Positions 1-64,000 of a stretch of DNA of 64,000 nucleotides are shown piece after piece. The stretch comes from Erysipelotrichaceae bacterium (GTDB lineage Bacteria; Bacillota_I; Bacilli_A; Erysipelotrichales; Erysipelotrichaceae): the NCBI GenBank assembly GCA_017473335.1, contig JAFULN010000005.1, forward strand, positions 1 through 64,000. Reading direction: 5' to 3'. The notes under the pieces are model-generated. The model worked only from the letters and a program-made list of their open reading frames with translations. It did not search any database and was not told the origin of the DNA. The stretch's first letter is position 1. Each line of letters begins with the position of its first letter. The translations under genes were made by a program, and so were the position numbers.

Positions 1-22
1 TCGATTAACGATTTCATTATAT

Positions 23-52
23 ACCAAAACGCTGCAGTGTGCACTGCAGTTT
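23..52. terminator. Palindromic terminator of a gene left of the window
   Basis: A perfect inverted repeat, ctgcagtg-tg-cactgcag, is flanked by AAAA on the left and TTTT on the right. The symmetry would let it work on either strand. The gene it serves lies outside the window. Confidence 0.6.
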
Positions 53-71
53 TAGTCTTGTCTCCAAATTA

Positions 72-114
72 AAAAGAGAAGGTAACTCACCATTTGATCA
101 GCCTTCTCTTTAAT
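72..114 (-). terminator. Terminator downstream of the AraC-type regulator
   Basis: The arms AAAGAGAAGG and CCTTCTCTTT enclose a loop of about 20 nt. On the minus strand the stem is followed by TTTTTAAT, so it fits termination of the AraC-type gene; on the plus strand it is followed by AATTTT and could also work there. Confidence 0.6.
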
Positions 115-155
115 TTTGGTCATCTTAACTTAATGACATTGTCCTGATGGACCTT

Positions 156-1082
156 TTATTGTGATTCACAGCTACACTTTTCTGTTTCCTCCTGTATGAG
201 CTGTACAGGTTCTTCATCGAAGATTGTTAATCTGTATTCTTTAGGAGACATGCCAATAGATTTTTTAAATAATGTAGAGAAATGATTTGGATTTGAAAAA
301 CCAAGTTCATTTGAAATCGTTTTAATGGATAGAGACGGATTTCTCAGGTAGTTTTTAGCCAGCTGAATACGATAGGCCAGTAAAAGCTGCTGAGGGGATT
401 TTTTTGCATGTTTTACAAATATCTTATATAGATAGATTTCACTGATACCTATTGCAGAGGCGATATCACTGATTTTAATGTTTTTACTGATATTTTGATT
501 GATATAATGAATAGCTTGATTAAAATATCCAATAGATCCTGTAACACGTTCAATTTCTTTATCGGTATTATGGAAGAGGAAAGAAAGACGAATCATGGAA
601 ATAATAATATTATAGAACACGCCCTGGATGCTCATGCAGTATCCGATTTCTTTTTTATTGCCTTCATCAAACATAAAGTTAAAGAATGATCGAATGCGAT
701 TGTTTTTGTCATGAACATGATACTGTGGGAAAGTTTTGGACATGAAATCATTAAACTGTTGACGAAGTGCTAAATTTCCTACTTCAAAGTTAATGAAAAA
801 CAAAACGACATTTTCTCCGCCTTCTTCAACTTCTAGGATACTTTCTGGAGGTAGATAGACTAAAGTATTGGCTTCAATACGTGTTGTTTTTCCACAGCAT
901 GTATAGAATACATGACCATCTGCAATATAATTCAAACGATATAAGTGTCGGAATTCTTCACCGTAGGGTTTATTTGTATTGGTTAATACACTTCCATATT
1001 CAATTGCCTTTAGTTCAAACTGACGCATCATCATACATAAATCATCTGTAATAATAGGATGTTTTGTTACCTGTGGTTTCAT
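156..1082 (-). CDS. AraC family transcriptional regulator
   Basis: Probable transcription factor of 308 residues. The N-terminal half (about 30-140) reads as a cupin-like AraC ligand-binding domain (LYRLNYIADGHVFYTCCGKT, LVYLPP). The C-terminal 100 residues hold two helix-turn-helix motifs, with the family signature GFSNPNHFSTLFKKSIGMSPKEYR near residues 263-286. The start is supported by GAGGTGAT ahead of the ATG. It is divergent from the FMN-binding lipoprotein gene across 167 nt and may regulate it, which is inference from position only. The ligand is unknown. The last 25 residues (acidic, with CSC) extend past the usual end of the domain. Confidence 0.9.
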   Translation of the reverse strand: MKPQVTKHPIITDDLCMMMRQFELKAIEYGSVLTNTNKPYGEEFRHLYRLNYIADGHVFYTCCGKTTRIEANTLVYLPPESILEVEEGGENVVLFFINFEVGNLALRQQFNDFMSKTFPQYHVHDKNNRIRSFFNFMFDEGNKKEIGYCMSIQGVFYNIIISMIRLSFLFHNTDKEIERVTGSIGYFNQAIHYINQNISKNIKISDIASAIGISEIYLYKIFVKHAKKSPQQLLLAYRIQLAKNYLRNPSLSIKTISNELGFSNPNHFSTLFKKSIGMSPKEYRLTIFDEEPVQLIQEETEKCSCESQ

Positions 1083-1249
1083 ATTATCACCTCAACTGTA
1101 TTTTAAAACAAATCAGCTGAATATGTCAACTGAAAGGTTTGGAAAGAAATATGTATGAAAAAGTATGGAATATACATATGAATGTATAAATAAATAGATG
1201 TAAGAGATGAATTAAAAAGATTAGAATAATACAGTCCGGAGGAAAGAAT

Positions 1250-2239
1250 ATGAAAAAGTTATTCATTTTATTGATCCTTGTGCTGGTTTTGGCTGGCTGT
1301 GGCTCTAAAAACGGTACAAATCCTGATCAGGATACTAATGAAACACCAGTAACTGTGAAGGCTGGGGTGGGAAGCTTTACAACGGTTTCTAGCAAAGATG
1401 TTGTAGATGGCTCAGGTTCTGCAGTAGCAGTGACTACATATGCTGCTGTAGTTGTAGATGCTGAAGGAATCATTCAGTATGTTCATTTTGATACAGTACA
1501 GAATACTGCAAAGATTGATGGTGAAGGTAAGGTTACTTTGGAAGCAGCTGCTACAAAGAAAGAAATGAGTGAGTCTTATGGCATGGGTGTTTATGCGCCA
1601 AAGGGTGAATGGGACAAGCAGATTGGTTCTTTGGAAACTTATATGGTTGGAAAGACAATTGCGGATATGGTGACTCTTTCTGTAGATGATGCAGGCAAGA
1701 GTGTAGAGGCTGATATTTTATCTGGATGCACAGTAGGTATTAATGAACTGCTGGCAGCTTTGGATAACGCAAATAAAAATCTGACAGATGTAGAAAACGT
1801 CTCAAAGGCTTATGCAGGTTCTTATACATCTGTAAGTTCCAAAGATGTTGTGGATGGTACAGGTTCAGCAGAAGTAGTTACTACATTTGGTTTCACTTTA
1901 ACAGATGCAGAAGATAAGATTGTCTATGCAAACTTTGATACAGTGCAGAATACTGCAAAGATTGATGGTGAAGGTAAAGTGACTTTGGAAGCAGCAGCTA
2001 CAAAGAAAGAAAAGGGCGATTCATATGGCATGGGAGCTTATGCACCAAATGGTGAATGGTATAAGCAGATTGCACATTTGGAAAATACTTTGACGGGAAA
2101 GACAATTGCAGAATTTACAGGTGCTGCACTTGATGAAAATGGCAAGAGTCTGGATGAAGATGTTTTGTCTGGATGTACAGTACATATCAGTGAATTTGTA
2201 GATACACTGAATGCATCATTTGTGACTGATTTACAGTAA
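1250..2239 (+). CDS. Tandem FMN-binding lipoprotein, PplA/cAD1-precursor-like
   Basis: Predicted surface lipoprotein of 329 residues. It has a short lipoprotein signal peptide with lipobox LAG|C (Cys17), a Ser/Thr/Asn-rich linker, then two copies of one domain (about 33-175 and 182-325), each with the TKKExxxSYGMGxYAPxGEW segment of FMN-binding-type lipoproteins. Each copy ends in D-(I/V)-L-S-G-C-T (Thr161 and Thr310), which resembles the SGAT-type site where ApbE-like transferases attach FMN, though with Cys in place of Ala. This domain pair is known from Listeria PplA, a flavinylated electron-transfer lipoprotein, and from the enterococcal cAD1 precursor. The RBS GGAGGAAAG precedes the ATG. 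The ribU gene and its FMN riboswitch lie 1.3 kb downstream. No apbE, eetA or ndh2 is in the window, so the electron-transfer role is inferred. Confidence 0.8.
   Translation: MKKLFILLILVLVLAGCGSKNGTNPDQDTNETPVTVKAGVGSFTTVSSKDVVDGSGSAVAVTTYAAVVVDAEGIIQYVHFDTVQNTAKIDGEGKVTLEAAATKKEMSESYGMGVYAPKGEWDKQIGSLETYMVGKTIADMVTLSVDDAGKSVEADILSGCTVGINELLAALDNANKNLTDVENVSKAYAGSYTSVSSKDVVDGTGSAEVVTTFGFTLTDAEDKIVYANFDTVQNTAKIDGEGKVTLEAAATKKEKGDSYGMGAYAPNGEWYKQIAHLENTLTGKTIAEFTGAALDENGKSLDEDVLSGCTVHISEFVDTLNASFVTDLQ
1487..2011 (+). repeat. Internal direct repeat, two 78-nt near-identical blocks
   Basis: The blocks at 1487-1564 and 1934-2011 differ at only a few, mostly synonymous, positions and lie 447 nt apart, exactly 149 codons. 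They encode the central part of each FMN-binding domain. The nucleotide identity is much higher than in the rest of the two domains, which suggests recent duplication or gene conversion. Confidence 0.85.
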
Positions 2240-2251
2240 TCATCTTTTATT

Positions 2252-2286
2252 TAGGAACTGTTCTTTTTTGGAACAGTTCTTTTGTT
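2252..2286 (+). terminator. Terminator after the FMN-binding lipoprotein
   Basis: Stem GAACTGTTC / GAACAGTTC with a TTTTTTG loop, followed by TTTTGTTTC, starting about 12 nt after the stop codon. Confidence 0.8.
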
Positions 2287-2520
2287 TCGTTGTAATATGT
2301 CTGATAAATTCCATAATTCTGTTTAAGAGTACGGGTGGGAATTCTCCGTATTGTTGAGCAGATGATTATTGGATATAGTTCATTAGGCTATCTTAGAATG
2401 CTGCAACAATTGTGTTGTTTTTAGTGATTTGTATTGTGAATGTGTTAAGAGTATGATAGGTAAATGAACCGGACATTGTACCTGTTTTGTTATTTTGTTA
2501 TAATTTTCGTGGTGATAAAC

Positions 2521-3300
2521 ATGGATAGAAAGTTTTTCTTTTTTGATATTGATGGAACTTTGACAGACATTAAGACCTTTGAAGTTGTCAAATCTTCTGT
2601 TGATGCAATTCGACAGTTAGAGAAGAAGGGACATGTGTGCGCTTTAGCATCAGGACGTGCTCATTTTAGAGCGAAGCAGTTTGCTCAGGAGAACGGATTT
2701 AAAAATATGATCTGTGAAGGTGGAAACTGTATTGTAATTGATGATGTAATGGTTGTGGATGATGGATTAGATCAGGACTTGGTGAGTTCTATTGTGAAAC
2801 AGGCCTATGGTTTAGGATTGAGTGTCGCAGCTTCTTTTGATGACAGTGATCGAAGATATACACGTGATGAAGAGTTTTTAAAGCGTGTTGGGAATACTCA
2901 GCCATTTATGACAGTAGAAATTGATGAATTATTTGATGAACATTTGAAAACATTGAATGTGAGACGTTTATTTGTGGAAAAAGATCCAGAAAAGATTGCT
3001 CAGATTCCTGAAGTGAATTTATTAGGGCAGTATCCGATGACTACGTATGATTTTACAATTTTTGAATGTGATGACAAGTATCGAGGTATTCAGCGTATGG
3101 TGAAGATGCTGGGTGGCGATGAGAAAGATGTCGTGGTTTTTGGAGATGGAATAAATGACTGCAAGATGATGAAAGAGGCAGCATTTGGCATTGCGATGGG
3201 AAATGCCTGTGATCAGTTAAAAGAAATTGCAGACTATGTGACTGCAGACAGCACAGATGATGGGATTGTCAAGGCGCTCAAGCACTTTGGCTGGCTCTAG
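2521..3300 (+). CDS. HAD-IIB (Cof-type) phosphatase
   Basis: Cytoplasmic sugar- or cofactor-phosphate phosphatase of the haloacid dehalogenase superfamily, 259 residues. Motif I is FFDIDGTLTD, motif II lies at LASGR, and motif IV is VVFGDGINDCKMM near the C-terminus; the C2-type cap sits in between. The open frame extends 19 codons upstream, but the start used here follows GTGGTGAT and gives the normal HAD N-terminus directly before the DxDGT motif. The substrate cannot be told from sequence. It is a single gene between the lipoprotein terminator and the FMN riboswitch. Confidence 0.85.
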   Translation: MDRKFFFFDIDGTLTDIKTFEVVKSSVDAIRQLEKKGHVCALASGRAHFRAKQFAQENGFKNMICEGGNCIVIDDVMVVDDGLDQDLVSSIVKQAYGLGLSVAASFDDSDRRYTRDEEFLKRVGNTQPFMTVEIDELFDEHLKTLNVRRLFVEKDPEKIAQIPEVNLLGQYPMTTYDFTIFECDDKYRGIQRMVKMLGGDEKDVVVFGDGINDCKMMKEAAFGIAMGNACDQLKEIADYVTADSTDDGIVKALKHFGWL

Positions 3301-3348
3301 TATTTACAAGAAAAGCAAAAGTGACTATAATATAGATGCATAAAATAA

Positions 3349-3457
3349 GTCTTCAGGGTTGAGTGTAATTCTCTACTGGCGGTATACTCCGCGAGCCACA
3401 TGTGTGGTCGAATCGGTGAAACTCCGATAGCAACAGTGATAGTCTGGATGGAAGAAG
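3349..3457 (+). promoter_or_regulatory. FMN riboswitch (RFN element)
   Basis: The conserved RFN blocks are present in order: CTTCAGGG, a TCTCTACTGGCGGTAT block, CCGCGAGCC, TCGGTGAAACTCCGATAGC, and the closing block AGTCTGGATGGAAGAAGG. It lies in the leader of ribU and is followed by a hairpin with a U-rich tail, so FMN binding should cause premature termination. Identification is by motif recognition, without a covariance-model search. Confidence 0.93.
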
Positions 3458-3483
3458 GGCTGTTTTGTTTATCCTTTAAACAG

Positions 3484-3518
3484 AAGTGTACCTGGAAGTT
3501 TATTTTAGGCACACTTTT
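3484..3518 (+). terminator. Riboswitch-controlled terminator in the ribU leader
   Basis: AAGTGT and ACACTT arms, with an inner CCT/AGG pairing, followed by TTCTTTG. It lies between the FMN aptamer and the ribU RBS, as expected for an attenuating expression platform. Confidence 0.7.
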
Positions 3519-3539
3519 CTTTGTTTAAGGAGGGATTTT

Positions 3540-4178
3540 ATGACAACGAAGAAGATGACGACAGTGGGAATTCTGTGTGCGATGGCACTAGTCTTGGCAA
3601 TCATGATTTATGTTCCTATCGTTCCTGCAGTTTCTTTTCTGAAGTATGAACCAAAAGATGTAATTATGGTTGTGGGAGGATTCATTTATGGACCGATGAC
3701 AGTCGTGCTGATGAGCTGTATCGTGTCTGTACTGGAGATTTTCTTTCGACCAGGGAACTTGATTGATGTGATCATGAATGTCATTTCTACAGTTGCTTTT
3801 GCGGGGACTGCTGCATTGGTGTATCGCAGAAATCATACAAAAAACGGGGCAATCATTGGATTAATATCGGGTGTTGTGGTAACTGTTGTGGTTATGATTT
3901 TATGGAATTACATTGTAACGCCAATCTATTATCAGATGCCTCGTGAGGCTGTTGTGGCAATGATGATTCCTGGTATTATTCCATTTAATCTGATGAAATA
4001 TGGATTGAATGCTGGGATTACATTAGTGCTGTATAAACCAATTGTGAATGTGTTAAGAAGATTTAAGATGGTTGAATCAGGTAGCAAGTCTACCAGCAAT
4101 AAGGCAATGCTGATGCTGGGAGTGTTTGTCGTGATTAGTATTGTTGGTGTGATTCTGGCACTGCAGGGAATTATCTAG
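3540..4178 (+). CDS. ribU: Riboflavin ECF transporter S component, RibU family
   Basis: Membrane substrate-binding subunit (212 residues) of an energy-coupling-factor transporter for riboflavin. Several hydrophobic helices and the ECF-S pattern (FLKYEPKDVIMVVGGFIYGP near the N-terminus) fit RibU. The open frame extends 18 codons upstream through the terminator hairpin; the real start follows AAGGAGGG. Regulation by the upstream FMN riboswitch independently supports riboflavin as substrate. The ECF ATPases and T subunit are not in the window. A split-barrel flavoprotein gene follows after 10 nt and is probably cotranscribed. Confidence 0.92.
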   Translation: MTTKKMTTVGILCAMALVLAIMIYVPIVPAVSFLKYEPKDVIMVVGGFIYGPMTVVLMSCIVSVLEIFFRPGNLIDVIMNVISTVAFAGTAALVYRRNHTKNGAIIGLISGVVVTVVVMILWNYIVTPIYYQMPREAVVAMMIPGIIPFNLMKYGLNAGITLVLYKPIVNVLRRFKMVESGSKSTSNKAMLMLGVFVVISIVGVILALQGII

Positions 4179-4188
4179 GAGGTTAGTT

Positions 4189-4644
4189 ATGGAATTTAAA
4201 CAGGCAGTAGAAATTCTTTGGAAGAAATTAGGGAATTATAAGATCATGGCACTAGCTAGTTCAGTAGACGACTATCCAATGATTCGTAATGTGAGCTGTA
4301 TTTTCTATCATGATCGTATTTATTTTAAAACAGATAAAAACTTTAGAAAGACACAGCAGATGCTTCAAAATAACAAAGTAGCGATGTGTTTTCATGGCGT
4401 TTCGCTGGAAGGTATTGCGAAAAATACAGGGCTTGTGATTGATGAGCCAGGACGTATCTTTGAAAAGAAGTATCAAGAATATCTGTGGCAGAGCTACAAT
4501 GCATATTCACATGTGGATACTGAAATTTTAATTGAAGTGGAACCTAAATTTGTGGAAATCTGGGATGATGACGAAAATAAGAATGCTTATCAGATTTTCA
4601 TTAATTTTGATACAAAAGAAGTAGAAGTTAAGAAATATGACTAG
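4189..4644 (+). CDS. Pyridoxamine 5'-phosphate oxidase-like flavin split-barrel protein
   Basis: Small cytoplasmic protein of 151 residues with the PNPOx-like split-barrel pattern: an N-terminal helix, then LASSVDDYPMIRNVSCIFY, and DRIYFKTDKNFRKTQQM. Family members bind FMN or F420, but many have no assigned reaction. It sits 10 nt downstream of ribU behind AGGAGGTTAG, under the same FMN riboswitch, which favours a flavin-dependent function. The actual substrate is unknown. Confidence 0.8.
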   Translation: MEFKQAVEILWKKLGNYKIMALASSVDDYPMIRNVSCIFYHDRIYFKTDKNFRKTQQMLQNNKVAMCFHGVSLEGIAKNTGLVIDEPGRIFEKKYQEYLWQSYNAYSHVDTEILIEVEPKFVEIWDDDENKNAYQIFINFDTKEVEVKKYD

Positions 4645-4672
4645 AAGATGAGAAATCATCTTCTTTTTTTAA
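4643..4672 (+). terminator. Terminator of the ribU operon
   Basis: AGAAGATGA-GAAA-TCATCTTCT stem followed by TTTTTTT, directly at the stop codon of the split-barrel gene. Confidence 0.9.
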
Positions 4673-4681
4673 ACATATATT

Positions 4682-4718
4682 CTACAATTGTAGAATATAT
4701 GTTATACTACATCTGTAG
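4682..4718 (+). promoter_or_regulatory. BlaI/MecI-type operator pair and promoter
   Basis: Two dyads, CTACAATTGTAG (4682-4693) and CTACATCTGTAG (4707-4718), match the TACAnnTGTA operator core of BlaI/MecI repressors. A TATACT -10 element (4703-4708) overlaps the second dyad, so bound repressor would block RNA polymerase. The gene that follows encodes a BlaI-type repressor, implying autoregulation. Confidence 0.85.
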
Positions 4719-4732
4719 AGTGAGGTGATATT

Positions 4733-5104
4733 ATGAAGATAAAGAGATTGCCGGACAGTGAACTGGAAATTATGCAGGCTTTATGGAAGTGTGATGGTCC
4801 TGCAAAAAGAAGTGATATGGAAATACATCTGGATAAAGATCATCCAATAGCATTGACGACATTATTAACACTTTTGAGTCGTTTGAGTGAAAAAGGATTT
4901 ATTAAGATTGAGAAACAGGGAAGAAGCAGTGTGTATACTCCATTAATCTGTGAACATGAGTATCTTTCTTCTCAAAGCCGTCGTTTTATTGATAAGATTT
5001 GTGGAGGTAATTTATCAGCGTTTGCTTCAGCACTTGCGGACAGTGGACTAACGAAAGAGGAACTGGAAGAGCTTAGAGAACTTTTGAAAAGGGATGAACT
5101 ATGA
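4733..5104 (+). CDS. BlaI/MecI family transcriptional repressor
   Basis: 123-residue winged-helix repressor (LPDSELEIMQALWK, TTLLTLLSRLSEKGFIKIEKQGRSSVYTPL) with a C-terminal dimerisation helix. In the family, cleavage or release after signalling by a partnered M56 membrane protease derepresses the operon. RBS GAGGTGAT. Its stop overlaps the start of the M56 gene (ATGA), indicating translational coupling. Two matching operators lie just upstream. The inducer is unknown; no beta-lactamase gene is nearby. Confidence 0.9.
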   Translation: MKIKRLPDSELEIMQALWKCDGPAKRSDMEIHLDKDHPIALTTLLTLLSRLSEKGFIKIEKQGRSSVYTPLICEHEYLSSQSRRFIDKICGGNLSAFASALADSGLTKEELEELRELLKRDEL

Positions 5105-6567
5105 ATATGAATCGAGTCTTTCTGGTTTTGGTTTATATTTTCGTTGCTTTGGCACTGATAATCAAGTTTTATTCTACAAATCTTCGATTAGTGAAAAATG
5201 GACAGAGTGTTCAGTATGTTGACTACTCTTCTTCAATCTATCATCCTGTTATGATTCCTACAATGCTGGCGGCTATTGGAATTTTGATGCCAATGATGGG
5301 AATCTTCACTCTCTTTGATTATGTGTATGGCATCTTATTTCCGATGTTTATTGAATTGTCTTTGTATTATGCAATTCTGATTTGTTGTGCTCCTTTGGTT
5401 AAAAGGAAATTGTCAGCGAAGGCATGTGCTGCATTATGGATTTTACCGAATCTGATGTATGTTGCTTATGTTCAGCCAAATTTTAGAGTTCAGCCTGATG
5501 TCGTGATTTCACTGAATCATCATTGGGCGATTGTACTTATGATTGTGTGGGGACTAGGTTTTTTTGTGACTATGGGCTGGTATATCCTGACCCATTTACA
5601 TTTTAGAAAGAAGATACTCAAACATTCAAAAAAAGTGTTTGATGATAAGATATTTAAGATTTGGCAGGAAGAATTCAAAGAAAGTGAAGTAAAAATCAAG
5701 CAGCAGGATAGTTTACTAATTTGTGAGAATTTAACAACTCCATTAACGATTGGATTGTTTAAAGGCAGCATACGTGTTCTTCTTCCTCATAAAGAATATA
5801 CTGAGCATCAGCTCCGCTTAATCTTTCGTCATGAACTCGTTCATTTGAAGAAAGATGATAATTTGTCTAAGTTTTTCTTTGCTTTCTGCAATGCCTTATG
5901 CTGGTTTAATCCTTTGATGTGGGGTGCGATGAAACAGTGTGCAGAAGACTTGGAAAGAAGCTGTGATGCTGCAATTTTAATGGAATCAGATCAGACAGAA
6001 CGTAAGGTATATGCAGAGTTGATTTTGAATTCAGATGCAGACCAGCGAGGTTTTACAACGTGTTTATCTTCCTCTTTTGAATCTATGCGTTATCGTTTAA
6101 AAGAAATCATGACTCCTGTCAAGCTGCACTCTGGAATAGGTGTATTGGTTGCGGTTGTTCTCTTATTGTCTATGATGACAGGAAAAACTGCGTTTGCCTA
6201 TCACTCTAGAAACTTGGATTTTTCAAATTTCGGTGATCTTGTTGAGATTAGAATCATTGAGGCAGATGGAATCACTGTGGATGATATTGTTCAATGCAAA
6301 ACTGATAAAACGGTTATAGATAAATTATCTGAACTTGAAGTAAATGAAATATCACTGATGTATCAAAATAGTTTGTCTCATGATTTATGTTTATCTATGA
6401 AATTTGAAGACGTTTCTTGGTATAGTCTTGAGATTGCGGAGATTGAAAATGGACTTTTAATCTATGAAGAATATAGAAAAGAGAAGTATTATCGACAGTT
6501 ATACTTCTGTGAAGGAGAAACAATAGATTCTATTTTATCAATGCTAAATTTAGAAACAATAGATTAG
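5101..6567 (+). CDS. M56 family (BlaR1-like) membrane metalloprotease sensor
   Basis: 488-residue integral membrane protein. The N-terminal part has several transmembrane segments; the cytoplasmic zinc protease site is HELVH at residues 244-248, followed by the third-ligand region EDLERSCD. A further transmembrane helix at about 345-365 leads to an outer C-terminal region of about 120 residues. That region is not a penicillin-binding domain: it lacks the SxxK/SxN/KTG set, so beta-lactam sensing is unlikely. Family logic is that a signal received outside activates the protease, which inactivates the partner BlaI repressor encoded immediately upstream. The ligand is unknown. Confidence 0.88.
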   Translation: MNMNRVFLVLVYIFVALALIIKFYSTNLRLVKNGQSVQYVDYSSSIYHPVMIPTMLAAIGILMPMMGIFTLFDYVYGILFPMFIELSLYYAILICCAPLVKRKLSAKACAALWILPNLMYVAYVQPNFRVQPDVVISLNHHWAIVLMIVWGLGFFVTMGWYILTHLHFRKKILKHSKKVFDDKIFKIWQEEFKESEVKIKQQDSLLICENLTTPLTIGLFKGSIRVLLPHKEYTEHQLRLIFRHELVHLKKDDNLSKFFFAFCNALCWFNPLMWGAMKQCAEDLERSCDAAILMESDQTERKVYAELILNSDADQRGFTTCLSSSFESMRYRLKEIMTPVKLHSGIGVLVAVVLLLSMMTGKTAFAYHSRNLDFSNFGDLVEIRIIEADGITVDDIVQCKTDKTVIDKLSELEVNEISLMYQNSLSHDLCLSMKFEDVSWYSLEIAEIENGLLIYEEYRKEKYYRQLYFCEGETIDSILSMLNLETID

Positions 6568-6667
6568 GATGTACAACAAATACATCCTTTTCGCTTTTTA
6601 TGATGAAATATGTTATCATGATAGAGTAATGATGAAAGGACAGAGAAGACTCTGTTTTGGTGAGATT

Positions 6668-8758
6668 ATGTATCGAGTATTAGAACTAAATCCTCAGCTT
6701 GCACCTTTTACCGGTGATATTGATTTGCGTATGGACTTGTATCACAAAGCGAAGAATCGTTTAGTGGGTGAAAAGGGATCATTGAATGATTTTGCGAATG
6801 CTCATGATTATTTTGGAATTCATCGTACAGATACTGGATGGGTGTATCGTGAATGGGCACCCAATGCATATCAGCTGTATTTAACTGGTGAATTCAATAA
6901 CTGGCATTGGCTGGATCATCCAATGACACGTTTGGAAAACGGCATCTGGGAACTGGTTTTGGATGGTGAAAACACATTGTGGGATGGCTGTAAAATCAAG
7001 ACGATTGTGGATGCGAACATGACTCGTACAGAGCATATTCCTTTGTATGCACGCCGTGTTGTACAGGATGCAGAAACTGTGGCTTGGTGTGCTGAAGTTG
7101 TAGATGATCGTAAAGTGTTTGAATGGACAGATGCAAACTTTAAGGGTGAATCTGGGCTTTTGATTTATGAAGCTCATGTAGGTATGGCTCAGGAAGAGGG
7201 AAAAGTTGGATCTTATCGCGAATTTGCGGATTTGACATTGCCTCATATTAAGAAGGCTGGATACAATACAATTCAGTTAATGGCTATTATGGAACATCCA
7301 TATTATGGAAGTTTTGGATATCAGGTATCTAGTTTCTATGCAGCTTCTAGCTGGTTTGGAAAACCTGAAGATTTAAAATATCTTGTGAATAAAGCACATG
7401 AATTGGGTATTCGTGTGTTGTTGGATGTTGTACATTCTCATGCGGTAAAGAATACTGCAGAGGGAATCAACATGTTTGATGGTACGACATGGCAGTTCTT
7501 CCATGATGGTCCTAAGGGTGATCATCCTGCATGGGGTACAAAGTGCTTTAATTATGGTAAGGATGAAGTGATTCATTTCTTATTATCGAATTTGAAGTTC
7601 TGGATGACTGAATATCATTTTGATGGTTTTAGATTTGATGGTGTTACATCTATGCTTTATCATGATCATGGTTTGGGTACTGACTTTAATTCAAATGATA
7701 AGTATTTCTCTTTGAATACAGATACTGAAGCAATTACTTATCTGCAGCTGGCAAATGAACTGATTCATGAAGTGAATCCAAATGCTGTGACAGTTGCAGA
7801 AGATATGTCAGGTATGCCAGGAATGGCGCTTCCTATTGAAGATGGTGGTATTGGATTTAATTATCGTCTGGCGATGGGACTTCCTGACATGTGGATTAAA
7901 ACTGTTAAAGAAAAAACAGATGAACAATGGGAAATTGGCAAGATGTGGGGCGATATGTGTTTAAGACGTCCTGGTGAAAACACTGTGGCTTATGTTGAAT
8001 CTCATGACCAGGCTCTAGTGGGAGATAAGACAATGATTTTCCGTCTAGCAGATGCGGCAATGTACACAGACATGGATAAGAGCACTCATAACCCTGTGAT
8101 TGACCGAGCGATTGCACTGCATAAGATGATTCGTTTGTTTACGATGGCAGGCGGCGGAGAAGGTTATTTGAACTTCATGGGGAATGAATTTGGACATCCG
8201 GAATGGATTGACTTCCCTCGTGAAGGAAATGGCTGGAGTTTCCATTACTGTCGTCGTCAGTGGAGCTTGCTAGACAATGGTTTTCTGAAGTATCAGTGGC
8301 TAGGTGATTTTGATCGTGATGTTGTGCATCTGATTAAGGAAAAGAACATGTTTGAACAGAGAATGGGTGATTTGAGACTTTTGAAAGAACCAGAAAAGAC
8401 GATTGTGTTTACTCGCAAGGGTTTGATGTTTGGCTTTAACTTCCATACATCTGAGTCTTTAACCAATGTGCTTGTTCCTGTAACTTCTAATCATGACTAT
8501 AAATTGATTATGTCGAGTGATGATCATTGCTATGGTGGCAATAGTCTTGTCCATCACATGGTTTATCCTGCAAAACAGTTTGAGGGACAGTATTATGTAG
8601 AACTGTATCTGCCTGCGCGTACTGCAGTGGTTTTAGAAGAAATAGTTCCAGTTGAAGATAAGCCAAAAAGAAAACCTGGACGTCCTAGAAAGGTAAAAAC
8701 TAAAGGCGAAGAAAAACCTAAAAAGACTTCAAAACCAAGAAAGAAAACTGAAGGATAA
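6668..8758 (+). CDS. glgB: 1,4-alpha-glucan branching enzyme with basic AT-hook-like tail
   Basis: GH13 branching enzyme of 696 residues that makes alpha-1,6 branches in glycogen. An N-terminal CBM48-like module (TGWVYREWAPNAYQLYLTGE) precedes the barrel. Catalytic regions are YHFDGFRFDGVTSM (nucleophile Asp), VAEDMSGMPG (general acid Glu) and YVESHDQALVGDK. The motifs look closer to the eukaryotic-type GH13_8 branch than to E. coli GlgB. The frame is open 33 codons upstream, but GGTGAG precedes the start chosen and the protein then begins MYRVLELNPQL. The last ~35 residues are Lys/Arg/Pro-rich and include RKPGRPRK, an AT-hook-like core. No other glg genes are adjacent. Confidence 0.92.
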   Translation: MYRVLELNPQLAPFTGDIDLRMDLYHKAKNRLVGEKGSLNDFANAHDYFGIHRTDTGWVYREWAPNAYQLYLTGEFNNWHWLDHPMTRLENGIWELVLDGENTLWDGCKIKTIVDANMTRTEHIPLYARRVVQDAETVAWCAEVVDDRKVFEWTDANFKGESGLLIYEAHVGMAQEEGKVGSYREFADLTLPHIKKAGYNTIQLMAIMEHPYYGSFGYQVSSFYAASSWFGKPEDLKYLVNKAHELGIRVLLDVVHSHAVKNTAEGINMFDGTTWQFFHDGPKGDHPAWGTKCFNYGKDEVIHFLLSNLKFWMTEYHFDGFRFDGVTSMLYHDHGLGTDFNSNDKYFSLNTDTEAITYLQLANELIHEVNPNAVTVAEDMSGMPGMALPIEDGGIGFNYRLAMGLPDMWIKTVKEKTDEQWEIGKMWGDMCLRRPGENTVAYVESHDQALVGDKTMIFRLADAAMYTDMDKSTHNPVIDRAIALHKMIRLFTMAGGGEGYLNFMGNEFGHPEWIDFPREGNGWSFHYCRRQWSLLDNGFLKYQWLGDFDRDVVHLIKEKNMFEQRMGDLRLLKEPEKTIVFTRKGLMFGFNFHTSESLTNVLVPVTSNHDYKLIMSSDDHCYGGNSLVHHMVYPAKQFEGQYYVELYLPARTAVVLEEIVPVEDKPKRKPGRPRKVKTKGEEKPKKTSKPRKKTEG

Positions 8759-8761
8759 AAA

Positions 8762-8792
8762 ACAGGGACTCCAAATCATTGGAGTCCTTTGT
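8762..8792. terminator. Bidirectional terminator between glgB and the MerR gene
   Basis: GGACTCCA-AATCA-TTGGAGTCC followed by TTTGTC on the plus strand, with AAAAAA on the other side. It lies between convergent genes. Confidence 0.8.
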
Positions 8793-9508
8793 CATGATAT
8801 CATCATAAAATATTTAAAAAGATAGAAGCTGTTGGTTTCCAGTATGATTTCTGCATAAATCCTTGAAAGAGGTATCTGATAAAGTTTTGAGGCTTCTTCA
8901 AAAATCTGCAGCACTTTGTCAGTTTCAAAGTTTTGGGATGTCATATAAACACAAAGACATTTACCAGAAAGGGTGGATTCACCATCAGATTCAGTATGAT
9001 AAAATGCAATCGTTTTTTTCTGTACTGGGTCAATAACACATCCACTGCGAAATCCATCTGACAGATAATTGATATAGTGACGGTCCAGTTCAGTGGAAAT
9101 GAGTGTAATAGTGATATGCTGTTCTTCTAGATTTGTTAAGAAAATGTTTGAATGTTCAGAGGCTTTTTGAACTTCAGCGAGTGTATAATGGATGCGTTCT
9201 TCTTTTTGAAGCAGCATTCTTTTTTGATTCTCAATTATTTCTTTTTGAATTTGAAGATGATGAATCTGAGAATTTAAATCAGTACGAACCATCATCTCTT
9301 TGATTTGTTTTAAAGAGAAACCATAATCTTTATACAGCATAATCGATGAAATCTGATCAACCTGATGAATTGTAAAGATGCGATATCCATTATCGAGAAC
9401 TTTTGAGGGTTGAATCAGACCTAAGTCTTGATAGTGATTAATGGTTCTTATGGTGGTGTTGCATATTTTTGCGAATTCATTTACTGTTAATTCATTCTTA
9501 TGTTTCAT
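8792..9508 (-). CDS. MerR family transcriptional regulator
   Basis: 238 residues. The N-terminal winged helix (LTVNEFAKICNTTIRTINHY, IQPSKVLDNGYRIF) and a long coiled-coil dimerisation helix (about 75-115) are typical of MerR proteins. The C-terminal 120 residues may be an effector domain of the BmrR/GyrI type, but this is uncertain. A TACGT-A-ACGTA dyad lies between its -10 element and RBS, suggesting autorepression. It is divergent from an M24 peptidase gene, whose promoter it may also control. Confidence 0.85.
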   Translation of the reverse strand: MKHKNELTVNEFAKICNTTIRTINHYQDLGLIQPSKVLDNGYRIFTIHQVDQISSIMLYKDYGFSLKQIKEMMVRTDLNSQIHHLQIQKEIIENQKRMLLQKEERIHYTLAEVQKASEHSNIFLTNLEEQHITITLISTELDRHYINYLSDGFRSGCVIDPVQKKTIAFYHTESDGESTLSGKCLCVYMTSQNFETDKVLQIFEEASKLYQIPLSRIYAEIILETNSFYLFKYFMMIS

Positions 9509-9520
9509 GATTCCTTGACT

Positions 9521-9546
9521 CCTACGTAACGTATGGGTTTATTATA
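9521..9546 (-). promoter_or_regulatory. MerR-type operator and -10 element
   Basis: The dyad TACGTAACGTA (9523-9533) sits directly downstream of a minus-strand TATAAT (9541-9546). The MerR RBS (AGGAG) abuts the dyad. Such TACGTTACGTA dyads are common MerR-family sites; assignment to this regulator is inferred from position. Confidence 0.55.
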
Positions 9547-9624
9547 CAACAAGAGAAATGAAAATTATGAAAAACAGAGAGAAAATTTACATTTTTTCAA
9601 TTGTTTTGTTAAGGAGGAGTAATC

Positions 9625-10956
9625 ATGGTTTCTAAAGAAGCATTTCTAGTACAGAATACAGTAAGTGCGGAGGACTTGAGAAAGAAGATTCTGCCTTACA
9701 GAGAACAGGAAAAGATTCGCAACAGCTGGCTGGAAGAACGTTTTGAAACAGTTCTGCCAAAGATTATGAAGCGCTGCGGCATTGATTTGTGGGTTGTGGC
9801 ATGTAAGGAATACAATGAGGATCCTGTGCTGACTTCCATGGTTCCTGCAGCCATGATGACTGCACGCCGTACAACAATTCTTGCTTTTCATTTGAATAAA
9901 GATGGTAAAGTGAAAAGAATGGCACTGACTCGTCCGAATGTTGGATTGGATGGCTATTATGAAAGTGTCTGGACAAATCAGAAGGATTCTTTGTGGCAAG
10001 ACCCTAATGCACCTTATCCACCTGAAACACAGTTTGAATGTCTGGCTCGTATTGTACGTGAACTAGATCCAGCAAAGATTGGCTTGAACTACTCAGATAC
10101 ATATGCCTTTGGGGATGGTTTGACTCATGCATTGTATACACAGATTATGGATGCATTGGATGAAAAGTATCATGATCGAGTTGTGAGCGCTGAACATCTG
10201 TGCATTGGCTGGCTGGAAACACGCACTGAAAGAGAAATGGCAGCTTATACAGGAATTATGCAGATTGCTCATGCAATGATTGCGGAAGCATTCTCATCTA
10301 GAGTTGTACATCCTGGTGTAACAACCAATGAAGATGTAAAATACTTCATGATTCAGAAAGTCATTGATTTGGGTCTGACTCCTTGGTTTGACTTTGAAGT
10401 CTCCGTTCGACGTGCGGGTGTGGGTTCTGTTTATGGTGAAACAGTGATTATGCCTGGTGATATTCTGCATTGTGATGTTGGTTTGAAATATTTGAATTTA
10501 TGTACAGATACACAGGAAAATGCCTATGTATTGAAGATGGGTGAGACAGATGCCCCTGATTATTTGAAGAAGGCGCTTCGTGAAGTGAATCGTTTTCAGG
10601 AAATCGTTGTGTCGAATTATAAAGAAGGACGTACTGGTAATGAAATTTTGAAGATGTCTCGCCAACAGGCGATTGCGGAAGGGTTGAAGCCAAGTCTGTA
10701 TACTCATCCAATTGGATATCATGGTCATGGTGCGGGTCCTACAATTGGTTTGTGGGATATGCAGCAGGGTGTACCTGTACAGGGGGATTATCCAATGTAT
10801 AATGATACTGTCTATTCTTTGGAATTGAATTGTACGGTGGATATTAAGGAATGGAACACTTCATTTAGTTTAGGATTGGAAACTGATGTATTGTTTACCA
10901 ATGATGAAGTTCACTTCCTTGCAGGAAGACAGGAAAATTTCCATCTGATTAAATAA
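9625..10956 (+). CDS. M24 family metallopeptidase (Xaa-Pro peptidase-like)
   Basis: 443-residue cytoplasmic protein with the creatinase/aminopeptidase 'pita-bread' fold in its C-terminal half. Probable metal ligands are the Asp residues in LHCDVGLKYLNLCTDTQ, His in THPIGYHGHGAG, and Glu in YSLELNCTVDI and LGLETDVLF. The N-terminal half (about 1-190) is the non-catalytic creatinase-like domain. A strong RBS (AAGGAGGAG) precedes the ATG. Members cleave Xaa-Pro bonds or related substrates; specificity cannot be read from sequence. It appears monocistronic, bounded by a terminator. Confidence 0.85.
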   Translation: MVSKEAFLVQNTVSAEDLRKKILPYREQEKIRNSWLEERFETVLPKIMKRCGIDLWVVACKEYNEDPVLTSMVPAAMMTARRTTILAFHLNKDGKVKRMALTRPNVGLDGYYESVWTNQKDSLWQDPNAPYPPETQFECLARIVRELDPAKIGLNYSDTYAFGDGLTHALYTQIMDALDEKYHDRVVSAEHLCIGWLETRTEREMAAYTGIMQIAHAMIAEAFSSRVVHPGVTTNEDVKYFMIQKVIDLGLTPWFDFEVSVRRAGVGSVYGETVIMPGDILHCDVGLKYLNLCTDTQENAYVLKMGETDAPDYLKKALREVNRFQEIVVSNYKEGRTGNEILKMSRQQAIAEGLKPSLYTHPIGYHGHGAGPTIGLWDMQQGVPVQGDYPMYNDTVYSLELNCTVDIKEWNTSFSLGLETDVLFTNDEVHFLAGRQENFHLIK

Positions 10957-10982
10957 GGACCTTTTTAAAGGTCCTTTATTGA
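10955..10982. terminator. Bidirectional terminator
   Basis: AAGGACC-TTTTT-A-AAGGTCCTT with T-rich flanks, between the convergent M24 peptidase and nucleoside kinase genes. Confidence 0.8.
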
Positions 10983-12583
10983 TAGATGCTTCCTCCTAGA
11001 AATTCCTTGAGGATAGAATAAGCTGGTACTAAATTAGGGTCTCCATCCACAAAATAGTCTAATAGTTTGCGGATGCGATTGACTTCAATGTATTGAGGAT
11101 GATCGATAGATACTTGATTTAATAGAGGCATTAAACGGCTTTTGATGACAGATAGTTCATAATCCATGGAAGTATTGAAAATAATATCTGCTTCTTCCTG
11201 ATATGGATAAATGTACATGTCTTCGCCATCTCTGACTTTATGCCATCCTTCTATCGTTGTAGCAACATCACGTCCTCTGAATTGATGATCGCGGATCATT
11301 CTGCGTATCAGACGATAATCTGAAGTAGGGATACGATTGTGCTCATCAAAATTCAGATGAGTAAGTGCATTGATATAGATCTTGATTTTCTGATTTTCAG
11401 AAATAAGCTCAGAAGAACGTGGATTTAGTGCATGAATTCCTTCGATGATTAAAATATCATCTTCACTTAAAGTAACTGGTGGATGAGGCCAGATTTTTTC
11501 GCCTTTAGAGAATTCATAGATAGGCATTTTTACGGCTTCATGATTTAATAGTGCTTTCATTGTATTGTTGAAAAGATTTAAGTCGAGACATTCAATGTTT
11601 TCGTAGTCATAGCTTCCATCTGGAAGACGAGGACTGTCTACACGATTTTTAAAGAAATCATCCATAGATAAAGTCATTGGGTGATGGCCTAATTCTGTTA
11701 GCTTTTCAGCTAGACGTTTTGATGATGTTGTCTTTCCTGCAGAACTTGGCCCAGCTATGAGAATGACTTTAACGTTTTTCTTTTGATGAATTTTCTGTGC
11801 AATATCACTTAAATCCTGATCAACACGCTGTTCATTGAGCTGAATCAATTCATCAAGTTTACCCTGTGCAATGATGTCATTGACATCTGATGCATTGGTA
11901 ATGCCTATTTGTAGACCTCTAGCTTCAAAGCGTTCAAAGACACTGAATAATTTAGGCTGATCCACTAATTCATCTTTTAAACTCAGCCAGACACCGTTCT
12001 GATAAGGGAGAAGTGTAAATTTTTTAATCATTCCTGCATGCGTTGCCATGACACCATAGAAATAATCTTCTACACCTTCACAGGTATAAATACTGGAAGT
12101 CAAAGATGTGCGCTGTGACAACAAACGGGCTAAATCTTTTCTGCCTAATTGATCAAAGCGCTTGATAGCCTCTTCTTTTAAAACAACACGACGTGAAATC
12201 GGAGTACAGTCTAAAATCATTTGATTCATTTTATCTTGAATCATTGAGATTTGGGAATTTGTGATGACACAATTGTCAACAGGAGTGATATATAGTCCTG
12301 ATGCAAGAGTATGTCGAACACGTACATCCATATTAAAAAGTCGCTTAGCTGCAGTGATAAACAAAAAGACTAATGTACGTTCTTTCATCAATAAACCAAT
12401 TGGACTATCTTCAATAATCCATTCAAAAGAACCATCTTTTTTTATCTGATAATTTAAATCATGAACTTTGCCATCCAAAATACAGCCTACAACATTTTTA
12501 AGGTTCATTTGTTGAGCGAGCTGTGAAACAGTAATTCTTTCTGGTACGCTCATGGTAGAGTTGGACAATTTGAGGGTAATCAT
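10976..12583 (-). CDS. Uridine kinase-like nucleoside kinase with TGS-like N-terminus
   Basis: 535 residues. The N-terminal 60 look like a TGS/ubiquitin-like domain. The next part (about 65-230) resembles the second additional domain of threonyl-tRNA synthetase, including the HTLASGLY segment. The C-terminal part is a P-loop kinase with Walker A GPSSAGKTTSSKR, then LSMDDFFKNR and IIEGIHALNP. This arrangement occurs in Bacillota 'nucleoside kinase' proteins of about 540-550 residues, so the length is normal. Expected reaction: phosphorylation of a nucleoside such as uridine with a nucleoside triphosphate; the substrate is not proven. It is cytoplasmic. Confidence 0.85.
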   Translation of the reverse strand: MITLKLSNSTMSVPERITVSQLAQQMNLKNVVGCILDGKVHDLNYQIKKDGSFEWIIEDSPIGLLMKERTLVFLFITAAKRLFNMDVRVRHTLASGLYITPVDNCVITNSQISMIQDKMNQMILDCTPISRRVVLKEEAIKRFDQLGRKDLARLLSQRTSLTSSIYTCEGVEDYFYGVMATHAGMIKKFTLLPYQNGVWLSLKDELVDQPKLFSVFERFEARGLQIGITNASDVNDIIAQGKLDELIQLNEQRVDQDLSDIAQKIHQKKNVKVILIAGPSSAGKTTSSKRLAEKLTELGHHPMTLSMDDFFKNRVDSPRLPDGSYDYENIECLDLNLFNNTMKALLNHEAVKMPIYEFSKGEKIWPHPPVTLSEDDILIIEGIHALNPRSSELISENQKIKIYINALTHLNFDEHNRIPTSDYRLIRRMIRDHQFRGRDVATTIEGWHKVRDGEDMYIYPYQEEADIIFNTSMDYELSVIKSRLMPLLNQVSIDHPQYIEVNRIRKLLDYFVDGDPNLVPAYSILKEFLGGSIYQ

Positions 12584-12649
12584 AAATTCACTTCTTTCAA
12601 TGGAATCATTATATCATGTAAAAAATATATTATGAAATAGACAGAAAAG

Positions 12650-12677
12650 AAAAGCTGTCATCAAGGACAGCTTACAA
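12650..12677 (-). terminator. Terminator of the yggS-like gene
   Basis: On the minus strand AAGCTGTC-CTTGAT-GACAGCTT is followed by TTCTTTTC, just past the stop codon. Confidence 0.8.
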
Positions 12678-12680
12678 GAA

Positions 12681-13322
12681 TTAATCTTCAAATAGAATTG
12701 TACCAATACGAAGCAATGTAGAACCTTGTTTTAAGGCAATCTGCCAGTCTGAACTCATTCCCATAGATAGTTCATTGAAATGATCTGAACCATATGTGTT
12801 AGCTAGCATTTGAAGTAGTTCAAAAGCCTGATGGAACACTTTTTCAATTTCATCCTTATCTTCTACATGAGGTCCCATTGTCATAATGCCCTGAACATCA
12901 ACATGTTCATAAGAAAGAGCTTCTTTAACAAAAAGGAATGCTTCTTCTAAAGAACGGCCAGTTTTTGTGGACTCTTCAGCGATATTGAACTGAATAAGTA
13001 CAGGAATAGTACGATTTAGTTTCTGTGCTTCTTTATCTAGAACTTTTAATAATTCTAAAGATTCAACAGAATGAATCAAAGAAACGTAAGGAAGTACTTT
13101 TGATACTTTATTTCTTTGAAGATGTCCAATAAAGTGCCAGCGTATATCTTTAGGAAGTGCTTGAGCTTTTTTAATAAGATCATCAGCGCGATTTTCTCCA
13201 AAGTCACGAACACCAGCATTGTAGTAGTCCATGATTTCTTCAAGACTTCTTTTTTTAGAAACGACAACAATTTTAGTCTTGTCTGTGCATGCATTTTTTA
13301 TGTCATTGTAGATTTGTTTCAT
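12681..13322 (-). CDS. yggS: YggS family pyridoxal phosphate homeostasis protein
   Basis: 213-residue single-domain PLP-binding barrel. The PLP lysine lies in KIVVVSKKRSLEEI; other family motifs are DFGENRADDL, WHFIGHLQRNKV and the C-terminal ELSMGMSSDWQIALKQGSTLLRIG. The frame extends 18 codons upstream, but the start used follows GGTGATCTT and matches the family length. YggS-type proteins bind PLP and affect vitamin B6 and amino-acid balance without a known catalytic activity. The gene is divergent from a small secreted-protein gene. Confidence 0.92.
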   Translation of the reverse strand: MKQIYNDIKNACTDKTKIVVVSKKRSLEEIMDYYNAGVRDFGENRADDLIKKAQALPKDIRWHFIGHLQRNKVSKVLPYVSLIHSVESLELLKVLDKEAQKLNRTIPVLIQFNIAEESTKTGRSLEEAFLFVKEALSYEHVDVQGIMTMGPHVEDKDEIEKVFHQAFELLQMLANTYGSDHFNELSMGMSSDWQIALKQGSTLLRIGTILFED

Positions 13323-13396
13323 AAGATCACCAAACTTATTATAGCACTTACGTATAAAAAAAGGAAAAATGTGCATATTGATGATGAGGTGAAATT

Positions 13397-13783
13397 ATGC
13401 GTAGAAAGATAAATGTTTGTGTACTGATGTTTTTGTGGATGAGTACAATTATCAATATTTGTGCTGTTGAAGAAGGAAATATTCAGTATCAGATTATATT
13501 TGATTCTCATGAAGCTAATGAAAGTGAAGTTATTCAGGAAGTCATGGAAGTCTATCATGAACTGACAAAAGGTGTAAAAAAGAAAGATTGTGCAGTGATT
13601 GTGCGTCAAAGTTTAGAAAAATTTAAGGTTTCACAGTCAACAGAAGTGGATTTTCACTCAGGGATACTGATGATAAAAATGGGAGATGGAAAAGGGAGTA
13701 AGATTGAAGGAGATTTTCATCGAATTGAGTGTGTTCCAGAGATAGAAACAACTTCTTGGATTTTAGAAGTTCTGACGAAATAG
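13397..13783 (+). CDS. Small secreted protein of unknown function
   Basis: 128 residues starting with a likely signal peptide (MRRKINVCVLMFLWMSTIIN, predicted cleavage near residue 23). The mature part is mixed alpha/beta with no recognised domain. The segment IIFDSHEANESEVIQEVME faintly recalls the start of SpoIIR-like proteins, but I do not consider that a match. RBS GAGGTGAAATT. It precedes the Sua5/YrdC gene by about 55 nt and may share its transcript. Confidence 0.65.
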   Translation: MRRKINVCVLMFLWMSTIINICAVEEGNIQYQIIFDSHEANESEVIQEVMEVYHELTKGVKKKDCAVIVRQSLEKFKVSQSTEVDFHSGILMIKMGDGKGSKIEGDFHRIECVPEIETTSWILEVLTK

Positions 13784-13837
13784 AAAAGTGTGTTATTTTC
13801 CATTGTTTCTGCTAAAATAGAAACAGAGGTGGAAAAA

Positions 13838-14443
13838 ATGACAAAAGATTTCACTCAAAAAGATCTGTTTTCTGTTGTAAATTTCATCAAAGATGGAAAA
13901 GTTGTCGCATTTCCGACAGATACGGTGTATGGCGTGGGTGTGCGTTATGATGATGAACAGGCAATTGCACGTATGAAGTGGGCAAAGGGAAGACCTGAAT
14001 CCAAACCGTTTCCACTGATGGTTTGTGATGTACTTCAGCTTCAGCAGGTAGCCTGGGTTGATGAAGATATTTATCGCATTGTGAAGCATTTGACGCCTGG
14101 ACCATTAACACTGGTACTGAATAAAAAGGAACATGTTCCCGATGCAGTCACAAATGGAAAAAGTACAATTGCGGTACGTATTCCAGATCATCGATTTGTA
14201 CTGGATTTGCTGGAAAGTGCTGGACCTATGCTGGTGACAAGTGCGAATTTATCAGATCATCCAAGCTGTAAAACATACAGTGAAGTGATGGAACAGCTGG
14301 ATGGCAGAATTGATGCAATTGTAGATGGTCCATGTGGTTCTGGGATTGCCAGTACTATTGTGGATGTAACAGAAAAACCATATAAAATTTTACGAGAAGG
14401 AACAATCTCACTTAATGAAATCATGGAGGTACTTAAAAAATGA
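13838..14443 (+). CDS. tsaC: Sua5/YrdC/YwlC family threonylcarbamoyl-AMP synthase
   Basis: 201-residue YrdC-domain protein that makes threonylcarbamoyl-AMP from threonine, bicarbonate and ATP for the t6A37 modification of ANN-decoding tRNAs. Motifs: VVAFPTDTVYGVGVRYDDEQ, KGRPESKPFPLM, TPGPLTLVL, STIAVRIPDH and VTSANLSDHPS. It is the short form without the C-terminal Sua5 domain. The start follows AGAGGTGG; an in-frame upstream extension of 16 codons lacks an RBS. Its stop overlaps the rpiB start, indicating an operon with rpiB and glyA. Confidence 0.9.
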   Translation: MTKDFTQKDLFSVVNFIKDGKVVAFPTDTVYGVGVRYDDEQAIARMKWAKGRPESKPFPLMVCDVLQLQQVAWVDEDIYRIVKHLTPGPLTLVLNKKEHVPDAVTNGKSTIAVRIPDHRFVLDLLESAGPMLVTSANLSDHPSCKTYSEVMEQLDGRIDAIVDGPCGSGIASTIVDVTEKPYKILREGTISLNEIMEVLKK

Positions 14444-14889
14444 TGAAAATTGCAATGGCGTGTGATCACGGTGGATTTGACTACAAGGAAAAACTTAAGA
14501 GCGTACTTTTGAAGCAGGGATATGAAGTCACTGATTATGGATGCTACAGCGCTGATTCTGTGGATTATCCAGATATGGCTTATCCTTGTGCAAAAGCAGT
14601 TGGAAATAAAGAAGTGGACCGTGGTATTGTGATTTGCGGTACGGGTATTGGAGTTAGTATTGTCGCAAATAAGGTAGAAGGTGTGCGCTGTGCACTGGTT
14701 TCTGACTTATTTTCGGCACAGGCAACACGTGAACATAATGATTCCAATATGCTGGCGATGGGCGGACGTGTCATTTCTGAAGAGCTGATGTTAGAAATTG
14801 CGAAAGTTTGGCTGGAAACTCCTTTTTCCAATGATGAACGTCATCTGCGCAGAATCGCAAAAGTAACTGAAATTGATCATCATCGATAG
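14440..14889 (+). CDS. rpiB: Ribose-5-phosphate isomerase B
   Basis: 149-residue RpiB/LacAB family sugar isomerase interconverting ribulose 5-phosphate and ribose 5-phosphate in the pentose phosphate pathway. Signature elements are the N-terminal MACDHGGFDYKEKLK, DYPDMAYP, ICGTGIGVSIVANK (catalytic Cys in this loop) and REHNDSNMLAMGGR. The gene begins with two adjacent ATG codons overlapping the stop of the previous gene. LacA/B-type function is possible but the sequence and context favour RpiB; glyA follows after 9 nt. Confidence 0.92.
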   Translation: MMKIAMACDHGGFDYKEKLKSVLLKQGYEVTDYGCYSADSVDYPDMAYPCAKAVGNKEVDRGIVICGTGIGVSIVANKVEGVRCALVSDLFSAQATREHNDSNMLAMGGRVISEELMLEIAKVWLETPFSNDERHLRRIAKVTEIDHHR

Positions 14890-14898
14890 GGGATTTTT

Positions 14899-16119
14899 AT
14901 GAAAGATATTAGAATTCAAGAAATTATAGAACAGGAAGCTTTGCGTCAAAGACATAATATTGAATTGATTGCCTCAGAAAACTTTGTATCAAAAGATGTA
15001 CGTGAAGCTGCTGGATCAGTTTTGACCAACAAATATGCAGAAGGTTATCCCTCTAAACGTTATTATGGCGGCTGTCATGTGATTGATGGTGCGGAAAATC
15101 TTGCAAAAGAAAGATTATGTGAACTGTTTCATGCGGAACATGCTAATGTACAGCCTCATGCTGGCTCACAGGCAAATATGGCTGTGTATCTGACAGTTTT
15201 AAAGCCTGGTGATAAAGTGCTGGGAATGGATCTCAATGCTGGAGGACATTTGACACATGGTCATCCGCTGAACTTCTCAGGTACGCTTTATGAATTTCAC
15301 AGCTATGGTGTCAATAAGGAAACAGAGTGTCTGGATTATGAAGAAATTCGCCAGCGTGCTCTTGAAGTGAAGCCTAAACTGATTGTGGCAGGGGCAAGTG
15401 CCTATAGCCGTATCATTGATTTTAAGAAGTTTAGAGAAATTGCGGATGAAGTGGGAGCCTATCTGATGGTGGATATGGCTCACATTGCAGGATTGGTTGC
15501 GGCAGGTCTGCATCCAAATCCATGTGAAGTTGCAGATTTTGTCACAACGACAACGCATAAAACACTCAGAGGGCCTCGAGGCGGTGCTGTTCTTTGTAAG
15601 GAAAAGTACGCGAAAGCTTTGGATAAGTGCATTTTTCCAGGGATGCAGGGTGGTCCATTAATGCATATCATTGCAGCAAAGGCCGTTTGTTTCCATGAAG
15701 CGCTTCAGCCAGAATTTAAGGAATATGCAGCTCAAATCATCAAAAACTGCAAGGCAATGGCAGATGAACTGCAGGCACAGGGATTTAGACTGGTTGCAGG
15801 GGGTACAGATAACCATCTGTTGATGGTGGATGTCAAAGGCAGCATTGGCATGAGTGGAAAAGAAGCTGAAAAGCTTTTGGATGAAGTCAATATCACATGT
15901 AATAAAAATGCGATTCCATTTGATACAGAACGTCCAATGGTTACATCAGGTATCCGCTTAGGAACTGCTGCAATGACAACTAAAGGTTATAAAGAAAAAG
16001 AGTTTGTACAAATTGCGAAATGGATTTCTGAAGTGCTGAAACATCCAGAAGATGAAGCATTAAAAGAAAGAGTGCGCAGTGAAGTAATTCTGCTGACTGA
16101 ACAGTTTGTGTTTGAGTAA
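14899..16119 (+). CDS. glyA: Serine hydroxymethyltransferase
   Basis: 406-residue PLP enzyme interconverting serine and glycine with transfer of a one-carbon unit to tetrahydrofolate. The PLP lysine is in [15 protein letters not shown]; other family segments are [29 protein letters not shown] and [13 protein letters not shown]. Length is normal, slightly shorter at the C-terminus than E. coli GlyA. It is the third gene of the tsaC-rpiB-glyA unit, with GGGGATTTTT before its start. Confidence 0.97.
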
Positions 16120-16146
16120 GGAACGAGAAATCGTTCCTTTTTCTAT
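16117..16146 (+). terminator. Terminator after glyA
   Basis: AAGGAACGA-GAAA-TCGTTCCTT followed by TTTCT, immediately after the stop codon. Confidence 0.9.
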
Positions 16147-16175
16147 GGTATAATTGAAACACAGGAGGTGATGTC

Positions 16176-17066
16176 ATGATTTTAAACGCAAGTGGACGAT
16201 GTGATATCTGCGGATATTTCATGCCTTGGCTGATGAATCGAATTAAAGCAGGCTATGCAGATGTTAGAAATCCATTTTATCCTAAGATTGTGCATCGTAT
16301 ACCTCTTGATCATGAACATGTGGATGGAATTATCTTTTGTACAAAAAATCCAATTCCTGCATTGGGCGTACTGGATGAAATACCATGGCCCATCTTATTT
16401 TATGTGACATTAACTCCATATAAACAAAACATGGAACCTTCAGTTGTAGATAAGAAACTGATTATTGAAGCCATCAAAGAGTTGTCTGATAAACTAGGAA
16501 AAGACAAAGTGATTGTGCGTTATGATCCAATATTGATTAGTCCTGAATATTCTGTTCGGTATCATCAGATGATGTTTAAAAGAATGTGTGAACAGTTAAA
16601 TGGATATGTGGAAACAATCATTATTAGCTTTCTGGATTTAAAAAAGAATACACTTATGAATCAAAGAAAATATCAGTATCGTACACCTTCTTTACAAGAA
16701 ATTCATGAACTGTCAGCATCCTTTGCGCTTTCTGCGAAAAAAGCAGGTATGAAGATACAGACGTGTGCTGAACAGGTAGATTTAACAGCCTATAACATTG
16801 ATAATCTTCCTTGTTTCAGTGAAGAAATAGCCTATCTTCTGACTGGGAAAATGTTGAAACATAAACGTGGTCAGCGTAAGGAATGTGAATGCATTGCGAC
16901 GGTAGATTTAGGAGCTTATAATTTGTGTGCACATGGGTGCAGGTATTGTTATGCCAATTATGATGCGCACATGATTCATCAGAACATGAAAAAACATGAT
17001 CCGCTTTCTTCACTGATTTGTGGTCATCTTGAAAATGATGATGAAATACGCATCCGTGAGAAATGA
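16176..17066 (+). CDS. DUF1848 family protein with C-terminal Cys cluster
   Basis: 296 residues. The N-terminal two thirds match the DUF1848 pattern (GYADVRNPFYP, DGIIFCTKNPIP, FYVTLTPY, VIVRYDPILIS). Near the C-terminus it carries CECIATVDLGAYNLCAHGCR followed by YCYANY, a CX3CX2C arrangement like that of radical SAM iron-sulfur sites. The family has no assigned function; the clustered Cys residues make an iron-sulfur cluster likely. RBS AGGAGGTGATGTC. It is probably a separate unit between the glyA terminator and the HD gene promoter. Confidence 0.8.
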   Translation: MILNASGRCDICGYFMPWLMNRIKAGYADVRNPFYPKIVHRIPLDHEHVDGIIFCTKNPIPALGVLDEIPWPILFYVTLTPYKQNMEPSVVDKKLIIEAIKELSDKLGKDKVIVRYDPILISPEYSVRYHQMMFKRMCEQLNGYVETIIISFLDLKKNTLMNQRKYQYRTPSLQEIHELSASFALSAKKAGMKIQTCAEQVDLTAYNIDNLPCFSEEIAYLLTGKMLKHKRGQRKECECIATVDLGAYNLCAHGCRYCYANYDAHMIHQNMKKHDPLSSLICGHLENDDEIRIREK

Positions 17067-17102
17067 AATCATGTATAATAGATGTGTGAGGAGGGATGTC
17101 TC

Positions 17103-18317
17103 TTGTTTGAAAAACTAGATGAAATCAAAGTCTTTCGTGATCCAATTCATTCATATGTAAAAGTAGAATATAAAATCATTTGGGATTGTATCAATGCGCG
17201 TGAACTTCAGCGCCTGAGAAGAATTCGTCAGTTAGGTGGAGCGTTTGTAGTCTACCATACGGCAGAGCATAGCCGCTTCTCACATTCTTTAGGTGTTTAT
17301 GAAATTGTGCGTCAGCTGGTGAGTGAAAATCGTATGATTCATGATGCACTAAGTGAATATGACCGACTCACGGTTATGCTGGCGGGACTGCTTCATGATT
17401 TGGGACATGGTCCATATTCTCATTCTTTTGAGGCGGTTACGGGTGTATCCCATGAAGAGATTACACGTCGTATTATTTTGGAAGATAGTGAAATTCATCG
17501 CATCTTAGCTGCAGCATCACCAGGATTGGCACAGGATGTAGCTTCTGTCATTGACAAGACACATCCAAATAAAGTGCTTTCTCAGTTAGTGAGTGGTCAA
17601 TTGGATGCAGATAGAATGGATTATTTACTGCGCGATGCTTACAATACAGGAACGACATATGGTGAATTTGATATTGCACGTATTTTGCGTACGATTCAGA
17701 TTCATGATGATAAGTTTGCAGTTAAGGAAAGCGGGATCCACTCAGTAGAGGATTATATTATGGCTCGCTATCACATGTATTGGCAGGTGTATTACCATCC
17801 AACGGCACGCTCGCATGAAGCGATTTTGCATGCGATGTTCAGACGCTATCGTGAACTGTTAGAGAATGGACATCCATCTATTTTTGAACCCATAGATTCA
17901 TTTATGACAGGAAAAGAAATCTCATTGGAAGATCATTATCGTCTGGATGAATCCTGCTGTAATTTTGGGATTGGACAGTTTATGAACTGTGATGATCCAA
18001 TCCTTGCAGATTTGGCACAGCGTCTGGTGAATCGTCACCTGTTTGAATATCGTGATGTAACATCGATTGAAGATGTAGCCTATATGCAAAGAAAAGTAGA
18101 AGAAGCAGGTCTAGATCCGCGATATTATTTGCTTCAGGATACAGCTTCACAACAGCCGTATGTACCGTATCATAAAAATAAAGAAGATTTTATTTATGTG
18201 TTATGTCCTGATAAAGAAGTGCGTGAACTATCAAAATGTTCAGTGATTGTATCTGCACTTTTAAATGCAGAAGATAAAAAAGACTACAAAATGTATTATC
18301 CAAAAGAATTGGATTAG
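17103..18317 (+). CDS. HD domain phosphohydrolase (dGTPase-like)
   Basis: 404-residue cytoplasmic HD-superfamily protein. Metal-binding motifs are TAEHSRFSHSLGVYE (first His), LLHDLGHGPYSHSFE (HD) and SGQLDADRMDYLLRDAYNTG (Asp). This is the family loosely annotated as deoxyguanosinetriphosphate triphosphohydrolase-like; the substrate is unproven. The start is assigned to TTG: an in-frame ATG 21 nt upstream has the GAGGAGGG ribosome-binding site lying inside its own first codons, so it cannot be the initiator. A TATAAT element lies about 25 nt before the start. An M24 gene follows after 12 nt. Confidence 0.88.
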   Translation: MFEKLDEIKVFRDPIHSYVKVEYKIIWDCINARELQRLRRIRQLGGAFVVYHTAEHSRFSHSLGVYEIVRQLVSENRMIHDALSEYDRLTVMLAGLLHDLGHGPYSHSFEAVTGVSHEEITRRIILEDSEIHRILAAASPGLAQDVASVIDKTHPNKVLSQLVSGQLDADRMDYLLRDAYNTGTTYGEFDIARILRTIQIHDDKFAVKESGIHSVEDYIMARYHMYWQVYYHPTARSHEAILHAMFRRYRELLENGHPSIFEPIDSFMTGKEISLEDHYRLDESCCNFGIGQFMNCDDPILADLAQRLVNRHLFEYRDVTSIEDVAYMQRKVEEAGLDPRYYLLQDTASQQPYVPYHKNKEDFIYVLCPDKEVRELSKCSVIVSALLNAEDKKDYKMYYPKELD

Positions 18318-18329
18318 AAAGAGGATTGT

Positions 18330-19556
18330 ATGTACAAACAGCGTCGTTTAAAACTGATGGAACAAGTTGTGGATGAATGTTCCGTATTTATTTTTTCGGG
18401 CAGGGGAATCATGAAATCTGCCGATGAAGGATACCCATTTAGTGTCGATAGAAACTTTTACTATCTGACAGGATTAGATAGAGAAGATATGATTCTGCAT
18501 ATCTCTAAGCACAATGGAGCGGTATCCTCTACATTGTTTATCCAGCCTTTTGATCCGCTGATGGCAAGATGGGTAGGAGGTAGAATGAGTGCAGAAGAAG
18601 CACAAAAGATTTCTGGTGTAGATGCAGTGCGTGACTATGGTGATTTTGAAAGCGCAGTAGCTTCACTTTACAATTGGAAACGTACACTTCCAGAATTTAG
18701 TGTCTATGTCGATGCATGGAGATACAATGCGGATCAGATGTCATCTGAAGCATTGAAATTTGCGGAAATGGTTCAGAGAAAATATCCTACATGGACAATC
18801 AGAGATATCTATCCAATGTTGACAGGTATGCGTATGGTCAAGGATGCAACTGAAGTAGCACATATTGTCAAAGCCAATGAAATTACTGCAGAAGGTGTTA
18901 AGGCAATGATGAGAAATATTGGTGATGGCAAGCGTGAAATGGAAATGGAAGGCGTATTTAATCTGGAACTGATGAAGCATGGCTGCAAGCACAATGCATT
19001 CTCTACGATTGCAGCTAGTGGTAAAAATGCAACTGTGCTGCATTATGGATCGAATACGGATTTCTGCAAAGATGGTGAACTGTTTTTGTGTGACTTAGGG
19101 GCCTCTAATTCTTATTACTGTGCAGATATCAGCCGTACTTTCCCAGTCAATGGCAAGTTTACTGAACGTCAGAAAGAAATCTATGAATGTGTACTGGGTG
19201 CACAGAAACTGGTAGAAGATAACTGCAAGCCAGGACTGACACTGCGTCAGCTCAATCAGCTGGTCGTTAACTACTATAAGGAAAAACTGCCAGAATTAGG
19301 CTTAAAAGAACCTGTATCAGAATATTATTTCCATAGTGTATCTCATCATTTGGGTTTAGATACTCATGATGTAACACTTTGGGAAAGTGTACTGGCACCA
19401 GGTCATGTGATTACCAATGAACCAGGTCTGTACATCTCATCTGAAGGCATTGGTATCCGTATTGAAGACGATTTGTTAGTAACAGAAGATGGCTGCATCA
19501 ACTTAAGCTGCACACCAAAGACAGTTGAAGAAATTGAAGCCATCATGAAAAAATAA
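18330..19556 (+). CDS. pepP: Xaa-Pro aminopeptidase (M24B)
   Basis: 408-residue aminopeptidase P-type enzyme releasing N-terminal residues next to proline. The N-terminal creatinase-like domain includes DRNFYYLTGLDRED; the catalytic domain shows the five-ligand pattern in LFLCDLGASNSYYCADISRT (two Asp), SHHLGLDTHD (His), ITNEPGLYI (Glu) and GIRIEDDLLVTEDG (Glu). RBS AAGAGGATTGT. It is probably cotranscribed with the HD gene upstream and ends at a strong terminator. Confidence 0.92.
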   Translation: MYKQRRLKLMEQVVDECSVFIFSGRGIMKSADEGYPFSVDRNFYYLTGLDREDMILHISKHNGAVSSTLFIQPFDPLMARWVGGRMSAEEAQKISGVDAVRDYGDFESAVASLYNWKRTLPEFSVYVDAWRYNADQMSSEALKFAEMVQRKYPTWTIRDIYPMLTGMRMVKDATEVAHIVKANEITAEGVKAMMRNIGDGKREMEMEGVFNLELMKHGCKHNAFSTIAASGKNATVLHYGSNTDFCKDGELFLCDLGASNSYYCADISRTFPVNGKFTERQKEIYECVLGAQKLVEDNCKPGLTLRQLNQLVVNYYKEKLPELGLKEPVSEYYFHSVSHHLGLDTHDVTLWESVLAPGHVITNEPGLYISSEGIGIRIEDDLLVTEDGCINLSCTPKTVEEIEAIMKK

Positions 19557-19558
19557 AT

Positions 19559-19594
19559 TGAAAAAAGAAGTTCAATAAAGAACTTCTTTTTCTT
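19559..19594. terminator. Bidirectional terminator after pepP
   Basis: AAAAAGAAGTTC-AATAAA-GAACTTCTTTTT, with A and T tracts on both sides, lying between the convergent pepP and the membrane-protein gene. Confidence 0.9.
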
Positions 19595-20126
19595 TCAACT
19601 CGTTTTCTAGTGTAAACAATGTGCTGCATGTTGCGACTATGACAATTATATAAATGAGTACTATAAGGATAATTGACCATGTGATTTGCTTCCATGGAAG
19701 AGGTAGAGCAGGTATTGTCAAAAGAACTGTTCGTATAGTTCGTAACTGCAGGAGTTTTTGAGTACTTGGACACTCATAGGAAGCAGTGATTTCTGCCAAA
19801 TCTGTAAGAAACTGAAAGTGAAAATATAAACTGATAATCTCTGAGAATAAACTGATGATATCACTGTGAAAAGAGAGTCCTAGAATATTTAAACACCAGT
19901 CAATCCCATGATAAATCATCAGTGCAAAACATAATGGTTCTAAAAGGGTTAATGTTTTCTGTTTTTCCTTGAGTGTTTGTATAGTTTGATGAATCCACAA
20001 ATATCCTAGCCAGCTTGGAATAAAGTTGATGGAAACTGAACCAAAATTGAGGTTGAAATTCAAGTAAATAAAGAGATAAGCTTTGGCGATTTTGTTAAGG
20101 GCTTGCGCTAAAATTTTATTGTTCAT
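19572..20126 (-). CDS. Putative membrane protein of unknown function
   Basis: 184 residues with about four or five hydrophobic segments, the last one (about 145-170) being strongly hydrophobic. No recognised domain. The start follows GAGGTG and overlaps the stop of the upstream M56 gene by 4 nt (ATGA), so it is the third gene of the BlaI-M56 operon and probably works with, or responds to, that sensor. Function unknown. Confidence 0.7.
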   Translation of the reverse strand: MNNKILAQALNKIAKAYLFIYLNFNLNFGSVSINFIPSWLGYLWIHQTIQTLKEKQKTLTLLEPLCFALMIYHGIDWCLNILGLSFHSDIISLFSEIISLYFHFQFLTDLAEITASYECPSTQKLLQLRTIRTVLLTIPALPLPWKQITWSIILIVLIYIIVIVATCSTLFTLENELKEKEVLY

Positions 20127-22069
20127 TGAGCACCTCTTTCAAGGAACAGTTCTTCAACGATTTCCCCATCCCATAGAATACGTACATAAAAACCATAACA
20201 GTCTTCAAAAGGCTGTTTTTTCATTTTTGCAGAATAACTTGATCCTCCTGAACTTCGTAAATGATGGTCATGGATGTATTTTAAGCTGGCTGTTACAGTT
20301 GTTTGATTGCCAGACCCTCTGCTGGAATAGTCGGAATTAGGTAATAGATAATATGAAGGTTGTTCATCCTTGGAAGTAACCATGCAGGTTTGAATTTGAA
20401 CATGATGTTCAGGTGCTCTTAGATGAACAATCTCTGAATAATCATAATCAATGAGAGATCGTGTGTTTATGTAATCGAATTTAGCATCAGTCTTTAATGA
20501 ACGAGTTTCATGATTATAAAATGTGATTCCCTTGTCTGAACTAGTGTTTGTTACTTCATGATAGATCATTGTTCGTATTGTGACTGTTCCATATTCACCT
20601 GTCATTTGTAACTTCAGAACTTCTCCAATTTCTTCATTAGCTATGACTTCAAAATCATAGAATCCACCATCCAGGAGTATTGGATTTCCATCTGGGATAA
20701 CAATCCAATCATCTTCCTTCAAAATGGAAATGTTCTGTAGGAAAATTTTATCTGTCTCATCGGAAGAATAACCTTTACCAATCAGCAAAGCAGCTTGATA
20801 GAGCGAGTCTGAAATTTTAGTCAAATTATAAACGCAGTAGGAAGAATTGTAGGGGATTTCTTTCAGTAAATTGCTGGCTTTAAACTGTGAATAGGACTGT
20901 CCTTCAGTGATTTGTCGATAGATTGTTTCCTGCTGACTTAGTGGTGATGCAGTGGCCAGATAAAGACCATTTTCTAAAATAAGACTTTTGGCGTATGTAT
21001 CAATTGCACCTGCAAGAGTTGTACATCGATGGAGTCTTGTCAAAGCCATTGCCTGTTCAAATTCAAAGGAATTTGCAGGAGAATAGGTATCATATGAAAC
21101 TTCATAGGCATTTCCCTTTATCAGCATACTGCTTAAAAGACATAGAATGCAGATTGAAACTAAAGCCATCCCTTTTGGATATTTTTTAAAACGAGCAATC
21201 GCTTCGATGCGTTTAGCGATGTTTTTGCCACCATTAGAGATGGAGGATGTTCCAACTGCGCGAGCATATTTGTCGTTAGCCATTTTAAGAAGAATGAGAC
21301 CATATTCACGGAGATCTTCACCTTCTAAGCACTCCAGTACTCTTTGATCACAAAGAGATTCCATATCATTACTAATGCGATCAAAGACAAGATGCATGAA
21401 TGGATTGCACCAGTGAAGAGCGCGCATCAGACACCAGAAGATATTTTGTAAGGCATCATGATATTTCATGTGCATCAGCTCATGCATCAGGATTTTTCTG
21501 TCGATAAATTCTGCTTCTGGCAGAACCAAAACAGGATGAATGCAACCAGTTATGAATGCACTTTGAATACCATTTAATACAATTGCTCTGCATGGCTTAA
21601 CATGCAATTCTTTTGAAAGAAGTTCAATTTCATATTCAAGTTTTTCTGAGACAGGAGTCCCTTGTTTAAGAAGATGCTTGAGTTGAGTGTAAGCAATGAT
21701 GTATTTTGCTAGAAAAAACAATATTCCTATAGCATATATGACAAATAGAAAATCTGTAATACTAGTAGGAAGTTGAGTCATGACAGGGAATGAATGCTTC
21801 ATCTTCAAAGGTTCATAGACAGAAGTATATGTTGAAGAAAGCATCTGTTCAATCATAGCTTTAAATTGTTCAATCCATAAAGAAAGGGGCACAATAAAAT
21901 ATGTATTCAAAGAAACCGGAATAAAAAGACGAAGTACAAGGACTGACCATGCACCATATTGCCATCTTGGTGATAGTTTATCTTGAAAAATAGCCTTTAC
22001 AACAAGAAGAACACCTGCAGTTAGTGTTACGGTAAGGGTTTGTAAAAGAAATGCCCATATGTTGGTCAT
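20123..22069 (-). CDS. M56 family (BlaR1-like) membrane metalloprotease sensor
   Basis: 648-residue membrane protein. The N-terminal third has several transmembrane segments with the zinc protease site HELMH at residues 196-200 and DMESLCDQRVLE as the third-ligand region. After a last helix near residue 310 comes an outer region of over 300 residues with no recognised penicillin-binding motifs. It is longer than the other M56 protein here (488 residues) and their outer domains look unrelated, so they probably sense different signals. It lies 2 nt downstream of its BlaI partner, behind GGAGGTATAG. Confidence 0.87.
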   Translation of the reverse strand: MTNIWAFLLQTLTVTLTAGVLLVVKAIFQDKLSPRWQYGAWSVLVLRLFIPVSLNTYFIVPLSLWIEQFKAMIEQMLSSTYTSVYEPLKMKHSFPVMTQLPTSITDFLFVIYAIGILFFLAKYIIAYTQLKHLLKQGTPVSEKLEYEIELLSKELHVKPCRAIVLNGIQSAFITGCIHPVLVLPEAEFIDRKILMHELMHMKYHDALQNIFWCLMRALHWCNPFMHLVFDRISNDMESLCDQRVLECLEGEDLREYGLILLKMANDKYARAVGTSSISNGGKNIAKRIEAIARFKKYPKGMALVSICILCLLSSMLIKGNAYEVSYDTYSPANSFEFEQAMALTRLHRCTTLAGAIDTYAKSLILENGLYLATASPLSQQETIYRQITEGQSYSQFKASNLLKEIPYNSSYCVYNLTKISDSLYQAALLIGKGYSSDETDKIFLQNISILKEDDWIVIPDGNPILLDGGFYDFEVIANEEIGEVLKLQMTGEYGTVTIRTMIYHEVTNTSSDKGITFYNHETRSLKTDAKFDYINTRSLIDYDYSEIVHLRAPEHHVQIQTCMVTSKDEQPSYYLLPNSDYSSRGSGNQTTVTASLKYIHDHHLRSSGGSSYSAKMKKQPFEDCYGFYVRILWDGEIVEELFLERGAQ

Positions 22070-22071
22070 AT

Positions 22072-22431
22072 CTATACCTCCATTTCATCAAGTATTTTAC
22101 GAAGTCGTTCTACTTCACTTAAACTGATTGGACTTTCCTTTAGAAATGCAGCAATAAGATCTCCGGCAGAACCTTGATACACTTTATTTAAAAGGTCTTC
22201 ACGTTCTTCCTTGGCGCATTGTTCTTTTGTGACTTTTGCACTGTAAGGTTTTGAATGACTTCGATCTATCTCTACCAGTCCTTTATGTTCCATTCTTGTT
22301 AGATAAGTAAAGACTGTATTTTTGTTCCACTGATTGATTTCATATAATTGATCAGTGATTTCTTTTAATGCAAATCTTTCGTTTTTCCATAAGACAGACA
22401 TAACTGTCCATTCTGCTTCTGTAAGTTTCAT
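22072..22431 (-). CDS. BlaI/MecI family transcriptional repressor
   Basis: 119-residue winged-helix repressor (LTEAEWTVMSVLWKNERFAL, NTVFTYLTRMEHKGLVEIDR). The frame is open more than 100 codons upstream, but the operators and RBS place the start at the second of two adjacent ATGs, 6 nt after AGGAGG. It heads a BlaI-M56-membrane protein operon on the minus strand. Operators like those of the first BlaI gene (4.7 kb) lie directly upstream. Confidence 0.88.
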   Translation of the reverse strand: MKLTEAEWTVMSVLWKNERFALKEITDQLYEINQWNKNTVFTYLTRMEHKGLVEIDRSHSKPYSAKVTKEQCAKEEREDLLNKVYQGSAGDLIAAFLKESPISLSEVERLRKILDEMEV

Positions 22432-22441
22432 CATATACCTC

Positions 22442-22477
22442 CTACAACTGTAGTATATGTTTATCTTACAATTGTAG
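22442..22477 (-). promoter_or_regulatory. BlaI/MecI-type operator pair and promoter
   Basis: CTACAACTGTAG (22442-22453) and TTACAATTGTAG (22466-22477), 24 nt apart. On the minus strand TATACT overlaps the proximal dyad. This is nearly the same layout as at 4682-4718, where the dyads are 25 nt apart. Confidence 0.85.
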
Positions 22478-22518
22478 GATGCATGTGTCAATGGATAATA
22501 ATCATTGATGACACATGT

Positions 22519-22546
22519 TTGACAAAACATGAAAATGACATATACT
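22519..22546 (+). promoter_or_regulatory. Promoter of the antitoxin RNA (RNAII-like)
   Basis: TTGACA (22519-22524), 16 nt, TATACT (22541-22546). A near-consensus housekeeping promoter with no open reading frame downstream; transcription should start near 22552 and run into the terminator at 22583-22610. Confidence 0.75.
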
Positions 22547-22551
22547 ATAAG

Positions 22552-22612
22552 TGGATATATTGAAAACAATCCATGGCTTAAGAAAAGGGAGTGTTGCCGC
22601 ACTCCCTTTTCT
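22552..22612 (+). ncRNA. Predicted RNAII-like antisense antitoxin RNA, about 60 nt
   Basis: From the expected transcription start to the end of the hairpin is about 60 nt, close to the size known for pAD1 RNAII. Its 5' part carries ATTGAAAACAAT (22559-22570) and CCATGGCTT (22571-22579). The same two blocks recur on this strand at 22690-22701 and 22706-22714, over the start codon and first codons of the toxin encoded on the other strand, so the RNA is complementary to the toxin translation start in two blocks separated by a 4-nt bulge. No coding capacity is seen. Function is inferred from the arrangement. Confidence 0.75.
22583..22610. terminator. Shared bidirectional terminator of the par-like locus
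   Basis: Perfect 11-bp stem AAAAGGGAGTG / CACTCCCTTTT with a 6-nt loop. The T tract on both strands lets it end both convergent transcripts; the toxin stop codon lies 12 nt away. Confidence 0.9.
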
Positions 22613-22622
22613 GTGCTCGTAC

Positions 22623-22709
22623 CTAGTCTTCTCTGTCGAGCCACTTGCAGATAAAATATTCGATTACACCTGCTATGACAGATATTATTATTGAAAACAA
22701 TACCTCCAT
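22623..22709 (-). CDS. Fst/Ldr-like small membrane toxin peptide, type I TA system
   Basis: 28-residue peptide, MEVLFSIIISVIAGVIEY then FICKWLDRED. One hydrophobic helix (about 3-20) is followed by a charged tail with K-W-L-D, the shape of Fst and related type I toxins that insert into and damage the membrane. The RBS AAAGGAGGTGAAAGCC is very strong but lies in a perfect 9-bp hairpin of the leader. A convergent RNA contains two stretches complementary to its start region. Promoter, antisense RNA and terminator are listed separately. Toxicity is inferred; the alternative is a housekeeping small membrane peptide under RNA control. Confidence 0.75.
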   Translation of the reverse strand: MEVLFSIIISVIAGVIEYFICKWLDRED

Positions 22710-22714
22710 GGCTT
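22690..22714 (-). repeat. DRa/DRb-like pairing blocks over the toxin start
   Basis: Plus-strand blocks ATTGAAAACAAT (22690-22701) and CCATGGCTT (22706-22714) are direct repeats of 22559-22579 inside the predicted antisense RNA, with 4 extra nt between the blocks here. This mirrors the direct repeats a and b by which pAD1 RNAI and RNAII pair. Confidence 0.85.
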
Positions 22715-22716
22715 TC

Positions 22717-22739
22717 ACCTCCTTTGCCTGAAAGGAGGT
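22717..22739 (-). promoter_or_regulatory. Shine-Dalgarno-sequestering hairpin in the toxin leader
   Basis: On the minus-strand mRNA the sequence is ACCTCCTTT-CAGGC-AAAGGAGGT: a perfect 9-bp stem with a 5-nt loop whose 3' arm is the ribosome-binding site. It begins about 8 nt from the predicted 5' end, like the upstream helix of pAD1 RNAI. Confidence 0.85.
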
Positions 22740-22753
22740 CCAGGTACATCAAT

Positions 22754-22782
22754 ATGATATTTTAGAATTTTAGAATATGCAA
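22754..22782 (-). promoter_or_regulatory. Promoter of the toxin mRNA (RNAI-like)
   Basis: On the minus strand TTGCAT (22777-22782), 17 nt, TATCAT (22754-22759). The expected start near 22747 gives a leader of under 40 nt and a transcript of about 165 nt ending at the shared terminator. Confidence 0.65.
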
Positions 22783-22876
22783 TACTGCCCCCCCTTGAGG
22801 GGTTTTTAATATTTTATTAAATACTATATTGTAATGCAGAATAGCTAGTGATAAAATAAAGATGCGAGGTGAAAAG

Positions 22877-23182
22877 ATGAATGCACAGTTTAAAAAGGGT
22901 GTGCTTGAACTTTGTGTGCTGGCACAGCTTGATAAGGGTGACAAATATGGATATGAACTGACGGAGGCAATTTCTCAGAAGATGACGATTGCGACTGGAA
23001 CGCTGTATCTGATTTTGAAGCGTTTGAAAGATGAAGGATATTTTGAGACGTATCTTGTGGAATCTCAGGGAGGTCCTGCACGTAAATATTATCGCATCAG
23101 TGAAGCTGGAAGAACTCATTATCATGAATTGAAAAAAGAATGGGAACAGTTTATCACAACAGTGGATGAATTGTTGAAATAG
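22877..23182 (+). CDS. PadR family transcriptional regulator
   Basis: 101-residue winged-helix repressor (GVLELCVLAQLDKGDKYGYE, LYLILKRLKDEGYFETYLVE, GPARKYYRISEAG). The frame is open 5 codons further upstream, but those codons contain the GAGGTG RBS of the start chosen. It precedes a DUF1700/DUF4097 gene by 8 nt. PadR plus a DUF1700 protein is a recurrent pair in Bacillota, linked in several cases to envelope responses. An AT-rich dyad, AATACTATATT, lies in its promoter region and may be an autoregulatory site. Confidence 0.9.
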   Translation: MNAQFKKGVLELCVLAQLDKGDKYGYELTEAISQKMTIATGTLYLILKRLKDEGYFETYLVESQGGPARKYYRISEAGRTHYHELKKEWEQFITTVDELLK

Positions 23183-23190
23183 GAGGACAT

Positions 23191-24270
23191 ATGAAAAAAC
23201 AGGAATATTTAAATCATGTCAGAGAAATGTTGAAGGAATGTGATGAAGAATTTGTGAATGATATTCTTTGTGATTTTGAAGAACATTTTGAGCAGGGGGC
23301 TGATGCTGGTAAAACAGAGGAAGAAGTAGCAGAGTCTTTGGGAGATATCAGTGAGTGGATTGAAGAAATGAAGAAAGAGTATGCGAAGAAACAGCTTCCT
23401 GAAATTGTTGAAGAAACAGAAATTAATGAGATCAGAAAAGTGCTTGTCAAGGCAGACTCTGTAGATATAGAAGTGTCTGGCGGGTCTGATGAAATTTCAT
23501 GGAACTTGATGGATAATTGGGCAAAAATGAATATACACAATTATCAGGTGATTGAAACTGTAAGTAGAGGACGTCTGATGCTTGAAGTGCTGCCTAAAGA
23601 AAAATCACACTTTGGGATCATGGCATCTCATGTGCATTTCGTACTGAATCTTGTTGACGAATTAGAAGAAGTACGTATTGAAACAGGTTCTGGAGATATT
23701 GATGTTGAAGATGTCGAGGCAGAAGTGTTTAAGCTGCATGCACGAAGTGGTGATGTTACTGTTGAAGATATTGAAGGTGATTTGTGGATTAAAACACAGT
23801 CTGGTGATATTGATGTCAAGTGCTCTGAATTAGGTCAGCTGATATTAAATAGTACGAGTGGAGATATAGATGTAAGTGTGGATGAAGCTGAAGAAATCAA
23901 TATTAAGAGTACAAGTGGTGAAATTGAAGTGGAAACAGAAGAAAGTGAATCCATGACATTGTCTTCAACAAGCGGAGATATTGAAGTCGAGGGTGAAGTG
24001 AAGCATTTGAAGGTTTCTTCTTCAAGTGGAGATGTTGAAATCAGCTGCACAAATCCAGAAGCAGTGATGATTCATACAGCAAGTGGAGATGTAGAAGTTA
24101 AAATTAAAGGCTGCAGAGGTATGCAGGGAATCACTGAAACAGGTTCTGGAGATGTTGATATTGATTTTGAAGGTGTCAGCTATCATTCAGGAAGTGGTTT
24201 TAGCTGGGGTGATGGCAGCACACAAGTAGTGATTAAAACAGGCAGTGGAGATATTTCACTTTCTGAATAG
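23191..24270 (+). CDS. DUF1700-DUF4097 fusion, beta-repeat protein
   Basis: 359 residues. The N-terminal 75 form a helical DUF1700/HAAS-type domain (YLNHVREMLKECDEEFVNDI, EVAESLGDISEWIEEMKKEY). From about residue 155 to the end there are ten repeats of the form (T/S)xSG(D/E)(I/V)xV, spaced 15-22 residues, giving a DUF4097-type beta-helix. The protein is strongly acidic. No signal peptide or transmembrane helix is visible, although many relatives have membrane segments, so it may be cytoplasmic and pair with the PadR regulator encoded just upstream. Function unknown. Confidence 0.8.
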   Translation: MKKQEYLNHVREMLKECDEEFVNDILCDFEEHFEQGADAGKTEEEVAESLGDISEWIEEMKKEYAKKQLPEIVEETEINEIRKVLVKADSVDIEVSGGSDEISWNLMDNWAKMNIHNYQVIETVSRGRLMLEVLPKEKSHFGIMASHVHFVLNLVDELEEVRIETGSGDIDVEDVEAEVFKLHARSGDVTVEDIEGDLWIKTQSGDIDVKCSELGQLILNSTSGDIDVSVDEAEEINIKSTSGEIEVETEESESMTLSSTSGDIEVEGEVKHLKVSSSSGDVEISCTNPEAVMIHTASGDVEVKIKGCRGMQGITETGSGDVDIDFEGVSYHSGSGFSWGDGSTQVVIKTGSGDISLSE

Positions 24271-24273
24271 AAA

Positions 24274-24304
24274 ACAGGAGGACAATTTGTCCTCCTGTTG
24301 TTTT
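24274..24304. terminator. Bidirectional terminator
   Basis: AACAGGAGGAC-AATTT-GTCCTCCTGTT followed by GTTTT, between the convergent DUF4097 and HAD genes. Confidence 0.9.
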
Positions 24305-24311
24305 GATAGGA

Positions 24312-25145
24312 TTATTGTTGAGATGATGGCAGAATGCCTTCTTTTCTGAAGTGTTCAATAGCGTATGGGATACCATCTTCATCGTTGTTTTTTGTAACGA
24401 AAGTAGCTGCTTCTTTACATAATGGATCACCATTTCCCATACAAATGGATGTTCCTGCCATTTTTAACATCTGCAAATCATTTTGTCCATCACCAAAAGC
24501 CATAAGATGTTCTGGTTTTAAATGAAGGATATCAAGCAGTTTATGGAGTGTTTTTCCCTTTGAGATGTCCTGGTTCATGACTTCCATATAATATGGAGTG
24601 GACAGAACCATACTGAGTTCATCTTTGAAAGGGGCTTTAAATTCTTCTTCAAGCTGAGCCATTTGAGAAGGTTCAATTGCGAAAAGGAACTTGAATGGCT
24701 CAAAGTCAATGGCTTTATGCATATCTTCAACTTGCTGAATGGCAATACGGCACATCTTTGCCTCTTGAAGAACACGATAAGCAGTGACTTTTTCACATAA
24801 CAGAGTATGAGAATTATAAGTCATCATTGTCATTTGAGGATATTTTCTGCTGTGGTCGATAATACGGTGGGCTTGCTGTAAAGAAAGTGTTTGAGAATGG
24901 AGAGTTTCCATGCTGTCATAGACATGCAAAGCTGCACCGTTGTATGAAAGAAGATAACCTGAGAATTCATGCATCAAAAGTTTTCTGGCTTCACTGAAAA
25001 GTCCGGGAGTTGGTCTTCCTGAAGCAAGAATGAGTTTAATGCCCTGACGCTGTAATTCAATTAGAGATTCTCTTGTTTTATCTGAAATCTTCTTGTCTGA
25101 AGTTAATAAAGTACCGTCTAAATCAAGTGCTATAAGTTTAATCAT
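24312..25145 (-). CDS. HAD-IIB (Cof-type) phosphatase
   Basis: 277 residues. Motif I is IALDLDGTLLTSDKK, motif II LASGRPTPG, and motif IV MAFGDGQNDLQMLKMAG. The cap domain lies between. Members dephosphorylate sugar phosphates, FMN or other small phosphoesters; the substrate is not visible. Codons further upstream (GTG, ATG) are in frame, but GGTGAT is best spaced for the start used. A TATAAT box inside CCGG...CCGG repeats lies upstream. Confidence 0.88.
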   Translation of the reverse strand: MIKLIALDLDGTLLTSDKKISDKTRESLIELQRQGIKLILASGRPTPGLFSEARKLLMHEFSGYLLSYNGAALHVYDSMETLHSQTLSLQQAHRIIDHSRKYPQMTMMTYNSHTLLCEKVTAYRVLQEAKMCRIAIQQVEDMHKAIDFEPFKFLFAIEPSQMAQLEEEFKAPFKDELSMVLSTPYYMEVMNQDISKGKTLHKLLDILHLKPEHLMAFGDGQNDLQMLKMAGTSICMGNGDPLCKEAATFVTKNNDEDGIPYAIEHFRKEGILPSSQQ

Positions 25146-25191
25146 ATTCATCACCGGTCATATTATACCGGATTTTAGGTGAATGAAAAGA

Positions 25192-27066
25192 CTAAGATTT
25201 CAAATACCAGTAGAAAGAACCATTGTTGTCGAGCTGTCCTGTAATGGGATTGACTTTCTGTATGATGATGTTGTCTGTTGGAAGATACCATGGACCTGTT
25301 TTCTCTTTGGGATAGACTGTGTTAAATACACCTTTGAAGATAGCTCTTGAGATTTTACGTTCTTCATTTGTGGTCAGTGCTTGATTTTCATCATAGCCAT
25401 TCCATAGGGCAAGGGTCATTTGAGGGTTATATCCAACAATGAGGGAATCCCAGTCACTGGATCCTGATTTAGCTGCGACTGTTGTATAAGGTTCATACCC
25501 TAATAAAGAAGGCCCTGCTACATGTACATTTTTAATATCGAAAGGGGCTCTTAATAGTGAAGTAAGGACAAGGGTTTCATCTTCTTTGAGAAGACGTGCT
25601 GGTTTAGATTTGTGTTCATAAAGAATATTTCCAGATGTGTCTGTAATTTTTTTGATGAAGGCTGGTTTTTGCCAGATTCCTTCGGATGCGAAGGTGTTAT
25701 AGATTGTTGCTAATTCAATAAGTGGAAAGTGGGTTGTACCTAATGCCATGGAAACATTGGTTTCATGCTGATCAATGCCAAAGTCTTTTAGTGCATTGTT
25801 CAATGCATCTGTGCCTAAAAACAAGTGTGTTTTAATGGCGTAGACATTGTCTGATGTGGAGATGGCATGAATGAGTGATATAGGCATTTCTGCGTACAGA
25901 GAACGATAATTTTCTGGGGTATAGCTTGCTGATTCTGATATCTGAAATGTGGTCTGTGTGCTTTTAAAACAGGTTGAGGGAGTGAATCCTTCGGTGAGTG
26001 CCAGATAGTATAACAAAGGTTTAATGGCTGAACCTGATTGACGTGTGGAATACAGGGCACGGTTGTATTGTGTTTCATAATAGTTGGAGCCTCCCTGTAA
26101 AGCTTGTATATGAAAAGTATAGGGCTCCATGATAACTCCTGCTGCCTGCATATCTGTATTGGATAATTGTTTATCAAATTCATTTTGTAAGATTTTCTGC
26201 AAATCAGGCTCATAATAGGTACTGATGATAAGACTATCTGTTTCAGAAGTACAGTATCCTAATTCTTTGCATTCTTTCATCACAGCATCTTTATAGTATC
26301 CATAGACTTCTGAACGTGTCTGCTGAATAAAGTCTTGTAAAACAAGTTCTTCTTGAAGGGCATTTTGATATTCTTCTTCAGTGATGATGTGCTGATTTTT
26401 CATCACATTTAAGACAATAATTTGACGTTCACGTGCTTTTTTTTGATTTAAATATGGAGAATAATTAGAGGGTGAATTAGGGATTCCAATGAGCATGGCG
26501 GTTTCTGCAATTGTGCAGTCTTTTGGATCTTTCTGAAAGTAAAACATGGATGCATTTTGTATTCCGTAAATGCCATGACCATAATAGAGTGTATTTAAAT
26601 AGGTTTCTAAGATTTGGTCTTTATTGAAATGAAGTTCAGCTTCTATGGATAAAACAAGTTCTTTCATTTTGCGTGTAAAGGTCTGATCTTGTGTCAGATA
26701 CAGATTTTTAATGACTTGTTGAGTAATGGTGGAAGCTCCTTCTACAATTTTTTGATGGCTGAGATTGGTGATAATTGCCTTTACGATGCGTACTGGATCA
26801 AATCCATGGTGCTGATAAAAACGTTTGTCTTCGACTGCGATTGTACTTTCTATTAAAAGATGAGGTAATTCGTCTAAACTTTTCCAAAGGATATCCTGCT
26901 GATAACGTGATTCAAAGAAGACTTGTTGATGGTTGTCTTTTAACGTGAGTGAGGCATGTGTGTTTAGGTTGATATGATGAGATAAACCACAGTAAAAAAT
27001 GAGGAAAACATATATGATTCCAATTGTACAAAAGCTGATAATAAAGAGATTAATTCGCTTTTTCAT
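25192..27066 (-). CDS. Class A penicillin-binding protein (transglycosylase-transpeptidase)
   Basis: 624-residue bifunctional peptidoglycan synthase anchored by one N-terminal helix (about 7-27). The GT51 domain shows VEDKRFYQHHGFD (Glu79 region) and GASTITQQVIKNLYL. The transpeptidase domain has Ser346-A-I-Lys349 within RQSGSAIKP, the SDN motif in ISTSDNVYA, and KSG in place of KTG (AAKSGSSDWD). It is shorter than typical PBP1a and lacks a long C-terminal extension. The start follows GAGGTGAGAGTC; an in-frame GTG 9 nt upstream lies in that RBS region. Confidence 0.92.
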   Translation of the reverse strand: MKKRINLFIISFCTIGIIYVFLIFYCGLSHHINLNTHASLTLKDNHQQVFFESRYQQDILWKSLDELPHLLIESTIAVEDKRFYQHHGFDPVRIVKAIITNLSHQKIVEGASTITQQVIKNLYLTQDQTFTRKMKELVLSIEAELHFNKDQILETYLNTLYYGHGIYGIQNASMFYFQKDPKDCTIAETAMLIGIPNSPSNYSPYLNQKKARERQIIVLNVMKNQHIITEEEYQNALQEELVLQDFIQQTRSEVYGYYKDAVMKECKELGYCTSETDSLIISTYYEPDLQKILQNEFDKQLSNTDMQAAGVIMEPYTFHIQALQGGSNYYETQYNRALYSTRQSGSAIKPLLYYLALTEGFTPSTCFKSTQTTFQISESASYTPENYRSLYAEMPISLIHAISTSDNVYAIKTHLFLGTDALNNALKDFGIDQHETNVSMALGTTHFPLIELATIYNTFASEGIWQKPAFIKKITDTSGNILYEHKSKPARLLKEDETLVLTSLLRAPFDIKNVHVAGPSLLGYEPYTTVAAKSGSSDWDSLIVGYNPQMTLALWNGYDENQALTTNEERKISRAIFKGVFNTVYPKEKTGPWYLPTDNIIIQKVNPITGQLDNNGSFYWYLKS

Positions 27067-27118
27067 GACTCTCACCTCACAATTAGTTTGGTCATGAAAA
27101 ACTTTTTTAAACTGACTG

Positions 27119-27146
27119 TTGACAAGTGTTCAGAAATCTCTATAAT
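27119..27146 (+). promoter_or_regulatory. Promoter of the DUF1934-argS unit
   Basis: TTGACA (27119-27124), 16 nt, TATAAT (27141-27146): a consensus housekeeping promoter. Transcription would start near 27153, which rules out the in-frame ATG at 27126 as the initiator of the gene downstream. Confidence 0.85.
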
Positions 27147-27170
27147 ACTAAGGGCAAAGGAGTGAAATCG

Positions 27171-27551
27171 GTGAAAGAAGTGAGTTTGAAAGTCATCAGC
27201 ACGAATCTGACGGACAGAGAAATAACTCTTGAATATCATGGTAGTGCATGGCTATCTAAGGATCATCTGATGTACCGTGAAAACAGTGAACCCTTTGCAT
27301 TGATTTCTGTAAATTTCAGAAATCAGCATTGTACGATACAAAGAAAGTACGAGAATTATCTGATGAAGATGGAGCTTGTACAGGATTGTCTGAGTTCGTG
27401 CAGTGTAACGACACCAGAGGGTGTCATGCAGCTGAATGTGAAGATGAAGCTGCTGAACATTACAGAAAACCAAATCTGTCTGGAATATGATTTATATTCG
27501 TTTGGGCAGGTAGTTGATCAGTTTAGAAAAGTATTCAGTATGGAGGTATGA
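27171..27551 (+). CDS. DUF1934 (YwiB-like) protein
   Basis: 126-residue beta-rich protein of the DUF1934/YwiB lipocalin-like family. It begins with GTG, 8 nt after AAAGGAG, which agrees with the promoter position. The gene lies directly upstream of argS, as ywiB does in Bacillus, and its stop codon lies 1 nt before the argS start region. The function of the family is not established; conserved linkage suggests a role tied to ArgS expression or translation. Confidence 0.82.
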   Translation: MKEVSLKVISTNLTDREITLEYHGSAWLSKDHLMYRENSEPFALISVNFRNQHCTIQRKYENYLMKMELVQDCLSSCSVTTPEGVMQLNVKMKLLNITENQICLEYDLYSFGQVVDQFRKVFSMEV

Positions 27552-27552
27552 C

Positions 27553-29199
27553 ATGAATCAGATTGAAATGAAGCTGAAAGCGTCGATTAGTCAGGCTGTA
27601 GAAGAAGCGTTTAGCATTTCTTTCAGTGCTGATGATGCGGCAATTGAAATTCCTAAGGACAAAAGTCATGGGGATTATGCAACCAATACAGCAATGCGTT
27701 TGGCAAAGGTTGTAAAACAGAATCCTAGAATGATTGCGGAAACTTTGGTTTCTAAGATTGATAAGGAAGCGGCGGGCATTGAACGCTGTGAAATTGCGGG
27801 TCCTGGTTTTATCAATTTTACGATGAAGAGTGATTCACTCTCAAATGTCATTAAAACTGTTCTTGAAAAGAAAGATGAATATGGCTGTTCCGATGCTGGA
27901 AAGGGCGTAAAAATCAATCTTGAATATGTTTCTGCAAATCCTACAGGGGATCTGCATCCTGGGCATGCGCGTGGTGCTGCAACAGGGGATGCTTGTGCTC
28001 GTCTTTTGAAGATGGCTGGATTTGATGTAACACGTGAGTATTATGTCAATGACGCTGGAAATCAAATTGACAACATGGGCAAATCTTTGCAGGCTAGATA
28101 TCTGCAGGCATGCGGTGTGGAATGTGAAATGCCAGAAGATGGCTATCATGGACCAGACTTGATTCAGATGGCAGAAACATTGAAAGCTGAATATGGGGAA
28201 GAACTGGCGCATAAAGATAAACAGGAAACATTGGAATTCTTCCGTGAAAAGGGCCTTGTCATGGAGCTGGATAAGCTCAAGCGTGATTTGGCGCTGTTCA
28301 ATGTTGAATTTGATGTATGGACATCTGAAAGAAGCATCTATGCAAGAGGTCTTGTTGAACGTGCAGTAAACACACTGGTAGATAAGGGTATGACATATGA
28401 AGCTGAAGGTGCGCTGTGGCTGAAAACGACTCAGTTTGGGGATGACAAGGACCGTGTTCTAAGAAGAACAAATGGGGCTTACACATATCTGACACCAGAT
28501 ATTGCGTATCATCTGGACAAGCTGGATCGAGGCTATGATCGACTGGTGAACTTCTTTGGTGCAGACCACCATGGTTATATTACACGTCTGAAGGCTGCGA
28601 TTCAGGCGCTGGGTTATGCAAGTGACAAGCTGGATGTAGATATCATTCAGATGGCACGCATGATTAAGGATGGAGAAGAATTTAAATTATCTAAGCGTTC
28701 AGGAAAGTCTGTAGCGCTGCGTGATTTGATTGAAGAAGCAGGTGCTGATGCAGTACGTTACTTCTTCGCAAGTCGTGCTGCGGATACACAGATGGATTTT
28801 GATATCGACATGGCGAAAAAACAGACGAATGAAAACCCTGTTTACTACGCACAATATGCACATGCAAGAATGTGCTCAATTTTGAGTGCTGCAAGTGATA
28901 TTGAAATTGCGGATAGCTTTGATTTAATCACTCATCCAAAAGAACTGGCATTGTGCCGACAGCTGAATGAATTTTCAGGTGTTGTTGCAGATGCTGCAGT
29001 GACTCGCATGCCGCACAAGATGTGCAATTATATTCGTGCATTAGCACAGAATTTCCACAGCTTCTATGCAGACTGCAAAGTAGTGGACAGAGACAATATG
29101 GCGCTTTCTTCACAGCGTTTGGCTCTGGTCATGGCTGCAAAGATTACCATGAAGAATGCGCTCAACAGCATTGGCGTGGGTGCACCAGAAAGAATGTAA
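27553..29199 (+). CDS. argS: Arginyl-tRNA synthetase
   Basis: 548-residue class I aminoacyl-tRNA synthetase charging tRNA-Arg. The N-terminal additional domain (1-100) is followed by the HIGH-type motif in SANPTGDLHPGHARGAATGD, the KMSKS-equivalent FKLSKRSGK, and a C-terminal helical anticodon-binding domain beginning near NPVYYAQYAHARM. The open frame extends 13 codons upstream into the DUF1934 gene; the start used follows GGAGGT and matches the family N-terminus. Confidence 0.97.
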   Translation: MNQIEMKLKASISQAVEEAFSISFSADDAAIEIPKDKSHGDYATNTAMRLAKVVKQNPRMIAETLVSKIDKEAAGIERCEIAGPGFINFTMKSDSLSNVIKTVLEKKDEYGCSDAGKGVKINLEYVSANPTGDLHPGHARGAATGDACARLLKMAGFDVTREYYVNDAGNQIDNMGKSLQARYLQACGVECEMPEDGYHGPDLIQMAETLKAEYGEELAHKDKQETLEFFREKGLVMELDKLKRDLALFNVEFDVWTSERSIYARGLVERAVNTLVDKGMTYEAEGALWLKTTQFGDDKDRVLRRTNGAYTYLTPDIAYHLDKLDRGYDRLVNFFGADHHGYITRLKAAIQALGYASDKLDVDIIQMARMIKDGEEFKLSKRSGKSVALRDLIEEAGADAVRYFFASRAADTQMDFDIDMAKKQTNENPVYYAQYAHARMCSILSAASDIEIADSFDLITHPKELALCRQLNEFSGVVADAAVTRMPHKMCNYIRALAQNFHSFYADCKVVDRDNMALSSQRLALVMAAKITMKNALNSIGVGAPERM

Positions 29200-29225
29200 C
29201 AAAGAAATAAAGAGGAAAAAGATTC

Positions 29226-29591
29226 ATGATGAACAGTTCTATGACAGATGTAGCTTTCGAGCTGCTCGGAAAGAAGAAAAAACCAGTTAGCTTTGCGAAG
29301 CTCTGGGAAGAAGTGAGTCAGTGCATGGGCTTTTCAGAAGCAAAAGCTGCCAATAAAATTGCTTCATTCTATTCTGCAATGATGCTGGATACTCGTTTTG
29401 CGTCACTGGATGACAACAAATGGGATTTAAGATCACGCAGAACATATGAAGAAACACATCCAGACACAAGTGCTCTGATGATGGAAGAAGACAGCGATGA
29501 TGAATACGTGGATGACGCTGAATATGATGAAGACGGAAATCCAATAGAAAAGTCAATGTACGATGATTCAGATGATTCATTCGATGAATAA
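29226..29591 (+). CDS. rpoE: DNA-directed RNA polymerase delta subunit
   Basis: 121-residue RpoE of Gram-positive bacteria. The N-terminal HARE-HTH domain (about 1-75, with VSFAKLWEEVSQCMGFSE and RFASLDDNKWDLRSR) is followed by a highly acidic, disordered tail (DDEYVDDAEYDEDGNP). The tail is shorter than in B. subtilis (173 residues in total). The subunit recycles polymerase and raises promoter selectivity. It lies 26 nt after argS and ends at a strong terminator. Confidence 0.93.
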   Translation: MMNSSMTDVAFELLGKKKKPVSFAKLWEEVSQCMGFSEAKAANKIASFYSAMMLDTRFASLDDNKWDLRSRRTYEETHPDTSALMMEEDSDDEYVDDAEYDEDGNPIEKSMYDDSDDSFDE

Positions 29592-29600
29592 GCAAGAGAA

Positions 29601-29630
29601 CAGATGCCCAAAGGCATCTTTTTCTTTTGT
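29601..29630 (+). terminator. Terminator after rpoE
   Basis: AGATGCC-CAAA-GGCATCT followed by TTTTCTTTT. Confidence 0.9.
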
Positions 29631-29674
29631 CATAGACTAAATTCTGTTACAATGATAAACAGAGGTGAAATAAT

Positions 29675-31057
29675 ATGTTAGAAAAACATCAGCTGAAAGA
29701 AATCTTGAGTCTGTGTGTTGAAACAGGTGGAGATTTCGCAGAAATCTTTGAAGAAAAGAAAATCAGTCATACAGTATCTTTGTTGAATGGTGCTGTAGAA
29801 AAAGCCAATAGCGGTATTACGTATGGTGTTGGAATGCGTATTTATCATGGAACTGAATCTGTATATGCATTTTCAAATGACACATCAATGGATAATTTAA
29901 GAAAGATGGCAAAGAATTTGTCAGCTTCTTATCATGATGAAAAGAAAGATATTTCTTTTGAATTAGAAGAAGTCATTTATGAAAATCAGCATCCTGTTCA
30001 AATTGATCCATCAACCGTTGAAATGGAAAAGAAGATTGAAGTTGCGAAACAGGCTTCAAAGGGTGCCATGGAATATGATGAACTGATCAAAAAGGTCATC
30101 GTGAATTATCTGGATGAAAAACAGGAAGTGGCAATTTCTAATACAAATGGCAAGTACATTCGTGATACACGTATTCGTACACGTCTGGCAATTCAGGCAA
30201 TTGCGATGGATGGCGAAGATATGGAAACTGGATTCTTTGGTCCAGGTGCTGCCAAAGGATTTGAATTCTATGATGAACAGAATCCATATGAAGCAGGACA
30301 AGAAGCCGCAAGAATTGCCAAGACATTGTTGACTGCAGATTTGTGTCCTAGCGGAACGATGCCAGTGGTCATTGACAATGGATTTGGTGGTGTTATTTTC
30401 CATGAAGCATGCGGACATTCATTAGAAGCAAGCTCAGTGGCAAAGGGACAGTCTGTCTTTGCAGGAAAACTGGGTCAGCAGATTGCAGGCTCTAAGGTAT
30501 CTGCAGTAGATGATGGAACGATTGCCAATGCATGGGGATCAGCCAATATTGATGATGAAGGAAACTTCACAAAGCGTAATCTTTTGATTGAAAATGGTAT
30601 TTTGAAGGGTTACATGGTAGATACACTTAATGGACGCAGAATGGGCATGGAATCGACTTCCAGCAGCCGCAGACAGTCCTATAAATACGAAACAACTTCA
30701 CGTATGACCAATACATTCATTCTTAATGGTGAAGATAAACTGGAAGATATGATTGCATCTATGGAATATGGTCTATACTGCAAGAGCATGTCAGGTGGAA
30801 GCGTAAATCCAAGTACAGGTGATTTCAACTTTGCGGTACAGGAAGGCTATCTGGTTAAAGATGGCAAGATTGTAAAACCAGTCAAGGGTGCATCTTTGAT
30901 TGGCAACGGTGGAGAAACACTGATGAAGATTGATATGGTTGGTACAAACCTGAAACGTGCACAGGGTATGTGCGGATCAAGCAGCGGCTCAATTCCAACA
31001 GATGTTGGACAGCCAGCGATTCGCGTCAGCTCTATGATCGTAGGAGGTAGACAGTAA
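29675..31057 (+). CDS. tldD: TldD metalloprotease subunit
   Basis: 460 residues. Carries the zinc site HEACGH (from residue 243) in GGVIFHEACGHSLEAS. With TldE it forms a heterodimeric protease that degrades unfolded peptides through a narrow chamber and, in some species, matures modified peptides. RBS AGAGGTGAAAT. The stop overlaps the tldE start by 1 nt, as expected for subunits made in equal amounts. No obvious peptide substrate gene is nearby, so a general proteolytic role is likely. Confidence 0.93.
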   Translation: MLEKHQLKEILSLCVETGGDFAEIFEEKKISHTVSLLNGAVEKANSGITYGVGMRIYHGTESVYAFSNDTSMDNLRKMAKNLSASYHDEKKDISFELEEVIYENQHPVQIDPSTVEMEKKIEVAKQASKGAMEYDELIKKVIVNYLDEKQEVAISNTNGKYIRDTRIRTRLAIQAIAMDGEDMETGFFGPGAAKGFEFYDEQNPYEAGQEAARIAKTLLTADLCPSGTMPVVIDNGFGGVIFHEACGHSLEASSVAKGQSVFAGKLGQQIAGSKVSAVDDGTIANAWGSANIDDEGNFTKRNLLIENGILKGYMVDTLNGRRMGMESTSSSRRQSYKYETTSRMTNTFILNGEDKLEDMIASMEYGLYCKSMSGGSVNPSTGDFNFAVQEGYLVKDGKIVKPVKGASLIGNGGETLMKIDMVGTNLKRAQGMCGSSSGSIPTDVGQPAIRVSSMIVGGRQ

Positions 31058-32388
31058 TGAATTTCAAGAAATTAATTGAAGAAGCAAAACTGGCAGGAAT
31101 TGATCCAGTTGAAGTATATTCTCAGATGTCTGAACAGGAAAGTATTAAAGTGTTCAGAAACAATGTGGATGGCTTAACGATTGCACAGAGCGGTGGTATC
31201 GCAGTTCGAGGTATTTATCAGGGGAAGATGGGTTACTGCTTCATGGAAGAAGACAGTGATGAAAACATCCCATTGATTATTCAGCTGATCAAAGAAAATG
31301 CTGGTTCTTTGGAAATTGAAGATACATCCAAGATTTTTGAAGGCTCTTCCAGCTATCCAGAAATTCACTCAGATGAAAATCAGCTAGCTTCAACACCGAT
31401 GAATACAAAGATTAATTTGTTGAAGGAAGTAGAACAGAAACTTGCAGCAGCTGATCCACGTATTGTTCAGGTAATGGCAACTGTGATGCAGACAGTGAAT
31501 GTAAATACTGCAATTCAGAACTCTTTGGGTCTGGATGTTTCTAAGAAAGAATCTTACACTTTCTTCTATTCAATGGCTTTGGCACATGAAAACGGCGACA
31601 ACAAGAGCGGTATGGATTTCAAGGTGTTAAGATCACTGGATGATGTGAATGTGGATGAGTTCGTTGAAAAAGTTAAGAATGAAGTCGTTGGCAAGCTTGG
31701 CGCAAAACAGGTCAAGACTGGCAAATATAAAGTCATTTTGAAAAACAGTGCGATGAGTGATTTGTTAGGTGCACTGACTGGTCTATTCAATGGTGAACAG
31801 GTCTATAAGGGAATCAGTAAGCTGGCAAATAAAATGGATACAAAGATTTTTGATGAAAAGATTACTATTGTGGATGATCCATTAAAGAAAAATGGTTTGA
31901 ACAGTACACCATTTGATGATGAGGGTGTTGCTTCATCGACAAAACAGATTGTAGATCATGGTGTATTGAAGATGTTCTTACACAACCAGAAGTCTGCAGC
32001 ACAGATGAATACTGTTTCAACAGGTAATGGATTTAAAGCTGGTTATGCTGGACAGGTTGGTATCAGTCCTACAAACTTCTACATTGTTCCATCTGATGTT
32101 TCTTATGATGAACTTTTGAAAAAGATGGGTACAGGTTTAGTGATTGATGAACTGAATGGTCTTCATGCAGGGCTTAATTCCATCACAACAGATTTCTCAC
32201 TGCAGGCTGCAGGATATCTGGTCGAAGATGGCAAAATCGTACGTCCAGTGAATCTGATTACAGTGGCAGGGAACTTCTTAGATATGATGAAAGAAGTTGA
32301 AGCAGTGGGAAGCGATTTAGAAGATGCTCTTTCTTCTGCAAGCGCACCATCCATTCTGTTTAACTCACTGTCTATCAGTGGAGAATAA
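31057..32388 (+). CDS. tldE: TldE/PmbA subunit
   Basis: 443-residue partner of TldD. It has the same fold (GIAVRGIYQGKMGYCFMEED, NNVDGLTIAQSGG) but no HExxxH motif, consistent with the non-catalytic half of the TldD/TldE protease. Overlap with tldD indicates one transcript, closed by the terminator downstream. Confidence 0.93.
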   Translation: MNFKKLIEEAKLAGIDPVEVYSQMSEQESIKVFRNNVDGLTIAQSGGIAVRGIYQGKMGYCFMEEDSDENIPLIIQLIKENAGSLEIEDTSKIFEGSSSYPEIHSDENQLASTPMNTKINLLKEVEQKLAAADPRIVQVMATVMQTVNVNTAIQNSLGLDVSKKESYTFFYSMALAHENGDNKSGMDFKVLRSLDDVNVDEFVEKVKNEVVGKLGAKQVKTGKYKVILKNSAMSDLLGALTGLFNGEQVYKGISKLANKMDTKIFDEKITIVDDPLKKNGLNSTPFDDEGVASSTKQIVDHGVLKMFLHNQKSAAQMNTVSTGNGFKAGYAGQVGISPTNFYIVPSDVSYDELLKKMGTGLVIDELNGLHAGLNSITTDFSLQAAGYLVEDGKIVRPVNLITVAGNFLDMMKEVEAVGSDLEDALSSASAPSILFNSLSISGE

Positions 32389-32392
32389 TCAA

Positions 32393-32422
32393 AACAAGTC
32401 CTCTTTAAGGGGACTTTTTTAA
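32393..32422 (+). terminator. Terminator after tldE
   Basis: AAGTCC-TCTTTAAGG-GGACTT followed by TTTTTAATT. Confidence 0.75.
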
Positions 32423-32429
32423 TTCAAAA

Positions 32430-32466
32430 AATAAGAAGCTCTTTGATAAGTCAAAGAGCTTCTTCA
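32430..32466 (-). terminator. Terminator of the CBS-domain membrane protein pair
   Basis: On the minus strand GAAGCTCTTTGA-CTTA-TCAAAGAGCTTC followed by TTATTTTTTG. The left arm overlaps the 3' end of the coding sequence. Confidence 0.85.
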
Positions 32467-33716
32467 TCATCATTATCTTTTGTTTCAGTACGAATTACCT
32501 TAAGAGAAGAAACAACTAAATCATCAGTTTCTTCAATAATAATATGATAATTCTTATAATCAAAGGAATCATTTACTTTTGGATAATCATCCAGGATTTC
32601 TGTAATCCATCCATTAACAGTGATAATATAATCATCTAATTCTGGATCTTCTATTTCAAAGTATTCTAAGAAATCATTCAGCATCATGCTTCCATCTGCT
32701 AGGAATTCATTTTCGGATACTTGAAGTATTTCTTCTTCAATTGTATCTGTTTCATCCCAGATTTCTCCAACGAGTTCTTCAAGAATATCTTCCATTGTAA
32801 CGATGCCAAGAGTTCCACCATGGTCATCAGTGACAATCGCCATGTGAATTTTACTTCTTTGCATTAAATCAAGAACTTCAGGAAGTTTTTTGGTTTGTGG
32901 TACAAACAGAGGTTCTTGAAGCATTTCCTTAATATCTGGCTGATCTGTATCTAACAGTTCTTTTAATAAAAGATTCACTGGAAGAATACCAATGATATTG
33001 TCAATGGTATCTTCAAATACTGGGATACGTGAATATTCAGAATTTAAGGCAGTTTCGATGATTTCTTTAGTAGAATCATTGATATCCAAAGCTGTCATTT
33101 CTACTCGATGGGTAGATATTTCTTGAACTTCAGTTTCATCAAATTCAATGGCTGATTGAAGCAATTCACTGCAATCTTCATCAATCACACCTTCTTCTTC
33201 AACGGTTTCGATGATGGTTACTAAATCTTCATAAGTGATTGACGTATCCGTTTTTGCCCATGCCCAGCTTTTTGAGATAACATGAATGATTTTACCAAAC
33301 AGCCATACAAATGGTCTAGTAATCAACAGTACTACTTTCATGATTGGCGATACTGCTAAGGCATAGCTGTCACAGAATTGTTTTGCGAGCTGTTTTGGGA
33401 CAATTTCCCCAAAGATAAGAAGCAGAATTGTCATGACTGCAGTTGCCACTGCAACCCCTGCATCTCCTACCAGCGCCATTGCGATGACAGTTGCAACAGA
33501 GGAGGAGGCAATGTTGACTAGATTGTTTCCAATCAGTACTGCAGTAAGAGTTTTGTCATAATGTTCACTGATTTCTTGTGCCCATTTCCCTTTTTTATCA
33601 CCAGACTCTGCCGCTTTTTTTAATCGTGACTTATTGGCAGAAGCATAAGCTATTTCAGAAGATGAGAAGAAAGCGGAACCAATCAAAAGTAACACAATCG
33701 CTAAATACGGGTTCAT
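32451..33716 (-). CDS. HlyC/CorC family (DUF21-CBS) membrane protein
   Basis: 421 residues: an N-terminal DUF21 transmembrane domain (about 1-190; FSSSEIAYASANKSRLKKAA), two CBS domains (about 205-325; RIPVFEDTIDNIIGILPV, MAIVTDDHGGTLGIVTMEDI), and a C-terminal CorC/HlyC domain. Some relatives act in magnesium efflux or resistance; 'hemolysin' is a historical label. The start overlaps the stop of the upstream paralogue (ATGA), so the two form one operon and possibly a heteromeric complex. Confidence 0.88.
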   Translation of the reverse strand: MNPYLAIVLLLIGSAFFSSSEIAYASANKSRLKKAAESGDKKGKWAQEISEHYDKTLTAVLIGNNLVNIASSSVATVIAMALVGDAGVAVATAVMTILLLIFGEIVPKQLAKQFCDSYALAVSPIMKVVLLITRPFVWLFGKIIHVISKSWAWAKTDTSITYEDLVTIIETVEEEGVIDEDCSELLQSAIEFDETEVQEISTHRVEMTALDINDSTKEIIETALNSEYSRIPVFEDTIDNIIGILPVNLLLKELLDTDQPDIKEMLQEPLFVPQTKKLPEVLDLMQRSKIHMAIVTDDHGGTLGIVTMEDILEELVGEIWDETDTIEEEILQVSENEFLADGSMMLNDFLEYFEIEDPELDDYIITVNGWITEILDDYPKVNDSFDYKNYHIIIEETDDLVVSSLKVIRTETKDNDDEEAL

Positions 33717-34738
33717 TCTTCCACCTCCTTCAGATTATCACTGAAAGACGCATCTTGTTCATCAAAGATTTCACCAACGAGCTCTTCCATGATATCTTCC
33801 ATGGTGACAACACCTACAGTTTTTTCATCTTCACCAGTGACAATGCACATATGAGTTCTAGATTGTGTCATTTGATCAAATAAATCATCAATCAGTTTGT
33901 TTTCTGGAACTAGTAATACTTTATGCATTGCCTTTTTTACAGAAACTGGTTTTTTTCTGGATAGATAAATTTTAATATACTGTCTGGCATCAAGAACACC
34001 GATAAGATGATCTTTATGTTTCTTGTATACAGGAAGTCTTGAATAAGGTGTATTTTTAATGATTTCAAGCACTTTTAAAGGTTCAGTATATTCTTCTATA
34101 CTGATTAGATGTTCAATGGGTGTCATGATATCTTTTGCAGTTGTTTCATCAAATTCTAGAGCTGAATGAAGCAGTTCACTTCGTTGAGGACCGTCTTCTT
34201 CAGTTTCAGCTAAAGAGTCTATGATTTCAATCAGTTCATCTTCAGTGACTGAAGGTGAAGCTTCAGCTTTAAATAAACTGGATATAAAATTAGCCAATGC
34301 ATCAAATATTGCAGAAAAAGGTGCTAGAATCTTCATTAGACAATACAATGATTTCGCAAAGAATAATGCAGTAGATTCTGGACAGTCTTTGGCAAACTGC
34401 TTTGGAATCATCTCAGAGACAAGAAACACAACTACGGTGGTCACTAATGTAGAATAGGCGGTATAGCCTTCTCCCCATGTTTTAGTGACAATGTATGTTG
34501 CGATAGAAGCAGTTCCGATATGCATTAAATTGTTTCCGATTAATAAAGTAGATAATGCTTTATTAAAGTGATTTAAAATATATTCGGCATATTTCGCTCG
34601 TTTTTCACCTTCATCAGCACGATGCTTAATTCGCATTGGATTGACTGAAGCGAATGCTGTTTCAGATGCAGCAAAGTATCCTCCGCCAATAATCAATGCG
34701 ATCAGTACTACAAATAATATCCAAATGTCCGTGTCCAT
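33713..34738 (-). CDS. HlyC/CorC family (DUF21-CBS) membrane protein, short paralogue
   Basis: 341 residues with the DUF21 membrane domain (FAASETAFASVNPMRIKHRA) and two CBS domains (RLPVYKKHKDHLIGVLDA, MCIVTGEDEKTVGVVTMEDI). Compared with the paralogue encoded next to it, it lacks the C-terminal CorC/HlyC domain, ending soon after MEELVGEIFDEQD. The pairing of a full-length and a short form in one operon suggests they assemble together. GGAGATGA precedes the start. Confidence 0.87.
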   Translation of the reverse strand: MDTDIWILFVVLIALIIGGGYFAASETAFASVNPMRIKHRADEGEKRAKYAEYILNHFNKALSTLLIGNNLMHIGTASIATYIVTKTWGEGYTAYSTLVTTVVVFLVSEMIPKQFAKDCPESTALFFAKSLYCLMKILAPFSAIFDALANFISSLFKAEASPSVTEDELIEIIDSLAETEEDGPQRSELLHSALEFDETTAKDIMTPIEHLISIEEYTEPLKVLEIIKNTPYSRLPVYKKHKDHLIGVLDARQYIKIYLSRKKPVSVKKAMHKVLLVPENKLIDDLFDQMTQSRTHMCIVTGEDEKTVGVVTMEDIMEELVGEIFDEQDASFSDNLKEVEE

Positions 34739-34782
34739 ATGAGTTCATCATCTCCCTTGATATAATAATAATTATCTATTAT

Positions 34783-34887
34783 TTATTCAATCTTCGCAAG
34801 TGCTAAATGCATCAGGACATTAATTGAACGATTCACCCACAATGCTGTATCGCGTTCATTTCCATGGTTTGATTGTTTTTGTATAGT
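34783..34887 (-). other. Possible 3' remnant of a lost gene
   Basis: On the minus strand an uninterrupted 34-codon reading frame without a start codon encodes a plausible protein tail containing ERDTALWVNRSINVLMHLAL, ending in TAA. It lies upstream of the short CBS protein, where no gene is otherwise seen. It could be a decayed gene end or chance; I do not recognise the family. Confidence 0.25.
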
Positions 34888-34942
34888 TTAGCAGTATTCT
34901 AAACGATAAAAAGTAATATTACCCAGGAAATAAACCATCTTT

Positions 34943-34968
34943 TGTAACATTCCAAATTGTTGTACGAT
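34943..34968 (+). promoter_or_regulatory. Candidate ECF-type promoter
   Basis: TGTAAC (34943-34948) and TACGATA around 34963-34969 upstream of the sigma factor gene resemble ECF-type -35 (TGAAAC-like) and -10 (CGTA-like) elements. This would give autoregulation. The assignment is tentative. Confidence 0.3.
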
Positions 34969-34993
34969 AAATAAGATGAAAGGAGTGCAGAAG

Positions 34994-35482
34994 ATGGATG
35001 AAATCATGAGAACATATGCCAATGATGTGAAGCGCTTCTGCATGTCTTTGTGTCATGATGAACAAATGGCAGAGGAATTAACACAGGAAACTTTCTATCG
35101 TGCTTTAAAAACGATTCATCATTATGATGGCTCATGTTTGATGACCACATGGCTATTTACTATTGCGAAAAGAGTGTGGATAGATACATTAAGAAAAAAG
35201 AAAACAGTGAGTTTAGATGAAATCGCAGAAGATCAATTCAGAACAGATGAAACACCTGAAGTCCTGTTTGACAGGAAACAAAGGATGGAACTGTTGATGA
35301 CAATCATTGATGAAATCAAAGAGCCAGAGAAGTCTGTGTTTTTAATGAGAGCTGTGCTGGATCATAGCTACAAAGAAATTGGAAAAGCTTTGGGGAAAAG
35401 TGAAAACTGGACAAGAGTCACGTATTATCGTGTAAGAATGAAACTGATGGAGAGGGTGAAACAATATGAAGATACATTGTGA
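34994..35482 (+). CDS. ECF RNA polymerase sigma factor
   Basis: 162-residue sigma-70 family protein with only regions 2 and 4. Region 2 includes MAEELTQETFYRALKTIHHY and TWLFTIAKRVWIDTLRKKK; region 4 is KSVFLMRAVLDHSYKEIGKALGKSENWTRVTYYRVRMKL. The start follows AAAGGAG; a 6-codon upstream extension overlaps that RBS. The coding sequence overlaps the anti-sigma gene by 17 nt. Target genes and signal are unknown, but the class commonly answers envelope stress. Confidence 0.9.
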   Translation: MDEIMRTYANDVKRFCMSLCHDEQMAEELTQETFYRALKTIHHYDGSCLMTTWLFTIAKRVWIDTLRKKKTVSLDEIAEDQFRTDETPEVLFDRKQRMELLMTIIDEIKEPEKSVFLMRAVLDHSYKEIGKALGKSENWTRVTYYRVRMKLMERVKQYEDTL

Positions 35483-36134
35483 TGTAATACAGGATTTGAT
35501 TCCTTCTTATTTGGATGGAATCTGTTCTGAGAAAACAAAAGAACTTGTAGAAGAACATCTTTTAGAATGTGAACAGTGTCGTGTTTTTGTAGAATCCCTA
35601 AAAACTGATTTAATACCAGAAATTCCCCAGATAGATGCAAAAAAGCCATGGCTGAAAGTGAAAAGATAGACCTTGATGAAGATGATTCTTGTTTTTGTGG
35701 TTAGTCCATTCATTTTATTGAGTGGCTTTGTCGTAGGGTGTACACTTTCTGGTGAAGGGTTAACGTTAGATGCTTTGTTGTATCAAGATGAGGCAAATGA
35801 ATTCTTACAGGCATTGTCCTTATCTGATTATGCAGAAGCTTCTCGGTATTTGAGCTGTTATGGTGCAGATGATGTTTCTTTAGAGCGTGCTGAATGGACA
35901 CTAAGAATGGAAGAGTCCAACATTGAGTTTTCAAACATGCAATACTCACCGCTTTGGGGGGATGATGGTTTAGCAATGACAAGAGTTACAACCGTACTTT
36001 CTACTGGAGAATTGATTGAATTTAGACTTATGGTCCAAGGAAATGGTCTTTCTGTATCTTCTGTCTATGTTTATGGAAGTGATGAACTTCAGGAATATTT
36101 GCAGGATATGATGACTAGTCATAATCCGGGATAA
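35466..36134 (+). pseudogene. Anti-sigma factor gene interrupted by an in-frame TAG
   Basis: Read as one frame it encodes a zinc-finger anti-sigma factor: a cytoplasmic HC2-type domain (HCDVIQDLIPSYLDG, then EEHLLECEQCRVF), a transmembrane helix (MILVFVVSPFILLSGFVVG) and an outer domain of about 120 residues. A TAG at 35667-35669 separates the soluble domain (67 residues) from the rest; both parts are in the same frame, 1 codon apart from the next possible start (TTG/ATG). No good RBS precedes the second part. If real, the sigma factor would be held only by a soluble fragment. A sequencing error or readthrough are alternatives. Confidence 0.65.
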
Positions 36135-36181
36135 AAAATGAAAAGTTTATGGTACAATAATGTCAGGAAATAGGTGAGAGT

Positions 36182-36856
36182 ATGAAAGAATATAGTTCTG
36201 TTGTGATTGTAGCTCTTGTGATTGCGATGTATTGGATAGCAACCACATTGTATAGAAGAAAGCTGGCACATGATTTGACAGCTTCAATGGTCAATGAAGA
36301 TATTGAAAAGTATAGAAAGATTCTCTATTCAAGAAGAGCCATTCTGTTTTTAAATCCCAATGTTGTGAACTTGTTTAAGGCGACAGATCAATATGGGCAA
36401 GGAGAATTAGAGTTGGCAGAAAAAACAATCAGACTTGTTCAATATACGAAATTAAGTACAGAACATCTGGTGAATTATTTTCAGCTTCGCTCAATGATTT
36501 GTCTGGATCGTCAGGATGGCAAAGAATACAAAGCACTGCGAGAAGAGATTAAGGGTATTCGCAATGAACAGAATGCGGAAGCGATAGATGCAATGCTGAA
36601 AGAAAACTCAATCAATGATCGTCTTCACTTTCACTATGATGTGAGTGTCATCAAAGATTTAAGAGAATTGATTCAGCAGAGTGATGAATCAATTCATGGT
36701 ACATTGTTATTTTCGCTAGCGAAAGCTTATCATTTGAATGGTCAAGACAAAGAGGCAAAAGATGCTTTGTTGAAGGCGAAAGAAAAAATGGTAGGAACTG
36801 TGGCAGAAGAACTCATTGATTCTGCTTTGATAGATATTCGGATTTTAGATAATTAA
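36182..36856 (+). CDS. Membrane-anchored TPR-like protein (paralogue A)
   Basis: 224 residues: an N-terminal membrane helix (about 5-24) followed by a helical cytoplasmic domain. The C-terminus reads LLFSLAKAYHLNGQDKEAKD then ALLKAKEKM and LIDSALIDIRILDN, a TPR-like repeat. The protein encoded at 57373-58047 has the same length and matches it end to end, most strongly in this C-terminal motif. No known function. RBS AGGTGAGAGT. Confidence 0.7.
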   Translation: MKEYSSVVIVALVIAMYWIATTLYRRKLAHDLTASMVNEDIEKYRKILYSRRAILFLNPNVVNLFKATDQYGQGELELAEKTIRLVQYTKLSTEHLVNYFQLRSMICLDRQDGKEYKALREEIKGIRNEQNAEAIDAMLKENSINDRLHFHYDVSVIKDLRELIQQSDESIHGTLLFSLAKAYHLNGQDKEAKDALLKAKEKMVGTVAEELIDSALIDIRILDN

Positions 36857-36912
36857 GAGGCTGTGACAAATAGAGAAAATGTGAATTCTCTAGGTGTCAC
36901 AGCCTTTCTTTA
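36857..36912. repeat. Palindromic repeat GGCTGTGAC...GTCACAGCC, terminator-like
   Basis: A 46-nt palindrome (36859-36904) with outer arms GGCTGTGAC/GTCACAGCC and inner arms TAGAGAA/TTCTCTA, followed by TTTCTTT. Its reverse complement matches 48119-48156 exactly over 38 nt. It follows the TPR-like gene and can terminate it, but the second copy indicates a dispersed element. Confidence 0.75.
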
Positions 36913-36962
36913 GTGCTGAGCAGGGGACAAGTCTAGGTGGTTGCAAAGTTCCACCGCCCAAA
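36913..36962. other. Unexplained GC-rich stem-forming segment
   Basis: GGTGG-TTGCAAAGTT-CCACC within a GC-richer stretch (from GCTGAGCAGGGGACAAG to GCCCAAAAG) next to the palindromic repeat. No gene, and no T tract for termination in either direction. It may be a continuation of the same mobile-element scar. Confidence 0.35.
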
Positions 36963-36973
36963 AGAGGAAATCC

Positions 36974-37690
36974 CTATCTTTTTTTGATGATGTTGAGCTG
37001 ATACAATTCTGGATGCATGTACAATTCTGTATAGTCAAAGACAGTGCCATCATGAATGTACGTTGTGTTACAGACACGAAGAATAGGTTGTTTTGGAGAT
37101 AGTTTTAGCTGAGCTGCGATGTATTCGGGTGGGAAAATAGGTGTAATATTTTGATGAGCGTAATCTACAGTAAGGTTATGTTCATCAGCATACTTATATT
37201 TTGAACCTTGTAGAACCTTAATTGAAATTTCAGGATGCAAATCAACAGACATGAATGTCTTTTCAAACAATACGGGCTCATTGTCTGCATAACGAGTTCG
37301 TTCAATGTAGTAAATCAGATCTTTTGGCTTGATTTTTAATAAGCTTGCAACTGTATTTCCAGCTTCTGTTATGTTGAAAGAAACAACCTTGCTGGAAGGC
37401 GTTTTTCCCATTTCTAAGATGTCCTCAGTAAAACTTTTTAAAAGAGGTGTTCTTTGAATGGCGCGTGATTTTTTTACAAAAGAGCCACTTCCCTGGTTTT
37501 TTAATATAAATCCTTTGTAAGCGAGATTCGATAAAGCTTGACGTACAGTAACGCGAGAACATTCATATTGTTTGGAAAGCTCCGCTTCGGTGGGTAAGGC
37601 GTGTTCCTCTTGATAAATACCAGAATTGATTTTATCAATGATGTCATTTTCAATGAGTTGATATTTAGGAACTTTGTTATTTTCGTTCAT
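36974..37690 (-). CDS. GntR/HutC family transcriptional regulator
   Basis: 238 residues: an N-terminal winged helix (YQLIENDIIDKINSGIYQEE, CSRVTVRQALSNLAYKGFIL) and a C-terminal UTRA effector domain (about 75-235). UTRA regulators typically bind a sugar phosphate or amino sugar phosphate. It is divergent from the PTS IIC-IID genes over 163 nt, a region with four TTGTATT(G) half-sites, so it most probably represses the PTS-sulfatase operon until the imported phosphosugar is present. RBS GGAGGTATAATA. Confidence 0.92.
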   Translation of the reverse strand: MNENNKVPKYQLIENDIIDKINSGIYQEEHALPTEAELSKQYECSRVTVRQALSNLAYKGFILKNQGSGSFVKKSRAIQRTPLLKSFTEDILEMGKTPSSKVVSFNITEAGNTVASLLKIKPKDLIYYIERTRYADNEPVLFEKTFMSVDLHPEISIKVLQGSKYKYADEHNLTVDYAHQNITPIFPPEYIAAQLKLSPKQPILRVCNTTYIHDGTVFDYTELYMHPELYQLNIIKKR

Positions 37691-37710
37691 TATTATACCT
37701 CCAATGCGAT

Positions 37711-37819
37711 TTGTATTGTTTTTTTTTGTGAATTTGTATTGTTAAATAAACACATTTTTACATAAGATATAATACAACAAAAAACTTGTATTGACAACTT
37801 TGTTTTTCGATTTTATCAT
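37711..37819 (+). promoter_or_regulatory. PTS-sulfatase operon promoter with GntR operator array
   Basis: Promoter TTGACA (37791-37796), 17 nt, TATCAT (37814-37819). TTGTATT(G) half-sites lie at 37711-37718, 37734-37741 and 37786-37793, and AATACAA at 37771-37777. The last two form the dyad AATACAA-N8-TTGTATT, which overlaps the -35 element, fitting repression by the divergent GntR/HutC protein. The two distal copies are direct repeats 23 nt apart near the gntR start. Confidence 0.75.
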
Positions 37820-37853
37820 GAAATCATAAGATAGATAAGGAGGATATAATCTT

Positions 37854-38666
37854 ATGGCTTTATGGCAAGCATTTTTGATTGGCGTATTGGGCTATTTTGG
37901 TGTAAACCGTACACCTTGGCTCTTTGGTCAGTCAGGTGGTTTCAACGGCATCGCTTCTCCGCTAGTAGCATGTACAATTATGGGAGCTTTGCTGGGAAAT
38001 CTTTCTGAAGGGATTGCAGTTGGTGTTGCGCTTCAGGCAATGTATTTAGGGGTAATTCAGCCAGGTGGCGCTCTTCCATCTGACCGTGGCTTCGCTACAT
38101 TCATTGGTGGATCATTGGCAATCGCTTCTGGTACTGGTGTAGAAGGGGCAATTGCACTGGCAGTTCCACTGGGGCTTCTGGGTGCTGCAATGTTCCAGCT
38201 CTGCATGACTTTTAACTCTTACTTCCCACATCTGGGTGATAAGGCTGCTGCTGAAGGTGATCGCAAGGGAATTGTTCGCGCTCAGCTGTTGGCACAGGTT
38301 CCAACTTTCTTGATTTATGTTACAATTTATACAGTTGCTAACTACTTTGGTGTTGAACTGATTCAGGGAATTATCGCTGCTCTTCCACCACAGATTACAA
38401 CAGCCCTGTCTAAGATGGCTGGTGTTCTTCCTGCAGTTGGTTTCGCTATGCTGCTGAAATACATCATCGCTCCATCTCAGATTTGGATGTTTGGCTTCTT
38501 CGTAATGGGCTTTGTTCTTCTGAAGAACACAAGCTTCAACATCGTGTCTTTGACACTTTTCGCAATTGGTGTTGCAATTATGTTTACTGTAGCACGTTAT
38601 GGCAATGACCTGTTTGGTACAGGACGTTCCGCTGGACAGAATGGAGATGACGCATATGACGAATAA
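37854..38666 (+). CDS. PTS mannose/GalNAc-family IIC component
   Basis: 270-residue membrane channel subunit of a mannose-family PTS permease (EIIC of the AgaC/ManY/SorA type): FGQSGGFNGIASPLVACTIM, GNLSEGIAVGVALQAMYLGV and VIQPGGALPSDRGFATFIGG are typical. It heads the operon behind AAGGAGGATATAATCTT and overlaps the IID gene by 11 nt. No IIA or IIB gene is adjacent. Codon choice (GCT, CTG, GGT) looks more optimised than in the sulfatase genes downstream, suggesting high expression. Confidence 0.92.
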   Translation: MALWQAFLIGVLGYFGVNRTPWLFGQSGGFNGIASPLVACTIMGALLGNLSEGIAVGVALQAMYLGVIQPGGALPSDRGFATFIGGSLAIASGTGVEGAIALAVPLGLLGAAMFQLCMTFNSYFPHLGDKAAAEGDRKGIVRAQLLAQVPTFLIYVTIYTVANYFGVELIQGIIAALPPQITTALSKMAGVLPAVGFAMLLKYIIAPSQIWMFGFFVMGFVLLKNTSFNIVSLTLFAIGVAIMFTVARYGNDLFGTGRSAGQNGDDAYDE

Positions 38667-39462
38667 ACTGACTAAAAAAGATGTTCAGCAGGCTGCATGG
38701 ACAAATGTATTCTTCCATCACTGTGCACAGAACTATGAACGTATGATGGGGCTGGCATTCTGCCATACACTGTCAAAACCTCTGGAAAAACTCTATCCTG
38801 AAAAAGAAGATTATAAAAAGGCTCTTCAGCGCCATATGAACTTCTATAATACTGAACCTACTTTGGGATCTATCATTCCTGGCATCATTCTGGGACTTGA
38901 AGAAGGTAAAGCTAATGGCGATGAAGTCACTGAAGAAATGATCCTTGGTACAAAGACTGCTTTGATGGGTCCTTTCGCAGGTATTGGTGACTCTTTGATT
39001 GGTGCTACTTATCAGTCAATTATCGCTTCTATCGCAATCGCACTGAGCACTGATGGTTCATTGCTGGGTGTTCTGTTCTTCTTGCTGTTCCATGCAGGCG
39101 GAACAATCTTCATGAAATATGCATTATTCATGAAGGGTTATGAACTTGGTTTGAAGGTTCTTGAAATCCTGACTCCAAAAGTAACTGAAATGGCAACTAC
39201 ATTCTTGGGCGTTGTTGGTCTGATCGTTGTTGGTGGTATTACTGCAAATACAGTGAAACTTCCAATCGCATTCCAGTACACTTCAGGTGAACTGGTAATC
39301 AACATTCAGAACATTCTGGATAAGATTATGCCGGGTATGCTGCCTCTGGCTGTTACAATTCTGATTTGGTATCTGTATGCTAAGAAGAACTGGTCAGCAG
39401 TCAAAGTATTGGTTACAATGCTGGTAACAGTTATTGTATTGGTATTCTTAGGGATTATGTAA
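38656..39462 (+). CDS. PTS mannose-family IID component
   Basis: 268-residue membrane subunit (LTKKDVQQAAWTNVFFHHCA, MGPFAGIGDSLIGATYQSII, a segment typical of EIID). It forms the sugar channel with IIC. The open frame extends 19 codons upstream, but the start used follows GGAGATGA and yields the usual MTNKLTKKD N-terminus. The C-terminus ends in two transmembrane helices. A hairpin after the gene may partly terminate transcription before the sulfatase genes. Confidence 0.92.
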   Translation: MTNKLTKKDVQQAAWTNVFFHHCAQNYERMMGLAFCHTLSKPLEKLYPEKEDYKKALQRHMNFYNTEPTLGSIIPGIILGLEEGKANGDEVTEEMILGTKTALMGPFAGIGDSLIGATYQSIIASIAIALSTDGSLLGVLFFLLFHAGGTIFMKYALFMKGYELGLKVLEILTPKVTEMATTFLGVVGLIVVGGITANTVKLPIAFQYTSGELVINIQNILDKIMPGMLPLAVTILIWYLYAKKNWSAVKVLVTMLVTVIVLVFLGIM

Positions 39463-39468
39463 TGAATG

Positions 39469-39503
39469 AGATAGAAGTCAGCTTGCTTGACTTCTATCTT
39501 TCT
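39469..39503 (+). terminator. Terminator or attenuating hairpin after the IID gene
   Basis: GATAGAAGTCA-GCTTGC-TGACTTCTATC followed by TTTCTACTG. The short T tract suggests partial termination, which would let PTS genes be made in excess of the enzymes downstream. A second hairpin, CTACTGA...TCAGTAG, lies at about 39502-39536. Confidence 0.65.
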
Positions 39504-39555
39504 ACTGAATAAGCCAGCTGATGGTTTACTCAGTAGAAAGAAGGAAAGGGGCGTT

Positions 39556-40911
39556 ATGATGAGGGATATTGTACTGATTTTATCAGATCAGCACAGCGGA
39601 TGTGCTGTACAGAGTGAAAACCCTGCTGTTTATACGCCTTTTTTAGCTGAATTGGAATCAAATGCGCAAGTTTTTGAGTCGGCGTACTGCAATTGTCCAT
39701 TGTGTGTACCATCTAGAATGTCTTTTCTTAGCGGTAAAGCACCTCATGAACTTGAAATCTATGATAATGATACAGTGCTTTCTGGTGAAGTGCAGACGAT
39801 TGCTCATCAGATGAGTAGTGCTGGCTACCGTACTGTATTATGTGGAAGAATGCATTTTAAAGGTGAAGATCAGCTTCATGGATTTGAAGAGCGTTATGTT
39901 GGAGACATCACGACCCAATGGTGGGGACAGAAACGTACTGATTTGGGGGCTTTTCAAGGTACAATGCAGATGAAAGGCTGTTTAAATGATTATGGATATG
40001 GAAATTCACCAGTGCAAGAATATGATGAAGCAGTGTTTAAGAAAAGTTTAGAACTTCTTGAAGAAGATTCAGATCGCCCTTTGTTTCTTGTGATTGGATT
40101 TTATGGTCCTCACTTTCCATATTGTTCAAAAAAAGACACGTTTGATCGTGCTTATGAAAAAGTTTTGGATGTCAGTGATGCTTCATTGAATTGTGATGGA
40201 ATTTATTCTGACATGATTCAACATTTAGATGATGAAGGTCTGCGTCATATTCGCAGCGCTTATTATGGCTTGATTGAACAGTTAGATGGAATGCTGAAAG
40301 AAATTCATACATCTGTTCGCAAACATCATCAGGATGCACTTCTAATTTATACATCAGATCATGGAGATCAAATAGGTAAGCGTAAATTGTATGGCAAAAA
40401 AACATTATATGAAGAATCGATTCGAATTCCGCTTTTGATTGAAGATTTGAATAAAAAGCCTACACGCTATACACATGAAGTCTCTTTGCTGAATCTGCAT
40501 GCCACTGTTCTGGATGAAGCTAAAATAAACTCAATAGAGCAAACAGTTTATGAGATGAATAATCCGGTTTTAATTACTTCTTTGATTGAAAAAGATGGAA
40601 AAGAGCAGCTTGTTCAAAGTGTGATTCATCAAGGAATGAAACTAGTAAAAACAGATCAATTTCATCTATATTCATTAAAAAATGATCCAAATGAATTAAA
40701 AGATGTGATAGACGAATATCCACTGCTTGCCAAGCAGCTTGCTAGCCGTTTAGTGGATGATCAAACGATTTTAAGTCATCGACCAGAGTTAAAACAACAA
40801 ACTCAGAAAATGAAGGAATGGACAAAAATCAATCAGCCTGAAGACTGGATTCGATATCAGATTTCTCAGTCTGCCCAACAAAAACCAAGGAGGAACGGAA
40901 ATGAAGTATAA
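39556..40911 (+). CDS. Cytoplasmic Cys-type sulfatase
   Basis: 451-residue sulfatase (alkaline phosphatase superfamily). The maturation site is Cys50 in CVPSRMSFLSG, the Cys-type CxPSR motif converted to formylglycine; metal ligands include SDQHSG near the N-terminus and IYTSDHGDQIGKRKLYGKKT. There is no signal peptide: the protein starts MMRDIVLILSDQH, so it should act inside the cell on a sugar already imported. The cognate anaerobic maturase is encoded 6 kb downstream. RBS GAAAGGGG. The next gene overlaps its 3' end. The sulfated substrate is unknown. Confidence 0.92.
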   Translation: MMRDIVLILSDQHSGCAVQSENPAVYTPFLAELESNAQVFESAYCNCPLCVPSRMSFLSGKAPHELEIYDNDTVLSGEVQTIAHQMSSAGYRTVLCGRMHFKGEDQLHGFEERYVGDITTQWWGQKRTDLGAFQGTMQMKGCLNDYGYGNSPVQEYDEAVFKKSLELLEEDSDRPLFLVIGFYGPHFPYCSKKDTFDRAYEKVLDVSDASLNCDGIYSDMIQHLDDEGLRHIRSAYYGLIEQLDGMLKEIHTSVRKHHQDALLIYTSDHGDQIGKRKLYGKKTLYEESIRIPLLIEDLNKKPTRYTHEVSLLNLHATVLDEAKINSIEQTVYEMNNPVLITSLIEKDGKEQLVQSVIHQGMKLVKTDQFHLYSLKNDPNELKDVIDEYPLLAKQLASRLVDDQTILSHRPELKQQTQKMKEWTKINQPEDWIRYQISQSAQQKPRRNGNEV

Positions 40912-42439
40912 AGTATTATGGACCGACATGCACAGCAACCTGCATCACGAAAGAATTGAAGATCTGCCAAAATGGCTGAATCAAATTCGTCAGACAATGG
41001 ATTTCTGGCCTTTTGCCTATTACCCATACTATATGAGAAAAGATGAATCAGGTTTAGGCGTTGAAGACCGTTATCCTTTGGAAGCTATTGAAAAAGACTG
41101 GGAATATATTCGTTCAGTGACGCAAAAAGCCAATGATGAAGGCTTCCCTATGTTCATGGGTTATGAATGGCAGGGAGCTGGTAAAGATGGTGATCACAAT
41201 GTGTTCTTAAAAGATAACCAACAGAAAATGGAATATCCTTTGCGCTATGAAGAACTTGTTCAAGCGTACGAAGGCAAGGATGCCATTGGGATTCCTCACC
41301 ATTTGGCTTATCAGTTGGAACATCGTGGAAAAAACTGGCAAACTCACAACGATCAGTTTTCTCCTTTTGTTGAAATTTACTCATCACATGGATCAAGTGA
41401 AAATGACACAACTTGTATTGAAATGAATCGTCATGTTCATATGGGACCGCGCACTGGCATGACTTGTGTTGAACGAGGCTGGGAAATGGGCCATAAGTAT
41501 GGTGTTATCGCAGCAGGTGACAATCATAGCTGTCCGGGTGTCTATGGGTTTGGCTATACAGCAGTTTTAGCAGAGGATGCAACAAAAGAAGCAATTTGGG
41601 ATGCTTTTGTGAATCGTCGCGTCTATGGCGTTTCAAAAGATCGCATTGAGCTGGATTATACAGTAGATTCTTCTGTGATGGGATCAGAAATAGAGGCAAA
41701 AACCGATTCGAAATTGGATTTGAAGATCAAAGCTGCAAATGCGATTGACCGCATCGAAATCATCAAAGACAATCGTGTGATTGAAATGATTCCTCATACA
41801 TCAACATGGGAAAATCAAGAACTCACAGGGACAGTCCGTTTTAAATTCCAGTTAGAGCTGGGATGGGGACCAGACCGTAGAATCTTCCCTGATATTGAAA
41901 GCAGAAATTGGACAGGCTCATTAAAGACTCCTGGTAAACTACTTTCAATCGAAAAGTGCTGGAGTACATTTGGTCAGAATTTAACAAATGTAACAGAACA
42001 GTCATGTGATTTTGAAATGACAACATACAAAACCACTGCAACTGGAAAATGGATGGGGCCAAGCGCAATCACTACTGAAGGATTCATCTTTGAAATCGAG
42101 GATGATATTGACTCGCATGTTGTTTTGACAATTGATGGTAAAGAATATGTCATCTCAGTTCGTGATTTGATGTATTCAAGTCGTTTGTTCCCGCTTTTGG
42201 ATGAAGTGTCAGACTTATTAAAAGAACGTTTCAATTTTACTGAATTCTATCGTTCAGATTCATGGTGGCACAATTGTTATAAAATTAAAGTGCATCAGGC
42301 TGTCCCTGAAGCTGCTTATACGCGTCATATTGAAAGAATCATCGATACAACAGATTGCCATTCACTTCGAGTGCGTGTATGGCAGAAAAATGGTGGTGTT
42401 GCATGGTCAAGTCCAATTTTTGTAAAGAAGGAGCAATGA
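40901..42439 (+). CDS. Putative PHP-like metal-dependent hydrolase
   Basis: 512 residues. The N-terminal part has metal-ligand-like His/Asp clusters, WTDMHSNLHHERIEDL, GIPHHLAYQLEH, EIYSSHGSSE and GVIAAGDNHSCPGVYG, in the order seen in PHP/DUF3604-type proteins. The C-terminal 250 residues are beta-rich and unrecognised. No signal peptide. It overlaps the first sulfatase by 11 nt (RBS AGGAGGAACGGAA) and lies 1 nt before the second, so it is a core part of the sulfated-sugar operon. Catalysis is inferred; the substrate is unknown. Confidence 0.65.
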   Translation: MKYKVLWTDMHSNLHHERIEDLPKWLNQIRQTMDFWPFAYYPYYMRKDESGLGVEDRYPLEAIEKDWEYIRSVTQKANDEGFPMFMGYEWQGAGKDGDHNVFLKDNQQKMEYPLRYEELVQAYEGKDAIGIPHHLAYQLEHRGKNWQTHNDQFSPFVEIYSSHGSSENDTTCIEMNRHVHMGPRTGMTCVERGWEMGHKYGVIAAGDNHSCPGVYGFGYTAVLAEDATKEAIWDAFVNRRVYGVSKDRIELDYTVDSSVMGSEIEAKTDSKLDLKIKAANAIDRIEIIKDNRVIEMIPHTSTWENQELTGTVRFKFQLELGWGPDRRIFPDIESRNWTGSLKTPGKLLSIEKCWSTFGQNLTNVTEQSCDFEMTTYKTTATGKWMGPSAITTEGFIFEIEDDIDSHVVLTIDGKEYVISVRDLMYSSRLFPLLDEVSDLLKERFNFTEFYRSDSWWHNCYKIKVHQAVPEAAYTRHIERIIDTTDCHSLRVRVWQKNGGVAWSSPIFVKKEQ

Positions 42440-42440
42440 T

Positions 42441-43808
42441 ATGAATCTTGTTTATATCAATACACATGATACAGGGCGTATGATTAGTCCTTATGGTGTT
42501 ATGGTTCCTACTCCTCATCTGCAGAATTTGGCAGAAGATGGAACATTGTTTACCCAGGCTTTCTGCTGTGGGCCAACTTGTTCACCAAGCAGAGCAGCTA
42601 TGTTGACAGGGACGTATCCACATCAAAATGGAATGTACGGTCTAGCTCAAAGAGGCTTCTCATTACATCATCCAGATCAGCATCTGGCATCTTGGCTAAA
42701 ACAGCAGGGATATCAGACTGCCATCAGTGGCATTCAGCACGAAGTAGGATGGTACTTGGATCTGGATGAACAGGGACTGCATGATTTGGGATATGAAAAT
42801 ATCTTAACAACTTCATCTAAAGAATATGCAAAAGAGGATCTGCATGTGTGGGATCGTGCAAATGTACTAGAAGCAGTAAAATGGCTGGATCGTCGAGATC
42901 CAAACAAACCATTTATGTTAAGCTATGGCATGCATTCAACCCATCGCCCATATCCAATTCAAGTAGCAGACAACATTGATGAACGTTATGTAAAACCTGT
43001 TTTTGGTGGTGTTGGAGATCCTGCAGTACGCCATGATCAGGCTCAGTATATGACAACAGCTCAGTACGCAGATGAAAATGCACACATTTTGATTGAAGCA
43101 CTAAAAGAAAGAAATCTTCTGGATTCAACAGTGATTATGTATACAACAGACCATGGTCTGGCAAATCCATTTCACAAATGTACCTTATCGGATCGTGGAA
43201 TTGGGGTATCTTTGATTGTGCGTCATCCTGAAATGGGACATGGCGAAGTGTGTGATCATCTTGTTTCTCATTTGGATGTTTTCCCTACACTTTGTGATCT
43301 GCTCAATGTGAAAAAACCTGAATATTTAGAAGGTGTGTCTTTTGCAAAGACATTCAAAAATGCAGAACATGTGCATCGTGAAGAAGTATATGCAGAAGTG
43401 AACTTCCACACTTCCTATGAACCAATGCGATGTGTACGTACTTCAAGATATAAATATGTACATTATTTTGATGAATCATGGACATTCATGAATCTGTCCA
43501 ATATAGATGAATCAGCACCAAAAGATCAGCTAATGAAACATGGATTAAGAGATCGACATAAACCAATGGAAGCTCTTTATGATCTTATGTATGATCCTGA
43601 TGAAACATGCAACTTGATTGAAAATGAAGCTTTAAGTTCAATCAGAGAAGAATTAAAAAAGAAACTCTTTAATCATATGGAAAAGACAAATGATCCTCTA
43701 TTGAAAGGTCATTTTGAAATTCTTCCACATTACAAAGTCAACAACAAAGACTGTTTAATGGCTTCAAGTAAGAATCCAAATGATTATGATCCAAGAGGTA
43801 GAAAATAA
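42441..43808 (+). CDS. Cytoplasmic Cys-type sulfatase, second
   Basis: 455 residues. The maturation site is Cys47 in CCGPTCSPSRAAMLTGTYPH. Other sulfatase elements: YINTHDTGRMISPYG (metal ligand region), MYTTDHGLANPFHKCTL. It lacks a signal peptide, like the first sulfatase, but the two differ widely, suggesting different sulfate positions or substrates. The C-terminal subdomain (PMEALYDLMYDPDETCNLIE) is typical. Start and stop overlap or abut both neighbours. Confidence 0.92.
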   Translation: MNLVYINTHDTGRMISPYGVMVPTPHLQNLAEDGTLFTQAFCCGPTCSPSRAAMLTGTYPHQNGMYGLAQRGFSLHHPDQHLASWLKQQGYQTAISGIQHEVGWYLDLDEQGLHDLGYENILTTSSKEYAKEDLHVWDRANVLEAVKWLDRRDPNKPFMLSYGMHSTHRPYPIQVADNIDERYVKPVFGGVGDPAVRHDQAQYMTTAQYADENAHILIEALKERNLLDSTVIMYTTDHGLANPFHKCTLSDRGIGVSLIVRHPEMGHGEVCDHLVSHLDVFPTLCDLLNVKKPEYLEGVSFAKTFKNAEHVHREEVYAEVNFHTSYEPMRCVRTSRYKYVHYFDESWTFMNLSNIDESAPKDQLMKHGLRDRHKPMEALYDLMYDPDETCNLIENEALSSIREELKKKLFNHMEKTNDPLLKGHFEILPHYKVNNKDCLMASSKNPNDYDPRGRK

Positions 43809-45214
43809 TGTTAATTCAATATTCAGACTATGTGAAAAACATTTTGAATCAAGTGATTCAAAATCAGATTCCAAAACTTCCTTCGATTGCAGACGTTATC
43901 CTTGATCGTGTCGCAAAGGGAGGTAAGTTCAGAATTTTTGCTTCTGGACACAGTCACATCATTACAGAAGAAATGATGAAACAGACTGGAGGATTTCAAT
44001 TTCCTCAGCCATACAATCCAGAAGATTTATTCGGTCATCCATTGAAGTCTGGATATATTGAAAGAAATGCTGAATTTGGCGAAGTGTTTTACCGTGCCAT
44101 GGGACTAGAAAAAGGGGATGTGCTTTGGTTGATTTCCAATTCTGGTACCAATGGAGTGGTGGTTGAACTAGCGAAACTATCACAGGAAAATGATATTTAT
44201 TTGGTTGCACAAACCAATATGAATCAAACTCTGAAAGTAACAGCGCGTCATCCATCGAAAAAGAAGATGTATGAGTATGCAAATGCAGTGATTGACAACT
44301 GTGGAAATGACGGAGATGCGGCATTTGAAACAGTAGGTCAAAAGCGTCAAGGACCAACATCCAACATTATAGGAACTTTTATCTTTCAGGCATTGAATGT
44401 CTGTTTTGCAGCGATTTTAGAATCAAGTGGATGCAGAGAAGAAGACCTCCATAATGGAAACTACCTTGAGAAAAAACAAATTAATATTCAACAGATTCAG
44501 TATCATTTGGATGCCTATATTAAGCGGTACTTTGATGTATTTGATGAAGTTGTCAAAAAAGAACTAACGAATATTGAACAGGCAGCTTCTTGTTCTGTTC
44601 AATCTATTCTTGAAAACAAACGTAATTTTATGTTTGGGATGGCACATGATCACAGTTTAGTGGAAGAGATTCATGCTCGTGCAGGAACAATCATGTGCAA
44701 CAAATCCATGGTAATGCAGAACACTGAAATTCAGTTTTATGAAAGTGTAGAAAAGGCACACATGTACGCATCTATCGCAAAATATGGTGAAGCTGTTCTC
44801 TATAGTGTAGAACCACAAGAGAATGACACATTCTTTTTAGTGAGTCAATCTGCTAGTGAATTGGCTTTAGTCCGAATGATTCAAGTGCTAAAAGAAAAGG
44901 GATGTAAAGTCATTTTGCATACCAATAAAAAAGCTGCACAGGCTTTAAATTCTACTGTATTAAATGATGTTGATGTTTTGATGGACAATCACGGCCCTTC
45001 TACTCAATTGATGTTGAATGTGGGAGATTATGCTGTAGGTTATCCAGCAACATCTATTGGTTGTTTTATTAATCAGTGCTACATTATTTCCATGACCAAA
45101 CAGCTGTATGAACATGGAATTGATATGCCAACTCGTATCAGCATCAATACAGATAAAGGGTTTGCTTACACTGAAAATTTAAACCGCAAGTATTTTAATG
45201 ATACACTTATATAG
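43808..45214 (+). CDS. Tandem SIS-domain sugar isomerase-like protein
   Basis: 468 residues made of two SIS halves. The first (about 1-245) matches sugar-phosphate SIS proteins: FRIFASGHSHIITEEMMKQT and DVLWLISNSGTNGVVVELAK. The second (about 260-460) has FMFGMAHDHSLVEEIHARAG and TFFLVSQSASELALVRMIQV, diverged from the first. SIS domains bind phosphosugars in isomerases, deaminases and AgaS-type enzymes. Family members are usually about 245 residues, so this is a duplication or fusion. A role in processing the imported phosphosugar is inferred from the operon. Confidence 0.82.
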   Translation: MLIQYSDYVKNILNQVIQNQIPKLPSIADVILDRVAKGGKFRIFASGHSHIITEEMMKQTGGFQFPQPYNPEDLFGHPLKSGYIERNAEFGEVFYRAMGLEKGDVLWLISNSGTNGVVVELAKLSQENDIYLVAQTNMNQTLKVTARHPSKKKMYEYANAVIDNCGNDGDAAFETVGQKRQGPTSNIIGTFIFQALNVCFAAILESSGCREEDLHNGNYLEKKQINIQQIQYHLDAYIKRYFDVFDEVVKKELTNIEQAASCSVQSILENKRNFMFGMAHDHSLVEEIHARAGTIMCNKSMVMQNTEIQFYESVEKAHMYASIAKYGEAVLYSVEPQENDTFFLVSQSASELALVRMIQVLKEKGCKVILHTNKKAAQALNSTVLNDVDVLMDNHGPSTQLMLNVGDYAVGYPATSIGCFINQCYIISMTKQLYEHGIDMPTRISINTDKGFAYTENLNRKYFNDTLI

Positions 45215-45239
45215 ATAGATGACTTCTATCTATTTTTTC
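45211..45239 (+). terminator. Terminator after the tandem SIS gene
   Basis: ATAGATAG-ATGACT-TCTATCTAT followed by TTTTTCTATC, starting at the stop codon. The next gene follows within 45 nt, so readthrough or a separate promoter is expected. Confidence 0.75.
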
Positions 45240-45256
45240 TATCAAGGAGGATCAAT

Positions 45257-46243
45257 ATGAAATTGGGGATATGTGGAACAGGGCAAATCAGTGAACAACT
45301 GATGCGCAATGCAGCAAAAATCAAAGATATACAAGTTGTTTCAGTGATGCATAGAGAAATGGAAAAGGCAAAAAGATTTGCGCATGAAACAAACATACCC
45401 TTTGCGTTTGATTCAATGAAAGATTTTTTAAACAGTGATATCGACACTGTTTATGTTGGCCTTCCCAATTCTCTTCATTTTGAGGTGGCAGAAGCGTGCA
45501 TTCGTGCTAACAAACATGTTTTGGTTGAGAAACCTTTTACTTCCAATCTCAATGAGCTTAATCAATTGATTCGACTTGCGAATCAGCACAAAGTGCTGCT
45601 GTTGGAAGTCAATCGTGTTGTTTATCTTCCCAATATAAAATGGATAAAACAAAACCTGTCTTTTTTAGGCCCTTTAAAGCAAGCAGAGTTTTCCTACTGT
45701 AAACGCTCTAGAAAATACAATGATTATGAAAATGGACTTCGACCTAATGTGTTTACTCCCGAATATTCTGGTGGTGCGCTTATGGATTTAGGTGTTTATG
45801 GGCTTCATTTGGCTTGTGAGCTGTTTGGAATGCCTAAAACCTTGACTTATCGCTGCGAAAAGTTAGAAACCGGTGTGGATGCAGAGGGGATTTTAACATT
45901 GGATTATGGAGAGTGGAGAGTACTCATTCATCAAAGTAAAGTGACAAATGGAGATGTGAATGTTAAAATTCAAGGAGAACAGGCAGTGATGGCGTTTGAC
46001 TATGCTCCATCCATTTTAAAACAAGGAAAACTGATGATTGAATCAGAAATAAAAGAATCTGACGTTCATGAAGAGGAGAACTTTTATTATTTCTTAAAGA
46101 AAGCCTGTGAAATCATTGATACAAATGATAGACAAGAAGTACAGCGCCTGATGCAAAAATCCATTCAGATTATGACTCTTTTGGATGAGGCGAGAGCTCA
46201 GTGCGGAATTGTCTTTTCTCAAGATATGGAGGTCCATTCATGA
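45257..46243 (+). CDS. Gfo/Idh/MocA family oxidoreductase
   Basis: 328-residue NAD(P)-dependent sugar oxidoreductase: Rossmann domain with LGICGTGQISEQLMRNA, then VYVGLPNSLHFEVAEACI and the EKP motif in KHVLVEKPFTSN, followed by the beta-sheet substrate domain (GGALMDLGVYGLHLACELFG). Members oxidise or epimerise sugars and inositols. RBS AAGGAGGATCAAT. Its stop overlaps the maturase start. Substrate unknown; the position suggests work on the desulfated sugar. Confidence 0.9.
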   Translation: MKLGICGTGQISEQLMRNAAKIKDIQVVSVMHREMEKAKRFAHETNIPFAFDSMKDFLNSDIDTVYVGLPNSLHFEVAEACIRANKHVLVEKPFTSNLNELNQLIRLANQHKVLLLEVNRVVYLPNIKWIKQNLSFLGPLKQAEFSYCKRSRKYNDYENGLRPNVFTPEYSGGALMDLGVYGLHLACELFGMPKTLTYRCEKLETGVDAEGILTLDYGEWRVLIHQSKVTNGDVNVKIQGEQAVMAFDYAPSILKQGKLMIESEIKESDVHEEENFYYFLKKACEIIDTNDRQEVQRLMQKSIQIMTLLDEARAQCGIVFSQDMEVHS

Positions 46244-47340
46244 AGTATTTTTCCATGTTGATCAAACCTGCAAGTTCACTCTGTAACATGAAATGCAGTT
46301 ATTGTTTCTATGCAGATGTATCTGATCATCGTGAAGTGAAGACACACGGTATTATGGATCAAAAGACAATGCGAGAACTCATTGAAAAGACATTGTATGC
46401 TTTTGATGAAGAAGTGATGATCACTTATGCCTTTCAGGGTGGTGAGCCAACTTTGGCAGGACTTGAGTTCTTTGAACAGTTTGTTGAATGTGTGAATTCA
46501 ATGAAAAAAGAAATTCATCATGTTTCTTATTCACTCCAGACTAATGGGCTTCTTTTGGATGATGCATGGATTGCCTTTCTAAAGAAGTATGAGTTTTTAG
46601 TCGGTGTCTCTTTGGATGGGATGATTGAGCATCATGATGATCTTAGAAAAGATGCGCAGAACAAGCCTACCTATGAACGCATTATGAAAAATATACGTAA
46701 GTTAAAAGAGGAAGAGGTTCAGTTTAATGTGTTGACAGTACTGACACATTCGCTTTCCAAAAAGGCGAAACAGTTGTATGCCTTTTATAAAAAAAATCAA
46801 CTGAATTATGTACAGTTGATACCATGTCTTCCTTCACTTGATTTCAAAGATAATCCTTTTGCATTAAAACCACATGATTTTGCACATTTTTATGATGAGT
46901 TTTTTTCTCTTTGGTACAAAGACTGGAAAAAGAATGAAGTTATGAGTGTCACTCTTTTTGATAATCTGATTCCGATGTTTGCAGGAATTCCTCCGCAGCA
47001 GTGCGGATATCTTGGCTTTTGTAGCATGCAGTTTGTGACAGAAAGCGATGGATCTGTATATCCATGTGACTTTTATGTGTTGGATGAGCATTGTCTTGGA
47101 AACATCAAAACACATTCCATCAAAGAACTCGCAACATCAGTAGTTTTAAAATCATTTCTTTCTGAAAAGCGAAATCGAACAAGGGCATGTTTATCCTGCC
47201 GCTATGAAGGAATCTGTCATGGACAATGTAAGCGTATGAGTGTTTGCTATTATGATGAGACATATTGCGGATTAAAAGAATTCATGACAAAACATGAAAA
47301 GGCGATGTTGGAAGTTGCATCTTCCATTCAAAGGAGATAG
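46240..47340 (+). CDS. Anaerobic sulfatase-maturating enzyme (radical SAM)
   Basis: 366-residue radical SAM enzyme that oxidises the sulfatase Cys to formylglycine without oxygen. The SAM cluster is Cys15-X3-Cys19-X2-Cys22 (SLCNMKCSYCFYADV). The C-terminal SPASM-type Cys set for two more clusters includes CGYLGFC, GSVYPCDFYVLDEHCLGNI and RACLSCRYEGICHGQCKR. Length is typical. The start overlaps the preceding stop and follows GGAGGTCC; a 13-codon upstream extension is unlikely. Both Cys-type sulfatases of this operon are its expected clients. Confidence 0.94.
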   Translation: MKYFSMLIKPASSLCNMKCSYCFYADVSDHREVKTHGIMDQKTMRELIEKTLYAFDEEVMITYAFQGGEPTLAGLEFFEQFVECVNSMKKEIHHVSYSLQTNGLLLDDAWIAFLKKYEFLVGVSLDGMIEHHDDLRKDAQNKPTYERIMKNIRKLKEEEVQFNVLTVLTHSLSKKAKQLYAFYKKNQLNYVQLIPCLPSLDFKDNPFALKPHDFAHFYDEFFSLWYKDWKKNEVMSVTLFDNLIPMFAGIPPQQCGYLGFCSMQFVTESDGSVYPCDFYVLDEHCLGNIKTHSIKELATSVVLKSFLSEKRNRTRACLSCRYEGICHGQCKRMSVCYYDETYCGLKEFMTKHEKAMLEVASSIQRR

Positions 47341-47341
47341 T

Positions 47342-48115
47342 ATGATTGTATTTTATATTTTGGTTGTTTTAGCGGCAACTGTGCTAGGAGCCTCAGTTGG
47401 ACTTGGTGGTGGAGTTATCATCAAACCATTTTTTGATTTGATTGGACTTCATGATACAGCGACAATTGGAGTGTATTCCTCTATGGCAGTATTTACTATG
47501 TCGGTTGTCTCTATCTATAAACAATTTAAAAACAAAGCGAAGTTTGAGCTTTCAATTGTGCTTCCACTTGCGTTTGGGTCTATTTTTGGAGGTGTGAGTG
47601 GAGATGTGCTGTTTGGTTATGTACATCAAATGTTAAATGAAATGACCAAAGTGGTTCAAAATGGAATGCTAGCCATTGTATTAACTGTCATTTTGATTTA
47701 TACCCTGAAAAAGAATCGGGTGAAGACGCTAAAGCTGACTTCACCTGTGGTAGTTTTGTTGATTGGATTTCTATTAGGCAATATCTCTGTCTTTTTAGGG
47801 ATTGGCGGTGGCCCTTTAAATCTGGCAGTGCTTTCTTTCTTTTTCTCATTTACATCCAAAGAAAGTGTGGTGTTGTCAATCACCATCATCTTCTTTTCTC
47901 AATTGTCGAAACTGGGATCGGTATTCCTTAAAAATCAGTTTCTAATTTATGATTTAAGTCCAGTTCCGTTCATTTTGATTACTGCAATTGCGGGAGGAAT
48001 GATTGGCAGTACACTCAATAAAAAACTGAATAATCTTCAAATTGATATGTTGTATATTGGAACACTGATTTTGTTGATTGGATTATCACTATTCAATATT
48101 GTTCGTGCAATATAA
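47342..48115 (+). CDS. TauE/SafE family sulfite/sulfate-type anion exporter
   Basis: 257-residue membrane protein with about eight helices. The duplicated family motif appears as GASVGLGGGVIIKPF near the N-terminus and GNISVFLGIGGGPLNLAVLS in the second half. RBS AAAGGAGATAGT, 1 nt after the maturase stop. TauE/SafE proteins export sulfite, sulfoacetate or related anions. At the end of an operon with two cytoplasmic sulfatases, the likely job is to expel the sulfate released inside the cell. That specificity is inference. Confidence 0.87.
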   Translation: MIVFYILVVLAATVLGASVGLGGGVIIKPFFDLIGLHDTATIGVYSSMAVFTMSVVSIYKQFKNKAKFELSIVLPLAFGSIFGGVSGDVLFGYVHQMLNEMTKVVQNGMLAIVLTVILIYTLKKNRVKTLKLTSPVVVLLIGFLLGNISVFLGIGGGPLNLAVLSFFFSFTSKESVVLSITIIFFSQLSKLGSVFLKNQFLIYDLSPVPFILITAIAGGMIGSTLNKKLNNLQIDMLYIGTLILLIGLSLFNIVRAI

Positions 48116-48118
48116 AAA

Positions 48119-48156
48119 GGCTGTGACACCTAGAGAATTCACATTTTCTCTATTTG
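48119..48156. repeat. Partial copy of the GGCTGTGAC palindromic repeat
   Basis: 38 nt identical to the reverse complement of 36867-36904. The right arm (TCACAGCC) needed for the hairpin is missing; the sequence changes abruptly to GAGAGAGAACTCTCC. It marks the boundary between the TauE gene and a decayed gene. Confidence 0.85.
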
Positions 48157-48178
48157 GAGAGAGAACTCTCCTTTTGCA

Positions 48179-48543
48179 ATGGTGGTTACTGATATGGAGC
48201 ATAAGGGACTTAGCGAGAAAACAATCAGAAACATTTTCAGAATGTAGAATTGTATGTGGAATTCTTGAATTTTCATCATGATGCTGAAATTGAGCATGGC
48301 GTTGAATATACATACTTAGCTGATTTTTTTGGCTACTATTTTATTCGCAAATGCATGTGGTCAACTCCTGCTACTTTGAAATCAACAGCAGCAAGTATTA
48401 AGAAATTCTATAAGTGTATGGCTGAACATCAAGTGATTGATGAAGAAAGCTATAAAGAACTTCTATCCATCATGAAAGACTTTGATCCTGAGTGGATGGA
48501 AGAATGTGATGACTATAATAAAGGAAATGCATATTATTTCTAA
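48179..48543 (+). pseudogene. Frameshifted, 5'-truncated gene remnant
   Basis: Two overlapping frames join into one sensible protein if one A is added in the run at about 48227-48231: MVVTDMEHKGLSEKTIR continues as KHFQNVELYVEFLNF and onward through YLADFFGYYFIRKCMWSTPA to a tail rich in acidic and aromatic residues. The joined product is about 120 residues and helical. Its 5' side is occupied by the partial palindromic repeat, so the N-terminus is probably lost. I recall similar conserved hypothetical proteins of bacteria and archaea but cannot name a function. A separately translated 96-residue product is the alternative. Confidence 0.6.
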
Positions 48544-48566
48544 AGGGCGATGCCCTTTTTTCAATT
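48543..48566 (+). terminator. Terminator after the gene remnant
   Basis: AAGGGC-GAT-GCCCTT followed by TTTTCAATTTTT. Confidence 0.8.
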
Positions 48567-48651
48567 TTTGGATGATTATTAATCTGTTTTATGAAAAAGA
48601 AAAATTCGTTTGATTCTCTATAATAAAATTAGAAAGATTGAGGATTCAAAA

Positions 48652-49509
48652 ATGAGAAAAAGACTAATATTTAGAATTGACGATGTAGGATATACTCCAG
48701 CTTATGACATGGGTGCTTTCCGTGTGTTTGATGCAGGTGTAGGATCATCTGCAGATGTGATGTTTGATTCACCAGATACAGTGGAAGCTTTGAAGAAACT
48801 GAAAGATATGCCTTGGCTGTCTGTTGGATGGCATCGTCATCTGTGGGAATCTCCTGTTCTGCCTCCTGAAGAAGTGCCTTCATTAGTAAATGAACATGGA
48901 CGCTTTAAATGGGGACATCGTCGTCAGGACTTGATGAAAGAAGCAACGTATGAAGATGCCTATAAGGAATTTGATGCAGAAATGAAGCTTTGCTACAGTA
49001 TTCTTGGACGTTATCCAGATGTAGCTGGTGTAAGAAACAGTGACCTTCCTTTGGAAAAAGCATTTAAAGACGTGGTTGAAAAGTATGGTATCGCTTATAA
49101 TATTTTCTCCAGTGCTCCAGACCACAGAAGCCAGCAGAAAGCTGATCCTAAATATGCACATTTAAATATTATTTCTTCTGCAGCGGCTATTAAGGCAAGC
49201 TACAAGTTTGAAGACTATAAAGATTACGATGCACTTGGCAGAATGGTTTCATTGAAGTGGGAAGGCGAAGAAATCTATCTGTATGGATGGCATCCAGGCT
49301 ACTGTGATGATCATATCCTTAAAGAATCTACATGCAACATTCATCGCTGCGCAGAACTTCAGGCAGCATTGAGTGATGAATTCAAAAACTGGGTGATTGA
49401 AAATCAGATTGAATTGATCAATGTTCGTGATGCGTTACATGGAACAAATGAATTCCAGGATCATTTGAAAGAAATCAACAGCCCACTGTGGGTAGGGAAT
49501 TTTAAATAA
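48652..49509 (+). CDS. ChbG/YdjC-type polysaccharide deacetylase-like protein
   Basis: 285 residues. Metal-site features of the YdjC/ChbG fold: FRIDDVGYTPAYDMGAF (paired Asp), SVGWHRHLWESPVL (His pair) and YGWHPGYCDDHIL near the C-terminus. ChbG removes acetyl from chito-oligosaccharide (or its phosphate); the substrate here is unknown. A TATAAT lies at 48619-48624 and GAGG precedes the start; an in-frame extension of 14 codons upstream would overlap the promoter. Probably a separate unit from the sulfatase operon. Confidence 0.8.
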   Translation: MRKRLIFRIDDVGYTPAYDMGAFRVFDAGVGSSADVMFDSPDTVEALKKLKDMPWLSVGWHRHLWESPVLPPEEVPSLVNEHGRFKWGHRRQDLMKEATYEDAYKEFDAEMKLCYSILGRYPDVAGVRNSDLPLEKAFKDVVEKYGIAYNIFSSAPDHRSQQKADPKYAHLNIISSAAAIKASYKFEDYKDYDALGRMVSLKWEGEEIYLYGWHPGYCDDHILKESTCNIHRCAELQAALSDEFKNWVIENQIELINVRDALHGTNEFQDHLKEINSPLWVGNFK

Positions 49510-49514
49510 AACGC

Positions 49515-49540
49515 AGAGCACTCTAACCGAGTGCTCATTT
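49515..49540 (+). terminator. Terminator-like hairpin after the ChbG-like gene
   Basis: GAGCACTC-TAACC-GAGTGCTC followed by ATTTATG. The T tract is weak, so partial readthrough into the ceramidase-like gene is likely. Confidence 0.65.
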
Positions 49541-49558
49541 ATGATGGAGGATGATGAA

Positions 49559-50737
49559 ATGAAAATTGGAACACGACAATTTTGTATCAATCCAGAATTT
49601 CCAGTCAATCGAATGTTGAAGCCAGTAAAACATCAGGATGTTTCAGATCCTTTGCATTGTCGTATTGTGATATTTGTTCCAGAGAATGATGTTCCGATTG
49701 TCCATGTGTCGATTGATACTGTTGAATTGTGGAAATATCGAGAGAATCAAATCACAGAAGTGATTGAAAGAGTACTCGGACAGAAAGTACATTGCATCTG
49801 TTCAGCAACACATTCACATAATTGTCCATGTATGACAACAGATGATGATTATGTTGATTTTGTACTAACTCGTTTAAAACATGAAGTACCTTTGATAGAG
49901 CTCAAGGATTATAAAAAAGTAGAATATAACTATCAGTATAATTATTTTGATAAGGTTGGAAAAAGCCGCGTCATGGATCACACAACACCTCACGTGTACG
50001 CAGAGACTTGTTCGATTTATGGGGATGGAAAACGCATTGTGACATTTTTGATTCACAATGTTCATCCAACCATCAAAGAACTTTGGAAAGGTGACTTTAC
50101 TGCAGAATATCCTGGATATTGTATATCTGCACTGAGAAAAGAATATCCTGATGAATTTTTCACGTTCCTTTTAGGGCCTTCTGGGGACATAAGTCCACAT
50201 TTTGTCAGACGTGGAAGAGATTATGAAGAAATGCTTCGCTTGTCAGAATTATTAAAACAGGAGTTTGCTCGACAGCTGAAACTTCAAAAGAAAGAAAAGA
50301 ATCAGTCACTTCACATGGAATATGAAGAAACAGTGATTCCAAATTTGCTGGAACCATTTGATTTGAATCAAATTGATCTTCCAGAAGTCTTAAATGAAGA
50401 TGAAAAGAAGTTCTTAGAACGATTAGGAAAACCTAGTCCATTTCATCGTGAAATCAGAGATTTTGAGAAATGTGCAGAACATACACTCGCTCACTTGATT
50501 TTTTCAAAAGAGTATTCAATGATTTTTGAACCCTTTGAACTTTATAGTGAATACTATGGTGCAGTTGATAAAAGAAGATGTTCTGTGATTTCTATTTCAA
50601 AGGGATTTGATCACTATTTAACAGGGCTCCATTTGAACCGTTTGACAATGCATGGTACTGCCAGTGGGTTTTCACACAAGACTAAAAAAAGAATGTGGGA
50701 AATCTTAAGCAGATGGAGCTGTCAGGAAAAAGTATAA
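49559..50737 (+). CDS. Neutral ceramidase-like protein of unknown substrate
   Basis: 392 residues. Segments CICSATHSHNCPCMTTDD and LGPSGDISPHFVRRG match the zinc-binding and nucleophile regions of the neutral/alkaline ceramidase N-terminal domain (THTHSGP and NxGDVSPN types). It has no signal peptide and is much shorter than true ceramidases (about 650-700 residues), so it is more likely an amidase or deacylase acting in the cytoplasm. Such short relatives often lie in carbohydrate loci. The start follows GGAGGATGATGA; 6 extra codons upstream contain that RBS. Confidence 0.7.
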   Translation: MKIGTRQFCINPEFPVNRMLKPVKHQDVSDPLHCRIVIFVPENDVPIVHVSIDTVELWKYRENQITEVIERVLGQKVHCICSATHSHNCPCMTTDDDYVDFVLTRLKHEVPLIELKDYKKVEYNYQYNYFDKVGKSRVMDHTTPHVYAETCSIYGDGKRIVTFLIHNVHPTIKELWKGDFTAEYPGYCISALRKEYPDEFFTFLLGPSGDISPHFVRRGRDYEEMLRLSELLKQEFARQLKLQKKEKNQSLHMEYEETVIPNLLEPFDLNQIDLPEVLNEDEKKFLERLGKPSPFHREIRDFEKCAEHTLAHLIFSKEYSMIFEPFELYSEYYGAVDKRRCSVISISKGFDHYLTGLHLNRLTMHGTASGFSHKTKKRMWEILSRWSCQEKV

Positions 50738-50765
50738 TGAAAAGGTCCGAACTGGACCTTTAACT
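50738..50765. terminator. Bidirectional terminator
   Basis: AAAGGTCC-GAACT-GGACCTTT between the convergent ceramidase-like and activase genes. Confidence 0.8.
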
Positions 50766-51656
50766 ACATTTTACATTGAATCCTTCGGACTCATAGTATT
50801 CTATGAGATGCTGAAGGTCTTTTTTTGTAAGCTGGACATTATTCGGATAAGCATATTCTTTTTGAAGGAATTGATATTTGTTTTCTCCAAATTGATGAAA
50901 TGGTAAAAGTTCTATATCTTTGATGTCAAGTTTATGAAAAATCTGTGCTGTATGTTTGGCATCTTCTAAAGAGTCGTTATAGTTGGGGATGATTGGCATG
51001 CGTATGATTATCTTTTTTTCATGTTCTTTTGCTAATGCTAAATTTTCAAGAATGAGCTGATTGGATACACCTGTACCTTTTTTGTGTTTTTCTGAATTAG
51101 GATGTTTAAAATCAAACAATAAAAGATCAATATGATTTAAGAGTTTGCAGAAGGTCTCTTTTGATGAATATCCGGTTGTTTCAATAGCTACATGAATATT
51201 GTGTTCATGCAGCTTGTCTGCAAGTTCAATAGCAGCCTGTACCTGGCTGAGGACTTCGCCGCCAGAGAAAGTGACCCCTCCATTTGATTCTTTATAAAAG
51301 TCAGCATCTTTCAAGATTTCATTTAGGATTTCTTCGATATCCATTGTATATCCTTCGATTTGTATCGCATTAAAAGGACATGCATTTGCACAAAGTAGAC
51401 AGTGTTTGCATTTTTGATGATCTATGACGATTTTGTCATGAATCAAAGACAGGGCCTTGTTTGGACAAACGCTGACACATAATCCACATTGATGGCAGTT
51501 TTTATCATGATAGGTAATCTGTGGGAAAGAGAGCTGAGATTCAGGATTTGCACACCATGCGCAGCGCAGTGGACAACCTTTAAAGAATACAGTGGTTCTG
51601 ATTCCAGGACCATCATGAAGACAGAATTTTTGAATGTTAAAAAGAATTGGTTTCAT
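50760..51656 (-). CDS. Glycyl radical enzyme activating enzyme (radical SAM)
   Basis: 298-residue activase. The SAM cluster is Cys28-X3-Cys32-X2-Cys35 (GCPLRCAWCANPES). An inserted ferredoxin-like domain with two CX2CX2CX3C sets (CHQCGLCVSVCP, CKHCLLCANACP) is typical of activases of dehydratase/lyase-type glycyl radical enzymes rather than of PflA itself. It installs the glycyl radical at Gly775 of the enzyme encoded divergently. RBS GTGAGGAACTCTT. The expected promoter and a TTTCAAATGAAA dyad lie just upstream. Confidence 0.94.
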   Translation of the reverse strand: MKPILFNIQKFCLHDGPGIRTTVFFKGCPLRCAWCANPESQLSFPQITYHDKNCHQCGLCVSVCPNKALSLIHDKIVIDHQKCKHCLLCANACPFNAIQIEGYTMDIEEILNEILKDADFYKESNGGVTFSGGEVLSQVQAAIELADKLHEHNIHVAIETTGYSSKETFCKLLNHIDLLLFDFKHPNSEKHKKGTGVSNQLILENLALAKEHEKKIIIRMPIIPNYNDSLEDAKHTAQIFHKLDIKDIELLPFHQFGENKYQFLQKEYAYPNNVQLTKKDLQHLIEYYESEGFNVKCS

Positions 51657-51678
51657 AAGAGTTCCTCACTGTACGTTT

Positions 51679-51793
51679 ATTATAAAACTGTTTCAAATGA
51701 AAATCAAACCACATAAATTAATATCAAACAAAATTAAATAAAGTTTCGTTCGTAAATAATTGCATTGACAATGAGGCGCTGGAAAGCTATACT
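51679..51793. promoter_or_regulatory. Divergent promoters of activase and glycyl radical enzyme with DeoR-type sites
   Basis: Minus strand: TTGATT (51702-51707), 17 nt, TATAAT (51679-51684), with dyad TTTCAAATGAAA (51691-51702) in the spacer. Plus strand: TTGACA (51765-51770), 17 nt, TATACT (51788-51793). TTTCGTTCG near 51744 and GAAAGCGAAA near 51795 resemble DeoR-family half-sites on both sides of the plus-strand promoter. Assignment to the nearby DeoR protein is inference. Confidence 0.7.
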
Positions 51794-51816
51794 GAAAGCG
51801 AAATAGGAGGAAGTTT

Positions 51817-54216
51817 ATGCGTTTTGGAGAATTAACAACTAGAATGAAGCAGTACAGAGAGACAGTGCTGGATAAGAAGCCGTATATTTGTGCTGAACGT
51901 GCATTGCTTGCAACGGAAGCGTACAGAAAGAACACTCATCAGCCAAGTGTCATGAAGCGTGCGCTGATGCTGAAAAATATATTAGAAAAGATGACTATCT
52001 ATATTGAGGATGAAACGCTGATTGTTGGAAATCAAGCTTCCAGCAACAAAGATGCACCTATCTTTCCTGAATATACGATGGAGTTTGTATTGAATGAGCT
52101 TGATTTGTTTGAAAAACGCGATGGTGATGTCTTCTATATTACTGAAAAGACGAAGGATGCACTTCGATCTATCGCACCATTCTGGGAAAACAATAATTTA
52201 CGTGCAAAAGGAGGCGCTTTGCTTCCGGATGAAGTTTCGGTCTATATGGAGACAGGTTTCTTTGGCATGGAAGGAAAGTTGAATTCTGGAGATGCACATC
52301 TTGCTGTAGATTATCGCCAGGTGCTTGAAAAGGGTTTAAAGGGTTATGAAGAAAGAGTTCTTCGTGAAAAAGAAAAATTGGATTTAACTCAGTTGGATGC
52401 TATTGATAAATATCATTTTTATCGTGCTGTCTTAATTGTGATTGATGCAGTAAAGACATATGCTGAACGTTTTTCAAAACTAGCTAAGGAAATGGCAGAA
52501 CATGCAGATGAACTTCGTAAACATGAGCTTCTTGAAATAAGCAGAATCTGTTCAAAAGTTCCATATCATCCTGCAGAAACATTTCATGAGGCAATACAGT
52601 CTGTCTGGATGATTCAATTGATTTTGCAGATTGAATCAAATGGTCATTCATTGTCTTATGGCCGTTTTGACCAGTATATGTTTCCATATTTCAAGCATGA
52701 TTTTGATGCTGGAATCATCAGTGAAGATGATGCTGTAGAACTTCTGACAAATTTATGGATTAAAACATTGACCATCAATAAAGTGCGTTCTCAATCACAC
52801 ACTTTCTCTAGTGCAGGAAGTCCTTTGTATCAGAATGTCACAATTGGCGGTCAGACAAAAGACAAGAAAGATGCAGTTAATGAATTATCCTATCTCGTTT
52901 TAAAATCTGTAGCACAAACGCGTCTTCCTCAGCCAAATTTAACGGTTCGATATCACGCAGGATTAAGCAATCATTTTATGAATGAGTGCATTGAAGTAAT
53001 GAAGCTTGGATTTGGTATGCCAGCATTCAATAATGATGAAATTATCATACCTTCATTTATCAGTTATGGTGTCAAAGAAGAAGATGCATATGATTATAGT
53101 GCAATTGGATGTGTAGAAACTGCAGTTCCTGGGAAGTGGGGTTATCGCTGTACAGGAATGAGTTATATGAATTTTCCGAAAATATTGTTGATTGCGATGA
53201 ATGATGGAATTGATCCGTCATCAGGCAAACGCTTTACAAAAGGCTGTGGGCATTTTAAAGCCATGCAGTCATTTGATGATTTGAAATTAGCTTGGGAGCA
53301 AAGTGTACGAGAGTTGACACGAATGAGTGTCATTGTAGAAAATGCAGTAGACTTAGCGCTTGAAAGAGATGTTCCAGATGTCTTGTGTTCAGCACTGGTA
53401 GAAGACTGTATTGGACGAGGCAAGACAATAAAAGAAGGAGGAGCAGTTTATGATTTTATCTCTGGTCTTCAGGTAGGAATTGCGAATTTGGCGGATAGTC
53501 TTGCAGCTATCAAGAAGCTTGTTTATGAAGAAAAGAAAATCACTCCTGAACAGCTTTGGGAAGCGCTTGAGGATGATTTTATGAGCGATGAACATAAAAT
53601 GATTCAGCGCATGCTGATGGAAGAAGCACCGAAGTATGGCAATGATCAGGATGAAGTTGATCTGCTTGTGGTGGATGCATATAACATTTACATTGATGAA
53701 ATGAAGAAGTATCCAAATACACGTTATCAACGCGGCCCAATTGGTGGAATTCGTTATGCTGGAACGTCAAGCATTTCAGCAAATGTGGGTCAAGGGAAAG
53801 GCACTTTGGCAACACCAGATGGCAGAAATGCAGGCACGCCTTTAGCCGAAGGGTGTTCGCCAGCTCATTCTATGGATCAAAATGGACCTACTTCAGTATT
53901 TAAGAGTGTAGCTAAACTGCCAACTCATGAAATCACTGGAGGAGTGCTGCTGAATCAAAAAGTTACACCAGCACTTTTAGAAAGTGAAGAAAACAAAATG
54001 AAACTGATGATGCTGATACGAACTTTCTTTAATCGTTTAAAAGGGTATCATGTACAATATAATGTAGTAGATCGCGCAACATTGATTGATGCACAGCTTC
54101 ATCCAGAAAAACATAAAGATTTGATTGTTCGTGTTGCTGGTTATTCTGCATTCTTTCATGTCTTGTCGAAGCAGACACAGGATGACATTATTGGCAGAAC
54201 AGAACAGACATTATAA
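51817..54216 (+). CDS. Glycyl radical enzyme, YbiW/PflD-type
   Basis: 799-residue glycyl radical enzyme. The radical site is Gly775 in RVAGYSAF; the active-site Cys432 and Glu434 lie in SAIGCVETAVPGKWGYRCTG. A single Cys with Glu two residues later excludes pyruvate formate-lyase (adjacent Cys pair) and fits C-O lyases and dehydratases. The stretch VPGKWGYRCTGMS recalls E. coli YbiW, which opens the ring of 1,5-anhydroglucitol 6-phosphate; PflD acts on the mannitol isomer. An FSA-type aldolase follows after 11 nt, as that pathway needs. Substrate remains inferred. RBS AGGAGGAAGTTT. Confidence 0.9.
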   Translation: MRFGELTTRMKQYRETVLDKKPYICAERALLATEAYRKNTHQPSVMKRALMLKNILEKMTIYIEDETLIVGNQASSNKDAPIFPEYTMEFVLNELDLFEKRDGDVFYITEKTKDALRSIAPFWENNNLRAKGGALLPDEVSVYMETGFFGMEGKLNSGDAHLAVDYRQVLEKGLKGYEERVLREKEKLDLTQLDAIDKYHFYRAVLIVIDAVKTYAERFSKLAKEMAEHADELRKHELLEISRICSKVPYHPAETFHEAIQSVWMIQLILQIESNGHSLSYGRFDQYMFPYFKHDFDAGIISEDDAVELLTNLWIKTLTINKVRSQSHTFSSAGSPLYQNVTIGGQTKDKKDAVNELSYLVLKSVAQTRLPQPNLTVRYHAGLSNHFMNECIEVMKLGFGMPAFNNDEIIIPSFISYGVKEEDAYDYSAIGCVETAVPGKWGYRCTGMSYMNFPKILLIAMNDGIDPSSGKRFTKGCGHFKAMQSFDDLKLAWEQSVRELTRMSVIVENAVDLALERDVPDVLCSALVEDCIGRGKTIKEGGAVYDFISGLQVGIANLADSLAAIKKLVYEEKKITPEQLWEALEDDFMSDEHKMIQRMLMEEAPKYGNDQDEVDLLVVDAYNIYIDEMKKYPNTRYQRGPIGGIRYAGTSSISANVGQGKGTLATPDGRNAGTPLAEGCSPAHSMDQNGPTSVFKSVAKLPTHEITGGVLLNQKVTPALLESEENKMKLMMLIRTFFNRLKGYHVQYNVVDRATLIDAQLHPEKHKDLIVRVAGYSAFFHVLSKQTQDDIIGRTEQTL

Positions 54217-54227
54217 AGGAGAAGAGT

Positions 54228-54908
54228 ATGGAATTTGTGATTGATACAATTGATTTAAAGGAAATCAAAGAATTAACTGAATATCTTCCGATTTCTGGAG
54301 TGACCAGTAATCCGTCCATTGTGAAAAATACTGCACCTGCAGACTTCTTTGCGCATGTTCGCATGATTCGAAAAATCATTGGTATGGAAAGAACCCTTCA
54401 TGTGCAAGTCATTGCCACAGAAGCTGAAGAAATGGTAAAAGAAGCATACCGTATATTAAGTGAAGTGGATAACCAGGTGTATATCAAGATTCCAGTTACT
54501 TATGAAGGGGTAAAAGCAATAAAAATGCTGAAGAAGCAAAGGATTAAAATTACAGCTACAGCAGTTTATGATTTGATGCAGGCTTATTTAGCGCTGGAAG
54601 CTGGTGCTGACTATATTGCACCTTATGTCAATCGTATTGGTAATCTGGGGGCAGATCCAATGGATTTGATTCAGCACTTGGCAGATAAGATCAATCGTGA
54701 AGGCTATGACTGTAAGATTTTAGGGGCTAGCTATAAGGGAGTTCAGCAGGTCAGGGATTCACTGAATCACGGAGCTCATGCAGTGACTGTTCCTGCTGCA
54801 ATTTTAAAACAAGTGTTTATGAATCCAAACATTGATAAAGCAGTCAAAGATTTTAATCATGACTGGTATAGCGTCTATGGAGAAAACAAAGGGATTCTCG
54901 ATTTGTAA
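54228..54908 (+). CDS. Fructose-6-phosphate aldolase-type transaldolase
   Basis: 226-residue single-domain barrel of the FSA/transaldolase family (ISGVTSNPSIVKN, Schiff-base Lys87 in QVYIKIPVTYEG, APYVNRIGNLGADP, ILGASYKGVQQV). The lysine position is close to that of E. coli FsaA. In the anhydroglycolysis pathway such an enzyme cleaves 1-deoxyfructose 6-phosphate to glyceraldehyde 3-phosphate and hydroxyacetone. RBS AAAGGAGAAGAGT; cotranscribed with the glycyl radical enzyme. Ordinary fructose 6-phosphate cleavage or a sulfosugar role cannot be excluded from sequence alone. Confidence 0.9.
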   Translation: MEFVIDTIDLKEIKELTEYLPISGVTSNPSIVKNTAPADFFAHVRMIRKIIGMERTLHVQVIATEAEEMVKEAYRILSEVDNQVYIKIPVTYEGVKAIKMLKKQRIKITATAVYDLMQAYLALEAGADYIAPYVNRIGNLGADPMDLIQHLADKINREGYDCKILGASYKGVQQVRDSLNHGAHAVTVPAAILKQVFMNPNIDKAVKDFNHDWYSVYGENKGILDL

Positions 54909-54911
54909 TTG

Positions 54912-54944
54912 AAAAGGTTATGGGAGTGCCCATAACCTTATTTT
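54912..54944. terminator. Bidirectional terminator
   Basis: AAGGTTATGGG-AGT-GCCCATAACCTT followed by ATTTTGTTTT, between the convergent aldolase and DeoR genes. Confidence 0.9.
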
Positions 54945-55687
54945 GTTTTTATGATTTGAATGTTTTGTTCTGTTAAATAGAGTTCATAATGTTCAGGTAA
55001 CTGACCATCTGTGATGACTGCATAAATATTTTTTGTTGGCATAAGAGAAACAAGTCCTCGATGAGAGAATTTGTTGGATTCAGTAACGACAAGAATGTGA
55101 TTGGCTTGATTTGCCATGTCACGAACAGCCTCAGCTCTTAAAAAATCATTACCAGTAAACCCTGATGGTTCAGTAAAACCATCCGTTCCAATGAAGAGTT
55201 TATCGACAAAGAAATTCTGAACACATGTTTTGACAAGCGGACCTACCATAACCTGTGCTTCCTTTTGGTATTGTCCACCTAGTAAGATAATATTTCCATG
55301 AGGATATTTTCTGATGTATTCTGCAATAAATGCAGAGTTTGTAATAATTGTTACATCTTTGCGGTTTTCTAAGATTTCTTTGGCAAGCAGCGCACAGCAG
55401 GAGCCAGACTCAATCATTATGGTTTCCCCATCATGAATCAATTCCAATGCTTTTTTTGCGATGTGCTGTTTTCTTTCAAAATGATAAACCAAACGGCTAT
55501 TGATATCATCGCTAGAGAATAAAGTGGCGAAACCATGTTCTCTTTTAACAAGTCCCTGAAGAACTAAAGCATCCAAGTCTTTTCGTACTGTGACTTGAGA
55601 AACATTTAATAATTTAGATAGTTCAGTAACTTCCAGTTTTTTGTTTTCTGTTAATAGTTCCAGAATACGAATATGTCTTTCCTGCAT
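54938..55687 (-). CDS. DeoR family transcriptional regulator
   Basis: 249 residues: an N-terminal helix-turn-helix (RIRIL-type start, LSKLLNVSQVTVRKDLDALV) and a C-terminal phosphosugar-sensing domain (GETIMIESGSCCALLAKEIL, IGTDGFTEPSGFTGNDF). DeoR-type repressors usually answer to a sugar phosphate. It is convergent with, and next to, the glycyl radical operon and is the most likely regulator of it. Its promoter has a TATAAT and the RBS is AGGGAGTGAGACC. Confidence 0.9.
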   Translation of the reverse strand: MQERHIRILELLTENKKLEVTELSKLLNVSQVTVRKDLDALVLQGLVKREHGFATLFSSDDINSRLVYHFERKQHIAKKALELIHDGETIMIESGSCCALLAKEILENRKDVTIITNSAFIAEYIRKYPHGNIILLGGQYQKEAQVMVGPLVKTCVQNFFVDKLFIGTDGFTEPSGFTGNDFLRAEAVRDMANQANHILVVTESNKFSHRGLVSLMPTKNIYAVITDGQLPEHYELYLTEQNIQIIKTK

Positions 55688-55861
55688 GGTCTCACTCCCT
55701 GATGGATAGATTATAGCATATTTTTAATGCTTGGAGTGAAATTGAATGTTTAGATAGAATCTCATTAGAAATTAAACTAATGTTGTAACAAAAAATGAAA
55801 TAAAGACAAAAAGAAATTTTTATAAAATAGTTGTAGTTAATTGGTGGGTGAATCATATCAT

Positions 55862-57232
55862 ATGAAACGTAATGTAGATTTAACGACTGGAAATATTTGG
55901 AAAGCGCTGATTGCCTTCGCGTTGCCTATTTTTGTGGGTCAAATATTTCAGAATTTATACAGCAGCGTTGACTCTGTAGTCGTAGGGCGCTTTGTCAGTT
56001 CTGATGCTTTAGGTGCAGTCAATGCCAGTGCATCCATTTCAGGAATGCTGGTAGGATTCTTTACGGGGCTGTCTGCTGGAGTAGGAGTTGTCTTTGCGTC
56101 CAACTTTGGGGCAAAGAATTATCAGAAACTGCATGATGCAATTCATACAGCAATGACCTTTACACTAGTTGTAGGTGGTGCGATTGGAATCATTGGTGCT
56201 TTTATTTCTCCATCGATGCTTCATTTGGTCAACTGTGACCCAGAAATTATGATAGAAGCCAATAATTATCTGCGTATTTACATGATTGGGGTTACGTTTA
56301 CTGCAATTTATAATGTCGGTGCCGGCGTACTTAGAAGTATTGGGGATTCACAGAGTCCTTTCTATTTCCTAGTGATTTCAAGTGTCACCAATATGATTTT
56401 GGACTTGGTATTTGTGGTGTATTTCAATTGGGGAGTCAGCGGTGTTGCAATCGCGACTGTTATCTCTCAGGGAATTTCACTTGCATTAGTCATTCGCAAG
56501 ATGATGTTGTTGGATGAACGCTACGCACTGCGTGTCAAAGACTTGAAAATTGATGTTTCCATGCTGAAAGAAGTTTTGATGCTGGGCCTTCCTGCAGCTA
56601 TTCAGTCTTCGATTACATCGATTTCGAATCTGTTTGTCAATCGCTACATCAACAGCTTCTCTAAAGCAGCGACAGCAGGTATTGGTACAGCCATGAAGAT
56701 TGACCGTTTTGCGGGTATGGCTTGTCAGTCAGTGGGACTTGCGATTCCAACATTCATTTCCCAGAACTGCGGTGCCAAGGACTATGAACGTGCTAAAGAA
56801 GGCGTGAAAGTGGCAGTGCTCTTATGTTCAATTTTGATTGTTATACCTGCTGTGATCATTTACATGTTCCCTGCAATGTTCGCAAAAATCTTTACACTGG
56901 ATGAAGCTGTGATTACAGTGATTGTGGGCATGTTAAGAACGATTATGCCATTCTATCTGTTCATGGGATTCCATTCTGTACTTGGCGGTGTCATACGTGG
57001 GTTTGGAAAGAGTACACAGTCAACCATTTGTTCAGTGTCAGGAATGGTCGTTGTGCGTCAGATTTGGCTGGCAGTAACATTAGGTGCGAATTATGTCATT
57101 CAGAATGTATACTGGTGTTATCCAGTGGGCTGGATTTCAGCAACTCTGTTCTCATTTGTGTATTACTGGTTTGCGATTAAGCGTAAGATTGACCGCAATG
57201 AATTCGTGTTCGTAGGTGGAAAAAGAAGATAA
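55862..57232 (+). CDS. MATE family efflux transporter
   Basis: 456-residue membrane protein with about twelve helices in two halves. Typical starts of MATE proteins are seen: LTTGNIWKALIAFALPIFVG and FQNLYSSVDSVVVGRFVSSD. It exports drugs or metabolites using a Na+ or H+ gradient; the substrate is unknown. The open frame begins 7 codons earlier at GTG, but that is inside the GGTGGGTGA RBS region. Monocistronic, with its own terminator. Confidence 0.92.
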   Translation: MKRNVDLTTGNIWKALIAFALPIFVGQIFQNLYSSVDSVVVGRFVSSDALGAVNASASISGMLVGFFTGLSAGVGVVFASNFGAKNYQKLHDAIHTAMTFTLVVGGAIGIIGAFISPSMLHLVNCDPEIMIEANNYLRIYMIGVTFTAIYNVGAGVLRSIGDSQSPFYFLVISSVTNMILDLVFVVYFNWGVSGVAIATVISQGISLALVIRKMMLLDERYALRVKDLKIDVSMLKEVLMLGLPAAIQSSITSISNLFVNRYINSFSKAATAGIGTAMKIDRFAGMACQSVGLAIPTFISQNCGAKDYERAKEGVKVAVLLCSILIVIPAVIIYMFPAMFAKIFTLDEAVITVIVGMLRTIMPFYLFMGFHSVLGGVIRGFGKSTQSTICSVSGMVVVRQIWLAVTLGANYVIQNVYWCYPVGWISATLFSFVYYWFAIKRKIDRNEFVFVGGKRR

Positions 57233-57237
57233 CATTC

Positions 57238-57267
57238 AGCATCACCGAAAAGGTGATGCTTTTGTAT
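57238..57267 (+). terminator. Terminator after the MATE gene
   Basis: GCATCACC-GAAA-AGGTGATGC followed by TTTTGTATTTC. Confidence 0.9.
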
Positions 57268-57372
57268 TTCAAAAAAAGGTGTAACGATACATTAAATTCG
57301 GATATCCGATTTGACAATAAAAACTGTATACTTTAATTAGAAGGATTATGTTTATAAATAGGGGATGAAATT

Positions 57373-58047
57373 ATGGATAATATGAAAAACATACTGATAC
57401 TTGGTGGAGTTGTTTTGGGATATTTCGTGATTATGATTGTCGCAAAAAATATCTATTCAGGAAAACTTGCCAAAGCTATGGCAGATGGGGATCAGGAAAA
57501 GACAAAGAAGCTGTTATTTTCGAATGTGGCGATTTTATTGTTGAATCATCAAACGTTAGCTTTGATGAGAGCGTCTTTTTCAGTGTCAGAGGGAAAGTAT
57601 AAACGAGCTAGCCGTTATTGCGACATGATTAAGGTAGATAAACTTTCAGCTGAACATAAAATGACTTTCTATGTTGTTCAGATGCAGATTGCCCTGGCTA
57701 CAAAAAATAAAGAGATGGCAGATGAAGTTCAGAAAGTACTTGCAGATTTGTATGAAACAGAAAAGAAATCTGAAATTAAAGATGTTATTGATGACAATGA
57801 AATACAGATTGCATTGATGATTGAATTTGATCCTGCAATCATTGAAAAATTGGATGTACGTGTAAAAACTTGCAAAAACAAAGATGAAAAGGGATTGTTA
57901 TTGACTAATTTAGCGAAAGCTTATCACTTAAATCATCAGGATGAAGAAGCGAGAGCTTGTTTAAAGCGTGCAAAAGAATATGTAGTCAATGAATTGACTT
58001 TGCAGCTTATTGATGCAGCTCTTAAAGATATTCATGTTTTAGATTAA
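57373..58047 (+). CDS. Membrane-anchored TPR-like protein (paralogue B)
   Basis: 224 residues: an N-terminal membrane helix (about 6-26), then helical repeats. The C-terminus (LLTNLAKAYHLNHQDEEARA then CLKRAKEY and LIDAALKDIHVLD) closely matches the protein encoded at 36182-36856, and both have the same length and layout. RBS AGGGGATGAAATT. No known function; possibly a scaffold that presents TPR-like repeats at the inner face of the membrane. Confidence 0.72.
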   Translation: MDNMKNILILGGVVLGYFVIMIVAKNIYSGKLAKAMADGDQEKTKKLLFSNVAILLLNHQTLALMRASFSVSEGKYKRASRYCDMIKVDKLSAEHKMTFYVVQMQIALATKNKEMADEVQKVLADLYETEKKSEIKDVIDDNEIQIALMIEFDPAIIEKLDVRVKTCKNKDEKGLLLTNLAKAYHLNHQDEEARACLKRAKEYVVNELTLQLIDAALKDIHVLD

Positions 58048-58074
58048 TATCACTTTCGAGTGATATTTTTGTTT
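58047..58074 (+). terminator. Terminator after TPR-like paralogue B
   Basis: ATATCACT-TTCG-AGTGATAT followed by TTTTGTTT. Confidence 0.9.
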
Positions 58075-58119
58075 AGGTACCTTGACAAAATGGGTGTAAT
58101 GATATAATATTTAGGTACC
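58073..58119 (+). promoter_or_regulatory. Promoter of the MarR gene flanked by TTAGGTACC repeats
   Basis: TTGACA (58082-58087) and an extended TGATATAAT (-10 at 58103-58108), spacer 15 nt. The sequence TTAGGTACC occurs at 58073-58081 and again at 58111-58119, one copy before the -35 and one after the -10. This placement suits autorepression by the MarR protein. Confidence 0.65.
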
Positions 58120-58138
58120 GAAACAAAGGAGGGCTTTT

Positions 58139-58729
58139 ATGAATCAAGAAGTTTGTGTGTGCTGCAGACGTCATTGTCCAATGAACGATTTGCATTGTGA
58201 AACAGGAAGAGAATATGCAAGAACAGGTGTTGTGAAAGAAAAACATCATAGACATCATTCAAGTGATAACGTAAATGATCAGCTGGCCATGAAGCTGCGT
58301 CATCTTTCAAGGGTGATGAATCACCATCCAGATAAGAAAGGTGGACAAAGCAGAGTCTTGATGATTCTGAATCGTCATGATGAGATGTCTCAAAAAAGAT
58401 TGACAGAGCATCTAGAATTACAGCCAGGTTCTGTTAGTGAGCTGATTTCAAAACTGGAAGCTTCAGGTTATATCGTTAAAGAAATCTCTGAAGAGGATCG
58501 CAGAAATGTTAATTTATTTTTGACAGAAGAAGGAAAGAAAGCTGCTGAACAAGCAAAACAGGAAAGAAAACAAAAAGTGGAAGAAATGTTTGTCTGTCTT
58601 GATGAACAGGAGAAAAATCAGCTTTTACAGCTGCTTGGAAAACTTGAGGATGACTGGCATCATCGTTATGGAATGAAGCATCATGGAAGAAGACATAAAC
58701 ATTCAGAAAACACATCTTTGAAAGATTAG
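58139..58729 (+). CDS. MarR family regulator with Cys-rich and His-rich ends
   Basis: 196 residues. The central winged helix (MLKR-type core: SRVLMILNRHDEMSQKRLTE, PGSVSELISKLEASGYIVKE, EDRRNVNLFLTEEGKKA) is standard MarR. The N-terminus has five Cys in its first 20 residues (VCVCCRRHCPMNDLHCETGR) and is followed by KHHRHH; the C-terminus is also His-rich (WHHRYGMKHHGRRHKHSEN). These ends suggest metal or redox sensing. RBS AAAGGAGGG. No exporter gene follows directly. Confidence 0.85.
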   Translation: MNQEVCVCCRRHCPMNDLHCETGREYARTGVVKEKHHRHHSSDNVNDQLAMKLRHLSRVMNHHPDKKGGQSRVLMILNRHDEMSQKRLTEHLELQPGSVSELISKLEASGYIVKEISEEDRRNVNLFLTEEGKKAAEQAKQERKQKVEEMFVCLDEQEKNQLLQLLGKLEDDWHHRYGMKHHGRRHKHSENTSLKD

Positions 58730-58789
58730 ATTTTAGAATATTCGTGAAAAAACCTTATGTACAATGAAAGCAGAAGTGAGGATAAAATC

Positions 58790-59620
58790 ATGAAAATAAG
58801 TGAACTGATTGAACGAATCAAACAATGGCATGAACCTTATGTTGCCAAAGATGAGGGAAGAGACTTGATTCTTGGCGGGAATCCAGATCAACAGTGTACT
58901 GGTGTTATCATTACTGTCTGTGCAACACTTGAAGTATTGAAAAAGGCAAAAGAGAAAAACTGTAACTTTATTATTACCCATGAATCTATTCTTTACGGAG
59001 CGAAAGAAGAAGACATGGATAATGATGTAGTGCAGTATAAAAAGCGTTTCATGGAAGAAAATGGTTTATGTGTATGGAGAGATCATGATCGTATGCATGG
59101 TAATGGATTGCCATTTCAGCCTGAAAGAAAGCGAAATGACTATATTTTCTATGGCTTGATGAAAGAATTAGGCTGGGAAGAATATGTTGAGGGGGATTCG
59201 ATGAAGCCTCTTTGGTACAAGATACCTAAGATGAGTGCACTTGACTTTGCGGATTTATTAATTGAAAAGTTTCATCTAAATGGACTTCGTTTAGTAGGTA
59301 ATCTTGACAGTACAATTGAAACTGTTTGGTTTTCTGAACATGTTCAAGGCGGCAAGATGGATAAAGGCAAGCTAAAAGGTGGCTTAAAGGCAGATGCAAT
59401 CATTCCATTTGAAATTGTGGACTTTACATTAACACAATATGTGGTGGATGCGGCTGAAATGGGTCAAAACAAAGTGTTATATGAAATGGGACATTTCAAT
59501 GCAGAAGAATTAGGTATGAGATACATGTGTACATGGATTCAGGATATTGTGAAACAGGAAGTGCCTGTTGAATTTATACAGGCTGGAGATTTCTTCCAGT
59601 ATAGAGGAAAAAAGGCATGA
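58790..59620 (+). CDS. NIF3-like dinuclear metal-centre protein
   Basis: 276 residues with the NIF3/DUF34 pattern: TGVIITVCATLEVLKKAKEK, NFIITHESILYG (His of the metal site) and the later GGKMDKGKLKGGLKADAI region with the C-terminal GHFNAEELGMRYM motif. The family forms hexamers with a two-metal site; proposed GTP cyclohydrolase-like or metal-insertion roles are not settled. The start follows GTGAGGATAAAATC. Overlaps the next gene by 4 nt. Confidence 0.8.
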   Translation: MKISELIERIKQWHEPYVAKDEGRDLILGGNPDQQCTGVIITVCATLEVLKKAKEKNCNFIITHESILYGAKEEDMDNDVVQYKKRFMEENGLCVWRDHDRMHGNGLPFQPERKRNDYIFYGLMKELGWEEYVEGDSMKPLWYKIPKMSALDFADLLIEKFHLNGLRLVGNLDSTIETVWFSEHVQGGKMDKGKLKGGLKADAIIPFEIVDFTLTQYVVDAAEMGQNKVLYEMGHFNAEELGMRYMCTWIQDIVKQEVPVEFIQAGDFFQYRGKKA

Positions 59621-60414
59621 AACTATTAGTTCAAGGTGATGATTTTGGATTTACACGTGCTGTAACAGATGGTATCGTCGATTCGATTGATTTTGGAATT
59701 TTAAGAAATACAGGCTTGTTTGCGAATATGCCAAGTGCAGAATATGCGGTCAGCTTTATGAAAGATCGTCCCCATGTCTGCTTTGGAATTGATTTTAATA
59801 TTGTATCTGGACCTAGCTGTGCTGATCCTAAGCTGATTCCTCATCTGGTGGATGAAGAGGGTAACTTTATTCGTAGTTCTGTTCGTGTGAAAGATGAACG
59901 CTATAAAACAGAAGAAGGACGCAGAGAAATGTTTCCTGCTGAAGAATGCTGGATTGAAATCAAGGCACAGTATAATCGTTTTGTAGAACTGACTGGGAAG
60001 AAGCCTGGATATCTTCATGGACATTCCATTGAACCTGAACCTTACAAAGAAGCTATTCTTCGTTTGTCCAAAGAAACAGGTGTACCTTATTCAAAGGTGA
60101 TTCGTGCAGAAAAGAAAGTTGGAGGCATTCCATTTAACAGAGGTGCTTTCAACAAGAAAGTCTTTGATGCTGAAGCACAGCTGAATAAAGATACTGTGAA
60201 GCGTGTATTAGACAATAGTGAGATTTTATTAAGTTATGAAATTGCTTCTATTGGCGGACATCCAGGATATATTGATGCAGAACTGTTAAAGCTTACGACA
60301 TTGTCACTGGAACGATGCAAAGATGCAGAAATGTGCATGTCACCAGAAATCAAAAAATGGATTGATGACAACAACATAGAATTGATTACATATTATGATT
60401 TAGTGAAGATTTAG
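59617..60414 (+). CDS. ChbG/YdjC family carbohydrate deacetylase-like protein
   Basis: 265 residues with a canonical YdjC fold: LLVQGDDFGFTRAVTDGIVD (metal Asp pair), CFGIDFNIVSGPSC, PGYLHGHSIEPEPYK (metal His) and IASIGGHPGYIDAEL. ChbG deacetylates chito-oligosaccharides or their phosphates. GIDFN replaces the usual GxHxN, so one metal-binding His is altered to Asp. It is translationally coupled to the NIF3-like gene and lies before a PTS operon, which suggests work on an imported sugar. Confidence 0.85.
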   Translation: MKLLVQGDDFGFTRAVTDGIVDSIDFGILRNTGLFANMPSAEYAVSFMKDRPHVCFGIDFNIVSGPSCADPKLIPHLVDEEGNFIRSSVRVKDERYKTEEGRREMFPAEECWIEIKAQYNRFVELTGKKPGYLHGHSIEPEPYKEAILRLSKETGVPYSKVIRAEKKVGGIPFNRGAFNKKVFDAEAQLNKDTVKRVLDNSEILLSYEIASIGGHPGYIDAELLKLTTLSLERCKDAEMCMSPEIKKWIDDNNIELITYYDLVKI

Positions 60415-60440
60415 ACCTCAAAAGAGGTCTTTTTCTTTAC
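60412..60440 (+). terminator. Terminator after the ChbG-like gene
   Basis: AGACCTC-AAAA-GAGGTCT followed by TTTTCTTT. Confidence 0.9.
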
Positions 60441-60502
60441 AATTCACACAAAAAACACACAATTTTTTCAAAAAACAGCGCATTAAAACTACATTCTTTG
60501 AG

Positions 60503-60516
60503 TGAAAGCGTTTGCA
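60503..60516 (+). promoter_or_regulatory. cre site (CcpA-type catabolite control)
   Basis: TGAAAGCGTTTGCA differs at one position from the cre consensus TGWAANCGNTNWCA. It lies about 90 nt before the IIB gene of the PTS operon, consistent with carbon catabolite repression. Confidence 0.7.
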
Positions 60517-60543
60517 AATACAAGGTAAAATAAAAACAGTAAG

Positions 60544-60588
60544 AGAGCATTCAGGGGTGAGTGTCGCTTGAGGGGGCATGCTCACAAG
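60544..60588 (+). promoter_or_regulatory. Structured leader of the PTS IIB-IIC-IID operon
   Basis: GAGCAT and ATGCTC can pair around a G-rich interior; GTGAG and CTCAC inside and beside it offer a competing pairing. It ends about 20 nt before the IIB RBS (AAAAGGAG). It does not match a riboswitch class I recognise. Confidence 0.4.
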
Positions 60589-60605
60589 AATGAAAAGGAG
60601 AACTT

Positions 60606-61094
60606 ATGATTACATTTATTCGTTCCGATGACCGTTTAATTCATGGTCAGTGTCAGACAAAGATCATTCCAATGAACAAAATCAATCGTGTTATCTGTGT
60701 GGATGATCCAACTGCCAACAATCCTATGCTGAAGAGAATTTGTGAAATGGCTGCACCTAATGGTGTTCGCTGCACATGCCATACTCTTCAGGACGCATTG
60801 ACACCAATTAGAAAGTGCTGTGTCAATGACAAGAGAACTTTGATTATTGCTCGTCGTCCATCGACTCTGCTTCAGATTTTCAAAGAAGTTCCTGAACTTC
60901 CTAAACTGATTAACGTCGCAAACATTCCTTTTGAAGGATCAGGTGTTCTGGTTCGCAGAGACTGCTATGTGGATGATGAACAGAAAGCAGCTTTAAATGA
61001 GCTGGATGATTTGGGTGTTGATATTTTCATGAATCAGTTCCCAAATGATGGTGCCGCTGACTTCTATTGGAAAGATGTCAGAGACAAATATTAA
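60606..61094 (+). CDS. PTS mannose-family IIB component
   Basis: 162-residue cytoplasmic phosphocarrier of a mannose-family PTS. The phosphorylated residue is His13 in IRSDDRLIHGQCQTKII. EIIB takes phosphate from EIIA and passes it to the sugar as it comes through IIC-IID. RBS AAAAGGAGAACTT. First gene of the operon; a cre site and structured leader lie upstream. No IIA gene is nearby. Confidence 0.93.
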   Translation: MITFIRSDDRLIHGQCQTKIIPMNKINRVICVDDPTANNPMLKRICEMAAPNGVRCTCHTLQDALTPIRKCCVNDKRTLIIARRPSTLLQIFKEVPELPKLINVANIPFEGSGVLVRRDCYVDDEQKAALNELDDLGVDIFMNQFPNDGAADFYWKDVRDKY

Positions 61095-61146
61095 TTAAGG
61101 CTTTAAGTATTACTACTTAACATAATAGAAAGGGGATATAATACTT

Positions 61147-61926
61147 ATGCAAATCACAGTAATTCAAGCGGTATTGCTTGGACTCGCCTGCTTCCTGGTT
61201 TCTACAAGCTTGTTCCCATTGGGATGGCTGAGCCAGAACATCATGAGTAAACCACTCATCTCTTGTGCTATCATCGGTATCATTATGGGTGATGTAGCTA
61301 CAGCACTTAAAATCGGTGTTGTTATTCAGGCTGCTTACATTGGTCAGATGTCAATCGGTGGAGTTGCAACTCTTCCAAACATCAACACATCTCTTTGGTT
61401 CGCATTACCTATGACAATGGTTGCTGGCGGTGACGCTGCTTACTGTTTGACAATGTGCTTGGCATTTGCTGCTCTGCATACATTCTTGAACACTCTGGCA
61501 ACTATCGTTAAGATCGGTTTCATGCACAAATTTGATGACATGATCGAAAAGGGTAAGATTGGCAAGTACTGGATGTTCCCAGCAACTTCTCATATCTGGA
61601 CATTCTGCTATGCAATGGTATTTGTAACTGGTTTCTGCCTGGTTGGTACAGATGCAATCACTACATTGGTTGGTATGATTCCAGAATGGCTGAATAAGGC
61701 TACTAACGTATTCACAAGCTTGTTGCCAGCTATCGGTTTCATGATGCTGATGGTAACTATGATCAAAAACAACTTCCAGTGGCTGTACTTCCTGCTTGGG
61801 TTCTACCTGGTTGCTGGTTTAAGCTGGAACACAATTGGTGTTACTGTTCTGGCATGCGTAGTTGCATACCTGATTTATCAGTTCACACCATCCACACTTG
61901 CTACTGTTGAGGAGGATGACGACTAA
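61147..61926 (+). CDS. PTS mannose-family IIC component
   Basis: 259-residue membrane channel subunit (SKPLISCAIIGIIMGDVATA, KIGVVIQAAYIGQMSIGGVA). About seven helices and an acidic C-terminus (VEEDDD). RBS AGAAAGGGGATATAATACTT. The stop shares one base with the start of the IID gene. Sequence differs clearly from the IIC at 37.9 kb, so the two PTS probably carry different sugars. Confidence 0.93.
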   Translation: MQITVIQAVLLGLACFLVSTSLFPLGWLSQNIMSKPLISCAIIGIIMGDVATALKIGVVIQAAYIGQMSIGGVATLPNINTSLWFALPMTMVAGGDAAYCLTMCLAFAALHTFLNTLATIVKIGFMHKFDDMIEKGKIGKYWMFPATSHIWTFCYAMVFVTGFCLVGTDAITTLVGMIPEWLNKATNVFTSLLPAIGFMMLMVTMIKNNFQWLYFLLGFYLVAGLSWNTIGVTVLACVVAYLIYQFTPSTLATVEEDDD

Positions 61927-62768
61927 TGAGTAACGTTGAAAGATTAAATGCTTTAAAGCAGGATAAGAAGTTTATCAATAAGGCTTTCTGGGCTTACAAC
62001 TGGGCAATTCCTTCATGCTTTACAAAAGAACGTATGTTAGGTACTTCTGTTGTAATGATGATGGCTCGCGTGGCTGATGATATTTATCCAGGCGATGTTG
62101 AAAAACAGAAAGAACTGTGTCGCAATCACGAAGTATTCTTCAATACTCAGCAGGGTCTTGGTGCTGTTATTTACGGTGCTGCTCTGGGTATGGAAGTTGA
62201 ACGTGCTCACAATGACACAATTACGAATGAATTGATTCAGGCTATCAAACAGGCTCTGGCTGGTCCTCTGGCTGGTCTGGGTGACTCTTTGATTCAGGCT
62301 CTGCTGACTCCAATCATTATCTCTATCGGTATGTCTTTGTCAGCTGAAACTGGTTCTATCATGGGCCCAATCTTCATGTTTGTTGCTTACACAGCTATGA
62401 ATGCTGCTCTGTCTTATGGTTTGTTTGTTGCAGGCTTTAAGGGTGGTGTTGGTGCCGCTGAATTCCTGGTTGGTCCAGAAGTTAAGACTCGTATCGTTCC
62501 TGCAATGGAATCTCTGGGTATCATGGTTATTGGTGCTGTATTAGCAGGTATCATGAAAGTTAAGACTGCTTTAGTTGCAACTGCTGGTGAAACTGTTGTT
62601 AATATTCAGACAGACGTTCTGGACAAAGTATTCCCTAACGTTCTGACTTTGGTTGTATGTGCTGTTGTCTTCTATCTGTTCAAGGAAAAGAAATGGTCTG
62701 CAACTAAGATTATGCTGTGGATGATCCCAGTAGCTATTATTGGTTACTTCACTAAGATTCTGGGTTAA
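61926..62768 (+). CDS. PTS mannose-family IID component
   Basis: 280-residue membrane subunit with the EIID segment GPLAGLGDSLIQALLTPIII and TCFTK-like N-terminal region (WAIPSCFTKERMLGTSVVMM). It completes the IIB-IIC-IID set. GAGGAGGATGACG ahead of its start lies in the end of the IIC gene. Codon use is highly biased (GCT, GTT, CTG), as for strongly expressed genes. Confidence 0.93.
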   Translation: MSNVERLNALKQDKKFINKAFWAYNWAIPSCFTKERMLGTSVVMMMARVADDIYPGDVEKQKELCRNHEVFFNTQQGLGAVIYGAALGMEVERAHNDTITNELIQAIKQALAGPLAGLGDSLIQALLTPIIISIGMSLSAETGSIMGPIFMFVAYTAMNAALSYGLFVAGFKGGVGAAEFLVGPEVKTRIVPAMESLGIMVIGAVLAGIMKVKTALVATAGETVVNIQTDVLDKVFPNVLTLVVCAVVFYLFKEKKWSATKIMLWMIPVAIIGYFTKILG

Positions 62769-62783
62769 TTGATAATACTTTGA

Positions 62784-62836
62784 AAGGGATTGAATCTATC
62801 TATCTGAATTGGATAGAGGAGATTCATCCCTTTTCT
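62784..62836 (+). terminator. Terminator after the PTS operon
   Basis: Long interrupted hairpin: AAGGGATTGAATC pairs with GATTCATCCCTT, with an inner TATC/GATA stem, followed by TTCTCTTTCTTTG. Confidence 0.8.
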
Positions 62837-62954
62837 CTTTCTTTGTTGGCTTTGATGCAGTATTCATGTCATGAATGCTACCTTAAAACTATGAACAAAG
62901 ATTACATCTTGTGATGTTCTAGTTTAAAATGGTATAGAGTGAAGGAGTGATTGT

Positions 62955-64000
62955 ATGCCAGGTAAGTTACAGAACGGTACAGAAATCAACAGTATTCCAC
63001 GTCCAATCAATGTGGAACTTAAATCCAAAAAGATTATTCATGAAGCAGAACATCCTGTTAGATGGTCTTTTATGAAAATCTTGCGTGAATTCAGTACATT
63101 AAGAGAATATTATCCTGAAATCAATCCTTATACTGAAGCTTATAAAGTTCGTGACAATACATGGGCTTTGTACAATGACTCATTTGATGGTGTTGGTGAT
63201 GTCTGGATGTATCTGATTGATGGTCCTGAAAAATGTATGATCGTGGATACTTCCTTTGGTGTTGGTGACTTAAAGGGATTGATTAAGCATTTAGTGGGCG
63301 ATAAAGAAATCGTTGTATTCAATACACATGCACATTTTGACCACTGTTATGGAAATGCACAGTTTGGCAAAGCTTACTGTCATGAAAATGAAGTTCCTGA
63401 TATGTTGACAAAAGTGAATCCTCATATTTGGGATTATTTGTTCAATCAGACCAATGAACCTGTGAAAGTAGCTGATAAATGGGTAGAACCTGGCATGCCA
63501 TTGTATACTGAATTTGATCCAGCAGATTTGATTAAGTATCAGGACTGGGAAGTTGTAGGTGTTCCTGATGGACATCTGTTTGACTTGGGGAATGGATACA
63601 TGGTTGAAGCTGTTCATTTGCCTGGACATAGCGCTGGACAGTGCGGTATCTTAGATCATCAGACAGGCTGTCTGTTTATTGGTGACTGTACGGGTATTGG
63701 TGGTAAGCCAAAGGGAGCGCCCTATCGTGAATACTGCTGTGTTGAAGCAATGTATAATGCACTGACTAAACTGAAACCTCGTTTGAAAGACATCAGTGGT
63801 GTTTTCCCAGGACATGGAGCCTTTGACCAGCATCCAATTTTGATGCAGTATCTGTTAGATACATGCACTGCGATTTTAAAGGATCCTTACAATTATGATA
63901 AAGTGCGTGAAATGGTAAGACCTAGCGGTGTGATGAAAGTTGCGACAAAGAACATTCATCAGTGGACTGCATTGCGTTACAATCCTGCATTAGTGACAAT
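62955..64000 (+). CDS. Metallo-beta-lactamase-fold hydrolase, 3' end outside the window
   Basis: 348 residues are visible and the frame is open to the window end. The metal motif HAHFDH (His125, His127, Asp129, His130) is followed by LPGHSAGQCGI (His), FIGDCTG (bridging Asp) and FPGHGAFD (His), so both metal sites look intact. RBS GAAGGAGTGATTGT. The family covers many hydrolases, so the substrate is open. It follows the PTS terminator and may be a separate transcript or use the same inducer. Confidence 0.85.
   Translation, partial: MPGKLQNGTEINSIPRPINVELKSKKIIHEAEHPVRWSFMKILREFSTLREYYPEINPYTEAYKVRDNTWALYNDSFDGVGDVWMYLIDGPEKCMIVDTSFGVGDLKGLIKHLVGDKEIVVFNTHAHFDHCYGNAQFGKAYCHENEVPDMLTKVNPHIWDYLFNQTNEPVKVADKWVEPGMPLYTEFDPADLIKYQDWEVVGVPDGHLFDLGNGYMVEAVHLPGHSAGQCGILDHQTGCLFIGDCTGIGGKPKGAPYREYCCVEAMYNALTKLKPRLKDISGVFPGHGAFDQHPILMQYLLDTCTAILKDPYNYDKVREMVRPSGVMKVATKNIHQWTALRYNPALVT

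Follow-up and report, generated by a model that had tools for sequence, protein, structure and literature searches.

The window analysed here, the whole 64-kb stretch of DNA from an Erysipelotrichaceae bacterium of the gut-type anaerobes, contains near its start a gene for a putative flavin-carrying lipoprotein, which lies between a divergent regulator gene and an FMN riboswitch-ribU unit:

156–1082, minus strand: AraC-family regulator gene, divergent from the lipoprotein gene (profile search)
1250–2239, plus strand: double FMN-bind2 lipoprotein P0001, as best classed (329-aa open reading frame)
1289–1300, plus strand: lipobox L-A-G-C17 (residues 14–17), predicted lipid anchor (sequence)
1352–1801, plus strand: domain 1 (residues 35–184), FMN_bind-like fold with insertions (model and VIA-align)
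1712–1732, plus strand: predicted flavinylation site 1, DILSGC-T161, which aligns with the SGAT of FMN_bind domains
1802–2236, plus strand: domain 2 (residues 185–329), tandem copy of domain 1 (63% identity)
2159–2179, plus strand: predicted flavinylation site 2, DVLSGC-T310 (sequence; T/S kept in relatives)
2253–2281, plus strand: terminator-like hairpin ending the lipoprotein unit (consensus scan)
3345–3463, plus strand: FMN riboswitch RF00050, preceding ribU (96.3 bits, gathering threshold 66.2)
3540–4175, plus strand: riboflavin ECF-S component, RibU (ECF_trnsprt 65.9 bits, cut-off 30.7; ECF-ribofla_trS 36.1 bits, cut-off 26.7)
4189–4644, plus strand: PNPOx-like split-barrel protein after ribU (PF01243 26.9 bits, under the cut-off of 28.1)

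The initial annotation described a lipoprotein with two FMN-binding-type domains, each ending in D-(I/V)-L-S-G-C-T, and this description held. The protein presents an LAGC lipobox (the LPAM_1 profile scored 14.7 bits, under its cut-off of 20), and residues 185–329 repeat residues 35–184 in tandem, with an identity of 63% across 136 aa (E = 3e-60) and of 77% at the DNA level; the paired motif was thus inherited by duplication and did not arise by chance. The two domains are 150 and 145 residues long, with a spacing of 149 residues between the motifs. No match of the lipoprotein to Pfam FMN_bind (PF04205) was found at E ≤ 1; other Pfam rows (e.g., Dot/Icm and DUF families) were under cut-off and were disregarded, and PHROGs gave weak rows only.

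The FMN riboswitch, ribU, and split-barrel gene that had been placed 1.3 kb away were also recovered, the split-barrel gene through a PNPOx-like match under cut-off only; RF00050 is the only Rfam match within the window. Because the lipoprotein unit ends in its own hairpin (the scan returned 4 terminator-like sites in the region, vs 1.5 expected) and a HAD-phosphatase gene intervenes, the lipoprotein gene lies near, not inside, the riboswitch-controlled unit. The proximity of ribU and the riboswitch may suggest a flavin-capture lipoprotein that passes extracellular flavins to the RibU importer, and no lumazine synthase was found in the source genome, so that flavin uptake is probably needed by this predicted riboflavin auxotroph. 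However, a delivery role is highly improbable, given the hairpin between the two units, the poor fit of covalent attachment to a delivery protein, and the loci of relatives, where a riboswitch was found in 0 of the 24 loci scanned (of 79 loci) and RibU in 0 of 77 loci (single-sequence search). We therefore rejected the association with RibU as a conserved trait, and the functional tie to riboflavin uptake drawn in the initial annotation is not supported; RibU may provide flavin supply, associated with the lipoprotein by proximity only. The divergent arrangement of the AraC-family regulator and lipoprotein genes is also present in congener G001, and the regulator may control the lipoprotein gene.

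Structural comparison placed the lipoprotein domains among FMN_bind folds. The full-length model presented a pTM of 0.86 and a pLDDT of 91.9, while the model of domain 1 (pLDDT 95.9) contained three strands of 15–16 residues. No FMN_bind structure was among the best 50 Foldseek matches of the whole protein, which were poor, or among the best 50 of a single domain; the FMN_bind matches came from a second look by VIA-align, in which the domain model aligned with 2kzx (Z = 8.2, 109 residues aligned, 4.1 Å) and 3o6u (Z = 8.1, 108 residues aligned, 3.3 Å), and weakly with NqrC (4xhf, Z = 4.4). A profile of the lipoprotein family matched 2kzx at E = 6e-7, and a 2kzx fragment itself scores over the Pfam FMN_bind cut-off (25.2 vs 22 bits); as Pfam FMN_bind fails on the window lipoprotein, its homology to FMN_bind is shown only via 2kzx. 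Among 47 family members, only two matched Pfam FMN_bind at E ≤ 0.01 (best E = 0.003), and hhalign against FMN_bind1 gave a probability of 11.7% only.

The protein best fits the double FMN-bind2 lipoproteins, which were already published as a class in 2024. The available part of that description (PMC11334425) gives FMN-bind2 domains a length of ~160 residues, vs 120 for FMN-bind1, a core whose beta sheet is extended by insertions, an even number of domains, two sheets that pack as a pseudo-symmetric unit, and flavinylation by ApbE. The domain lengths found here agree with this class, as does the presence of two domains; in the predicted model, the long strands and the matches to 3o6u and 2kzx are likewise consistent with a core with insertions. 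Domain number is even throughout the 77 relatives (two in 74, four in two, and six in one).

The likeness of the two motifs to an ApbE site is partial: the full motif D-x-x-[S/T]-G-A-[S/T] is absent, as DILSGCT and DVLSGCT keep D, S, G, and T but present Cys for Ala. Across the family, even beside apbE, the textbook [S/T]GA[S/T] occurs in only 1 of 162 sites; variants such as SSVT and AGCT are found in members from, e.g., L144 and L141. In one substrate, Gly→Ala and Ala→Val changes in the motif about halved flavinylation, according to the available part of PMC12052999. The lack of conservation of the motif G and A, together with the invariance of K103, Y110, M112, E120, W121, Q124, G134, and K135 in 47 aligned family sequences, might suggest an FMN_bind fold that binds flavin or another ligand non-covalently, with the conserved Tyr, Glu-Trp, Gln, and Lys, and not Thr, being the residues that matter. 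This alternative is unlikely, since the terminal Thr/Ser is kept in 162/162 sites of relatives and, on the same strand and across a gap of <300 bp, apbE immediately follows the lipoprotein gene in 34 of the 77 loci of relatives (L133 and L157, without an anchor ORF, were left out of all counts of 77).

Linkage to apbE extends further, to 37/77 loci when a distance of 6 kb is allowed, and the linked relatives span Coprobacillaceae-like and Clostridia lineages. At least two rnf genes were present in 13/77 loci and eetB in 12/77; in G195 and G292, which belong to the same family, the order lipoprotein-apbE-rnfCDGEA-eetA-eetB forms one same-strand run. The lipoprotein family was found in 127 of 315 genomes of the order, and apbE in 119 of these 127 as compared to 117 of the 188 others (Fisher p = 2e-11; this and the other counts of loci and genomes are uncorrected for shared ancestry and genome completeness); 13 of the 127 presented no rnfD and eight no apbE, with G297 (96% completeness) among these. 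Of the 100 genomes with both eetB and the family listed, at least 24 have the two genes within 3 kb of each other.

The initial annotation had proposed a search of the genome for apbE, whose absence it set against a flavin function; the source genome (assembly 94.7% complete) contains two ApbE genes, one at C6, where it spans 16225–17424 of L041, and one at C17, in addition to the adjacency of apbE in relatives. The ApbE gene at C6 is adjoined by rnfC, D, G, E, and A, and RnfG contains three FMN_bind domains. The lipoprotein gene itself is next to neither apbE gene nor to rnf. In this genome, 20 FMN_bind domains scored over cut-off, and six of the seven scanned FMN_bind ORFs also contained FAD_binding_2.

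The predicted flavinylation of the lipoprotein is well supported by the linkage of its family to apbE, the ApbE genes of the source genome, and the fold. ApbE would move FMN from exported FAD onto Thr161 and Thr310 of a cell-surface lipoprotein consisting of two tandem FMN-bind2 domains, and the protein would thereby become an electron carrier with two flavins, facing outward from the membrane. As relatives are often located beside rnf, eetA/eetB, and apbE, and the rnf operon of the source genome adjoins apbE, we infer that the Rnf complex is the likelier electron source; electrons may pass onward to extracytosolic reductases (e.g., the numerous proteins combining FMN_bind and FAD_binding_2) or to small extracellular acceptors, with RibU import feeding the general flavin pool and serving the carrier only indirectly. 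We assign a probability of roughly 0.6 to this reading as a whole, i.e., an ApbE-flavinylated, Rnf-fed double FMN-bind2 surface lipoprotein. Of the extracellular flavin redox function suggested initially, what is supported is a lipoprotein that has two FMN-binding-type domains and probably depends on ApbE; the link to the PplA chain is not supported, Rnf being the better-supported partner.

In Listeria-type extracellular electron transfer (EET), Ndh2 reduces demethylmenaquinone, which in turn reduces the flavinylated lipoprotein PplA. A PplA of this type would share with the window lipoprotein two flavin domains on a lipoprotein and a genome with ApbE; eetB is present in congeners G001–G003, and exogenous quinones serve EET in some lactobacilli, according to the available part of PMC10746273. 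However, the search for dmkA, also suggested initially, returned no prenyltransferase of the UbiA family, to which DmkA belongs, over cut-off in the source genome (best 13.1 vs 34.2 bits), while UbiA was detected in 14/14 control genomes; a sub-threshold UbiA match is located at C45. Among four genomes of the genus, UbiA was found only in G003, where it was dismissed as a marker of an EET locus, as its neighbours, read by eye, look like polysaccharide or membrane-glycan genes. EetB scored 18.8 bits in the source genome, under the cut-off of 30; a sub-threshold PF07456 match at C30 was considered as a possible EetB and dropped, since the ORF resembles another protein type, presumably a thiamine-type ECF-S component. 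The PplA flavin sites, T143 and T265, are 122 residues apart (PMC8906456), vs 149 here. Available parts of PMC7074142 describe PplA/Cad orthologs with SGAT sites, vs SGCT here, clustered with NADH dehydrogenase and quinone prenyltransferase genes, and report cad-apbE linkage only in genomes without rnf. A place in the Listeria chain is accordingly quite improbable, and the lipoprotein is probably outside that pathway; of the likeness to PplA proposed initially, the two flavin domains on a lipoprotein remain.

We did not find a discussion in the literature of the non-textbook sites next to apbE. One tentative explanation is that ApbE accepts a site much wider than D-x-x-[S/T]-G-A-[S/T], with FMN-bind2 lipoproteins carrying x-[G/S]-[C/V]-[T/S], and that in quinone-poor Erysipelotrichia and Clostridia this family parallels the PplA chain but is fed by Rnf and does not depend on Ndh2. 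If so, surveys by Pfam FMN_bind or the textbook motif would overlook many carriers with two flavins; the accepted recognition motif would be too narrow and flavinylated surface proteins of gut bacteria would be undercounted. Gram-positive anaerobes would then possess two loading routes for surface flavin carriers, quinone-fed for PplA and Rnf-fed for FMN-bind2.

Among known systems, 2KZX (A3DHT5, Clostridium thermocellum) and 3O6U (CPE2226, C. perfringens) have a fold in common with the lipoprotein domain over 108–109 residues, and the lipoprotein family can be aligned to the YxM...EWxxQ and SGAT segments of 2kzx; both are, however, single, shorter FMN_bind domains, and 2kzx has the canonical SGAT. 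RnfG and NqrC share the FMN_bind core and are ApbE substrates, but are membrane subunits of a complex and match weakly in structure. Listeria PplA and enterococcal Cad are likewise lipoproteins with two FMN_bind-type domains and a link to ApbE; they differ in their SGAT sites, 122-residue spacing, and association with Ndh2 and quinone genes, as far as the available text on them describes, while the window lipoprotein, with SGCT and a spacing of 149, comes from an rnf-bearing genome. A double FMN-bind2 protein from an Erysipelotrichaceae bacterium, the family to which the source of the window also belongs, appears in the available part of PMC11334425 (preprint PMC10979944, Fig. 1B); compared by class description and not by sequence, it presents two tandem extracytosolic domains of ~150–160 residues and an FMN_bind core with extended strands, as does the window lipoprotein.

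The lipoprotein (329 residues, lipobox LAGC17) consists largely of an internal duplication (residues 35-184 versus 185-329), 63% identical at the protein and 77% identical at the DNA level; both repeats end in D-(I/V)-L-S-G-C-T, with T161 and T310 as terminal residues, bearing out the paired FMN-binding-type domains proposed in the initial annotation. The FMN riboswitch, riboflavin ECF-S gene, and PNPOx-like gene that it had placed downstream were also all found (3345-4644).

Features of the window around the lipoprotein gene
156-1082, divergent from the lipoprotein gene: AraC-family regulator
1250-2239 (+): lipoprotein
2253-2281, 3′ of the lipoprotein gene: terminator-like hairpin
2521-3300, before ribU: HAD phosphatase gene
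3345-3463: FMN riboswitch
3540-4175: riboflavin ECF-S gene (ribU)
4189-4644: PNPOx-like gene
4733-6567, straight after the PNPOx-like gene: BlaI-type repressor, then BlaR1/M56 peptidase-like membrane protein

The HAD phosphatase presented a sub-threshold match (77 bits; cut-off 220) to a YcsE-related riboflavin-metabolism phosphatase. In the congener G001, an AraC regulator is also divergent from the lipoprotein gene and the intergenic region is similar, with a block common to both genomes around TATGTCAA.TGAAAGGTT; this regulator and block are candidates for the regulator and operator of the lipoprotein gene. Since the contig has no sequence before the window, any genes lying upstream of the AraC regulator are out of view.

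A Pfam search of the lipoprotein returned no family over its cut-off, with FMN_bind absent even at E 1. A profile of 62 family domains matched the solved structure 2kzx (E 6e-7), in which SGAT aligns with the family motif and which, as a fragment, scores over the Pfam FMN_bind cut-off. AlphaFold2 models, which we read as confident, were obtained for the full lipoprotein (pLDDT 91.9, pTM 0.86) and domain 1 (pLDDT 95.9); VIA-align of the domain placed 2kzx (Z 8.2) and 3o6u (Z 8.1) above IscU and CODH-type matches (5.6-6.8). In domain size, lengthened sheet, and even domain counts the lipoprotein fits the FMN-bind2 class, described with an Erysipelotrichaceae example in PMC11334425 (preprint PMC10979944). 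The family is present in 127 of 315 genomes of the order; for relatives from named genomes, the best 79 of 368 loci were kept (77 usable), and the nearest named relative among the matches listed, with 67% identity, comes from an Erysipelotrichaceae bacterium RGIG7276 contig. Three loci (L121, L132, L165) hold members with four and six domains, with apbE directly after.

These data suggest, with a probability of roughly 0.62 for the statement as a whole, an ApbE-flavinylated FMN-bind2 carrier with Rnf as its likeliest donor, for which extracytosolic reductases of the same genome would be the first candidate acceptors. That the lipoprotein is a flavinylated carrier is very probable; that Rnf is its main electron donor has about an even chance.

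Among 162 sites of the 77 relatives (sums by hand from tallies), the last residue was Thr in 148 and Ser in 14, Cys or Val occupied the third position in 144, and textbook [S/T]GA[S/T] occurred once (L102, second domain); for the 37 proteins whose flank carries apbE, none of 82 sites was canonical. Because Gly and Ala mutations in another substrate are reported to cut flavinylation to about half (PMC12052999), acceptance of a relaxed motif by ApbE is, by analogy, plausible in this family. We did not find this departure described in the literature covered, which included few subscription papers; the 2024 FMN-bind2 paper (PMC11334425) terms the sites [S/T]GA[S/T]-like.

The gene directly downstream was apbE in 34 of the 77 loci, and apbE lay within 6 kb in 37; at least two rnf genes were in the flank of 13 loci and eetB in that of 12. 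Gene order in two genomes (G195 and G292) was lipoprotein, apbE, rnfC, D, G, E, A, eetA-like, and eetB, the rnf/eet names there being based on within-set similarity, PF07456 matches at the same places, and inspection by eye. Across the 315 genomes, in counts that ignore common ancestry and completeness, apbE was present in 119/127 family-bearing genomes versus 117/188 others, and rnfD in 114/127 versus 121/188. The 13 family-bearing genomes without rnfD, 10 of which have apbE, count against a general dependence on Rnf. Eight belong to one genus (g60, G211-G220), seven of these having apbE, and could serve as a natural test of the carrier's ability to work without Rnf.

A family gene lay within 3 kb of eetB in at least 24 of the 100 genomes listed with both. 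The adjoining member was two-domain in at least three and single-domain in at least 21 (99-885 bp from eetB; e.g., G013:C7, G026:C7, G282:C6), which ties single-domain FMN-bind2 lipoproteins to FAD export.

A search of the own genome for apbE, as the initial annotation had suggested, found two ApbE genes. One adjoins rnfC, rnfD, a three-domain rnfG, rnfE, and rnfA (locus L041); rnfC, rnfE, and rnfA scored over the NCBIfam cut-off, and rnfD 188 versus a cut-off of 207. The rnfB position (L041 10762-11067, -) holds an ORF of only 101 aa with no NCBIfam match at E ≤ 1e-20, and similar ORFs of ~100 aa occur in 11 of the 79 related loci; a shortened RnfB would alter the ferredoxin connection to Rnf. 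L041 also encodes a single-domain paralog of the lipoprotein with a DLLSGCT site (6321-6806). The genome contains 20 FMN_bind domains over the cut-off, and FAD_binding_2 was also found in six of seven FMN_bind ORFs scanned. No lumazine synthase was found, so the organism probably imports riboflavin. Of the other genes proposed for checking, neither a UbiA-family quinone prenyltransferase nor EetB was found over the cut-off in this assembly; since three congeners have EetB and the assembly is 94.7% complete, the missing EetB may reflect an assembly gap.

In the Listeria and enterococcal counterparts, PplA and Cad, SGAT is reported for all orthologs examined, the cluster includes quinone and NADH dehydrogenase genes, and cad-apbE linkage is described only in genomes without rnf (PMC7074142); the PplA sites are Thr143 and Thr265 (PMC8906456). 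Judging from the modelling of Cad on CPE2226, PplA would be an FMN-bind1-type protein. The initial annotation's likeness to PplA fails for the SGAT motif and the quinone feature, but holds in outline, the lipoprotein resembling PplA as a surface two-flavin carrier.

Follow-up and report, generated by a model that had tools for sequence, protein, structure and literature searches.

The locus lies in a window of 64,000 nucleotides from a gut bacterium, the whole stretch of DNA that was analysed. Every gene named in the initial annotation was found in its place by domain profile matches, in the operon order IIC, IID, sulfatase-1, PHP hydrolase, sulfatase-2, tandem SIS, Gfo/Idh, anSME and TauE, with a repressor gene divergent from the operon just upstream. 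The features are as follows.

36974..37690, minus strand: GntR/UTRA repressor (Pfam UTRA 115.2 bits, GntR 56)
37709..37800, unstranded: putative operator boxes WTTTGTATTGW/ATACAA at 37709, 37732 and 37784, overlapping the -35 element
37791..37819, plus strand: promoter-like TTGACA-17-TATCAT, by consensus match (11/12)
37854..38666, plus strand: PTS IIC, mannose/sorbose family (EII-Sor 189.6 bits)
38656..39462, plus strand: PTS IID, mannose family (EIID-AGA 286.1 bits)
39468..39500, plus strand: intercistronic hairpin between IID and sulfatase-1 (-17.5 kcal/mol, z -3.9)
39559..40911, plus strand: sulfatase-1, Cys type (CVPSR), putatively cytoplasmic, choline-sulfatase-like (Pfam Sulfatase 136.0 bits)
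40901..42439, plus strand: PHP-fold metallohydrolase carrying a beta domain at its C-terminus, used as the marker gene (DUF3604 32.5 bits)
42441..43808, plus strand: sulfatase-2, Cys type (CSPSR), putatively cytoplasmic, S1_8/SGSH-like (Pfam Sulfatase 147.4 bits)
43808..45214, plus strand: tandem SIS_2 protein, NagS/UPF0309 relative (SIS_2 152.3 bits)
45257..46243, plus strand: Gfo/Idh/MocA oxidoreductase (94.6 bits)
46240..47340, plus strand: probable anaerobic sulfatase-maturating enzyme (anSME), radical SAM/SPASM with both domains present (TIGR03942 333.3 bits, PRK13758 334.0)
47342..48115, plus strand: TauE/SafE-type exporter (Pfam PF01925 92.3 bits, cut-off 32.6)
48250..48543, plus strand: 97-aa ORF before the terminator-like hairpin, of uncertain operon membership
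48542..48558, plus strand: terminator-like hairpin with a T run
48655..50737, plus strand: YdjC-like deacetylase homologue (YdjC 83.8 bits) and ceramidase-like protein, possible associates only

The best genome-wide match to the operator pattern occurs only here and in an assembly duplicate. As the box count over the whole window equals chance, we place weight only on how the boxes cluster at the promoter and on the TTGTATT/AATACAA-like boxes that also precede related loci; a divergent GntR/UTRA orthologue is present at most of the related loci of PTS type. A regulon search with the same pattern gave matches elsewhere that were no commoner than those of a reversed control, and therefore does not identify the missing IIA and IIB components. 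Contig C64 was considered as a second copy of the IIC-IID-sulfatase-1 genes and set aside, its identical genes and flanks showing that one stretch had been assembled twice. The 97-aa ORF matched no Pfam or NCBIfam model. A homologue of the ceramidase-like protein (24%) adjoins sulfatase-2 in one related locus, L092.

Using the PHP gene as marker, we collected 54 related loci from Bacillota, Actinomycetota, Fusobacteriota and Synergistota, and counted their neighbours by tblastn (sulfatases within 9 kb). An S1 sulfatase accompanies the PHP gene in 41 loci, a mannose-family PTS in 31, a glucose/sucrose-family PTS in about 8 and a tripartite carboxylate transporter (TctABC) in about 9. The core of GntR, PTS, PHP and sulfatase-2 recurs in Holdemania, Dielma, Hungatella, Lachnospiraceae, Enterococcus, Clostridium and others, some of these loci having a different regulator or PTS type, and the Halolactibacillus version reads GH4-PHP-EIIBC-NagB-sulfatase-2-EIIA-TauE-FGE-anSME. 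The initial annotation proposed conservation of the whole gene set as a check. Conservation holds, far above chance, for the locus without its SIS and Gfo/Idh genes; these two fall outside the conserved set and are better seen as local additions, and the Gfo/Idh protein had no homologue by tblastn in the other related loci of the 54-locus set. The cytoplasmic sulfatases and their linkage to PTS and TauE genes were all seen again in unrelated genomes. We found no report of the PHP-sulfatase pairing in the open-access literature; what is new here is that PHP/S1_8 loci form a broad family, not described before, whose core enzyme is uncharacterised.

The bacterial glycan sulfatases known so far act mostly outside the cytoplasm. 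As first proposed, neither sulfatase of the locus has a signal peptide, the core strand starting within 3 residues of the initial Met in both, and most orthologues of both also lack one (at most 10 residues precede the core strand in 28 of 37 sulfatase-2 orthologues, assuming the most upstream possible start). The CxPSR motif is invariant in the sulfatase alignments A2 and A3, and is found in 37/37 sulfatase-2 and 14/17 sulfatase-1 cluster members. These are the genome's only Cys sulfatases, beside which it encodes two longer proteins of the sulfatase superfamily, and anSME is present in a single copy. The anSME models beat every other family by more than 130 bits, but the scores fall just below the curated cut-offs (349.45 for TIGR03942 and 441 for PRK13758).

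Sulfatase-2 lies within 9 kb of the PHP gene in 39 of the 54 loci. Its PDB matches include 9bb9 (187.7 bits, next family 166.0) and 4mhx (137.5), and in the core region the scores were 95.9 against 67.2 for the next family. Foldseek ranks 1-8 for its structural model, which is of modest quality (pLDDT 67.8), are all SGSH sulfamidase. Judging from these comparisons, the fold nearest to that of sulfatase-2 is sulfamidase, and its nearest sequence family appears to be S1_8. We dropped 9bb9 (S1_8A) as proof of a sulfamidase, this entry being a lambda-carrageenan sulfatase; since S1_8 also holds lambda-carrageenan O-sulfatases, family membership alone does not fix the substrate.

Sulfatase-1 is optional (19 of 54 loci) and nearest to choline sulfatases, with 6fny as best PDB match (219 bits) and 211.1 bits against the choline sulfatase model TIGR03417, below its curated cut-off of 433.45. 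This kinship would suit sulfatases acting on a non-sugar sulfate ester, for example choline sulfate, beside an unrelated PTS. We regard this as very improbable, as the linkage of PTS and sulfatase is kept across classes with three types of sugar PTS, partners include NagB, GH4 and NanE, and the regulator is of UTRA type.

TauE and anSME genes each occur in 11 of the 41 sulfatase-bearing loci and in none of the 13 others. The chance of 10 TauE matches in 54 loci is roughly 1e-8, or 2e-5 if about 22 genera are counted, an estimate that comes from longest-ORF neighbourhood clustering, which missed genes in GC-rich loci. A Sat-type ATP-sulfurylase (PF01747) was absent from all 16 carrier genomes searched, consistent with sulfate as a waste product, and we consider export of sulfate the probable function of TauE. 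Characterised TauE/SafE proteins transport several anions, and TauE proteins were found in 16 of 17 genomes examined, with many in Enterococcus, so that the linkage could reflect general sulfur handling, with import of sulfate or export of another anion. We find such a role rather improbable, given that the linkage is limited to sulfatase-bearing loci and that no Sat-type enzyme for using imported sulfate was found in those carrier genomes.

Both IIC and IID, the pair by which we recognised a mannose-family PTS, are encoded at the locus, and the IIC protein shares 79% with that of the G286 locus. No cognate IIA or IIB is encoded between 36974 and 55687. The locus alone cannot phosphorylate, because these components must be supplied from elsewhere; candidates of the same subfamily, a IIB at contig C40 and a IIA at C49, are present, and their partnership with the IIC-IID pair of the window is suggested by subfamily similarity (41-49%). 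The recurring PTS linkage partly supports the earlier view that the sugar probably enters as a phosphate, but about 9 of 54 loci have TctABC, so that phosphorylating import would be one variant.

That annotation also noted that no lyase or glycosidase was present, which is true of the locus but not of the genome, which elsewhere encodes a GH88 as well as a heparinase II/III-like protein; a GH4 gene lies inside the Halolactibacillus version. The locus-type IIB is on a contig with the heparinase II/III-like protein and KduD, and its homologues adjoin GH88 and IIA genes in G238, G216 and G217. Synteny with G238 suggests that GH88, the heparinase II/III-like protein, a KduD-type SDR, IIA and the orphan IIB form one cluster. 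The PTS might then import sulfated unsaturated glycosaminoglycan disaccharides, known as substrates of streptococcal PTS import (PMC9067506), which GH88 would cleave inside the cell, leaving the sulfated hexosamine phosphate to the operon. The complementary arrangement in Holdemania, where one cluster, GH88-RpiR-IIA-IIB, lacks IIC-IID and another elsewhere, IIC-IID-PHP-sulfatase-2, lacks IIA-IIB, agrees with this. Nevertheless, a separate IIC-IID pair lies on contig C40 (27% to the IIC of the window), GH88 is absent from the sulfatase loci, and G251, G286, G137 and G183 have the locus with no GH88 detected; disaccharide import seems to us a minor prospect.

The His/Asp/Glu residues of the PHP protein are invariant in alignment A1. 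Its AF2 model (pLDDT 77.8) has 3e38 and 2anu as top Foldseek matches, which speak for fold only; a sequence search against the PDB gave no significant match, and the score against the CehA/McbA model NF038032 was 46.2 bits, below the 80-bit cut-off. That it is an amidohydrolase is, in our view, less likely than not. The SIS protein scores 272.2 bits against PRK02947, above the cut-off, and matches 9eol (SCO4393/NagS) with an E value of 2e-12. At the residues essential in NagS it keeps H53, E94 and D179 and has R64 replaced by Q59, so the essential set is incomplete; we counted its kinship to NagS, a GlcNAc-6P dehydratase, in favour of an amino sugar pathway.

An O-sulfated N-acetylhexosamine, either 3-/4-sulfo-GlcNAc or the 4-sulfo-GalNAc of chondroitin, could instead enter as the 6-phosphate; the PHP protein would then stand in for NagA/AgaA as N-deacetylase, and the SIS protein would act on the amino sugar phosphate. 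In favour of this, the loci showed no NagA/AgaA, the PHP protein is a distant relative of the carbamate-cleaving CehA/McbA, NagB occurs in three loci, the substrates of NanE are N-acyl sugars and S1_8 includes non-sulfamidases. Conversely, the best fold match of sulfatase-2 is a sulfamidase, AgaS/tagatose-type genes were not seen and we know of no precedent for PHP deacetylase activity on sugars. Weighing these points, we consider an N-acetylhexosamine substrate unlikely.

We conclude that a sulfated sugar is very probably imported and desulfated inside the cell. With less assurance, on balance we read the locus as a regulated operon for the catabolism of an amino sugar whose sulfate is still in place on entry. 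The likeliest substrate is glucosamine carrying an N- or O-sulfate, derived from heparan sulfate/heparin or another glycosaminoglycan and taken up as the free sugar or a small glycoside. A GlcN core has somewhat the better of the argument, because the nearest solved fold is a sulfamidase and the sole diagnostic catabolic gene in an operon is nagB, found only in two Halolactibacillus loci that bear sulfatases and in L135, which is without a sulfatase. As this core we favour GlcNS or a 3/4-O-sulfated form, while N-sulfate specifically falls a little short of an even chance. The 6-sulfo-GlcNAc and 6-sulfo-GalNAc suggested earlier fit poorly, because a mannose-family PTS normally phosphorylates C6.

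In the proposed pathway, IIC-IID with IIB/IIA from another locus would import the sugar as its 6-phosphate, and a phosphorylated sugar may release the GntR/UTRA repressor. Within the cytoplasm anSME would act on both sulfatases, turning the cysteine of CxPSR into formylglycine; sulfatase-2 would take off the N- or O-sulfate and sulfatase-1 a second sulfate where present. The putative PHP hydrolase would perform a hydrolysis required in every version of the pathway, N-deacylation being one reaction that would fit. The product, probably GlcN-6-P, would pass through NagB to glycolysis, and TauE would carry the released sulfate out of the cell.

Extended to the whole family, this becomes a widespread PHP + S1_8-like pathway: N-sulfoglucosamine or a related sugar would be phosphorylated as it enters, a cytoplasmic sulfamidase acting on the sugar phosphate would remove the N-sulfate, the PHP protein would be a new sugar hydrolase and the transporters (mannose PTS, glucose/sucrose PTS, TctABC) would be interchangeable. 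We put this forward as a possibility, with the balance against it. Some points also count against our main reading of the locus: the TctABC variants require no phosphorylation, a substrate as simple as GlcNS would leave the PHP protein with no evident role, and 7 loci have NanE-like genes, a hint of a mannosamine-type step for which a plain GlcNS route has no need.

Import in Bifidobacterium breve UCC2003 is not known to use a PTS. Its glycosulfatase clusters resemble our proposal in having an intracellular sulfatase, and the strain grows on GlcNAc-6-S, a sulfated monosaccharide from cross-feeding (Egan et al. 2016, cited in PMC7326374); they differ in acting on a 6-O-sulfate, and the part of the description available mentions neither a PHP protein nor TauE (PMC7326374). 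The concept of import, desulfation and TauE export was proposed in 2012 for a PTS-sulfatase-TauE island of S. pneumoniae (PMC3302838). That island (SPH1922-1930) likewise joins PTS, sulfatase, maturase and TauE in one operon, and has a NanE-like epimerase, as do some relatives of our locus, the likeness being one of gene content and logic. It differs in its lactose/cellobiose-family PTS and MarR/ROK regulator, against a mannose-type PTS and GntR/UTRA here; no PHP protein is mentioned in the available portions of its descriptions, its substrate was never found and sulfatase activity was not detected (PMC3302838, PMC3283741).

The heparin PULs of Pedobacter heparinus and Bacteroides (S1_8, S1_9, S1_11) offer an enzymatic parallel, in that the P. 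heparinus S1_8 enzyme acts after other steps to convert GlcNS to GlcN, but they are periplasmic, and PTS phosphorylation, TauE and a PHP protein are not described for them (PMC10154612). Streptococcal and other Firmicute clusters for glycosaminoglycan disaccharides share a mannose-family PTS, host glycan fragments and an amino sugar phosphorylated on entry; they are based on a lyase and GH88, lack a sulfatase as a core member and serve mainly hyaluronan (PMC9067506). Streptomyces NagS (SCO4393) shares the SIS_2 fold and most ligand residues with the N-terminal half of the SIS protein, which differs in its tandem architecture and in having Gln59 for the essential Arg64 (PMC12680351).

Gut bacteria outside the Bacteroidota are seldom credited with the use of sulfated host glycans, for want of an understanding of their sulfatases and importers. 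This type of locus provides a defined gene set and a PHP marker for asking which sulfated sugars such bacteria import, and is present in the cultivable type strains Holdemania filiformis, Dielma fastidiosa and Halolactibacillus halophilus. It bears on whether sulfatases can use sugar phosphates and on where gut sulfate reducers obtain their sulfate, and could offer a lead on the pneumococcal island's substrate, sought since 2012.

Profile searches of window positions 36974-48115 recovered a divergent GntR/UTRA regulator gene and nine co-directed genes, in this order:

PTS IIC (+)
PTS IID (+)
39559..40911 (+), sulfatase-1, choline-sulfatase-like
40901..42439 (+), PHP-fold metallohydrolase (PHP protein)
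42441..43808 (+), sulfatase-2, S1_8/sulfamidase (SGSH)-like
tandem SIS protein (+)
Gfo/Idh oxidoreductase (+)
anaerobic sulfatase-maturating enzyme, anSME (+)
TauE/SafE-type exporter, TauE (+)

The initial annotation had proposed PTS import, cytoplasmic desulfation and anion export of a sulfated sugar, and domain searches found every gene that it named. The genes overlap or are separated by small gaps, with a promoter-like TTGACA-17-TATCAT upstream of IIC (37791) and a terminator-like hairpin downstream of the operon (48542). TTGTATT/AATACAA-type boxes cluster at the promoter and also occur upstream of related loci. A strong hairpin at the IID/sulfatase-1 junction (39468-39500; -17.5 kcal/mol, z -3.9) and a second, weaker hairpin upstream of the Gfo/Idh gene (45210-45233), both AT-rich and sharing the string GACTTCTATCT, are possible sites of in-operon processing or partial termination and may tune expression within the operon. 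Elsewhere, the window carries an FMN riboswitch (3345-3463; Rfam RF00050, 96.3 bits).

Sulfatase-1 and sulfatase-2 contain the Cys motifs CVPSR and CSPSR, respectively. The proposal that they lack signal peptides was borne out by alignments, in which the first core strand of both begins nearly at the N-terminus. Even assuming the most upstream possible start, no more than 10 residues precede this strand in 28 of 37 sulfatase-2 orthologues, which leaves almost no N-terminal room and therefore excludes a signal peptide for most of the family. The operon anSME is the only copy in the genome. Two further sulfatase-superfamily proteins are longer and of another kind, and from their length we read them as lipoteichoic-acid-synthase-like. 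Contig C64 was rejected as a second copy of the locus, as it redundantly repeats the operon start and upstream flank and is an assembly artefact; this redundancy raises sulfatase counts for the MAG.

The PHP protein serves well as a marker. Its relatives (42-76% identity) were found in 11 genomes of the same order, mostly adjoining sulfatase-2, IIC, IID and a GntR gene, some contigs being truncated. A scan of GTDB genomes with PHP as marker gave 54 loci, which from organism names we take to belong to Bacillota, Actinomycetota, Fusobacteriota and Synergistota. By tblastn, sulfatase-2 occurs in 39/54, sulfatase-1 in 19/54 and any S1 sulfatase in 41/54; mannose-type IIC and IID are each present in 31/54, TctA/TctC in 9/54, NanE in 7/54 and NagB in 3/54. 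EIIBC is glucose-type in six loci and sucrose-type in four, two of the latter apparently flanking genes. TauE and anSME (11/54 each) are confined to sulfatase-bearing loci, and by rough estimate TauE linkage is well beyond chance expectation (1e-8 by locus count; 2e-5 by genus count, the latter count being our own estimate). Conservation of the whole set thus held in part: GntR, IIC, IID, PHP and sulfatase-2 recur, but the tandem SIS protein reappears only in L135 and tblastn found no Gfo/Idh homologue in the other PHP loci among the 54, so that both are local additions.

Presence of PHP in 54/54 loci is by construction; the informative point is that other parts vary around it, PHP being the sole gene retained with every transporter type. 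It should therefore execute some needed step of the pathway. The predicted structure has a PHP fold (Foldseek 3e38, 2anu), candidate metal ligands are invariant in the alignment, and a weak likeness to CehA/McbA carbamate hydrolases falls under the cut-off. N-deacylation is our leading, though tentative, guess for this step. Of the 13 sulfatase-free loci, several lie at the end of a contig. In L115, L116, L112 and L144 (Hungatella, Clostridium sp. chh4-2 and a Clostridiales MAG) PHP adjoins TctABC transporter genes, and the flanking sequence available encodes no sulfatase; in the Hungatella loci L115 and L116 the flanks are long enough for this absence to be real. From these TctABC loci, PHP may also function without a sulfatase.

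Ceramidase-like proteins, possibly sugar N-deacylases, lie near amino-sugar/glycosaminoglycan-type clusters (window 48655-50737; loci L092:260-1507, adjoining sulfatase-2, L176:11065-12216 and L172:1676-2839, the last at 27.2 bits for Ceramidase_alk, under cut-off). The window also encodes, at 50760-54908, a glycyl radical enzyme (51817-54216), a divergent activase and a fructose-6-phosphate-aldolase-like gene. Scores of the glycyl radical enzyme fall well short of the cut-off for every specific curated family (HYPD 585.6/1100, HpsG 550.5/1000, CutC 538.5/1050).

Three lines suggest a glucosamine core. Firstly, a Halolactibacillus operon reads GH4-PHP-EIIBC-NagB-sulfatase-2-EIIA-TauE-FGE-anSME with short gaps; its NagB exceeds the TIGR00502 cut-off, and the EIIA label is our reading of the sequence. 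The FGE-type and anSME-type maturases in one operon (L130:15522-17734 and L132) look as if for sulfatase maturation with and without oxygen. Secondly, sulfatase-2 is nearest to S1_8 by sequence, and SGSH takes Foldseek ranks 1-8 for its predicted fold (pLDDT 67.8), although S1_8 also includes lambda-carrageenan sulfatases; one P. heparinus S1_8 enzyme converts N-sulfoglucosamine (GlcNS) to GlcN (PMC10154612). Thirdly, the tandem SIS protein is related to NagS, a dehydratase of GlcNAc-6P (PMC12680351), but is not filed as NagS because the essential Arg64 is Gln59 here. The NanE-like genes (7 loci) and TctABC transporters (9 loci) are unaccounted for by a simple GlcNS route. Mannose-family PTS usually phosphorylate aldohexoses at C6, so 6-O-sulfated sugars are less likely substrates than N-, 3- or 4-sulfated ones.

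The window's sulfatase locus contains no PTS IIA or IIB; in its relatives, IIB is often within the locus. This genome has five IIB genes; for most locus-type IIBs, the nearest of them is C40:7094-7645 (36-49%), whose best match in the carrier genomes G251, G219 and G286 is the IIB within the sulfatase locus. The L095 operon holds such an IIB with IIC and IID that share 79% and 77% identity, respectively, with their window counterparts. The C40 gene has no directly adjoining IIC/IID, a separate IIC-IID pair being 4.5 kb off; the contig also encodes a heparinase II/III-like protein, as well as a dehydrogenase of KduD type that scores above cut-off. On the orthologous contig of G238, IIB, GH88, IIA, an RpiB-like gene and SIS genes are grouped. 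In two Holdemania genomes (G216, G217) GH88, RpiR, IIA and IIB form a group that lacks IIC-IID, whereas the sulfatase locus has IIC-IID but lacks IIA-IIB. That the two gene sets complement each other suggests that the putative substrates of the locus PTS belong among glycosaminoglycan fragments, a link we only infer because Holdemania has more than 20 IIB genes. C40 also carries four successive single-SIS_2 genes (NagS/PRK02947-type) followed by IIC-IID (L173:8837-11880). A second mannose-family PTS (window 59617-62768 and contig C80:64052-64375) comprises YdjC-like, IIB, IIC, IID, metallo-beta-lactamase-fold and IIA genes.

Sulfate freed by the sulfatases would build up in the cytoplasm. A search for Sat-type ATP-sulfurylase, as distinct from CysDN, found none in 16 carrier genomes, and predicted sulfate export by TauE is the natural reading. 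Bidossi et al. 2012 (PMC3302838) describe a pneumococcal operon that combines a lactose-type PTS with a sulfatase, a modifying enzyme and TauE, and propose that it takes up sulfated sugars, removes the sulfate and exports it through TauE; PTS, sulfatase and TauE are common to both systems, whereas the PTS there is lactose-type. According to PMC3283741 that island also has a NanE-like protein and no detectable sulfatase activity, and B. breve, according to PMC7326374, has intracellular sulfatases and utilises GlcNAc-6-S. The import-desulfation-export logic is therefore already known as a proposal; in the literature searched we found no description of the PHP/S1_8 gene set, its spread, the transporter swaps or the glycosaminoglycan-linked IIA/IIB. 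The locus is real, conserved and interpretable, with a putative substrate and one uncharacterised core enzyme.
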